Source: a virus. From it: DNA of 30,747 nt. The translations under genes and the position numbers were made by a program. Every line of letters starts with the position of its first letter. The first letter of the stretch is position 1. Where the stretch lies: positions 1-30,747 of IMG/VR virus record IMGVR_UViG_3300017739_000060; one strand, written 5' to 3'. Shown here piece by piece: positions 1 to 30,747 of the stretch. A model generated the notes under the pieces. That model was given only the letters and a program-made list of their open reading frames with translations. It was not told the DNA's origin and did not search any database.

Positions 1-63
1 AACAACGAAGTAAAAGCATTGATTACGGAACTGGAGACCAAGAAAGATGTCAGCGAAAATTAA
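1..63 (+). CDS. C-terminal end of a truncated upstream gene (possibly portal gp20)
   Basis: Frame 1 is open from the left edge and ends at TAA (61-63), giving a 20-residue tail that finishes KKDVSEN. It overlaps the next gene start (47) by 17 bases, as is usual in packed phage operons. In T4 the portal gene 20 lies just upstream of the small head genes and protease 21, so by position this could be the end of the portal. The visible residues alone identify nothing. Confidence 0.5.
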   Translation, partial: NNEVKALITELETKKDVSEN

Positions 64-877
64 GCACAACAAGAAAAGAAATACTATTTTTCTTTACGAA
101 GCCCTCGTTAGAGAACTAACAAAGGCTACTGTTGAAAAAGACCAAGATAGAAGAGAAACTATTTTGAGTATTGTAAAAGAACACTTTAACACAAATACCA
201 CTATGGGTAGGGAAGTGAGGATTTACAAAAATATCTTGGAGACCAAGGACACTAAAGTAACTATCGCAGAGAAGATTCTCTCCGAGTCCAAGATTGAATA
301 CTCAGTGCTTAATAAAAAACAAATCTTTGCAGAGCAAAGCCAAATGATCTCCAAGATCAATAAAGAGCTTTCCAAAGATGTATTCACAACTTTTGTTCCA
401 AACTACAAAAACTTGGCTACACTTCACCAAGTGTTTAACAATCTAGACCTCTCAGCTAAACAAAGGGTTCTTTTGGAAGAAGAAGCCCTTCAGTTGATGG
501 TCGAGGGCACACAAGGGGTAGAAAAGAAAGAACTCAAGCACATCGACAACCTTGTGTTTAAATCTTTCGTTGAGAGATTCAACAACGAATACACTGGTCT
601 CCTAGAAGAGCAGAAGACATTACTCTCCAGATTTATTGCCTCTGGTGTTGGTGAGGACTTAGAGTTTCAGATCTACTTGAACACAGAGATTGGAAGACTT
701 AAAGAAGAGCTATCTACCGCCAAAGATACTAGCGAATTTGTAGAAGATGATGAAATGACTGAAAAGGCTGATCAAGTATTGGGGCTTTTAGAGACTTTCA
801 GCCAAAAGCCTTTAGAAGACGGAGACTTAAAAAAGATCTTGAAGATTCAAGAGTTGGCTAGGGAAATAAAAAACTAA
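47..877 (+). CDS. Hypothetical head-cluster protein, helical and charged
   Basis: A 276-residue protein beginning MSAKIKHNKK. I do not recognise the family. It is rich in Lys and Glu, with no membrane segment or signal peptide, and reads as mostly alpha-helical with a probable coiled coil at residues 190-270 that includes an acidic stretch (EFVEDDEMTEKADQ). The start follows a GGAG-containing stretch (GGAGACCAAGAAAG) and overlaps the preceding gene. It lies between the presumed end of the portal gene and protease gp21, where T4 carries the small prohead-core genes 67 and 68. A role in prohead assembly is therefore plausible, but this is inferred from position only. Confidence 0.75.
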   Translation: MSAKIKHNKKRNTIFLYEALVRELTKATVEKDQDRRETILSIVKEHFNTNTTMGREVRIYKNILETKDTKVTIAEKILSESKIEYSVLNKKQIFAEQSQMISKINKELSKDVFTTFVPNYKNLATLHQVFNNLDLSAKQRVLLEEEALQLMVEGTQGVEKKELKHIDNLVFKSFVERFNNEYTGLLEEQKTLLSRFIASGVGEDLEFQIYLNTEIGRLKEELSTAKDTSEFVEDDEMTEKADQVLGLLETFSQKPLEDGDLKKILKIQELAREIKN

Positions 878-878
878 A

Positions 879-1424
879 ATGAGTATTAAAATAAGCATTA
901 AAAATCAGTTACCATTAGACGTGATGGAGAGCGAAATCAAGAATCTTGATATAAAGCGTTCTCTGTCTGGTCAGATTATGGTTTTTAATCACATTGATAT
1001 GGATATTGTTTTAGACGAGAAGCAAGGCAAGATCACTGCTTACACAAAGAAGGACTTTGGTGAGTTGGTATACAAAAGCCAGAACAGATTATTTGATTTT
1101 CTTTTCAGAAAGGGCGTCGTGTTGCCTGAGAGCGTAAAGGGATCTAATGTATTTGGAGCACTGGAGGGCGCTTACCCAACAGATGGTAGCGCTGATAATC
1201 TAACTGAGATAGTGCTCTTTAACATTGCAAACTTCATGCAAGAAGAGCAAGGGTACATAAAATCGTTTGAGTATGTTGATGATGTAGAAGATGAAAGGCT
1301 CCTCCATCCCGACAAAGAAGACAGCACCGAACTCGGTGAAGTTCCCCAAGAAGAAAAGAAGGGAACACTAAGTCCGGGTTATCCGGGCTACTATTATGGA
1401 CTAGCAGGAATGTATAGGTATTAA
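879..1424 (+). CDS. Hypothetical protein of the head-assembly cluster
   Basis: A 181-residue protein beginning MSIKISIKNQ, starting one base after the previous stop, so probably translationally coupled. Residues 1-110 look like a compact alpha/beta domain. Residues 130-160 are strongly acidic and low in complexity (VDDVEDERLLHPDKEDSTE). The C-terminus is Gly/Tyr-rich (SPGYPGYYYGLAGMYRY), resembling a flexible tail. There are no catalytic motifs, signal peptide or membrane segments. The next gene starts immediately at its stop. I do not recognise the family; the operon position suggests a prohead or capsid assembly role. Confidence 0.75.
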   Translation: MSIKISIKNQLPLDVMESEIKNLDIKRSLSGQIMVFNHIDMDIVLDEKQGKITAYTKKDFGELVYKSQNRLFDFLFRKGVVLPESVKGSNVFGALEGAYPTDGSADNLTEIVLFNIANFMQEEQGYIKSFEYVDDVEDERLLHPDKEDSTELGEVPQEEKKGTLSPGYPGYYYGLAGMYRY

Positions 1425-1739
1425 ATGGATCTTTTATATTTTATTCTCGCCTCTTGGGGTATGACCCAGATCTTAGTTTACGGAACAATTTTTGAGACCC
1501 AACGCCATTGGATTATGGAAAAATCTGATTGGTTTGGGGCACTTATCCACTGCCCAATGTGTACGGGTTTTTGGGTCGGCGCATTTTTGTTCGGCATAAA
1601 TGGCTTAACAGAACTATTTAATTTTGAGTATAATATCGCTAATTTACTGATTTTGAGTTGCGTAGCCTCGGCTACATCGTATGCTTTAAACGTTGTTATT
1701 AGCGATAGTGGTATAAAGATTAACAATATTCACGAGTAA
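1425..1739 (+). CDS. Small membrane protein with CxxCxGFWVG motif (DUF1360-like)
   Basis: A 104-residue protein with about three hydrophobic segments: residues 2-22 (LLYFILASWGMTQILVYGTIF), 46-63 and 70-92. The loop before the second segment carries CPMCTGFWVGAF, a Cys-x-x-Cys followed by GFWVG. This resembles the signature of the DUF1360 family of small bacterial and phage membrane proteins, whose function is not established. The ATG abuts the previous stop (TAAATGG). Finding an inner-membrane protein among head-assembly genes is odd. T4 proheads assemble on the inner membrane, so a membrane-anchoring role is conceivable, but that is speculation. Confidence 0.7.
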   Translation: MDLLYFILASWGMTQILVYGTIFETQRHWIMEKSDWFGALIHCPMCTGFWVGAFLFGINGLTELFNFEYNIANLLILSCVASATSYALNVVISDSGIKINNIHE

Positions 1740-1750
1740 AGGAGGTTCTT

Positions 1751-1804
1751 ATGAATGCGAAATGGATGTTACAACCAGTCAGACGCTGCTGTAGAGGCTC
1801 CTAG
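1751..1804 (+). CDS. Putative 17-residue micro-ORF with a strong RBS upstream of protease
   Basis: ATG at 1751 follows AAAGGAGGTTCTT, a near-perfect Shine-Dalgarno with five-base spacing, and is stronger than the site of the next gene. The frame reads MNAKWMLQPVRRCCRGS and stops at TAG (1802-1804). It is basic, with a Cys-Cys pair, and matches nothing I recognise. A short hairpin (1809-1823) follows, then the protease start at 1840. It could be a real microprotein, a leader peptide controlling protease translation, or a remnant of a small head gene. Such a strong RBS in front of an open frame is the only support. Confidence 0.4.
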   Translation: MNAKWMLQPVRRCCRGS

Positions 1805-1808
1805 CTCG

Positions 1809-1823
1809 CACGGGTGATGCCCG
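1809..1823 (+). other. Small hairpin between micro-ORF and protease gene
   Basis: ACGGG (1809-1813) can pair with CCCGT (1819-1823) around loop TGATG. There is no T-run after it, so it is not a typical terminator. It lies just before the weak ribosome site (AAAGGA) of the protease gene and might modulate its translation. Confidence 0.3.
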
Positions 1824-1839
1824 TCAAAGGATTATTATT

Positions 1840-2436
1840 ATGAGTAAGATGTTATTAACAGAATTTTATCAACTATGTGAAGGTGGAACATGTCAGGATC
1901 TTCTAACGGAAGACGAAAAGCGTTACGTCGCAAATGGTGGGCTAATTCTTTCAGGTGTGATGCAGAGGGCAGAAGCACAAAACGGAAATGGCAGAGTTTA
2001 TCCTATGCGAGTTTTAGAGAGAGAAGTAGACAATTACAAGAAACTTGTCAAGGAAAAGAGAGCACTGGGCGAACTAGACCACCCGGAATCGTCTATCGTT
2101 AATCTCGCTAATGCCTCCCATCTAGTCACAGAGGTGTGGTTCGAGGGTAAAGATGTCATGGGAAAGATTAAAGTCCTAGACACACCAGCAGGCAAAACCC
2201 TTAGAGCACTAGTTGAAGGTGGGTGTCAGGTAGGCATCTCTTCTCGTGGCTTGGGCACTGTTGATGAAAACAATGGCGCAGCCAGAGTTAATGATGACTT
2301 TCAGTTGATTTGCTTTGATATGGTTTCTGAACCATCCACAACTGGTGCTTTTATGATGAAAGAGAATAAAGAGCCAAATATGTGGACAAAAGCCGATAAG
2401 ATCAACAGATTATTAAACGATATTGTAAAGGATTAA
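1840..2436 (+). CDS. 21: Prohead core protease (T4 gp21-like)
   Basis: A 198-residue protein of the T4 gp21 prohead protease family, a serine protease that matures the prohead by cutting scaffold and capsid proteins. The visible motifs fit: NGNGRVYP near residue 50, the catalytic His in GELDHPE (His81), the catalytic Ser in VGISSRG (Ser134 or 135) and a conserved Asp in CFDMVSEPS (about 160). Length is close to T4 gp21 (about 210). Scaffold and capsid genes lie downstream. The RBS is modest (AAAGGA). Likely substrates are the proteins at 6941 and 7984. The family is known for autocleavage after head assembly. Confidence 0.92.
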   Translation: MSKMLLTEFYQLCEGGTCQDLLTEDEKRYVANGGLILSGVMQRAEAQNGNGRVYPMRVLEREVDNYKKLVKEKRALGELDHPESSIVNLANASHLVTEVWFEGKDVMGKIKVLDTPAGKTLRALVEGGCQVGISSRGLGTVDENNGAARVNDDFQLICFDMVSEPSTTGAFMMKENKEPNMWTKADKINRLLNDIVKD

Positions 2437-2437
2437 A

Positions 2438-2854
2438 ATGAAGAAGAGTGAGTTTAAACAAATGATTAAAGAAAGCGTCAAGGAGGTTCTCGTAGAAGAG
2501 GGCGTACTCAAAAGCGTTATTTCCGAGGTCGTAAAAGCAGTTGGCACAATCCAGACGGAACAAACTCCAGTTGCAACTCAGCAATCTTTTACACAGCAGG
2601 CTAGCCAAGAAGCCGTTGAGAAACAGCGCCAAAAGCTGGCAGAATCAAAACAAAAGATGCTTGATGCTATCGGCAAGTCTTCCTTTGGGGGAGTGGACAT
2701 TTTTGAAGGAACTACGCCGATGAAGAAAGGCGGCAATCCACAAGGAGCCGCTACACCCTCTTCAGCTCTTGAAGGTGTTGACCCCGGCGATTCCGGCGTC
2801 GATATTTCGAGCCTGTTGGGAGCCTCTAGCGCTTGGGAACAGTTACTAAAGTAG
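2438..2854 (+). CDS. Small prohead/scaffold-like hypothetical protein
   Basis: A 138-residue protein starting MKKSEFKQMIKESVKEVLVEEG. This amphipathic, charged N-terminal helix is a style often seen in small proteins of marine T4-like phages. Residues 45-75 are Gln-rich (QTEQTPVATQQSFTQQASQE). Residues 85-130 are Gly/Pro/Ser-rich and look disordered. There are no catalytic motifs or membrane segments. The gene starts one base after the protease stop, implying coupling. By position and composition it may be a prohead core component or protease substrate, but I cannot assign a family. Confidence 0.7.
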   Translation: MKKSEFKQMIKESVKEVLVEEGVLKSVISEVVKAVGTIQTEQTPVATQQSFTQQASQEAVEKQRQKLAESKQKMLDAIGKSSFGGVDIFEGTTPMKKGGNPQGAATPSSALEGVDPGDSGVDISSLLGASSAWEQLLK

Positions 2855-2861
2855 GTATAAA

Positions 2862-3098
2862 ATGGGAAAGAAAGCTAAACCAGTTCATGTAGAAGTTGAG
2901 CCAAGAAAGAATGAGTCTCCCGAGAGAATGATCAAGAGATTTATCAAGAAGGTTAAAAAAGAAGGCATTCAAGACGAATGGCGAGAAAAACATATGTACT
3001 TCGAGAAACCAACAGACAAACGTCGTCGTAAGAAAAAAGAGCGAAATAGAGTAATTAAAAAGCTCCAAAGAGATTACGATGCTAAATATAAAGACTAG
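2862..3098 (+). CDS. rpsU: Phage-encoded ribosomal protein bS21 homologue
   Basis: A 78-residue, very basic protein. From about residue 10 it follows the bS21 pattern: NE near residue 17, then RMIKRFIKKVKKEGI, a YFEKPTDKRRRKK block matching the bacterial YEKPTxxRxRKK signature, and a Lys/Arg helical tail. Bacterial bS21 is about 71 residues and sits on the 30S platform near the anti-Shine-Dalgarno end of 16S rRNA, where it affects initiation. Phage bS21 genes are known from uncultivated viruses and pelagiphages, so the family is not new. Its location inside a head-gene operon is notable. The product may enter host ribosomes and bias initiation towards phage mRNAs, which is an inference. The start has only a weak AGGTAT site. 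Confidence 0.85.
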   Translation: MGKKAKPVHVEVEPRKNESPERMIKRFIKKVKKEGIQDEWREKHMYFEKPTDKRRRKKKERNRVIKKLQRDYDAKYKD

Positions 3099-3109
3099 GA
3101 GAAAATAAA

Positions 3110-3586
3110 ATGTCGACATACAGCCCAAGAGCAAGTGGATTAGGAAATTCAGCAGCATATCAAGTAGCAGGAAAGCCTTACTTAACCGGATCAGCTATAG
3201 CTGCGGAAACCTCCAAAAACTATGTTAATTCAAAAGAATACAAAGTCGAGTTTCCAACTGTCACAAGAAAGGTTACGATTTACAATTTTTCTAACGACGC
3301 AGATCTCGCTGTTTACTTTTCGCCTAAAGCCACCGCACCAGCAACAATTACCGGGGTTCACTTTGCTATTGTTGGGTGCCAAACTGGATCTATTGAGCTG
3401 AATATTAAATGCAAAGAGCTTTACATTAGCCCATTCCCAACCAACGATTATGCCGGAGGGGGCGGAAACTTCGCAGGCGGTATTTTTGGAGTCGCAGCAG
3501 AACTTACTGGAGTACCAGCTTCTGATATGTATGCACTTACGGGCTCTGGAATAAACGTGTCCACATATGGTGATGGTCAAAATTAA
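3110..3586 (+). CDS. Probable small virion structural protein
   Basis: A 158-residue protein starting MSTYSPRASGLGNSAAYQVAG, preceded by a good RBS (TAGGAG). The sequence is rich in Gly, Ala, Thr and aromatic residues, with beta-rich segments (VTRKVTIYNFSNDADLAVYF; GSIELNIKCKELYIS) and a Gly-rich loop (YAGGGGNFAGG). This composition is typical of decoration or head-surface proteins. There is no signal peptide or membrane segment. It ends the head-assembly run and is followed by terminator-like hairpins. I suspect a capsid decoration or minor head protein, but know no defined family. Confidence 0.7.
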   Translation: MSTYSPRASGLGNSAAYQVAGKPYLTGSAIAAETSKNYVNSKEYKVEFPTVTRKVTIYNFSNDADLAVYFSPKATAPATITGVHFAIVGCQTGSIELNIKCKELYISPFPTNDYAGGGGNFAGGIFGVAAELTGVPASDMYALTGSGINVSTYGDGQN

Positions 3587-3668
3587 TATTTTTCTTGTTT
3601 GCTTTTAAGCAATTAGGGCAAAATCAAAGAAAAATTCACACCTACCTCGCCTAAATCTGATCCTCAAA

Positions 3669-3677
3669 ACTATTTAT
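3669..3677 (+). promoter_or_regulatory. ACTATTTA motif, copy 1
   Basis: AACTATTTAT lies in the gap between the small structural gene and the fibre gene. It is one of five intergenic copies of the same element in the window. This copy lies 95 bases before the fibre start, with hairpins in between, so its role here is less clear than at the other sites. Confidence 0.35.
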
Positions 3678-3682
3678 ATATG

Positions 3683-3724
3683 AGCACAAAGTTTGTGCTT
3701 AAGAGCGCCTTCTGGCGCTTTTTC
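3683..3724 (+). terminator. Tandem hairpins with T-run (terminator)
   Basis: Two adjacent stem-loops. The first pairs AGCACAA (3683-3689) with TTGTGCT (3693-3699) around a three-base loop. The second pairs AAGAGCGCC (3701-3709) with GGCGCTTTT (3714-3722) around TTCT and runs into TTTTTCTTT. The second is a classical intrinsic terminator, ending head-operon transcription before the fibre gene. The rest of the 3587-3770 gap is AT-rich and includes TATAAAAA near 3735, a possible promoter element for the fibre gene. No gene is seen there. Confidence 0.75.
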
Positions 3725-3770
3725 TTTAATTTAATATAAAAATTTAATAAATCTATAGGAGGATTTACAT

Positions 3771-6533
3771 ATGGCTGCTTTTACTACTTCTCAGTATGGT
3801 AAGTTTGCATCATTCCAGAATAACTCTGGATCTGCTGACGCTGCTGCCCCGAACGGAGGAGTTTATCTCTTTGCTTCTGGTGCTGTTGGCGCTTCAAAAC
3901 TTTACTTACAAAACGAGGGACAATCGTCCCTTATCGACCTTGACTCTGTTCTTGACATCGCTGGAGACAGCGGAACTGGAACTGTTTCAAATAGTCAAAC
4001 TTTAACAATTGCTGGCGGTACTGGTCTTGACACCACTGCTTCTGGACAAACAATTACTTTCTCAATGGACCTCAACGAGCTTTCTGCTGCTGCTGTTGCC
4101 GTTGGCGCTGATAGCATCGCTATCATCGACGCTGATGATAACGGATCTAAGAAAGAAAGCATTGCTGACCTTGCAACTGCAATGGCTGGTGACGGTCTTG
4201 TTGCTTCTTCTGGTGTTTTCGCACTTAACGTTGCTGACATGGCAAGTGCTATGACTGGCGACCTTGCTGACGACGACGAATTCGCTATCAGTGATGGCGG
4301 AACAATGAAGAAAGTTGATTTCAGTGTCGTTCGTGACGCTGTATTCGCTGACGTTTCCGGTGACGCTACTGTCGCTGCTGGTGGCGCTTTAACAATCGCT
4401 GCTGATGCTGTTGAAGGCTCAATGCTTAACGATAACGTCATCTCTGGTCAGACCGAGTTGGCTCACGCAGACATTGCTTCCGCTGATGAGTTGATGATTT
4501 CCGATGGTGGAACTCTTAAGAAGGTTGGTCTTGACAGCCTTCGTGATCACTACTACGGACAAGTTTCCGGTGACGCGACTATCGCTGACGGTGGTGCTCT
4601 TACAATCGCTGCTAATGCAGTTCAGACTGGAATGGTTCACGACGATGTTGCTACTGAGCTTGCTGGAAACGGACTTGCTGCTGCTTCTGGTGTTATGTCC
4701 CTTGACCTTGACGAGTTGTCTGCTGCTGCTGTAGACGTTGCTGCTGATAGCATTGCTATCCTTGATGCAACTGACGATGGATCAAAGAAAGAAAGCATCG
4801 CTGACCTTGCAACTGCAATGGCTGGTGACGGACTTGCTGCCTCTTCTGGTGTATTCGCTGTTCAAGCTTCTGGTTCTGTTGTTCTTGCTCTTGATAAGGT
4901 TGGTCTTTCTGGATCACTTGCTGGGGCTGGTCTTACTTTCTCTGGTGGAAGAAACAGCATTTCTAGTCTTTCTCTTGACATTGATGAGCTTGATGCTCTT
5001 GGTGGAACTGGCGTTGCTCAAGGAGACCACTTCTTGTTCTCTGATGCTGGAACTGAAAAGAAAATCACTTTCTCTAACCTTGAAGATGCAATCTTCGGAA
5101 ATGTTTCCGGTGATGCTACTGTAGCTGCTGGTGGTGCTTTAACAATCGCTGCTGACGCTGTTGAAGGCTCAATGCTTAACGACAATGTTATTTCTGGTCA
5201 AACAGAATTAGCTCACGCAGACATCGCTTCTGCTGACGAGTTGATGATCTCTGACGGTGGAACATTGAAGAAAGTTGGACTTGATAGTCTTCGTGATCAC
5301 TACTACGGACAAGTTTCCGGTGACGCTACTGTTGCTGACGGTGGTGCTTTAACAATCGCTGCTGACGCTGTTGAAAGTGGAATGCTTAACGATAACGTTA
5401 TTTCTGGACAATCTGCTCTTGGAAGTGCTGCTGCTGCTCAGGCAGATGAATTGCTCTTCTCTGATGACGGAACACTCAAGAAGATCACCTTCTCCAATCT
5501 TGAAGATTCAATCTTCGGAAACGTTTCTGGTGATGCTACAATCGCTGCTGGTGGTGCCTTAACTATTGCTGCTAATGCAGTTCAGACTGGAATGGTCCAT
5601 GATGATGTTGCTACTGAGCTTGCTGGTAACGGACTTTCTGCCGCTTCTGGTGTTCTTGCTGTTGGTGTTGATGACAGTTCTCTTGAAATCGACTCTGACG
5701 CATTGAGAGTTAAAGCAAGTGGTATTACATCTGCAATGATCGCTGATGGCGCTGTTGTAAACGCTGATGTTAACGCTTCTGCTGCAATCGAGGCTACTAA
5801 GTTGAACTTCAATGTTGACCTTGGTGGAAATGTTCAGTTCGGTACTCAGTCCGATGACACAGTTGCTTTTGCTGGACCAATCAAGGCTGGCGCTAATGCA
5901 ATTGCTGACAGTGGAAACAATGCTGCCATTACCTTTGATGGATCTGCTGGTATGAGCACTCTTGGCGGTTTCGGCGGTGGATCTGGTATCAGCTTCTCTG
6001 CTGCTGCTGGAGCACAGTTCGCTACTGATCTTACTGTAAACAAGTCTGATGGATCCATGAACAAGGATGTAAAATTCTATGGTGACACTGCTGGTGCTCG
6101 CTTCGAGTGGGACGGTGGTGAAGACAGAGTAAAGATCCACAACGGTTCTGCACAGGTCCTTGAAATGGGTAATACTGCTGCTGGTTACGCTATTGATGTT
6201 GCTAATGGCTCTGCCAATGTCAACAAAGTTCGTGCTGCTGCATTCGTTACTTACTCGGACGAAAGCCTCAAGACTGACGTTGCTTCTATGAGCAACACTG
6301 CCCTTGATACTGTTATGTCCCTTGAAGGTGTTGAGTTCACTTGGAATGATTCCGGTGAAAGAGACTTCGGTTTCATCGCTCAAGACGTTCAGGCTGTTCT
6401 TCCAAAAGCTGTTCACGTAGCAGAAGATGGAGTACAGGGAGTTGACTACTCAAGACTTACTTCCGTTCTCGTTGAGGCTGTAAAGGCTCAACAAGTTCAG
6501 ATCAATGACTTGAAAAAAGCTCTCAAGAAGTAA
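3771..6533 (+). CDS. Repetitive tail fibre with C-terminal peptidase S74 chaperone domain
   Basis: A 920-residue fibre-like protein, preceded by a strong RBS (AGGAGG). Residues 100-640 are modular repeats built from units such as SGDATVAAGGALTIAADAV, DELMISDGGTLKKV and KKESIADLATAMAGDG; a 76-residue block occurs twice with identical protein sequence (195-270 and 445-520). Residues 640-820 look beta-rich. Residues 825-920 form a peptidase S74 intramolecular chaperone: SDESLK (Ser829 and Lys834, the Ser-Lys spacing of the family), FGFIAQDVQ, then a coiled-coil tail. In this family the domain directs trimerisation and is then cut off just before that Ser. Probably a host-receptor fibre. It is transcribed apart from its neighbours, with terminators on both sides. 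Confidence 0.88.
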   Translation: MAAFTTSQYGKFASFQNNSGSADAAAPNGGVYLFASGAVGASKLYLQNEGQSSLIDLDSVLDIAGDSGTGTVSNSQTLTIAGGTGLDTTASGQTITFSMDLNELSAAAVAVGADSIAIIDADDNGSKKESIADLATAMAGDGLVASSGVFALNVADMASAMTGDLADDDEFAISDGGTMKKVDFSVVRDAVFADVSGDATVAAGGALTIAADAVEGSMLNDNVISGQTELAHADIASADELMISDGGTLKKVGLDSLRDHYYGQVSGDATIADGGALTIAANAVQTGMVHDDVATELAGNGLAAASGVMSLDLDELSAAAVDVAADSIAILDATDDGSKKESIADLATAMAGDGLAASSGVFAVQASGSVVLALDKVGLSGSLAGAGLTFSGGRNSISSLSLDIDELDALGGTGVAQGDHFLFSDAGTEKKITFSNLEDAIFGNVSGDATVAAGGALTIAADAVEGSMLNDNVISGQTELAHADIASADELMISDGGTLKKVGLDSLRDHYYGQVSGDATVADGGALTIAADAVESGMLNDNVISGQSALGSAAAAQADELLFSDDGTLKKITFSNLEDSIFGNVSGDATIAAGGALTIAANAVQTGMVHDDVATELAGNGLSAASGVLAVGVDDSSLEIDSDALRVKASGITSAMIADGAVVNADVNASAAIEATKLNFNVDLGGNVQFGTQSDDTVAFAGPIKAGANAIADSGNNAAITFDGSAGMSTLGGFGGGSGISFSAAAGAQFATDLTVNKSDGSMNKDVKFYGDTAGARFEWDGGEDRVKIHNGSAQVLEMGNTAAGYAIDVANGSANVNKVRAAAFVTYSDESLKTDVASMSNTALDTVMSLEGVEFTWNDSGERDFGFIAQDVQAVLPKAVHVAEDGVQGVDYSRLTSVLVEAVKAQQVQINDLKKALKK
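4353..4580 (+). repeat. Fibre repeat block, copy A
   Basis: A 228-base in-frame unit encoding 76 residues, from VSGDATVAAGG to YYGQVSGDAT. Its protein sequence is identical to copy B 750 bases downstream, while the DNA differs at many third codon positions. Confidence 0.85.
5103..5330 (+). repeat. Fibre repeat block, copy B
   Basis: The second copy of the 76-residue block, identical in protein to 4353-4580 but with synonymous differences. In the first 100 bases I count about ten, all at third positions. Shorter related units recur at about 4581-4690 and 5530-5650 (AANAVQTGMVHDDVATELAG). Confidence 0.85.
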
Positions 6534-6548
6534 ACCTTTTTGAAAACC

Positions 6549-6590
6549 GAGGGCAGGGATCTACGGGTCTCTGCCCTCACCTTTCTTATT
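6549..6590 (+). terminator. Very stable UACG-loop hairpin after the fibre gene
   Basis: GAGGGCAGGGATC (6549-6561) pairs with GGTCTCTGCCCTC (6566-6578) along 13 base pairs, including two G-U pairs. It is closed by C(UACG)G, an exceptionally stable UNCG tetraloop. ACCTTTCTTATT follows, a T-rich but interrupted tract. It probably terminates or 3'-protects the fibre transcript. The next ATG is only 12 bases beyond the stem. Confidence 0.7.
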
Positions 6591-6845
6591 ATGAAAATCA
6601 AAAACAGAACAGACATCATTCGATACTTAGAAGAGAACGATCCCAGTTATCGTATCGAAGGCAATGTAGTGTTCGCCCCAAAGGCTTTTGTCATTAACAC
6701 CGTTATCCAATGGTGCTACAATCAATTGAAAACAAAGAAGATGCAACCCAATGAGATGGACTTTTATCTAATGTCTATAGAGAGTTTCCTACAAGACAAA
6801 GCTAATCTTTCTTGGGACGAAGAAGGTAACTTGGCGATTTCATAA
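6591..6845 (+). CDS. Small hypothetical protein
   Basis: An 84-residue protein starting MKIKNRTDIIRYLEENDPSYRIEG. I chose the ATG at 6591. An in-frame TTG at 6540 would add 17 residues, but that extension is encoded by the hairpin and has no RBS. No clear Shine-Dalgarno precedes the ATG either, so translation may be low or depend on the hairpin. The protein is mixed alpha/beta, with one Cys and no known motif. It sits alone between the fibre and the scaffold. I do not recognise it. Confidence 0.6.
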   Translation: MKIKNRTDIIRYLEENDPSYRIEGNVVFAPKAFVINTVIQWCYNQLKTKKMQPNEMDFYLMSIESFLQDKANLSWDEEGNLAIS

Positions 6846-6885
6846 ACTAAGTTGTTATTTTTTTGTATTTTTCGTTTTTAAAGAA

Positions 6886-6892
6886 CTATTTA
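6886..6892 (+). promoter_or_regulatory. ACTATTTA motif, copy 2 (before scaffold/capsid)
   Basis: AGAACTATTTACTACG lies 49 bases before the scaffold ATG. It is followed by a 5'-leader hairpin: CGCAAA (6899-6904) pairs with TTTGCG (6912-6917). The position fits a late promoter or leader element driving scaffold and capsid synthesis. Confidence 0.45.
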
Positions 6893-6940
6893 CTACGACG
6901 CAAAACGTCTATTTGCGACCAAATACTAGGAGATTATACA

Positions 6941-7963
6941 ATGTCATCAATGTTAGAGCAAGCGATTGTCGATGCTAAGGCACTCAAAGAAGCTGCAATT
7001 AAGAGCGCAGAGTCCTCTATTGTAGAGAAATACTCACAAGAAATTAGAGAAGCAGTCGACACTATGCTTAATCAGGAAGAGGTAATCAAAGAAGAAGACA
7101 TGGTGGCTAACATCCCAATGGCAGCCTCCGATGTAACAGACGCCCCAATGACTGGCGGCGAAGAAGTTATCGAACTTGATTTTCAAGAGCTTGAACAAAT
7201 GATTGATCAAGAGTTGGGCGGAGAGGAAGAGGCGGAAGAAATGGTCGACCGTCACGAATTTGCCGAAGAAGAACTCGAAGGTGAGGAAAAGGAAGAACTT
7301 CAAGAAAGCGATGAAATCGATTTAACCAGCTTGTTTGAAGATGAAGAAATTAATTTAGACGAAGAGCAAGTAGAGGAGCTAGCAGAAAAGCTAACCCTTG
7401 ACTTCCAGCCAGTAAAATCTGGAAACCTTGGCATGCCAGACTCTCAGAAGCAAGAAGCTCACGAAGAGGCAAAAGCCCTTGATGCACATATCGACGAAGA
7501 GGCAGAGGGAGAAGACGTAATCCCTGTTGAAATCGGAAAACTTAGAGAATCTGTCGAGACCCTTGAAGCAGAAAAGAAAGAGCTTCAAGAGAAACTCCAG
7601 ACACTACAGTCTAACACCAAACACATTGAGGACGTAGTTCTCAAGTTAAAAGACGCTTTGAACAAAACCTCAGTTCAGAACGCAAAGCTACTTTACACAA
7701 ACGAAGCATTGATTAGCGACTCGTTGAATGGGCGACAAAAAGCAAAACTTGTCGAAGCTATTTCAAATGCCAAGTCTGTAGAAGAAGCTAAGGTAATCTT
7801 TGAAACCCTTCAAAGCACGGTGAGCGGAACTAAGAAAGAGTCCCCAAAAACACTTAGCGAGGCGGTTAGTAGGAAATCTACTTTGTTACCACAAACTAAA
7901 GAGGCTAAACAACCAACTGATCCTCGCATCGATAGGATGCAAAGATTAGCAGGTTTAAACTAA
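6941..7963 (+). CDS. 22: Prohead core scaffolding protein (gp22-like)
   Basis: A 340-residue protein starting MSSMLEQAIVDAK after CTAGGAG. The open frame extends upstream to 6863 but that part has no RBS and overlaps the leader motif. Residues 60-150 are extremely acidic (EELEGEEKEELQESDE), residues 175-225 carry more acidic segments, and residues 185-260 form a coiled coil (KLRESVETLEAEKKELQEKL). The C-terminal part ends in RIDRMQRLAGLN. Composition and position directly before the capsid gene match T4 gp22 (about 269 residues), the internal scaffold degraded by gp21. The assignment rests on synteny and composition rather than on a catalytic motif. Confidence 0.82.
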   Translation: MSSMLEQAIVDAKALKEAAIKSAESSIVEKYSQEIREAVDTMLNQEEVIKEEDMVANIPMAASDVTDAPMTGGEEVIELDFQELEQMIDQELGGEEEAEEMVDRHEFAEEELEGEEKEELQESDEIDLTSLFEDEEINLDEEQVEELAEKLTLDFQPVKSGNLGMPDSQKQEAHEEAKALDAHIDEEAEGEDVIPVEIGKLRESVETLEAEKKELQEKLQTLQSNTKHIEDVVLKLKDALNKTSVQNAKLLYTNEALISDSLNGRQKAKLVEAISNAKSVEEAKVIFETLQSTVSGTKKESPKTLSEAVSRKSTLLPQTKEAKQPTDPRIDRMQRLAGLN

Positions 7964-7983
7964 CTTTATAAGGAGACAATAAA

Positions 7984-9768
7984 ATGTCAGTTTTAGATAA
8001 ATTAACAGAAGGTATTGTTAATCGTGATCTCCAGAAAGAAGGTGCCGCTCTACTTAACAAGTGGGAAAACACCGGACTTCTTGAGGGACTTAACAGTGAC
8101 CAAACAAAAGACGCCATGGCTCGTTTGCTTGAAAACCAAGCTAAAGAGTTGTTGCGTGAAGCCAGCACAATGGCTGGTGGTGATGTCGAAGGCTTCGCAG
8201 CAGTTGCATTTCCAATCGTTCGCCGTGTATTCGGAAACTTGATCGCTAACGATCTTGTAAGCGTTCAGCCAATGAGCCTCCCATCGGGACTCATTTTCTT
8301 CCTCGACTTTACAGTTGACGGAAGTCGCCCAAGCCCAGCAAAGCCGGGATATCCTGCCGATAGCTCACTCTACGGTGCGAACGTTGTTGGTAGCCAGTTG
8401 ACTGGTGGTGTAGACCTTACTAAGGACGGTCTTGAGCAAGGACCATACAGCTTGAACAACGGCTACTCTAGCCCAACTGGTTCCGATGAGAATAACTCAG
8501 TTTCTGCACTTTCGTTGCACGGTACCGCGAGTTCAGGAGACTTTGAACTTGATAAAGCACTTGGATTCGACCCAGACCTTTCTGGCTCTGTTGTCTGCGT
8601 TGCTGCAATCGCTGGTACAGCCGATCTCTCTCAATTGGACATGAAAAACCTTGTTGCAATTGGAGCTAAGAACGGTACTGACCAAGAAAGAGAACGTCTT
8701 TATGTAAGACAAATTCGTCGTCAAACAGCAGTGCATTCTGGATCTACTGGTAACCTTTATGATGCTTCTAACACTAACTTAGACATCAAATTGGTATTTG
8801 AATTCACTGGATCTGCTACATCCACTGGAGCTAGTCTTAATGAATTCCACGCAGGTATTGCGGCTTGGGTTGCAGACATCGAAGGCGCACAGCCTCTCGA
8901 CTTGACTTTCCCAATTACTGATGATTTCCAACAAGGTGGAGCACTTGGTTCCGTTGTTGGTGATCCAACTTGGGGACTTGAGAACGAAGCTGACATCCCA
9001 GAAATCAACATCAAAGTTGATTCCGTTGCGGTTACTGCTCAGACAAAGAAGCTTAAGGCTAAGTGGACTCCAGAATTGGGACAAGATCTCAGCGCTTACC
9101 ACAACCTTGATGCAGAAGTTGAGCTTACAAGCATTCTCTCTGAGCAAATTGCTCTTGAGATTGACCGTGAGATTCTTGAGGACCTTATCAAGGGTGCTAC
9201 TGCTGGAACTCAATACTGGTCACGTCGTCCGGGTAGATTCCTTACTCGCGACACAGGTGCTCAGATTGGTGGCGGATTGGACAACGAGTCCTTGATGGGT
9301 GCTGACTTCACTGGTACTGTTTCTGAATGGTACGAGACTTTAGCTGAAACCATCAACGATGTTTCTGCTCAAATCCACAGAAAGACACTTCGCGGCGGAG
9401 CAAACTTTGTTGTTTGTTCACCAGAAGTTGCTAACATTCTTGAGTTCACTGCTGGCTTCCGCGCAAGCATTGGAAACGATTATGGTAACGGCTCTGTTGG
9501 AGCAGTCAATGTTGGATCTTTGAGTAAGAAGTTTGACGTATATGTGGATCCTTACTTCCCACGTAACGTTATTCTTGTTGGACGTAAAGGTGGATCATTC
9601 CTCGAAAGCGGATATGTATACGCTCCATATGTCCCACTCCAAGTAACTCCAACTATCTTCGGTGTCGAGGACTTTGTACCTCGTAAGGGTGTCATGACAC
9701 GCTACGCCAAGAAGATGGTTAGACCAGATATGTATGGTCTTGTTATCTGTCGCGACCTTCTTGGATAA
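7984..9768 (+). CDS. 23: Major capsid protein (gp23-like)
   Basis: A 594-residue protein of the T4 gp23 family (HK97 fold), longer than T4 gp23 (521). The N-terminal region to about residue 59 is a helical delta domain ending LLRE|AST, which fits the gp21 cleavage rule (hydrophobic-x-Glu) after Glu59. The next stretch (VAFPIVRRVFGNLIANDLVSVQPM, shown in part) is typical of gp23, as are LKAKWTPELGQDL, the basic-acidic helix EQIALEIDREILEDL, and the C-terminal segment with YAPYVPLQVTPT. Residues 110-270 include Gly/Ser-rich loops that may carry the extra length. The RBS is AAGGAG. Codons are strongly biased, as expected for the most abundant virion protein. A strong terminator follows. Confidence 0.95.
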   Translation: MSVLDKLTEGIVNRDLQKEGAALLNKWENTGLLEGLNSDQTKDAMARLLENQAKELLREASTMAGGDVEGFAAVAFPIVRRVFGNLIANDLVSVQPMSLPSGLIFFLDFTVDGSRPSPAKPGYPADSSLYGANVVGSQLTGGVDLTKDGLEQGPYSLNNGYSSPTGSDENNSVSALSLHGTASSGDFELDKALGFDPDLSGSVVCVAAIAGTADLSQLDMKNLVAIGAKNGTDQERERLYVRQIRRQTAVHSGSTGNLYDASNTNLDIKLVFEFTGSATSTGASLNEFHAGIAAWVADIEGAQPLDLTFPITDDFQQGGALGSVVGDPTWGLENEADIPEINIKVDSVAVTAQTKKLKAKWTPELGQDLSAYHNLDAEVELTSILSEQIALEIDREILEDLIKGATAGTQYWSRRPGRFLTRDTGAQIGGGLDNESLMGADFTGTVSEWYETLAETINDVSAQIHRKTLRGGANFVVCSPEVANILEFTAGFRASIGNDYGNGSVGAVNVGSLSKKFDVYVDPYFPRNVILVGRKGGSFLESGYVYAPYVPLQVTPTIFGVEDFVPRKGVMTRYAKKMVRPDMYGLVICRDLLG

Positions 9769-9794
9769 TCCCAGTAAGATCTAGACAAACAAAG

Positions 9795-9829
9795 AGCCTC
9801 GTCATTAATTTGGCGGGGCTTTTTTATTT
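9795..9829 (+). terminator. Intrinsic terminator after the capsid gene
   Basis: AGCCTCGTC (9795-9803) pairs with GGCGGGGCT (9812-9820) over nine pairs, followed by TTTTTTA. This is a textbook intrinsic terminator closing the scaffold-capsid unit. The remaining gap to 9896 has only AT-rich sequence with a degenerate TTACTATGAT and the RBS of the next gene. Confidence 0.85.
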
Positions 9830-9896
9830 CTATACTGCTTTAACCTTGCCCAATAACTAATTACTATGATACACTTGTGTCTAGGAGATTTAATGA

Positions 9897-11198
9897 ATGG
9901 CTTACCCAACTTTAACACCATCAAGCACAACTAGCGTTTCTAGATTGCCCGTAACTGGAAATATAGACAATGTTAACGCCACAGATAACCCGCTTCCATA
10001 TGGAGTGTATGTCGATAAGGCTTCCTCTCATCATGCAATCGCAGGCTTTTTAACTGGTGCTGTAGATCAAGTAGCTTATGCATACCGAAAGCTAGGTGGC
10101 GATGTTTTAGATATTGAAATCACGGAGCACCAAGTCTATGCTGCTTATGAAGAAGCTTGCTTGGAATATTCTTACCTTGTTAATATACACCAAGCAAAGA
10201 ACGTGCTTGGGAGTGTTCTTGGGTCAACCACGGGATCTTTTGATAGTGATGGGCAAATGTCCGGGTCTCACTCACTGAGCGGGTCAAACATTGCCTTAAG
10301 ATATCCAAAGTTTGATTTCCAATATGCAAAAACAGTTGGCAAATCTATATCAACTGAAGCGGGGATTGGAGGAAGCATTCCAATTTATTCTGCTTCATTC
10401 GCGGCGATACAAGGTCAGCAGGATTATGACTTGCAGAACATTATAAGCACAACCTCAACAACAGATGCCGATAGTCCTTTCTACCAAAAGCTTGGAGCAG
10501 ATGGGGACAAGAGAATCACGGTCAGGAAAGTTTATTACAAGACGCCTATGGCAATGTGGAGGTTCTATGGCTACTATGGTGGCTTGAATACAGTTGGGAA
10601 CCTGTCTTATTATGGTCAATACTCAGATGATTCAACATTCGAACTTATTCCAACTTGGCAAAACAAAGCACAAGCCATGGCATTTGAAGACTCGATCTAT
10701 ACCAGAACATCACACTTTTCTTATGAAATTAAGAACAACAATTTGAGATTGTTCCCCAGACCACACACTGGAGGTCCGAGAAATTACTGGGTGGAGTTCA
10801 CCGTAGAGGAAGATCCTTGGGTAAGCACAGCGGGATTGGATGACGGTGTAGAGGGTGTCAACAACTTAAACACACTGCCATTTGAGAACATACCATACGA
10901 CAGAATTAACTCTATTGGTAAGCAGTGGATTAGAAGATTCGCCCTTTCCCTATCTAAGGAAATGCTAGGGCTAGTCAGAAGCAAGTTTGCCACCATACCA
11001 ATACCAAATGAGAGTGTAACCTTGAATGGACCAGCCCTCGTCACAGAGGCAAAGGCAGAGCAGATTGCACTTAGAGATGAACTCAAGACAGTGCTAGACG
11101 AAACAACCTATCCAAAACTAGCAGAACAAGATAGCAGCATAAGTGATTCGGCGCAGAACATACTTAGAAACGTTCCGCCTTCACTATTTGTAGGATAA
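9897..11198 (+). CDS. 13: Neck protein (gp13-like)
   Basis: A 433-residue protein starting MAYPTLTPSS. A second ATG four bases upstream (9893) is in another frame and stops after 13 codons, so 9897 is the start; the RBS is AGGAG. Residues 65-100 (VAYAYRKLGGDVLDIEITEH followed by an acidic helix) match the gp13 N-terminal pattern of a KLG-x-VxxIEVxxxQ helix pair. Near the C-terminus come WIRRFALSLSKEMLGLVRSKF, a segment with IPxxxVTLNGPALVTEAKAE, and a Glu-rich helix, as in gp13 homologues (LPGGVTLNGxxIxxEA). T4 gp13 is 309 residues, so this is longer, with a Gly/Ser-rich insertion around 105-170. It completes heads for tail joining, together with gp14. Confidence 0.7.
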   Translation: MAYPTLTPSSTTSVSRLPVTGNIDNVNATDNPLPYGVYVDKASSHHAIAGFLTGAVDQVAYAYRKLGGDVLDIEITEHQVYAAYEEACLEYSYLVNIHQAKNVLGSVLGSTTGSFDSDGQMSGSHSLSGSNIALRYPKFDFQYAKTVGKSISTEAGIGGSIPIYSASFAAIQGQQDYDLQNIISTTSTTDADSPFYQKLGADGDKRITVRKVYYKTPMAMWRFYGYYGGLNTVGNLSYYGQYSDDSTFELIPTWQNKAQAMAFEDSIYTRTSHFSYEIKNNNLRLFPRPHTGGPRNYWVEFTVEEDPWVSTAGLDDGVEGVNNLNTLPFENIPYDRINSIGKQWIRRFALSLSKEMLGLVRSKFATIPIPNESVTLNGPALVTEAKAEQIALRDELKTVLDETTYPKLAEQDSSISDSAQNILRNVPPSLFVG

Positions 11199-11203
11199 AA
11201 TAA

Positions 11204-11692
11204 ATGGCAGACAACAAATGGTCACAACCTGATGCTCCACCTCCTCCCTTATTTACTGGGGAGAAAGAGCGCAATTTAGTCAAGCAGATTAATGACGAGG
11301 TAATCGAGCGCGTCATTGGTCAAACTGTGCTTTACTATCCCATAAGTCTGGAAAAAACTAGCTTTCATTCTCTTTACGGCGAAGCTATAGACAAGACGTT
11401 CTTGCCCCCTGTTCGAGTTTATGCTTTAATCGGATGGGAAGGTCAAGAATCAACAAATACAACCTTTGGTGTTGATAAAAGATCAAACATCAATATTTAC
11501 TTTCACAAGCGAAGGTTAACGGAAGATCAAAACTTGTTTGTTCGTGAGGGTGATTTTATATTATACGGAAAATTTCACTACGAGATTGTGACTCTCAACG
11601 AACCAAAAGAATTATTTGGTCAAGTAGAGTACAAGTATGAGATTGCAGCAACTTGTAGGAGAGCGAGAAAAGGGACGTTTAACGCCCTATAG
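11204..11692 (+). CDS. 14: Neck/head completion protein (gp14-like)
   Basis: A 162-residue protein starting MADNKWSQPDAPPPPLFTGE. The pattern NLVKQINDEVIERVIGQTVLYYP, then VRVYALIGWEGQ and INIYFHKRRL, is reminiscent of T4 gp14 (an N-terminal helix ending in xxLYLPR, then a beta-rich domain with a FxxxR strand). The protein is shorter than T4 gp14 (256 residues). It lies between gp13-like and gp15-like genes in the T4 order 13-14-15, which supports the call. There are no signal or membrane segments. The family resemblance is weak, so position carries much of the weight. Confidence 0.55.
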   Translation: MADNKWSQPDAPPPPLFTGEKERNLVKQINDEVIERVIGQTVLYYPISLEKTSFHSLYGEAIDKTFLPPVRVYALIGWEGQESTNTTFGVDKRSNINIYFHKRRLTEDQNLFVREGDFILYGKFHYEIVTLNEPKELFGQVEYKYEIAATCRRARKGTFNAL

Positions 11693-11700
11693 GATTAGGC

Positions 11701-12618
11701 ATGTCGAATTACACAGGAATACCAGAAGAAAAAAAGGACACTATACTTGATCAAGATCTAGAGTTCGCTCCTTCGACTCTAGAGACAATTGATTATGCTC
11801 TCTATGATTATATGGACTCTAAGTTCAACTTAAAGACAATAACCAATGAGGGAAGGAAGAAAGTTCCGGTTGTCTGGTCGTCTGCTGAAAGGTCTTTTCA
11901 AATAAAGGATGACAAGGAATACAGAGACAACGAAGGTCTCATCATCCTTCCCGCAATAACTATAGAAAGAATTGGTCTTGAAAAGAATTTAGGCAGAAAG
12001 GGTGCTTTCTCAGGGGGTATGTTCCCAATACCGACCCAGCCAGAAAAAGGCGGATCTATCGTAATCGCCAGAAGAATAAAGCAGAACAAGACTTCTAACT
12101 TTGCAAATGCAACTGCTAACATAAGATACAATGATAGAGTGGCTCCAAAGTTTGTGAGAACCCCAACAGAGAAAGTGGTTTATGAGACGATTTCTATTCC
12201 TGCATTGGTTTATGTTTCTGTCAATTATAGAATAAAGATAAGAACTGAATACCAACAGCAGATGAATGAGTTGGTGCAACCTTTCGTAACGAGAACAGGA
12301 ATTGTTAATAGCTTTTTTGTAGAGCGCGATGGTCATTCATACGAGGCATTTATCAATTCAAGCTTTGAAAGCAATAACAATATCGCCAGTATGGAAGGCG
12401 AAGAACGTAGGTATGAGACAGACATATCTATAGAGGTTTTAGGTTACCTAGTAGGAGAAGGAGACAATCAAGAGACACCCAAGTATTCAGTTAGAGAAAA
12501 CGCTGTCCAAATACGGATTGGCAGAGAGCAAGCAGTTTTCAACGATCCACTCGTCACGGGTGGTCCGGGAGGAGACAGTAAGCGAAACTTTGGAGTGGAT
12601 GGCAAGTATAGAGAATAA
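11701..12618 (+). CDS. 15: Tail completion / sheath stabiliser (gp15-like)
   Basis: A 305-residue protein starting MSNYTGIPEEKKDTILDQDL. T4 gp15 hallmarks are visible: VPVVWSSAERSFQ near residue 55 (gp15 has VPITYASxExF), a segment ending ILPAITIERIG, YETISIPALVYVSVNYRI followed by MNELVQPF, and RRYETDISIEVLGYLVGEG, which parallels gp15's RRxEWxLxFEVxGW. T4 gp15 is 272 residues and caps the proximal end of the tail to fix sheath and tube before joining the neck. The following gene is the sheath, a sensible context. Confidence 0.75.
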   Translation: MSNYTGIPEEKKDTILDQDLEFAPSTLETIDYALYDYMDSKFNLKTITNEGRKKVPVVWSSAERSFQIKDDKEYRDNEGLIILPAITIERIGLEKNLGRKGAFSGGMFPIPTQPEKGGSIVIARRIKQNKTSNFANATANIRYNDRVAPKFVRTPTEKVVYETISIPALVYVSVNYRIKIRTEYQQQMNELVQPFVTRTGIVNSFFVERDGHSYEAFINSSFESNNNIASMEGEERRYETDISIEVLGYLVGEGDNQETPKYSVRENAVQIRIGREQAVFNDPLVTGGPGGDSKRNFGVDGKYRE

Positions 12619-12643
12619 TTTTGGACTTTGAAAGAACCGAACA

Positions 12644-12650
12644 CTATTTA
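12644..12650 (+). promoter_or_regulatory. ACTATTTA motif, copy 3 (before sheath)
   Basis: GAACACTATTTATTTAAG lies 54 bases upstream of the sheath ATG. A short hairpin follows in the leader: TACC (12663-12666) pairs with GGTA (12672-12675). Then comes a good AAAGGAG ribosome site. This is consistent with a late promoter for the sheath gene. Confidence 0.45.
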
Positions 12651-12703
12651 TTTAAGAAATAATACCGTCATGGTAGTTAAGCCGATTAAAGGAGAATTCG
12701 ATA

Positions 12704-15700
12704 ATGTCAGCAAGAGATTATAAGTTTGTGTCACCCGGAGTTTTTATTGAAGAGATTGACAACTCTCAAAGACCAGCAATAGCAGCACCTATTGGTCCTG
12801 TAGTTATTGGTAGATCTAGGAGAGGTCCAGCATACAGACCAGTTAAAGTTAGTTCTTTTTCTGAATTTATTACAATTTTTGGAAACCCAGTTGCAGGCGA
12901 GGAAGCTAGCGATATTTGGAGATCCGGTGTGCCAACCGCTCCAACATTTGCTGCCTACGCTGCTCAAGCTTGGCTTAAAAACAATTCAGCATTGACATTC
13001 ATCCGCCTCCTTGGTGATCAGCACCCAGATGCTGACACATCAGACAACACAGCAACTGCCGGTTGGACAGCGGAAGAAAGAGGCACCAGCACTCAAGCTG
13101 CCGCTGGTGGTGGTGCATATGGCTTATTCTTGTTTAATTCTGCGTCTGATGCACTCGCTCCCAACAATGAGGTAGCGGCTTCGCACGAGGCTGTTGACGG
13201 AGTTTTGGCAGCCACATTCTACACTACAACAGGGGCCCCGGCACTTGTTGGATCTCCTAGAGCAGGCAATAGTTCCATTGTGACAACATTTTCAGGCTCT
13301 TCGGCTCTTATTGATTCTTTAGACGTGAATCAAAACTTTAAGCTTAGAATTTACGATACAAAAGCAAACAAAGAGGCCTCTCTTGGTACCACTGGTGTTC
13401 TCAAAGAGGCTGTCTTTAATTTTAATCGATCCTCTAATAACTTTATTAGAAAAGTGTTTAATACAAACGCAACAAAAACAAACAGCAACTTAATTGACAC
13501 AGGCAATGATTCAACTTCGACTTTCTTCTTGGGGCAGTCTTACGAGAGACACGTAGCACAATTCATCACAGCCAGTCAGGCATGTTATGGAGTTATCCTC
13601 CAGCTAGGCGGCGGAACAATGGGCGATGGTGGAGATCACAAATTCGCAACGAACGCTGCACAAACTGGGTGGTTTTTCTCACAAGACTTGAGAAACACAG
13701 CGGGTGGTGGGAACGATGGCAACGCCGCTACAGTCACAGGCAACCAGTTGATCCCTGCTTACAACCCAGAAGCTGCTTCATCCAATGTTGCACAAAAGCT
13801 TTTCAAACTTCACACATTAAGCACTGGAGATTCTGAACAAAGACAATTCAAGATTTCAATCGAAGACATCAGATATTCCAGAAACGACAGCACTCCCTAT
13901 GGTACTTTCACTTTAGCAATTAGAGATATCAAGGATACCGATGGAGTTAAGAGATATGTCGAGAGATACACAAATCTTACACTCGACTCTAATTCCCCAA
14001 ACTACATTGGAAAGCAAATTGGTGATATGTATGTCGAGTGGGACACAAACAAGAAGAGATTGGTTGAGTATGGATCTTATCCAAACGTATCCAAGATTGT
14101 TCGTGTAGAGGTTGCTTCGGCAGTTGAATCTGCACAGATCAACCCAGAGCTTCTTCCATTCGGTGTGTATGGACCAACAAAATTGAAAGATTTTGAATTA
14201 AAAACTCAAGATGATGACAACCTATTTGTAAGCGCTGCATCCCCAGTTGACTTCTTGGCTTATGGTACAGGATCCTGTTTCTTGGCTACAACTGGATCAA
14301 CTATAAACAAAGTGCAATTAGGAGTGGATGCCAAAACACCTGCATTCACAGGGTCTGTTATATTCCCTATGATTCCCCTTAGATCTAGCTCTGCCGAAGA
14401 TAACTTGTCGGATCCAACAGAAGCTTACTTTGGAGCACAGTTCACTAGAGCTACCGGCTCTGTGATCTTTGACGCGAGTAACTTGGATGTGCTCTACAGC
14501 TTGCCAAAGGGGGCAGGTGGAGCAGCAGGGTTTGGCAACGTCGCCAACACAACAGAGACTTCTTGGTACTTCACATTGGATGACCTTAGAATGGATGCGA
14601 GTTCAGACAAGCCAGCTTATTACGCATCAGGCTCAAGAGCAAGCGGAGTTTCAATCACGGCTACTTCCGGCTCATACAAGAATGTGCTTGATAAAGGATA
14701 TGATAGATTCACATCTCCTCTTTATGGAGGGTTTGATGGATTCAATATTAAAGAAAAAGAGCCCTTCAATCACTCCAGAGCACTCCCTGAAGGTGCGACT
14801 GATACGGGATACTCCATGTTCTACTCTGTAAAGAAGGCAATTGATATGTATTCCGACCCTGAGTTTATCGATGGAAACATCCTTACTGCTCCCGGTATTG
14901 TTAACGAAGGTCTTACAACTCATATGATTGAGACTGTTGAGGGTCGCGGAGATACCTTGGCTATCATCGATCCAAGAGGTGGATACACACCTGCATCTGA
15001 AGATTACCAAAGCGAGCAGAGCAGAATTTCTGCAACACACGTTAGCGATGTTGTAAACAATATGCAACAGAGAAATCTCAACTCTAGTTACGCAGCGACA
15101 TACTATCCTTGGGTTAGAATCACAGACACAATTAGTGGACGTGGAGTATGGGCACCACCATCAGTTGCGGCATTCGGAGCCCTCTCTTTCTCAGAGAAAG
15201 TTGCAGCACCATGGTTCGCACCAGCAGGATTCACTAGAGGTGGATTATCGCAAGGCGCAGCAGGTATTCCTGTGACGATGGTGAGAAGCAAGCTTACTTC
15301 AAAGGAAAGAGATGATCTTTACGATGTGAACATTAACCCAATCGCCTCTCTTCCAAACGAGGGAATTGTAATCTTCGGACAGAAGACATTGCAAGCAACT
15401 CCATCAGCATTGGATAGGATTAACGTGAGAAGATTGATGATCTTTGTAAAGAAGGAAATTTCTAGAATTGCATCAACCTTATTGTTCGAGCCTAACGTTA
15501 GCGATACTTGGTCCAACTTTACATCTCAAGTTGAGCCATTCTTAGCAGGGGTCCAGAATCAGTTCGGACTTGATGGATTCAGAGTCCAGCTTGACGAAAC
15601 AACAACGACGCCAGATTTGATTGATCAAAACATCATCTATGCAAAGATTTTCTTGAAGCCAACTAAAGTTGTAGAGTTCTTTGCGATTGATTTTGTAATT

Positions 15701-15730
15701 ACAAACTCTGGTGCAGGATTTGAAGATTAA
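12704..15730 (+). CDS. 18: Tail sheath protein (gp18-like), enlarged
   Basis: A 1008-residue contractile tail sheath protein. The N-terminus has the classic pattern YKFVSPGVFIEEID, then GPVVIGRSRRGPAYRPVKV and a segment with FGNP. The C-terminal conserved domain includes WVRITDTISGRGVWAPPS, INVRRLMIFVKKEIS, a segment with LLFEPN, and KIFLKPTKVVEFFAIDFVIT. T4 gp18 is 659 residues; the extra 350 lie mainly between residues about 130 and 680, a Gly/Ser/Thr-rich, probably surface-exposed insertion. The gene has its own ACTATTTA element and strong RBS. It polymerises around the gp19 tube and contracts on infection. Confidence 0.95.
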   Translation: MSARDYKFVSPGVFIEEIDNSQRPAIAAPIGPVVIGRSRRGPAYRPVKVSSFSEFITIFGNPVAGEEASDIWRSGVPTAPTFAAYAAQAWLKNNSALTFIRLLGDQHPDADTSDNTATAGWTAEERGTSTQAAAGGGAYGLFLFNSASDALAPNNEVAASHEAVDGVLAATFYTTTGAPALVGSPRAGNSSIVTTFSGSSALIDSLDVNQNFKLRIYDTKANKEASLGTTGVLKEAVFNFNRSSNNFIRKVFNTNATKTNSNLIDTGNDSTSTFFLGQSYERHVAQFITASQACYGVILQLGGGTMGDGGDHKFATNAAQTGWFFSQDLRNTAGGGNDGNAATVTGNQLIPAYNPEAASSNVAQKLFKLHTLSTGDSEQRQFKISIEDIRYSRNDSTPYGTFTLAIRDIKDTDGVKRYVERYTNLTLDSNSPNYIGKQIGDMYVEWDTNKKRLVEYGSYPNVSKIVRVEVASAVESAQINPELLPFGVYGPTKLKDFELKTQDDDNLFVSAASPVDFLAYGTGSCFLATTGSTINKVQLGVDAKTPAFTGSVIFPMIPLRSSSAEDNLSDPTEAYFGAQFTRATGSVIFDASNLDVLYSLPKGAGGAAGFGNVANTTETSWYFTLDDLRMDASSDKPAYYASGSRASGVSITATSGSYKNVLDKGYDRFTSPLYGGFDGFNIKEKEPFNHSRALPEGATDTGYSMFYSVKKAIDMYSDPEFIDGNILTAPGIVNEGLTTHMIETVEGRGDTLAIIDPRGGYTPASEDYQSEQSRISATHVSDVVNNMQQRNLNSSYAATYYPWVRITDTISGRGVWAPPSVAAFGALSFSEKVAAPWFAPAGFTRGGLSQGAAGIPVTMVRSKLTSKERDDLYDVNINPIASLPNEGIVIFGQKTLQATPSALDRINVRRLMIFVKKEISRIASTLLFEPNVSDTWSNFTSQVEPFLAGVQNQFGLDGFRVQLDETTTTPDLIDQNIIYAKIFLKPTKVVEFFAIDFVITNSGAGFED

Positions 15731-15744
15731 AAAATAGAAAGCAA

Positions 15745-15751
15745 CTATTTA
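15745..15751 (+). promoter_or_regulatory. ACTATTTA motif, copy 4 (before tube)
   Basis: AGCAACTATTTATTAATG lies 37 bases upstream of the tail tube ATG in a 57-base AT-rich gap with no terminator. It fits a separate late start for the abundant tube protein. Confidence 0.45.
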
Positions 15752-15787
15752 TTAATGTAAAAACTTTTATAAAGGAAATATAATATA

Positions 15788-16372
15788 ATGGCAACAACCT
15801 CAAAGACAGCAAGCCCCGGATTTTGGGCATCAAAAGCTTCAGAAGCAAAAAGAAAGTATAGGTTTAAGCTTAGGGTCGCAATGGCTGGCAGCAGTTTTGA
15901 GGAGTGGGTAATTACTAAAGTAACTAGACCTAGCTTTTCAATCACAGACACATCTCACTCATACCTTAACCACACTTTTAAGTTTCCGGGAAGAGTTAAC
16001 TGGGAAGATGTTTCCTTCTCCTTGGTAGAGCCCCTAGCCACAGACTCAACTGATATTCTTATGGCTATGCTTTATAACTCAGGTTATAGGTTCCCAAGCA
16101 CAACCAACAGCAATACGATTGCCAAAGAGACATCCATCATTGATGCATTCGAAATTTCGGCGTTGAATGCGGGAGGGAGTGCTGTGGACAAGTGGACACT
16201 CAGAAACCCTTGGATCTCTCAAGCCAGCTTGGGCGAGTTTGATTATACAGCAGATGACTTGATGGGGATTGACATTACTGTTAAGTATGACTTTGCAATG
16301 TATCAAGATCTTCTCGGCACTGGATTAAACAAATTATCTAAGGAAGGCACAACAACTCCACAGCCATCATAG
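15788..16372 (+). CDS. 19: Tail tube protein (gp19-like)
   Basis: A 194-residue protein directly after the sheath gene, as in T4, where gp19 has 163 residues. Features typical of gp19 are KRKYRFKLRVAMAG, WVITKVTRPSFSIT, FPGRVNWEDVSFSLVEPL and a C-terminal GIDITVKYDFAMYQ strand. It is the structural subunit of the inner tube that is ejected through the baseplate and cell envelope. The RBS is AAAGGA. After the stop, 16373-16448 is an AT-rich gap without a convincing terminator. Confidence 0.9.
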   Translation: MATTSKTASPGFWASKASEAKRKYRFKLRVAMAGSSFEEWVITKVTRPSFSITDTSHSYLNHTFKFPGRVNWEDVSFSLVEPLATDSTDILMAMLYNSGYRFPSTTNSNTIAKETSIIDAFEISALNAGGSAVDKWTLRNPWISQASLGEFDYTADDLMGIDITVKYDFAMYQDLLGTGLNKLSKEGTTTPQPS

Positions 16373-16448
16373 TCAAATAAAAAAGATTAACATTTTTTCT
16401 AACTTATTATATACTTACAATAGACTCCAATTAATATACGAGGTATAA

Positions 16449-17297
16449 ATGAGCAGAAACAATGAAGATCGATTCGGTAGCCCCCTAGCTCCCGACCAAC
16501 CATTACCCCCACAAGAAATGCAACAGATGGCTCAACAGTCTGCAATGTCATATGTTACACCAACTGAGCTAGTTGACTTGCCTTCAAAGGGCAAATTCTA
16601 TTCCGAGGGTCACGCCCTCCACAATAAATCTGAAATCGAAATCAGGCACATGACTGCAAAAGATGAAGACATCCTTGTCAATCAATCTTTTCTGAAAAAG
16701 GGTGTTGCAATTGATAAGCTTCTAGAGAGTGTTATTGTTGATAAATCAATTAAGATAGCAGATCTTTTGGTTGGCGACAAGAACGCAATTGTGATCGCCA
16801 CAAGAATCTCAGGATACGGTGCAGACTACGAAGCGAAGGTGGCTTGTCCATCTTGCGGAAATGTGGAGGAAAAAGAGTTTGATTTAGATGAAGCTACCGT
16901 CTATAACGATGCATCGAATGATACGACAGAAAGCGGAACCTTCCTTATAACCCTCCCAAAAACTGGGGCAGTTGTTGAAGTTAGACCCTTGACTGGTCGT
17001 GACGAAGCAAAGTTGGTATCTTCTAACTCAACCAGAAAGAAGCACAAGCTTGCCCCACTAGGGTTGACAGACCAGATGAAAATGTATGTCAATAGCGTAA
17101 CTATGGATTCAAACGCAGTACCTGTCTCAGAATTCATTGACAATATGCCAGCTATTGATTCTAGATATCTTAGAACCGAGTATAAAAATTCGTTACCAAA
17201 CGTTGAACTTGCCCAGCATTTTGAATGCAGTAACTGTGGATATGAGCAAGTATTGGAGGTACCGTTTACCACTGACTTTTTTTGGCCTAAGCAATGA
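16449..17297 (+). CDS. 26: Baseplate hub / tail assembly protein (gp26-like) with zinc ribbon
   Basis: A 282-residue protein. Residues 38-120 carry the T4 gp26 (T4_baseplate) family pattern: ELVDLPSKGKFYSEGHAL, then EIRHMTAKDEDIL, and a VDKSIKIADLLVGDKNAI block. Cys133-x-x-Cys136 (CPSCG) and Cys260-x-x-Cys263 (CSNCG) form a probable zinc ribbon. T4 gp26 is 208 residues. The reading frame ends TTT TTT TGG CCT AAG CAA TGA, containing T7 (17277-17283). There the ribosome could slip into the downstream frame, as lambda G/GT proteins do before the tape measure gene. Such an arrangement would make this a tail assembly chaperone as well as, or instead of, a baseplate part. Confidence 0.8.
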   Translation: MSRNNEDRFGSPLAPDQPLPPQEMQQMAQQSAMSYVTPTELVDLPSKGKFYSEGHALHNKSEIEIRHMTAKDEDILVNQSFLKKGVAIDKLLESVIVDKSIKIADLLVGDKNAIVIATRISGYGADYEAKVACPSCGNVEEKEFDLDEATVYNDASNDTTESGTFLITLPKTGAVVEVRPLTGRDEAKLVSSNSTRKKHKLAPLGLTDQMKMYVNSVTMDSNAVPVSEFIDNMPAIDSRYLRTEYKNSLPNVELAQHFECSNCGYEQVLEVPFTTDFFWPKQ

Positions 17298-17472
17298 TTA
17301 TATTGAAGGCGTTTACGAAGAGTTATTTTCTCTAAAGTATCATGGCGGCTGGAGTCTTTTTGAATCCTACAATCTCCCTATCCAAATTAGGAGATGGTTC
17401 CTAAGAAGGTTGCAGAAGCAATTTGATCAAGAAAAGAGAGAATACGAGAAAGCAAGAAAGAGAAGTAGATAG
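17242..17472 (+). CDS. Short overlapping frame, probable frameshift extension of the gp26-like gene
   Basis: The frame read after T7 (17277-17283) encodes GLSNDYIEGVYEELFSLKYH and about 42 further residues, rich in aromatic and charged residues (HGGWSLFESYNLPIQIRRWF), ending in a charged helix. It resembles short tail-assembly chaperone T-domains. The only nearby in-frame ATGs are at 17137 and 17242, inside the gp26-like gene and without a convincing RBS. The ATGA at 17294 is in a third frame. The coding-looking sequence begins right at the slip site. A -2 or +1 shift would give a fusion of about 340 residues. Independent initiation at 17242 (76 residues) cannot be excluded. Confidence 0.65.
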   Translation: MSKYWRYRLPLTFFGLSNDYIEGVYEELFSLKYHGGWSLFESYNLPIQIRRWFLRRLQKQFDQEKREYEKARKRSR

Positions 17473-17477
17473 ACCAG

Positions 17478-17507
17478 AGACCAAAGTGTTTTTGGTCTAT
17501 TTTTTTA
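17478..17507 (+). terminator. Intrinsic terminator after the gp26-like pair
   Basis: AGACCAAA (17478-17485) pairs with TTTGGTCT (17491-17498) around GTGTT, followed by ATTTTTTTATT. This ends the tube / gp26-like unit. Confidence 0.8.
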
Positions 17508-17517
17508 TTAGTAACAA

Positions 17518-17524
17518 CTATTTA
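17518..17524 (+). promoter_or_regulatory. ACTATTTA motif, copy 5
   Basis: AACAACTATTTATAACGGAGG lies just after the terminator and 18 bases before the next ATG, so a transcript starting downstream of it would have an almost minimal leader. A promoter right after a terminator is a common layout in phages. Confidence 0.4.
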
Positions 17525-17541
17525 TAACGGAGGACTGTACC

Positions 17542-17871
17542 ATGAAAGATAACGACTCAAAAGAACTAGTGCCAGTTGAAATTGATTTAAATCCAGAAAC
17601 AATGGATGAATCATATCTTAGCGCCTTGGGATTTCAAATGAAATTTGTCCTAGGTGCTTTGTTTGGCAATGACTCCGTACCGCTCAGACTAAAGGGGACA
17701 AGTTCGCAAGTTACTAGCTTTGCTCGCGCATTAGGTAACGAGAAGAGATACTTGCAGTCTTTTGAAAAGTTTGGTTTAACGGACCCAAAAACACTAAACA
17801 ATAGGCACAAGTTAGAAAGAGCAGTTGCAAACTTTGAAAGAGAAACTGGAATAAAGTGGCCTTTCAAGTAG
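17542..17871 (+). CDS. Small hypothetical protein upstream of tape measure
   Basis: A 109-residue protein starting MKDNDSKELVPVEIDLNPET after a GGAGG site. There is no membrane segment or signal. The sequence has a hydrophobic helix (FQMKFVLGALFG) and a basic C-terminal half (YLQSFEKFGL, then NNRHKLERAVANFERETG), looking like a small helical domain. It lies between the frameshift cluster and the tape measure gene. Its position suggests a tail assembly role, but I do not recognise a family. Confidence 0.7.
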   Translation: MKDNDSKELVPVEIDLNPETMDESYLSALGFQMKFVLGALFGNDSVPLRLKGTSSQVTSFARALGNEKRYLQSFEKFGLTDPKTLNNRHKLERAVANFERETGIKWPFK

Positions 17872-17883
17872 GAATAAACCTAA

Positions 17884-20517
17884 ATGGCAGATGAGAAAAC
17901 CCCACAACAGCAAGCTGAACTAGAGGATTTGGTTGAAAAGACCAATCTAGCCCTAGAAAAGCAAGTTGAGTTTCAAGCCAAAATGACTAGGCTTAAAGGG
18001 GAAGAACTGTCTAAGGCGCAAGAATTAATAAATGTTTATGACGCCCAGCAACGCCAATCTCAAGAGTTTCTAGATTTAATTAAGCAAGAATATGAAACTA
18101 CTGAACAAATAAATAACTCTAGAAAGACACTACTAAAATCCCTAGAGGAAGAGAAGGCTAGAGGTCGAATCACCCTAGACAACTATAGAAGCCAAGTAGC
18201 TACCATTGAAGAAATACTTAAGGCCAAAGAGCGATCTCTTGGCGCTGACGGCGAACAAAAAAAGATAAACGATCTGATTTTAGCTAGCCTTGAAGCTCAG
18301 TTCACTTTGACACAAAAAACCAATGCAGAAAAAATTAGAGGCATTGATGCTGGAAACAAGATTTTTTCCAATGCAGTTGGTCTTTTGGGTATTACAAACA
18401 AGCAACAATCAGCGACAGCTAGACTAGTAAATAGTCTTGGTGATGGGGCAGATGGCATCTCGGGGATGCTTGAGGGTATGAAGTCCACTGCTCTAGAATT
18501 ATTTTCTTTTTCAAATCTTGCAGCTAGTTTTGTTGAAGATGTAATTCTTCTGACAGTCGAAACAGATAAGTTGACATCTAGCTTTGCCGGGATTGCTGGT
18601 GGTGGGCGAGATGTTAGCACTACGCTTTTGAATTCTCAACAAAATCTACAAGAGATGGGAATTTCTATGAGCGAGGTTGGGAGTGCCTTTAATGCGTTGC
18701 AACAGGACTTTGTTGACTTTACAACTTTAAGTGATACGCAGCAAAAAAGCGTTGGGGAACTAACGGCAAAAATGCAAAAGCTGGGTGTCTCTGGGACCAC
18801 AACAGCAGACAATTTCAAATTTCTAACGGCCACTATTGGTATGAGCGTTGGACAAAGCGAGAAAGAAATTGAAAGCTTCATAACAACTGCTGATGCATTG
18901 GGGATCCCATTCAACGATTACAACTCGGCATTTCAACAATTGCAGCCTAGGCTAGCTCTTTTCGGTAAGAGAGGACCAGAGATCTTCCGCCAAACAGCCA
19001 TGGAAGCCAAAAGGCTCGGTCTTGATATTGGTGAGCTAGGGAACACACTCTTTTCTATTGGAGAAGGCTTTGATGAATTTGATGAAGCTGCTGGCAAAAT
19101 TGCCTCTCTTAACTTGACCTTGGGTGGATCCTTCGTTAATACGTTCGATGTTGTTATGGCAGCAGCCGAAGGTCCATTCGCTCAGGTTAAAGAACTCCAG
19201 AAGGGGTTCGCAGCCGCAGGCAAATCTTTCAATGAACTAAACTTCAGAGAGCAGCAGTTCTTGGCAAAGCAGTTTGGGATCGAGGTTCAATCTCTAGGTG
19301 CTGTTTTCGATGGAACAGTTAGCAGCCAAGAAGAATTCAACAAAGAGACGAGAACAATCGACGATATTGTTAAAGATGCAGTTCCAGCAATAGATAAACT
19401 AATGGCAGGTCTTCAGGGTCTAGTTACAATATTCGAGCCTTTGATAAGTGGTCTCTCCACCGGGATTCAATTTCTTGCTAATAATATAAAAATTTTGGGT
19501 CCTATATTGGCTGTCGTAGCCGCAGGTTCTTTTGCTGCTTTTATATACGCAAAGATTCAAGCTAGAAAAGCAGCAAAGAAATTGACCGAAACGATAAAGG
19601 AAGCAGCAGCAGCAATTCAGCAGATAGCCCTAAACACAGGACCAGCAGCCGCTGGACTTTCAGCCATGGCAGAGGCGGCATCAAGTTATCCGGGAGGACC
19701 TACCGAAGAGCAGGCTAGCGCGATAGGAGATATCGGGGAAGCAGCCGAAGCAGCCGCCCCAGAATTAGAAAATCTTAGTGAAGTTTTGTCAGACAACACA
19801 GATATTACTAGCACCAACCTTTCCGCCGTAGACAAATTAAAAGGAGGAATCGGCGCTTTATCAGTCGTAGTCGGCGGTCTTTCGATGGGTTTTAGTGCCG
19901 CATCACAGGCTATAGAGATGGGCTCCGGTTTCCTTACAAAATATATGGGGATGTCTGAGAAGGCTGCGAAAATTACCGCATCTCTCGTAGTTGGACTCGG
20001 CGGGGCAATTGCAGCTTATTTCTTGCTCGGGGCAGCCAAAACAGCAGCAGCAGCAGGTCTATTCGCACCCGCAGCCTTGGGTGCATATGCAATGGCTGCT
20101 ACCGCTGTTGGGGTAGCTATCGCTGGAGCGTATGGAACTTATGAAGGCGCGACCATGGGCGGATCTAGTGCAGGCTCAGGAATGGACTTCAGTGCCGCAG
20201 CCGACAACCAAGGTTTTTCAATAGCCGAGCCTGTTAATGATGCTGTCATCCAGAACGACGGACAGAGCACCAAGATCACCCCAATCAATAGGCAAGATCA
20301 ACTTATAGCAGCAAAGCCCGGTGGACCAGTTGCAGATGTAATGGGCGCTATGGGCGGAGGTCAAGTACCTGAAAGACTTATAGTCGCACTAGAAAAAGTA
20401 GCAGAAGTGCTAGCGCGACCATCCGATAAGGACATCAATGTTACTGTCGAGTTAGACAAGAGAAAGATGGGGCAAGCTGTTGTTGCGGTGGTTGATAGAA
20501 AGTTGGCAATAACCTAA
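17884..20517 (+). CDS. Tail tape measure protein
   Basis: An 877-residue protein. Residues 1-150 are an alpha-helical coiled coil (QQAELEDLVEKTNLALEKQV). The middle is the tape-measure type: a helix with SFAGIAGGG, then DVSTTLLNSQQNLQEMGISM, repeated hydrophobic-Ala/Gly segments and long helices. Residues 520-560 contain a transmembrane-like run (ILGPILAVVAAGSFAAFIYA), and 690-770 a long Ala/Gly-rich hydrophobic stretch (AAYFLLGAAKTAAAAGLFAP). These fit a protein that sets tail length and may pass into the host membrane with DNA. It follows the frameshift-type cluster, as lambda H follows G/T. T4 uses gp29 (590 residues) for this role; no specific gp29 motif is evident. Confidence 0.8.
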   Translation: MADEKTPQQQAELEDLVEKTNLALEKQVEFQAKMTRLKGEELSKAQELINVYDAQQRQSQEFLDLIKQEYETTEQINNSRKTLLKSLEEEKARGRITLDNYRSQVATIEEILKAKERSLGADGEQKKINDLILASLEAQFTLTQKTNAEKIRGIDAGNKIFSNAVGLLGITNKQQSATARLVNSLGDGADGISGMLEGMKSTALELFSFSNLAASFVEDVILLTVETDKLTSSFAGIAGGGRDVSTTLLNSQQNLQEMGISMSEVGSAFNALQQDFVDFTTLSDTQQKSVGELTAKMQKLGVSGTTTADNFKFLTATIGMSVGQSEKEIESFITTADALGIPFNDYNSAFQQLQPRLALFGKRGPEIFRQTAMEAKRLGLDIGELGNTLFSIGEGFDEFDEAAGKIASLNLTLGGSFVNTFDVVMAAAEGPFAQVKELQKGFAAAGKSFNELNFREQQFLAKQFGIEVQSLGAVFDGTVSSQEEFNKETRTIDDIVKDAVPAIDKLMAGLQGLVTIFEPLISGLSTGIQFLANNIKILGPILAVVAAGSFAAFIYAKIQARKAAKKLTETIKEAAAAIQQIALNTGPAAAGLSAMAEAASSYPGGPTEEQASAIGDIGEAAEAAAPELENLSEVLSDNTDITSTNLSAVDKLKGGIGALSVVVGGLSMGFSAASQAIEMGSGFLTKYMGMSEKAAKITASLVVGLGGAIAAYFLLGAAKTAAAAGLFAPAALGAYAMAATAVGVAIAGAYGTYEGATMGGSSAGSGMDFSAAADNQGFSIAEPVNDAVIQNDGQSTKITPINRQDQLIAAKPGGPVADVMGAMGGGQVPERLIVALEKVAEVLARPSDKDINVTVELDKRKMGQAVVAVVDRKLAIT

Positions 20518-20531
20518 AGGAGGATCTGTAA

Positions 20532-21317
20532 GTGGTTAAATTTCTTGATCAAAACAAAAATAATGACCTTAAGCCCTCTTACGGTAGGTCATTTACTGGC
20601 TATTACAGTGGCAAGCTACTAAGTGTGGAGTATTTTGGAGTGACACCAACTGCTTTTGTTGATTTCAACTCTGGAGTCATAACCAGCTTTTCGGATAGCT
20701 TCAAGTCCAATTGGTCAGAAACAATGGCAATCGGAAAGATGGACAACATTGCTTCTTATTCAAACACTATCAGATCAATCAGCACTGGCTTAATGTTGAT
20801 TGCAGAGAGTAACAAAGCAGCACAGAGAAATATGGCACAGGCTGCAAAGCTAGTTTCTTTTACTTATCCTGCTTACAATGGTGATGGACAAATGATTAGA
20901 CCATTCGTTAAGCTTAAGCTAATGAATCTGATATCAAACGGCGCAGGCGGTCCACTCAACGGGTACTTGAAGGAGGTTAGCTTGGATCATGACTTACAGG
21001 ATGCTGTATTTTTTGACAATGCAGGCAACGCATACCCCAAGAATATAACTATCAATCTTAGTTTTGAAGTCCTGCATACGGACAGCTTGGGATATGATCA
21101 GCAAGACTACCAAAATGGAAATGAGGAATTTGCTGCCTTCCCCTACGGTATTCAGGAGCGGGATCCAAATGTTAATCCTACTGCCGAAGATACCGTCCCC
21201 GTGCCAACAGGGGGGAACGGCACCAGCGAAAAAGAACAGAAAGAAGCGCAGGTCAGTACAGGTGTGCAAGGTAGCGAGGGGACTAGCGATGTGCTCCAAC
21301 CGGGAGGAGGAAGTTAA
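20532..21317 (+). CDS. Tail tube cap / baseplate initiator protein (gp48/54-like)
   Basis: A 261-residue protein with a GTG start at 20532 behind AAAGGAGG. Residues 45-110 contain GVITSFSDSFKSNWSETMAI, then a region with Tyr-x-x-Thr-x-Arg-Ser-Ile, and residues 100-145 an AKLVSFTYPAYN plus MIRPFVKLKLMNLI segment. The C-terminal part has YPKNITINLSFEVLHTDSLG. This pattern is typical of the family to which T4 gp48 and gp54 belong (tube-initiating cap proteins) and similar adaptor proteins near LysM/gp53 proteins. The last 50 residues are a hydrophilic Gly/Pro/Gln-rich tail. A gp53-like gene follows directly. Confidence 0.55.
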   Translation: MVKFLDQNKNNDLKPSYGRSFTGYYSGKLLSVEYFGVTPTAFVDFNSGVITSFSDSFKSNWSETMAIGKMDNIASYSNTIRSISTGLMLIAESNKAAQRNMAQAAKLVSFTYPAYNGDGQMIRPFVKLKLMNLISNGAGGPLNGYLKEVSLDHDLQDAVFFDNAGNAYPKNITINLSFEVLHTDSLGYDQQDYQNGNEEFAAFPYGIQERDPNVNPTAEDTVPVPTGGNGTSEKEQKEAQVSTGVQGSEGTSDVLQPGGGS

Positions 21318-21319
21318 CA

Positions 21320-21661
21320 ATGGCGGATAGATACGAAGATAGACTTAAATTTAAAAACAGCCTCTCAAGCTACGGGTCTGTATTTGAGAAGAGGGGAGTC
21401 AAGTCCATCAATCAGTATGCCACTGGGCGCTTGTCTTATCCTACGCCAGAGCAGATTGCCAAACTCAAAGTCACAAAGCATATTTGGAAGACGGGCGATC
21501 ATTACTACAAGCTAGCAAGTGAATTCTATGGAGATTCATCGTACTGGTGGGCAATTGCTTTTTTTAATTTAAAACCAACAGAAGCTGATTTAGAATATGG
21601 TGATGTTATTTTTATACCATATCCACTAGAAAGATTATTAGACTACTATAACGTTAGGTAA
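21320..21661 (+). CDS. 53: Baseplate wedge protein, gp53/LysM-like
   Basis: A 113-residue protein with a strong RBS (GGAGGAGG) inside the preceding gene's end. The core IWKTGDHYYKLASEFYGDSS then YWWAIAFFN, ending GDVIFIPYPLERLL, is a LysM-type fold characteristic of the T4 gp53 baseplate wedge and related LysM baseplate adaptors. T4 gp53 is 196 residues, so this is a compact version with a short N-terminal extension (residues 1-50). It probably connects the hub or tube cap to the wedges. Confidence 0.75.
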   Translation: MADRYEDRLKFKNSLSSYGSVFEKRGVKSINQYATGRLSYPTPEQIAKLKVTKHIWKTGDHYYKLASEFYGDSSYWWAIAFFNLKPTEADLEYGDVIFIPYPLERLLDYYNVR

Positions 21662-21665
21662 AGTA

Positions 21666-24575
21666 ATGGCAAAAAGAGATAAAATATTAGAAAAAGCAAA
21701 TCAGCTATTATCTTCAGCAGATGCAAAGGTGGACTTTATTGAAGCAGGTCAAAATATCTTGCTCAACAACCTTCCAACGTATGCAGCCAAAGCTAAAAAG
21801 ATAAATCCTCAAGGCTTTTCTAACCTGACCTTGGTGGAGGATAAAGACCCATCTCTGACTGTGTCAAAGATCTATTCTAAGGGATCTAGAGCAAGAGAGT
21901 ACGTCGACTTCGGAGGAATTCCAGCACTGAGGAGCACCTTGAATCCATACTTCAAGCTTTATAAGATTGTCAGAAATAACAGCGGCAAAGCTGAAAAGGT
22001 TCTCCGCATCCCTTTGCTCGGTGAGGAGTTAAAAAATAATATCTTAACCCCCGGAGTGCTTGACGCAGCTTACAAGAGTGTGGGCTTGATGAATATAAAT
22101 TGGGATCTAAAAGACCAGACTGCTTTCGGCTCAGGAAGGTTGGTTGAAGTTCAAATACAATTGAAGTTTTCTGACCCCTCAGTCATTGGTCATGACTTTC
22201 CAACAATAGACATTATGAAAGACTCGCTAGAACCAGATCAAACATTTCAATATGTGGATTTAATTAGAAGAGCCAACGGCAGAAGACCCATATCGAGAAT
22301 AGTTTCTGGAGACCAGTATGAAACATACTCTTTGAGGCTTGATATAGGCTATACCCCTCCTTCTAAAAATGTTATTGAAGGACTGGCTAGTAGGGATTTG
22401 TCAACTGATTTTATCAGCGATGTTGCCAATGCAGCCGTAGAGGTAAACAACATTAGCTTGTTGTTGGAGATGCAGGATTATGACCTTAACATATTAGAAA
22501 ATGGAGAGATGGAGCTAACACTTAGTTACTTCTCTTTTATGGAGCGCCAATCAGAAACCCTTGATTATGACATATTTGCAAATTTTAAAAATATTATAAC
22601 AAAGGCCGAGGTAGATTCAAAGATTAAATCATCCCCGCTAAGTGAGAAGAAGGCTGCAAGAATAAGTGCAAAAGCGACATTGAAATCCAAAATAGAATCC
22701 ATAGAAAGAGAGATTATTGCCAGAAACGAGATAACGGATGCTGCTTTAAAACAAAGAAGACGGTATGGGGGGACTGAACCCGGAAGCTTTGCAAGAATAA
22801 AATGGCTCGCTTCAGACGAGGCAGCCGATATAAATAGTAGAATTCGCGGAACAGACGACTTGAAGTCGGATATAAGGGAGACAAAACAATCAATCGCAGC
22901 CCTAGACGAAACCTTAAGCGACATCGAAGAAGAGGTAGCCCAAGAAAGACTAAGAATACAATATAGTAATAAAGTTCAACGGTATGCTAGGGTTATGGAG
23001 CAGATCCATAAGAAGAAAAAGATATACCATATAGAGATAGAAAGATCAAAGTTAATAATGTACTCCAAAGAGTATCTAAAATATGTGAAGCAAGCCTATG
23101 AAGAACTAGGAAAAGATGATAGTGCTGAGAGCGCAGCCTTGTTTCTGGCAAATCAGAGATCTTTGAACGCTTCCAAGAAGATGAAAAAGTCATCTATTGA
23201 CATAAGCGGGCTTGAAACGCAGCTTGAAATAGCCATAGCTACTGTCTTAAAGACGGAAGAAGATAAGACAGCGGAAGAGAAAGCAAAGATAGTGATTGCT
23301 GAAGGGCTAAACAAAAAGCTAGGAGCCGCAACAGCAGGGAAGACCCGAGATAAATATCAGGTACACTTTGTGTTTCTTGGAGATTTAATTGATGCTGTTA
23401 TGGACTTAGGTGATTTGCACAAAAAAATGCGTGACGACAAATTTGGAGTGATGTTGGGTAACTTTTCCTACATAGACAGTTTCAATCCAATGAGCAATCT
23501 ACCATCTGCATTCGGCTCTTTTAGATTCCCAACTTCAGTTAATTTCGCAGACATTCCGGTAAGTTTAGAATATTTTTCACAGTTCTTTGCCGCCACAATT
23601 GTTGATAAGGGAATAACAAAGTTACAATTTATGGACTTTCTAAACGGAGTAGTTAATCAACTAGCTGTACCCGCTTTGAACAAAGCTGTCGGAGGTGTAG
23701 CTACACAACACACAGTGTCAGCAAAGACAACTCAGTTACTCTCAACCAATAGGCTAGACTTTGGATATGTTGACAGCCTATCCTCTCAGTCCCCAGTTGA
23801 AGCAGTTAAGACCGCTACGCAGGCAGGATCAGGCATTAAAGGACGAATTAATTTATCCAATCCACAAACTGTTGAAGCTTTTTCTCAAGCACTGGCACCA
23901 AGTTATTATAAAACAATGAAGGGCGCAACTGAAGTTGCAATATCCAACAAGGTCTGGAGTTATATGTTGGTTCATGGCGCTCAGAATAAAGTCCTGTCTG
24001 GCATAGGGCAAAGCACTGACGAGGATTATGCAAATGGTGTCTATCATTTTAACTTCGGAGGTTCCAATAGCGACAACCCGAGGTCTCCAATAAACGGCAG
24101 AACAGATATAACTAGGGCAATTCAATTCCAAAAAGTAAAGCAACCCGGTCAGCGGGAGATGATGGTCGATAGATATATGAATCAAGAGGGGGATGACAGA
24201 AATCTTGAACTGTGGAACGTATTCAACGCTAACGTGACAATGGATGGAAATAATCTTTTCGCTCCCGGCAAGATAATTGCCATAAAGCCAGCAGTTGGTG
24301 TGATGGGGGAGAATGGTCGCAATATTTCGGCTGAATTAGGTCTTGGAGGGTACTATCTAATAACAGGCGTGTCAAGTACATACGACTCGGGAGGAGAGTG
24401 GGAGACAAAAATTGAAGCTGCTTGGCAGTCTGGTCTCACTACCAACCCAACCACGAATGTAGTAAGGTCTCCCGGACAAAAAATAAGCACTGACGAGATA
24501 CTCGCTATCATCCCTGAGAACCCTAACCAAAGCACAGATCAAAGCCTAGCCGGAAAAGAGGATCTTGAACCGTGA
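21666..24575 (+). CDS. Large baseplate hub-like protein with internal coiled coil
   Basis: A 969-residue protein starting MAKRDKILEKANQLLSSADA after TTAGGTAAAG. Residues 50-300 are beta-rich; residues about 310-560 form a long charged coiled coil (KKAARISAKATLKSKIESIE; LKSDIRETKQSIAALDETLS); residues 570-900 return to beta-rich sequence. Near the C-terminus, ELGLGGYYLITGVSSTYDSG followed by GEWETKIEAAW looks like the closing strands of baseplate hub domains (gp27/GpD-type: GGYYxVTKVxHxxxxGxxETTLEA). A hub or central spike-platform role is plausible, but the family assignment is my inference. It overlaps the next gene by four bases (GTGA). Confidence 0.6.
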   Translation: MAKRDKILEKANQLLSSADAKVDFIEAGQNILLNNLPTYAAKAKKINPQGFSNLTLVEDKDPSLTVSKIYSKGSRAREYVDFGGIPALRSTLNPYFKLYKIVRNNSGKAEKVLRIPLLGEELKNNILTPGVLDAAYKSVGLMNINWDLKDQTAFGSGRLVEVQIQLKFSDPSVIGHDFPTIDIMKDSLEPDQTFQYVDLIRRANGRRPISRIVSGDQYETYSLRLDIGYTPPSKNVIEGLASRDLSTDFISDVANAAVEVNNISLLLEMQDYDLNILENGEMELTLSYFSFMERQSETLDYDIFANFKNIITKAEVDSKIKSSPLSEKKAARISAKATLKSKIESIEREIIARNEITDAALKQRRRYGGTEPGSFARIKWLASDEAADINSRIRGTDDLKSDIRETKQSIAALDETLSDIEEEVAQERLRIQYSNKVQRYARVMEQIHKKKKIYHIEIERSKLIMYSKEYLKYVKQAYEELGKDDSAESAALFLANQRSLNASKKMKKSSIDISGLETQLEIAIATVLKTEEDKTAEEKAKIVIAEGLNKKLGAATAGKTRDKYQVHFVFLGDLIDAVMDLGDLHKKMRDDKFGVMLGNFSYIDSFNPMSNLPSAFGSFRFPTSVNFADIPVSLEYFSQFFAATIVDKGITKLQFMDFLNGVVNQLAVPALNKAVGGVATQHTVSAKTTQLLSTNRLDFGYVDSLSSQSPVEAVKTATQAGSGIKGRINLSNPQTVEAFSQALAPSYYKTMKGATEVAISNKVWSYMLVHGAQNKVLSGIGQSTDEDYANGVYHFNFGGSNSDNPRSPINGRTDITRAIQFQKVKQPGQREMMVDRYMNQEGDDRNLELWNVFNANVTMDGNNLFAPGKIIAIKPAVGVMGENGRNISAELGLGGYYLITGVSSTYDSGGEWETKIEAAWQSGLTTNPTTNVVRSPGQKISTDEILAIIPENPNQSTDQSLAGKEDLEP

Positions 24576-26050
24576 GCAATTATAAGAAGTACAAAGAAAA
24601 TCCTTATCTAAACAATAGCCTGTCTCCAAGTGAATTTTTTGAAGAGAGGAAAAAGTTTGAAAAGTTGTATCCAAAGGGCAGCGGACAGCCAGAGCCAATA
24701 GACTTCTGGACCAAGAGGGATAGATATTATGGTCTGATGGACCAAAGAAAGAACTTCATTGTACCAGATCCCGCATACTTAAAACAAATCAAGGATGACA
24801 ATAACACAAATGTTTTTGTTCTTAATTTTGTCGCCAACGCCTTTCGTGACTTCGAGTTATATATGAACTTGAATCTGCGAAGTAAGCTCGCAGACGATGA
24901 AGGAGTCTTTAAAAAAAGAGTTAGTATAGCTGCTGCTTGGAAAGATTACGGAGAGATCCAAGCCAGTCTAGATGAAAAAAATTACAATGCTTTTGCTACA
25001 AAGGTCCTGAAAGATCAGAATAGGCATGCACAAATTACGAACATTGAAGACTTTATGGAGTTATTCTTTAACTTTTATATCGGAAATATTATAGACACGA
25101 TACCATTTACAACCGAAGGCTTGATACAGTATGGGTTCATAGGACCTAGGTCTTCTGGTTTGTGTATTGAGATAGGCTCGGAGAATAGATCCGATGGTTA
25201 TGATCTGTTCAGGAAGTATGTCAACAATGTCAACTTCAAAACATATGCTATGACAGCAGCCAAGTTTGGATTCTTGGTAGATAAGAACTTGCCTTACCGC
25301 CTAGTGGCTAACCTAGGCTCTCCAAAGATGATCGCATATGCAGAAGAGGGCTTAAAGAACCTCTTGTCAGTTATCAGAAATGGAGAAACAAATGAGTCGA
25401 CAAAAGAGTGGGTTGGCCCTTCTACTAACAATTCAATATTGACAACTGCTAAAGGCACACACATTCACGAATATGAGATAGACGAGTACGGTAACGGCTT
25501 CACTACAGTGATTGAAAACCCATTTAATCCCGGCAAGGATAATCATAGGCATCAAATAATCAACTTTGTTGTACAAGAAGCGCAGGGCTGGGATTACCTA
25601 GACGGAGTTGCCCTAGGAGTTCAAAAGCACACACACGACTTAAAGGTCAGCGCAACTCCAGTGCCATTCTCAAGGGACAGAATGTTCGATTCATATTTCA
25701 ATGAGGTGTCTGGACTGGATGTAATTCGATTAAAAAACCTAATCTATGATTATTACAACAAATATGTAACAACACTTCCTTATGCCTACAGGCAGGTACC
25801 TTGTGGTCCTCGTCGAACCAGAAAGATTACCATTGGAAGAATACCGATTGGCGAGGCTGATTATAATGAAGAATATGAAATGTTGACTTTTCTCAAGTTA
25901 TACTTCATGATAAGACTCAAAGAGATGAAAATCGATCTACCAGAGGCAAAGATCAGAGCCAATATGAAAAAGATAGAAAATTTGTATTTTACTATTGACA
26001 GCGCTGAAGCTTTAGGGTATATTCAATTATATTTGAAACAACACTACTAA
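24572..26050 (+). CDS. Baseplate-region structural protein with three HxH motifs
   Basis: A 492-residue protein; the GTG at 24572 overlaps the preceding TGA, implying coupled translation. Residues 1-290 are mixed alpha/beta (FWTKRDRYYGLMDQR; YIGNIIDTIPFTTEGLIQYG). Residues 296-356 contain three HxH motifs: THIHEYEIDEYGNG (His297/299), DNHRHQII (His325/327) and QKHTHDLK (His353/355). HxH clusters bind iron in fibre tips such as T4 gp37, so this segment may be a metal-stabilised beta structure. The C-terminal part is helical. There is no clear homologue to name; by position it is a baseplate component. Confidence 0.6.
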   Translation: MSNYKKYKENPYLNNSLSPSEFFEERKKFEKLYPKGSGQPEPIDFWTKRDRYYGLMDQRKNFIVPDPAYLKQIKDDNNTNVFVLNFVANAFRDFELYMNLNLRSKLADDEGVFKKRVSIAAAWKDYGEIQASLDEKNYNAFATKVLKDQNRHAQITNIEDFMELFFNFYIGNIIDTIPFTTEGLIQYGFIGPRSSGLCIEIGSENRSDGYDLFRKYVNNVNFKTYAMTAAKFGFLVDKNLPYRLVANLGSPKMIAYAEEGLKNLLSVIRNGETNESTKEWVGPSTNNSILTTAKGTHIHEYEIDEYGNGFTTVIENPFNPGKDNHRHQIINFVVQEAQGWDYLDGVALGVQKHTHDLKVSATPVPFSRDRMFDSYFNEVSGLDVIRLKNLIYDYYNKYVTTLPYAYRQVPCGPRRTRKITIGRIPIGEADYNEEYEMLTFLKLYFMIRLKEMKIDLPEAKIRANMKKIENLYFTIDSAEALGYIQLYLKQHY

Positions 26051-26060
26051 TAGGTTTATA

Positions 26061-27248
26061 TTGTTATTCCAAGCTTTAGATGAGAAAGAGAAGTGCGTAG
26101 GCGTCTACGTCGATGGGGAGATACTCAAAGAAATCCCAGAAGACGGTTCACGCACTTGGAAGTATGCTTCCTTTCTAAAAGATCGGGAAATAGAGTATGC
26201 TAACATATATTGTCATGGGGAAGACCTTGGCAAAGTCTGCCCACCAGAACTCAAAGAAGACTACGACCGCATCTGGAAAAAGCTAAAAGCGTTCTATAAA
26301 TCCTTTGCAATCTCTAAGGTATCGCTAAACGACCATTGCTTTTTCGACCTTGTTCCAGAGGGCTTTGTTAAAGAATACTGCTTGCTAAAAAACAAAATTA
26401 CAGATCACGTCTTTGCAAATTACGAGAAGCCAGAAAACTATGATACGCTCCTAAGCATTACCAAGGTCACCACAGACATAAAGCAGCAGAAGCTAAACAT
26501 CGACTTGTCTGTTCTCAATAATGAATTAGCAGACACCAGAACAAAAGACTTCTATAAGAAAATCAACTCACTAGAACATCACATAAACTATAATCCTTTC
26601 GGAACCAAGACTGGTCGACTGACCACGGAGAAGTATTCATTTCCAATCCTGACAATGGATAAGAAGTTCAGAAAGATTATCAAGCCAGATAATCAATGGT
26701 TTGTTGAATTGGATTATAATGCAGCAGAATTGAGAGTGATGTTGGGTCTTTTAAACATTGATCAGCCTCGTCGTGATGTGCATGATTTCAACTCTCACAA
26801 ATTATTCAATGGAAACTTAACCAGAGAAGAAGCAAAGAAGAAGATTTTTTCTTGGCTTTATAATCCTAATTCAAGCGACGAGCGTCTTTCTAGACTCTAT
26901 GACAGAGATGCACTTGTAAACAAGTATTGGAATGGTAAGTCCATAAAAACTAACTACAAAAGAGAAATAGAGAGCGATAGGTATCACGCATTGAACTATC
27001 TCTTGCAGAGCACCTGTAGTGATCTGATATTGGAGAAGGCAACAATCATATCAAAAATACTCGAAGGAAAGAAGACTAAGATAGCTTTTATCATCCATGA
27101 CAGTATCGTCTTGGACTACTCAGACGAGGATGGAGACTTCATCAATGAGGTTTACTGGGAATTTCAAGATACTAGGTTTGGCAAATTCTTGACCAATGTA
27201 TCCGGCGGAAGAAACTTTGGAGAGATGAGGAGCTTATGGATATATTAG
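26061..27248 (+). CDS. Minimal family A DNA polymerase-like protein
   Basis: A 395-residue protein (TTG start at 26061; no in-frame ATG precedes it). All key PolA motifs are visible in order. TGRLTT is at 184-189, motif A ELDYNAAELR holds catalytic Asp218, and the O-helix motif B reads R255-x3-K259-x3-F263-x3-Y267 (REEAKKKIFSWLYNP), the exact spacing of E. coli Pol I R754/K758/F762/Y766. NYLLQ (N312-Q316) matches the QGTAAD region, and motif C has H346-D347, with Ser348 where Pol I has Glu. There is no 3'-5' exonuclease or 5'-nuclease domain, and the length is below Klenow (605). It probably has polymerase activity. It overlaps the next gene by 13 bases. Confidence 0.8.
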   Translation: MLFQALDEKEKCVGVYVDGEILKEIPEDGSRTWKYASFLKDREIEYANIYCHGEDLGKVCPPELKEDYDRIWKKLKAFYKSFAISKVSLNDHCFFDLVPEGFVKEYCLLKNKITDHVFANYEKPENYDTLLSITKVTTDIKQQKLNIDLSVLNNELADTRTKDFYKKINSLEHHINYNPFGTKTGRLTTEKYSFPILTMDKKFRKIIKPDNQWFVELDYNAAELRVMLGLLNIDQPRRDVHDFNSHKLFNGNLTREEAKKKIFSWLYNPNSSDERLSRLYDRDALVNKYWNGKSIKTNYKREIESDRYHALNYLLQSTCSDLILEKATIISKILEGKKTKIAFIIHDSIVLDYSDEDGDFINEVYWEFQDTRFGKFLTNVSGGRNFGEMRSLWIY

Positions 27249-28075
27249 TAGGGCTTGGCTCCGTTGGTTACAAGCTAACGAAAGCCTTTTCAAAACACCC
27301 GCAATACAAAGTAATCACAATCGACCATGAGGAAGGGTCAACCATCCGCGTACCGAAGTATGACCACCCCGAGGAATATGAAAAGAATTTCCCCTTGATT
27401 GGGAAAGCTCTGCGGGATGTTGAGGGTGATATACTTTTTATTGTGGCAGGATCTAGTATTATTTCTGGTGCTGCTCTGCGTGTGCTGGAGCAATTGCATA
27501 GCAAGGGTGACATAAGTATCCTCTATATCCACCCAGATGTAGCTACACTATCAGATACCAGAAGACTACAAACTAATTTAGTCTTCGGTGCCCTGCAACA
27601 ATACGCCAGATCTGGTGTTTTCAAACAGTTTTACGCGATTGATAACCAACAGGTAGACAAAATCTTAGGTGGAGCGCCGATTATGGGCTATTACGATAGT
27701 TTAAACGAAGTCATCGTTGCGACAATCCATATGATAAACATTTTCAACCACACCGAGCCAGTCGTTGGAACTCTATCTAATCCAAAAAACATCTGCCGCA
27801 TTTCAACTTTCGGCATCTTAAATCCAGAAACAGGCGAAGAGAGCCCGTTTTTTTCTCTTGACAATACAAAGGAAAAGCGCTATTATTATGCCATTCCTGA
27901 AACGGAACTAAAAACTGATAAGACTTTGATGAGTAAGATAATGAGCCAAGTAAAAGATACACCGCAAGAAAAGGACGTAAAAGTATCCTATGGCGTATTT
28001 TCTACCCAATACTCAGACAAATACGCTTATTTCATTGAGAGTACATCAGAGATACAAAATGAAAAAAGTTCTTGA
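27236..28075 (+). CDS. Divergent tubulin/FtsZ-superfamily protein
   Basis: A 279-residue protein starting MDILVGLGSVGYKLTKAF. Four segments align in order with FtsZ. VGLGSVGYKL (5-14) matches the first nucleotide loop. DILFIVAGSSIISGAALRVL (65-84) matches FtsZ DMVFIAAGMGGGTGTGAAPV, but the GGGTGTG loop is replaced. ALQQYARSGVFKQFYAIDN (119-137) matches the LITIPN segment, and SLNEVIVATIHMINIF (155-170) the AxDVLxxAVxGI helix. The end, VKVSYGVFSTQYSDKYAYFI, resembles the final FtsZ strand. GTP binding may be lost. GLGSVG could instead be a Rossmann motif, but the other matches argue for a tubulin fold. It sits beside the polymerase gene. Confidence 0.65.
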   Translation: MDILVGLGSVGYKLTKAFSKHPQYKVITIDHEEGSTIRVPKYDHPEEYEKNFPLIGKALRDVEGDILFIVAGSSIISGAALRVLEQLHSKGDISILYIHPDVATLSDTRRLQTNLVFGALQQYARSGVFKQFYAIDNQQVDKILGGAPIMGYYDSLNEVIVATIHMINIFNHTEPVVGTLSNPKNICRISTFGILNPETGEESPFFSLDNTKEKRYYYAIPETELKTDKTLMSKIMSQVKDTPQEKDVKVSYGVFSTQYSDKYAYFIESTSEIQNEKSS

Positions 28076-28100
28076 CTTTGAATATTAGTTGTTTTATAAT
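28072..28100 (+). promoter_or_regulatory. Near-consensus sigma70-type promoter before the gp32 gene
   Basis: TTGACT (28072-28077), a 17-base spacer, then TATAAT (28095-28100). This is within one base of the bacterial consensus. The upstream AAAAGTTCTTGACTTT (28064-28079) recurs at 30418. The start would be near 28108, giving a short leader before AAAGGAG and the gp32 ATG. It suggests host-polymerase-driven, possibly early expression of gp32. Confidence 0.85.
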
Positions 28101-28128
28101 GTGTGTATAATTTTTAAAAGGAGAAAAA

Positions 28129-28878
28129 ATGGGTATTAATCTTGATAAAATGAAACAGAAACTTAGTGCTGCTCAAGGTAAGGGTGGAAAGAAATCTGAC
28201 TTCTGGCGACCACAGGACGGGGAAAATGTTATCCGTATCCTGCCATCACCAGACGAGGATCCTTTCAAGGAGCATCACTTTCACTACAACCTAGGAAACA
28301 ATTCTGGTTTCCTTTGTCCGAAGCGCAACTTTGGGGACGACTGTCCTGTGTGTAACTTCGCTACGAAACTCTTCAACGAAGGGTCTAACGAAAGTGTAAC
28401 ACAGGCAAAAAGCCTCTTTGCTCGCCAGCGCTTCTTCTCTCCTGTCCTCGTTCGCGGACAAGAAGCCGAAGGTGTTAAGGTGTGGGGATACGGAAAGACC
28501 GTATACGAAACCCTTCTCAGTCTGGTACTCAATCCAGACTACGGTGACATTACTGACCCAAGCGAAGGAACAGACCTTGTTCTTGCTTATGGAAAGGCTC
28601 CCGGCATGATGTATCCTCAAACGAAGGTGCAGCCACGACGTAAATCCTCCCCATTATGTGAAGATGGCGATGAAGCATGTCAGGAGATTGTGACCACTGT
28701 TCCAGACTTGGACACACTTTTCGAGCGGAAGTCTACTCAGGATGTGCAAAACATTCTTGATGAGTTCCTCAATTCTGAGGTAGATGCAGAATCGGTCTCG
28801 GTCGAGACTTCAAAGTATGGGGGGAAAGCAGAGCCCTCCAACGATGTAGAGGCTGCCCTCAAAGAACTGGCAGGATAA
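28129..28878 (+). CDS. 32: Single-stranded DNA-binding protein (gp32-like)
   Basis: A 249-residue protein of the T4 gp32 family. The N-terminal basic helix (MGINLDKMKQKLSAAQGKGG) is followed by FWRPQDGENVIRILPSP, a signature of marine gp32 homologues, and a zinc site with His52 (or 49/50), Cys63, Cys72 and Cys75 (CPKRNFGDDCPVC), analogous to His64, Cys77, Cys87 and Cys90 of T4. The C-terminal 50 residues are acidic, as in T4 gp32, where that tail contacts other replication proteins. T4 gp32 is 301 residues. A near-perfect promoter precedes it and a G/C-rich terminator follows. Confidence 0.92.
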   Translation: MGINLDKMKQKLSAAQGKGGKKSDFWRPQDGENVIRILPSPDEDPFKEHHFHYNLGNNSGFLCPKRNFGDDCPVCNFATKLFNEGSNESVTQAKSLFARQRFFSPVLVRGQEAEGVKVWGYGKTVYETLLSLVLNPDYGDITDPSEGTDLVLAYGKAPGMMYPQTKVQPRRKSSPLCEDGDEACQEIVTTVPDLDTLFERKSTQDVQNILDEFLNSEVDAESVSVETSKYGGKAEPSNDVEAALKELAG

Positions 28879-28880
28879 CC

Positions 28881-28912
28881 TAGGGGGGGGCGCAAGCCCC
28901 CCTACTTTTTTA
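28881..28912 (+). terminator. G-tract terminator after gp32 gene
   Basis: TAGGGGGG (28881-28888) can pair with CCCCCCTA (28897-28904). An alternative register gives a GGGGGGC stem closed by a GCAA tetraloop. CTTTTTTATAAGG follows. This is a strong intrinsic terminator separating gp32 from UvsX. Confidence 0.85.
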
Positions 28913-28924
28913 TAAGGAGAAACT

Positions 28925-30025
28925 ATGGCTAAGGCAGGCAAGTTGTCTATGGCTGACATGCGTAAGTTGATTAATAAACGCGCAGGGATGACCGTGGCAC
29001 ACAACCTCAATGAAGAGAATCCAACTGAGGTTAATGATTGGATTCCAACAGGGTCTAGATGGCTAGATTCTATTATTTGCAAAGGGAAACTGGCTGGTAT
29101 TCCAGTTGGTAAAGTAACTGAGATCGCAGGTCTGGAAGCAACTGGTAAGTCTTATATGGCTGCTCAGGTCGCTGCAAATGCTCAGAAGATGGGTATTGAT
29201 GTAATCTATTTCGACTCAGAGTCTGCGATTGATCCAACTTTCTTGGAGAGGGCAGGGTGTGATGTTGAAACCATCCTTTATGTTCAAGCTCAGTCTGTTG
29301 AGTTTGTGCTTGAAACTATCGAGGATCTTTTGGCTAACAATGAAAATCGTATGCTTTTCATCTGGGATTCTCTTGCTCTTACACCTGCTATTTCCGACGT
29401 GGAAGGTGACTTTAATCCACAGTCTTCCATGGCAGTAAAGGCAAGGATTTTAGCTAAGGGTATGTCCAAGTTGACTGTACCGATTGCTAACAGCCAATCA
29501 ACCTTCTTGGTGCTCAATCAATTGAAGAGCAACATTACCAGAAGCCCAAGCGAGGCGATGACTACCCCCTACGTCACTCCCGGCGGCAAGGCTATGATCT
29601 ACGCATATTCTTTGCGTGTCTGGCTTACAGGTAGAAAGGCTAAGGCTTCTTTCGTCCTTGACGACAGCGGTTTCCGTATTGGCTCTGAGGTCAAGGTCAA
29701 GTTGGAGAAGAGCAGGTTCGGAACTCAAGGTCGGCAATGTAACTTTAAGATTCTATGGGGCACCGACGACATCGGCGTCCAAGACGACCAAAGTTTATTC
29801 GAGGCTATCAAGGGCTCAAACTATATGACTAGTGCTGGTGCTTGGTATTCCTTGGAGATGGGTGACGGCAAAGTTGTAAAGTTCCAACCATCCAAGTGGG
29901 ACGAGAAGATGACCGACCCAGTATTCAAACAGCGCGTCTACGATGTTATGGACGAGGAAGTAATCCAGAAGTTCGACAAGCGTCTAGGCAAAGCCGAAGA
30001 CTTTTATGAAGAAAAAGATGAATAA
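28925..30025 (+). CDS. uvsX: RecA-like recombinase UvsX
   Basis: A 366-residue recombinase. Walker A is GLEATGKS (69-76) after the IPTGSRWLDSII helix, YFDSESAIDPTFLERAGCD (95-113) is typical, and Walker B is MLFIWDS (143-149). Downstream come FLVLNQLKSNI and TTPYVTPGGKAMIYAYSLRV, both standard for T4-like UvsX and RecA. The acidic C-terminus (DFYEEKDE) is also typical. T4 UvsX is about 391 residues. It forms filaments on ssDNA with gp32 and drives strand invasion and recombination-dependent replication. The RBS is AAGGAG. No UvsY is visible here. Confidence 0.95.
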   Translation: MAKAGKLSMADMRKLINKRAGMTVAHNLNEENPTEVNDWIPTGSRWLDSIICKGKLAGIPVGKVTEIAGLEATGKSYMAAQVAANAQKMGIDVIYFDSESAIDPTFLERAGCDVETILYVQAQSVEFVLETIEDLLANNENRMLFIWDSLALTPAISDVEGDFNPQSSMAVKARILAKGMSKLTVPIANSQSTFLVLNQLKSNITRSPSEAMTTPYVTPGGKAMIYAYSLRVWLTGRKAKASFVLDDSGFRIGSEVKVKLEKSRFGTQGRQCNFKILWGTDDIGVQDDQSLFEAIKGSNYMTSAGAWYSLEMGDGKVVKFQPSKWDEKMTDPVFKQRVYDVMDEEVIQKFDKRLGKAEDFYEEKDE

Positions 30026-30036
30026 ATGAATATAGT

Positions 30037-30059
30037 CTCCGTCTAATAAGAGAACGGAG
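30037..30059 (+). promoter_or_regulatory. Hairpin sequestering a ribosome site
   Basis: CTCCGTCT pairs with AGAACGGAG (30037-30044 with 30051-30059, one bulged A). This buries the GGAGG used by the gene starting at 30069. TTTTAA follows, so the same hairpin might act as a weak terminator for UvsX. Confidence 0.4.
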
Positions 30060-30068
30060 GTTTTAATC

Positions 30069-30419
30069 ATGCAAAGAATCATCACCCTATCTTTATTCTT
30101 ATCAGTCTTCTCGGGCTGCGCTTTCGCCCACCCCACTACTAAATCTCACAACCCGCACTATGAGTACGAAGAGTATCACATCGCATACCCCTCGTACTAT
30201 GTTGTCTATGAATACTATGACCACTACTGGCATACCCATAGCAACGATTACCACAGCCACTTCTACAAGTACAAGGGGCACACCCACCACAAGAAAAAGT
30301 ATAAGAAGTACAAGAAGAAGTACAAGAAGAAGTATTTCAAAAAGAAGTACAAGAAAAAGCACAAGAAGTATAAAAAGTATAAGAAATACAAAAAGAAAAA
30401 ATACACCCACCACCACTAA
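30069..30419 (+). CDS. Secreted Lys/Tyr/His-rich low-complexity protein
   Basis: A 116-residue protein. Residues 1-20 are a signal peptide: MQR, a hydrophobic core IITLSLFLSVFSG, then CAFA-H. It offers both a lipobox-like FSGC17 and an SPase I AFA|H site. The mature part is first His/Tyr-rich (YEYYDHYWHTHSNDYHSHFY), then a K/Y tract of KKYKK-like units, ending KKKKYTHHH. The low-complexity, strongly basic and aromatic composition is unlike its neighbours and could bind metal, polyanions or envelope surfaces. I know no family. The opposite strand has a shadow frame of hydrophobic residues, a by-product of the codon repeats. Confidence 0.65.
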   Translation: MQRIITLSLFLSVFSGCAFAHPTTKSHNPHYEYEEYHIAYPSYYVVYEYYDHYWHTHSNDYHSHFYKYKGHTHHKKKYKKYKKKYKKKYFKKKYKKKHKKYKKYKKYKKKKYTHHH

Positions 30420-30425
30420 AAGTTC

Positions 30426-30454
30426 TTGACTTTCCCCTCTCACTCTGATAAAGT
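30426..30454 (+). promoter_or_regulatory. Sigma70-type promoter before the final small genes
   Basis: TTGACT (30426-30431), 17 bases, then TAAAGT (30449-30454), a four-of-six match to the -10. The 16-base block AAAAGTTCTTGACTTT (30418-30433) is identical to that upstream of the gp32 promoter. The leader to 30526 includes an unused GGAGG at 30467-30471 and the gene's own AAAGGAGG. Confidence 0.6.
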
Positions 30455-30525
30455 AACTCAATCATCGGAGGTAAAAAGCAAAAATCAAACATAGTTATGT
30501 TCTAAAAGATAAAGGAGGACCCACT

Positions 30526-30711
30526 ATGGAAGATCTTGCAAGCCTTAGAGAGAAGTTAGAAGAGAAGAAAGATTTAATCGAAGAAGCTCTTTACTACATA
30601 ACCGCTCTCGAAGAACACAACTACGTTAACTCCGACGATGAAGACAAGTTAAACGAGGAACTTGAAAAAATCCTCAAAGACTTAGGCATCGAGTTGGAGT
30701 ATGAAGAATAG
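30526..30711 (+). CDS. Small acidic coiled-coil protein
   Basis: A 61-residue protein starting MEDLASLREKLEEKKDLIEE after AAAGGAGGACCCACT. It is almost entirely helical: an amphipathic heptad pattern (residues 3-30), an acidic turn (NSDDEDKLN) and a second helix ending ELEYEE. It resembles many small phage early proteins that modulate host factors, but no family is evident. The next gene overlaps its end. Confidence 0.65.
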   Translation: MEDLASLREKLEEKKDLIEEALYYITALEEHNYVNSDDEDKLNEELEKILKDLGIELEYEE

Positions 30712-30747
30712 AAGAGTATTATTAATTGACGCACTAAACCTCTTTAT
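30701..30747 (+). CDS. Start of a truncated gene, possibly PIN/5'-nuclease-like
   Basis: ATG at 30701 overlaps the previous gene's end and reads MKNRRVLLIDALNLF before the right edge. The LLIDALNLF opening resembles the first strand and metal-binding Asp of PIN-like 5'-3' exonucleases (LLIDGNxLxYRAF in Pol I, or phage RNase H). Fifteen residues are too few for a firm call. Confidence 0.4.
   Translation, partial: MKNRRVLLIDALNLF

Follow-up and report, generated by a model that had tools for sequence, protein, structure and literature searches.

A short motif recurs in front of structural genes in a 30.7-kb viral fragment (30,747 nucleotides, hereafter the window), which raises the question of what the motif does and what reads it. 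The window encodes a protease, capsid, adaptor, sheath, tube, hub, tape measure, polymerase, single-strand binding protein and RecA-like protein. It had no megablast match among phages, and scans with Rfam and for tRNAs found none in it. The closest isolates by capsid protein are Rhodothermus phage RM378, Flavobacterium phage immuto and Microcystis phage Mel-JY01 (34-49% identity; cyanophages ~30%), identities consistent with a far-T4 member of the T4 superfamily. The literature searched contained no account of far-T4 late promoters, and the main far-T4 genome paper mentions neither promoters nor sigma factors (PMC4360716). From the evidence below, we put at roughly 0.85 the probability that each motif copy serves a far-T4 phage as a late promoter and that a gp55-type sigma factor with two domains reads it.

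A preliminary description of the window had listed CTATTTA on the + strand at 1614, 3670, 6886, 12644, 15745 and 17518, and had proposed a motif count with a strand test. All these coordinates are correct, and AA or CA precedes each. Counted on both strands and compared with 100 shuffles, MACTATTTA occurs six times on the + strand and not at all on the other, against 0.54 expected for both strands together; none of the 100 shuffles reached six. CTATTTA by itself shows no significant excess in the window (8 against 4.8 expected, equalled by 15 of 100 shuffles), so the preceding AC matters. Five MACTATTTA copies are intergenic, before a fibre-like gene, the putative scaffold gene, the sheath and tube genes and gene 17542. 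The distances first given to the sheath, tube and 17542 genes hold. The motif does lie upstream of the scaffold gene, whose likely start is the ATG at 6941 and not the TTG at 6863. The listed sites are real, but a further copy, ACTAATTA at 9856 (variant AACTAATTA, 9855-9863), in front of the adaptor gene at 9897, had been missed. A weight matrix built from the 217 aligned copies described below also picked out this site; run over the window, it gave the site scores in Table 1, of which that of the predicted scaffold promoter, 23.1, is the highest. In the relatives, MACTATTTA stands before the adaptor gene at 24 homologous loci, and 30, 12 and 10 sites are homologous to the predicted promoters of the sheath, the tube and gene 17542, respectively.

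Table 1. Genes, motif copies and predicted late promoters of the window, with a sigma factor gene of phage RM378; promoters and start sites are predictions.
Feature	Position	Strand	Evidence or elements
Prohead (head maturation) protease gene	1840..2436	+	phrog_207 1.5e-53
Major capsid protein gene (gp23-like, far-T4)	7984..9768	+	phrog_138 5.1e-72; RM378, immuto, Mel-JY01 matches
Tail sheath gene	12704..15730	+	phrog_23 2e-64
Tail tube gene	15788..16372	+	phrog_4542 2.4e-19
MACTATTTA	1612, 3668, 6884, 12642, 15743, 17516	+	window motif search
Predicted late promoter inside ORF 1425-1739	1593..1626	+	GGCATAA (weak -35-like), AACTATTTA 1612-1620, predicted start ~G1626; score 20.7
Predicted late promoter -10 element AACTATTTA	3668..3682	+	predicted start G3682; score 18.2
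Predicted late promoter, putative scaffold gene (ATG 6941)	6865..6898	+	GTATTTT (-35-like), AACTATTTA 6884-6892, predicted start ~6897-6898
Predicted late promoter variant AACTAATTA	9855..9869	+	predicted start ~9868-9869; before head-tail adaptor gene 9897; score 16.7
Predicted late promoter, tail sheath 12704	12623..12656	+	GGACTTT (-35-like), CACTATTTA 12642-12650, predicted start G12656; score 22.3
Predicted late promoter -10 element AACTATTTA, tail tube 15788	15743..15757	+	predicted start G15757; score 15.2
Predicted late promoter, gene 17542	17501..17530	+	TTT (partial -35-like), AACTATTTA 17516-17524, predicted start G17530; score 21.3
RM378 Rm378p144, ECF-like sigma beside capsid gene	L088:981-1580		

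Comparison with related genomes, also proposed at the outset, showed the pattern recurring with extreme strand bias in 80 IMG/VR loci that encode close relatives. Together with the window, these loci hold 163 copies of MACTATTTA on the gene strand and 4 on the other. The looser ACTA[TAC]TTA, a count that leaves out the in-gene GAACTATTTA class, gave 355:15 in the relatives, and whole contigs had the same strand bias as the capsid loci. At a weight-matrix score of at least 14, the ratio was 331:1 in the structural, capsid-encoding loci and 15:7 in 1.5 Mb of sigma-gene neighbourhoods, where the exact motif gave 36:17. The element thus belongs to virion-gene regions, a placement shared with T4-type late promoters, which stand in front of virion genes and not in early regions. 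A Bacteroidota-type TAnnTTTG promoter, considered as a candidate, was without strand specificity in these contigs.

The copy at 1612-1620 lies inside a DUF1360-like gene and had been counted as coding background, wrongly as it turned out. The codons for E-L-F at 1611-1619 are GAA in 25 of 25 homologues, CTA in 24 of 25 and TTT in 24 of 24, while synonymous codons vary at other conserved positions of the same gene in the same 25 homologues. These frozen codons show selection on the DNA, which points to a promoter inside the gene and rejects mere protein conservation. The copy is ~220 nt upstream of the prohead protease gene, which it presumably feeds, and it argues strongly and independently for a function of the motif.

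An alignment of 162 copies revealed a second block ~19 bases upstream and a preference for G/A 14-15 bases after the motif start. The copies share one layout, in which 13 bases separate G[GT]CNTTT from ACTATTTA and a G/A stands where the start is expected; the most informative base within ACTATTTA is its C. Among 217 copies with a mutual upstream identity below 60%, G[GT]NNTTT occurs at offset -19 in 56, against 15, 19 and 10 at -20, -18 and -17 and 0-7 at most other offsets; TTT occurs at -15 in 103 of the 217, against about 12. Grouping the copies by the gene that follows shows the upstream block again in front of scaffold, sheath, adaptor and unassigned genes. The block is absent or poor in some copies, including those at 3668 and 15743 in the window. 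Terminator U-runs are common ~20-40 nt upstream of the motif, with an excess of structure at offset -40, and the -35-like signal may partly reflect these U-runs.

With +1 placed at motif position 14, a G or A, ACTATTTA would occupy -13 to -6, the exact place of the T4 late promoter TATAAATA, whose box lies about one helical turn before the start; G/A would then stand at +1/+2. The preliminary description had instead linked the motif to the reverse complement of TATAAATA, a misleading trail. Exact TATAAATA is no more frequent in the window than by chance, and the two motifs have only TA..TA in common. The reverse-complement likeness is incidental, and ACTATTTA should be read directly. A T4 promoter for antisense RNA, as a reverse-strand reading would imply, was likewise rejected, since conservation and layout are sense-oriented.

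We then compared the phage late sigma factor, gp55, with proteins of the relatives. A 243-aa protein encoded on a 185-kb motif-bearing contig has matches to phrog_234, the family of the T4 late sigma (2e-5 in a genome search, 5e-4 in a family scan), and to the annotated gp55 of Ochrobactrum phage OC (5e-4). Its family includes immuto KNV73_gp118, Mel-JY01 WWT39502 and members on at least 596 IMG/VR stretches; the window fragment is without the gene. All of the 10 long contigs (155-192 kb) examined with this gp55-like sigma also bear the strand-biased motif. Aligned by hhalign with seven gp55s, the family profile scored 8.5e-7, chiefly over region 2, in which most of the identity of only ~13% lies. 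A PDB sequence search with the profile gave no match, and Foldseek searches with the sigma models gave no E-value below 0.001. The AlphaFold2 model (mean pLDDT 79.9, pTM 0.43) has two helical domains, and solved sigma factors dominate its structural matches, both as whole proteins (SigB, Z 10.6) and over region 2 (sigma-E, 2.9 A over 93 residues). Modelled alone (pLDDT 86.3, pTM 0.74), the C-terminal domain forms four helices with a helix-turn-helix; sigma-H region 4 ranked first (Z 6.8, 2.5 A, 74 residues), and region 4 of sigma-32 and of SigA are also among the best matches. The Z-scores, in both cases, are moderate for all-helical models.

The gp55 family is characterized by a homologous region 2, by the lack of region 4 and by a C-terminal clamp-binding motif. 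The far-T4 protein has the homologous region 2 in each of the profile, hhalign and fold comparisons, but carries an added C-terminal domain; its C terminus is KWNxGxI, and the hydrophobic-acidic clamp motif was not found. In one profile alignment, T4 gp55 residues H95 and T99, which touch -9/-8, appear to correspond to F105 and S109, and Y97, which stacks on -12, appears to be kept as Y107. Such an F105/S109 pocket would be consistent with the change from AA to TT at -9/-8. The region-4-like domain, in turn, would account for the upstream block.

In T4 late transcription there is no -35 box, the sliding clamp substitutes for it, and the sigma factor is split into gp55 and gp33. The late promoter TATAAATA is read by gp55 in Straboviridae (PMC2988020, PMC7892883), where gp55 consists of region 2 and a helix-loop-helix, the beta flap is occupied by gp33 and the promoter has no -35 box (PMC7892883, PMC2988020). 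The element described here resembles this system as an 8-bp AT-rich -10-type box before virion genes, with the same predicted spacing to the start, a gp55 homologue in the relatives and a gp55-family region 2 as proposed reader. It differs in having ACTATTTA for TATAAATA, with AC at -13/-12 and TT at -9/-8; in the conserved -35-like block at the fixed offset -19, which T4 late promoters are without; and in a sigma factor with an extra region-4-like C-terminal domain, where T4 has the separate gp33. Aeromonas phage Aeh1 has a late promoter with (a/g)C at -13/-12 (PMC2988020), a precedent within the T4 family for the AC found here, but only this change is described, and neither a TT change nor a -35 element is reported (PMC2988020). 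Very probably, the far-T4 element is a T4-type late promoter in variant form: its -10 is distinct, and it carries a -35-like element in addition.

We propose that the phage-encoded gp55-type sigma would bind host RNA polymerase, its region 2 melting and reading ACTATTTA as the -10 element, and that the helix-turn-helix of its region-4-like domain would contact the G[GT]CNTTT block (-33 to -27). Transcription would begin ~6 bases past the motif, at G or A, and the virion genes would be expressed from these promoters late in infection. The repeated ACTATTTA is very probably a late promoter for virion genes and, given such a promoter, the gp55-like sigma is very likely the reader. The contact between region 4 and the -35-like block is, on balance, probable; this contact and the two-domain sigma are the least certain steps.

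The "late element of unusual form" of the preliminary description is thus well supported, the motif being strand-specific, confined to virion-gene regions and promoter-like in layout. That ACTATTTA is instead a promoter for a host housekeeping or alternative sigma factor, with late genes merely needing strong promoters, seems improbable to us. TATTTA does resemble a degenerate -10 hexamer, with a -35-like block to accompany it, but the motif is nearly absent from the early and sigma-gene regions, where a host sigma should act; moreover, its most informative base, the C, is not part of the host -10, and the relatives encode a gp55-like sigma. A DNA site bound by some other late activator protein, or a replication or packaging signal, could also take the form of a short conserved block that recurs among the structural genes. 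Such a role is very unlikely for copies strictly oriented with the genes, placed just before start codons and held at a fixed distance to the -35-like block and to the G/A at the expected +1.

An element acting in RNA, by leader processing or stability, as had also been suggested, is hard to reconcile with the conservation, which reaches ~19 bases upstream of the motif and hence outside the RNA made from the predicted +1; we regard it as most unlikely. Some predicted transcripts do start with hairpins (3668, 9855), but structure just past the predicted start exceeds that of shuffles only slightly, by ~-0.5 kcal/mol, too weakly for 5' hairpins to be a general feature, while at offset 0 the motif is free of structure (its MFE exceeds that of shuffles) and the layout matches promoters.

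Late-type motifs also occur in isolates. The immuto late region has CTATTTAT with a strand count of 8:0; CTATTTATA in immuto and ATATTTATA in Mel-JY01 likewise stand 20-45 nt before late genes, and both phages encode the same sigma family. The immuto copies differ in having no matching -35-like block, by eye, and those of Mel-JY01 in an A at -12. RM378, also a far-T4 phage, encodes the ECF-like sigma Rm378p144 (region 2 and region 4) near its capsid gene, but this protein belongs to phrog_1740, outside the gp55-like family; as a candidate reader it was rejected, since a search of the marine contigs gave no homologue that convinced. In RM378, TTTATTTA, a candidate for the same element, occurs 5-15 nt before several start codons, with 9 sense and 7 antisense copies upstream.

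Within the T4 superfamily, then, an extensive marine group of uncultured phages seems to combine promoters of two parts with a sigma of two domains. How the split sigma arose can thereby be tested, and late operons in hundreds of genomes of uncultured phages can be annotated by a practical rule. A bolder reading, somewhat less likely than not, is that the late sigma of far-T4 phages is a single piece (gp55-like region 2 plus region 4) used with two-part late promoters, and that the split gp55 and gp33 of T4, with its clamp-dependent, -35-less promoters, may be derived, or else the far-T4 form a re-fusion; late transcription in the marine group might then have no need of the replication clamp. 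The sliding clamp model PF02916 matched in T4 only, but it also misses the clamp of cyanophage P-RSM4, so its absence elsewhere proves nothing.

Several further features of the window were observed. The DNA polymerase match at 26061-27248 (phrog_17; phrog_15971 'DNA polymerase I') is followed by the single-strand binding and RecA-like genes, an order shared with immuto, in which the first gene encodes a family A polymerase; the shared order suggests a non-T4 replication module. The hub-like gene (16449-17297) and the next ORF (17137-17472) overlap by 161 bases on the same strand; one may be misassigned, or the overlap may be true. A weak match to the GmrSD restriction endonuclease N-terminal domain, below the Pfam cut-off (E 2.4e-4), lies at 30069-30419.

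Hairpins adjoin some of the predicted promoters. The one at 3668 precedes the fibre-like gene at 3771, with two hairpins in between: a strong one (GCACAAA-gt-TTTGTGC) begins at +2 and is followed by a terminator-like hairpin with a U-run (3682-3728), so that the promoter would yield a terminated RNA of ~45 nt or an attenuator. Locus L009 is arranged likewise (~1989-2040), with both stems kept and bases changed (GCACGA/TCGTGC); only these 2 of 345 sites combine promoter and double hairpin. In several relatives (L026, L033, L039, L040 and L071), a G/C-rich stem-loop (for example GGGAGGTTTTTACCTCCCA) directly abuts the predicted tube promoter CACTATTTA, as if terminator and promoter were fused.

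Follow-up and report, generated by a model that had tools for sequence, protein, structure and literature searches.

A probable +1 frameshift site in the gp26-like tail gene of a T4-like phage and its relatives

Frameshifting of the G-T type is widespread in long-tailed phages, with T4 as the exception, and shifts of -1, -2 and +1 all occur (2016 review, PMC5009743). The -1 shift of lambda gpG/gpGT adds a C-terminal domain late in the gene, the tail chaperone of phage Mu is made by a -2 shift, and the +1 shift of bacterial prfB (CUU UGA C) depends on a P-site tRNA that slips on YUU_U, or on UUU_U in a minority of prfB genes (PMC5009743). For T4 itself, both gp26 and gp51 are counted among the hub assembly chaperones, and gp51 is essential and absent from the virion (PMC3004832). 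The tail assembly chaperones of T4-like phages are the subject of a paper by Vladimirov, Gautam and Davidson (Virology 2022, pmid 34826709); as cited in PMC12846349, that work describes TAC-N and TAC-NC forms in these phages, with poly-T sites, given there as -1 signals, in some groups and another mechanism in others.

Here we describe a gp26-like gene (ORF1) and an overlapping second frame (ORF2) in a 30.7-kb stretch of viral DNA (30,747 nucleotides, hereafter the window). From sequence comparison, we put at about 0.87 the probability that, in a T4-like phage with a contractile tail, the two form a tail assembly chaperone gene with two products, expressed through a +1 slip. Most ribosomes would stop at the TGA and release a 282-aa short form. 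In a minority, with the second TTT occupied by the P-site tRNA-Phe and the A-site TGG still unread, this tRNA would move forward by one base to the overlapping TTT, and reading would continue as GGC CTA AGC. The product would be a 340-aa long form (278 + 62 residues; TTDFF-GLSNDYIEG at the junction) whose C-terminal domain would be helical. If the pair works as gpG/gpGT does in lambda, the short form would be expected to coat the tape measure protein, and recruitment of tail tube subunits would fall to the long form.

Like lambda gpG/gpGT, the window gene would gain a C-terminal domain by a late frameshift, but it differs in direction and site, and its TAC-N is larger, contains CxxC pairs and belongs to another family (PF12322). 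With the Mu chaperone it shares the function class and the final frame. The resemblance to prfB lies in a single P-site tRNA slipping +1, whereas the A site holds a sense UGG instead of a stop, there is no strong internal Shine-Dalgarno sequence and the system is not autoregulatory. T4 gp26 and gp51 share PF12322 with the window gene, but are two separate genes with no frameshift.

The gp26-like gene and its overlapping frame

ORF1 begins with an ATG preceded by GAGG at 16440-16443, encodes a protein with two CxxC pairs and ends in ...VPFTTDFFWPKQ*. Its last codons read GAC TTT TTT TGG CCT AAG CAA TGA in frame 0, in agreement with the preliminary description, which had the frame end just past GAC TTT TTT TGG, at the same T7; in nearly all relatives 3-6 codons separate the slip codon from the frame-0 stop. 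The Pfam model PF12322 matches ORF1 with 63.7 bits (E 2.7e-17, cut-off 24.5), which places it in the T4-type gp26 family, and the protein also matches PHROG 150 (baseplate hub). PF12322 matches at one place only within the 30.7-kb window, and we found no separate complete long-form gene, as in the two-gene gp26/gp51 form of T4, within this stretch. The gene order, from tail tube through ORF1/ORF2 and one small gene to tape measure, is that of gpG/gpGT-type genes, and the tape measure gene does lie downstream, as had been proposed (Table 1). The small gene (17542-17871, 109 aa) is without a PHROG match. Directly upstream of ORF1, a sigma-70-like match (TTAACA, 17 nt, TATACT) lies at 16387-16415, the regional count of such matches being not above that of shuffled sequences.

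Table 1. Positions of the features discussed, in window coordinates
Feature	Position	Strand	Remark
Tail tube protein gene	15788..16372	+	upstream context
ORF1 / TAC-N, gp26-like protein	16449..17297	+	282 aa, PF12322 T4_baseplate, PHROG 150
C directly 5' of T-run	17276..17276	+	T depleted here in +1-class relatives
T7 run, putative slippery site	17277..17283	+	TTT TTT TGG in 165/199 non-redundant loci
First Phe codon TTT	17277-17279	+	
Putative slip (P-site) codon TTT	17280-17282	+	
A-site codon TGG	17283-17285	+	
ORF2 / putative TAC-C, +1-frame extension	17284..17472	+	62 codons, GGC 17284 to TAG 17470-17472
Frame-0 stop TGA	17295..17297	+	fourth codon past TGG
Intrinsic-terminator-like hairpin and T-run	17467..17510	+	directly after ORF2; pattern match only
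Tape measure protein gene	17884..20517	+	downstream context

The predicted structure of ORF1 has a pLDDT of 88.8, and the named viral matches in a structural search were largely gp26-family baseplate hub proteins. The HK97 tail assembly chaperone 2ob9 came third in a PDB search with the same model, but at an E of 1.6 this match is not significant and therefore provides no evidence for a chaperone fold. ORF2, which lies in frame +1 (equivalently -2) relative to ORF1, translates as GLSNDYIEGVYEELFSLKYHGGWSLFESYNLPIQIRRWFLRRLQKQFDQEKREYEKARKRSR; folded separately from ORF1, it is predicted to form three helices (pLDDT 92.6), and a PDB search with this model gave no match. A +1 shift would yield a junction with two Phe residues, carried on the Glu-C peptide VPFTTDFFGLSNDYIE, whereas a -2 shift would give three. 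Judged by eye, a hairpin similar to the one listed after ORF2 occurs at the same place in phage Mel-JY01 (L001, about 3478-3515). T7 runs are not rare, with five in this AT-rich window, and the run alone is therefore no evidence; its conservation at this codon position is.

Conservation of the site and the direction of the shift

Searches of viral contigs, for which ORF1, ORF2 by itself and a broad alignment served as queries, yielded 240 loci, to which named phages and bacterial genome contigs (mostly MAGs) added others. A recognisable site was present in 263 loci, 199 of them non-redundant at 90% identity around the site, and 194 of these were treated as the +1 class; the pattern extends to relatives with about 25-30% protein identity at lowest. 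The counts ignore shared ancestry, so that p-values derived from them are indicative only. In 194 of the 199 loci the +1 frame opens where it does in the window, at the Phe-Phe site, and ORF2 copies found independently of ORF1 had the same kind of site in front every time. Among the site types, TTT TTT TGG predominates (165 of 199), followed by TTC TTT TGG (12), TTT CTT TGG (6), TTT TTT TAC (4) and a few others; TTC TTT TGG, TTT CTT TGG and TTC TTT CGT have no T7. From the site, the +1 frame stays open for at least 45 codons in 192 of 194 loci, the remaining two running off contig ends, compared with 3.0% of random in-gene +1 openings.

Selection appears to act on the nucleotides of the site itself. 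Wherever the slip codon encodes Phe it is TTT (187/187), although the TTT background in the same genes is 68%, and the seven remaining slip codons of the 194 are CTT, the shift codon of prfB, whose move to TTT is the prfB slip. In all loci but that of phage LIS04 the P-site codon can re-pair one base 3', as a +1 programmed frameshift demands. Substitution rates in 146 pairs of related loci follow a frame-0 pattern upstream of the site (0.24/0.12/0.48 by codon position) and a frame +1 pattern downstream (0.44/0.14/0.06 by frame-0 position), so that the periodicity switches from frame 0 to +1 at the slip site, with nearly no change within the T7. We found no strong stimulatory downstream RNA structure at the relatives' sites (mean z -0.65), and the upstream Shine-Dalgarno-like bias is weak. 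The preliminary description, which had proposed a programmed frameshift at the T7 leading into a coding second frame and had suggested looking for the T-run in relatives, is borne out by the conserved site, the constrained slip codon and the periodicity switch. On this basis the site is real and conserved, and the +1 programmed frameshift is very probably functional; the occurrence of the slip, its efficiency and the chaperone function of the products are what we infer from the anatomy and conservation of the site.

The preliminary description had left the direction open between -2 and +1. A ribosomal -2 shift at the T7, in the manner of Mu, would reach the same frame with one extra Phe (TTDFFFGLSND); it has a precedent in that phage (PMC5009743), and in the window and most relatives the T7 would let the P-site tRNA pair perfectly again after moving back by two bases. 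To hold for the whole family, however, such a shift needs a site at which the tRNA meets a cognate codon two bases 5', and 17 non-redundant loci with TTC as first Phe codon keep the ORF2 frame even though a -2 move there would leave the P-site tRNA facing a non-cognate codon. TTC is tolerated at the first Phe codon (17/194), while the second is always TTT or CTT. Under strict TTY pairing, re-pairing by +1 is cognate or prfB-like in all loci except phage LIS04, whose GAG TTT TTT AGT fits -2 better. We therefore consider the -2 shift improbable, and the variants with only T3 or T4 favour +1 for the family.

Slippage of the polymerase on the T7, giving a mixed mRNA population, is less probable still. 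Homopolymers of this kind are known templates for it, but in 23 of 194 loci the +1 frame is preserved although the longest stretch of T at the site is 3 or 4, and lengthening of the run is avoided, as judged from the occurrence of a T as its 5' neighbour in 4 of the 194 +1-class loci against 86.5 expected.

We hold it equally unlikely that ORF2 is a separate gene with its own start, coupled to ORF1 termination, as it is annotated in Mel-JY01 and some jumbo phages. The preliminary description had seen no plausible start with a ribosome-binding site for the second frame, and none is conserved among the phage relatives examined: 48 of 194 loci lack any ATG, GTG or TTG in the interval that begins at the upstream in-frame stop and ends at +1 codon 12, at most 40 loci agree on any one start position, and in-frame stops of the ORF2 frame can precede the junction codon by as few as 3-5 codons. 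The window has an in-frame ATG at 17242, where the preliminary description began its stretch, 14 codons upstream of the junction, but only 40 of 194 relatives have a start at that place, and in many relatives an in-frame stop lies nearer the junction. Protein-like constraint on the +1 frame also starts at the slip site. An overlapping second frame that encodes a conserved C-terminal domain without a start of its own is the arrangement of gpG/gpGT-type genes. In the records of immuto, SP-15 and LIS04 (L003, L005, L007), ORF2 is annotated as a shorter ORF only or is absent.

In favour of a separate gene are distant actinobacterial relatives (L283, L285, L286), in which a short gp26-like ORF with CxxC is followed by a DUF6760 ORF whose own GTG start overlaps the upstream stop (GTGA), with GGGGGA upstream. 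This pair is apparently expressed by coupling and probably belongs to phage-tail-like injection systems, the system type and the ORF1 homology being judged by eye. As a name for ORF2, DUF6760 (PF20546) was rejected: 20 of 32 members gave weak matches only (best E 3e-4), so that ORF2 is related to DUF6760 at best.

Finally, a sequencing or assembly error or a decayed gene is refuted by the relatives, since homopolymers are error-prone but the same arrangement recurs in 194 divergent loci, including isolates such as Microcystis phage Mel-JY01, Flavobacterium phage immuto, Bacillus phage SP-15, LIS04 and GXN1.

The -1 branch of jumbo phages and the gp26/gp51 pair

Jumbo-phage homologues (BF, CBB, GAP32, XacN1, CM1 and relatives) have the same ORF1 family, the same Phe-Phe site and a homologous ORF2, but differ from the window gene in that ORF2 lies in the -1 frame, in all 49 non-redundant loci with a Phe-Phe site. 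The sites are T_TTT_TTC in 46, T_TTT_TTT in two and GGT TTT TTC in one (L010), and a T directly 5' of the Phe-Phe codons is near-universal in this class. ORF2 of the -1 class is homologous to that of the +1 class: hhalign gave an E of 8e-9, and none of 100 column shuffles scored as high. A search of the viral contigs with XacN1 gp26 alone found nothing.

Several loci depart from these patterns. Two of jumbo type (L307 and L314, near 2830) have no frame-0 Phe-Phe and carry a -1 ORF2 after GTA AAT TTT TCA TAA, which contains an A_AAT_TTT heptamer, while L193 (MGSU01000015.1) has TTC TTC CTG with ORF2 in the -1 frame. A huge-phage relative (L002, LR756508.1, about 3215-3256) reads AAC TTT CTA TTC CCT, yet has the same kind of +1-frame ORF2. 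The same gp26 locus appears near both ends of a 305,838-base MAG contig (NHDW01000006.1, L188 and L189), which suggests that the assembly of a roughly 280-kb viral genome ran on beyond its starting point.

PF12322 matches T4 gp26 as well as gp51, in the latter across residues 1-201 of 249, and the C-terminal tail of gp51 matches the -1-class ORF2 (hhalign E 8.5e-6, 0/100 shuffles). Direct hhalign of the window-clade ORF2 with this tail was not significant, a broader alignment gave an E of 0.0014, suggestive only, and full-length comparisons of the fusions with gp51 were weak (E 0.00046 over 52 columns; E 0.0026). With the direct +1 comparison weak, the link between ORF2 and the gp51 tail runs through the -1-class ORF2, which matches both. 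In a tree of 92 ORF1 proteins, T4 gp26 and gp51 group together (100/100), apart from the frameshifting genes, and the -1 members form one group except L010, four label changes being sufficient. Given this grouping and the shared PF12322, it is plausible that in the lineage of T4 a duplication took the place of the shift.

Relation to earlier work and implications

These comparisons suggest a broader hypothesis, whose chances we consider even: that the base before the same Phe-Phe codons sets the direction (C/G TTT TTT TGG for +1, T TTT TTC for -1), that duplication (gp26/gp51) replaced the shift in T4 relatives, and that the +1 class is undescribed. Vladimirov and colleagues reportedly found that several groups of T4-like phages have retained frameshifting, whereas T4 relies on 26 and 51 as two genes; our gp26/gp51 result therefore most likely repeats theirs. 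The preliminary description had presented the extension of chaperone frameshifting to a T4-like gp26 protein as new; this general principle is already published, in the 2022 paper (pmid 34826709). The window's group is +1, in contrast to the -1 signals of that work as cited in PMC12846349. A limited literature search did not find the +1 direction of this large group or the one-base correlation stated elsewhere, and both the direction and the one-base rule (C/G for +1, T for -1) may be new.

If the broader hypothesis is true, phage chaperone frameshifts would include an abundant class not described before, the +1 class, in which the A site holds a sense Trp codon. The two-product reading itself would give both a function and a further product to a gene that public records label as baseplate hub subunit, or whose extension goes unannotated or is called hypothetical there, across a large group of T4-like phages from marine and other sources. 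Taken together, the family would offer a natural series of ways to meet the need for a short and a long chaperone, by +1 shift, -1 shift, two genes or a coupled start, as well as a rule for which way the ribosome slips that is simple and can be put to the test.
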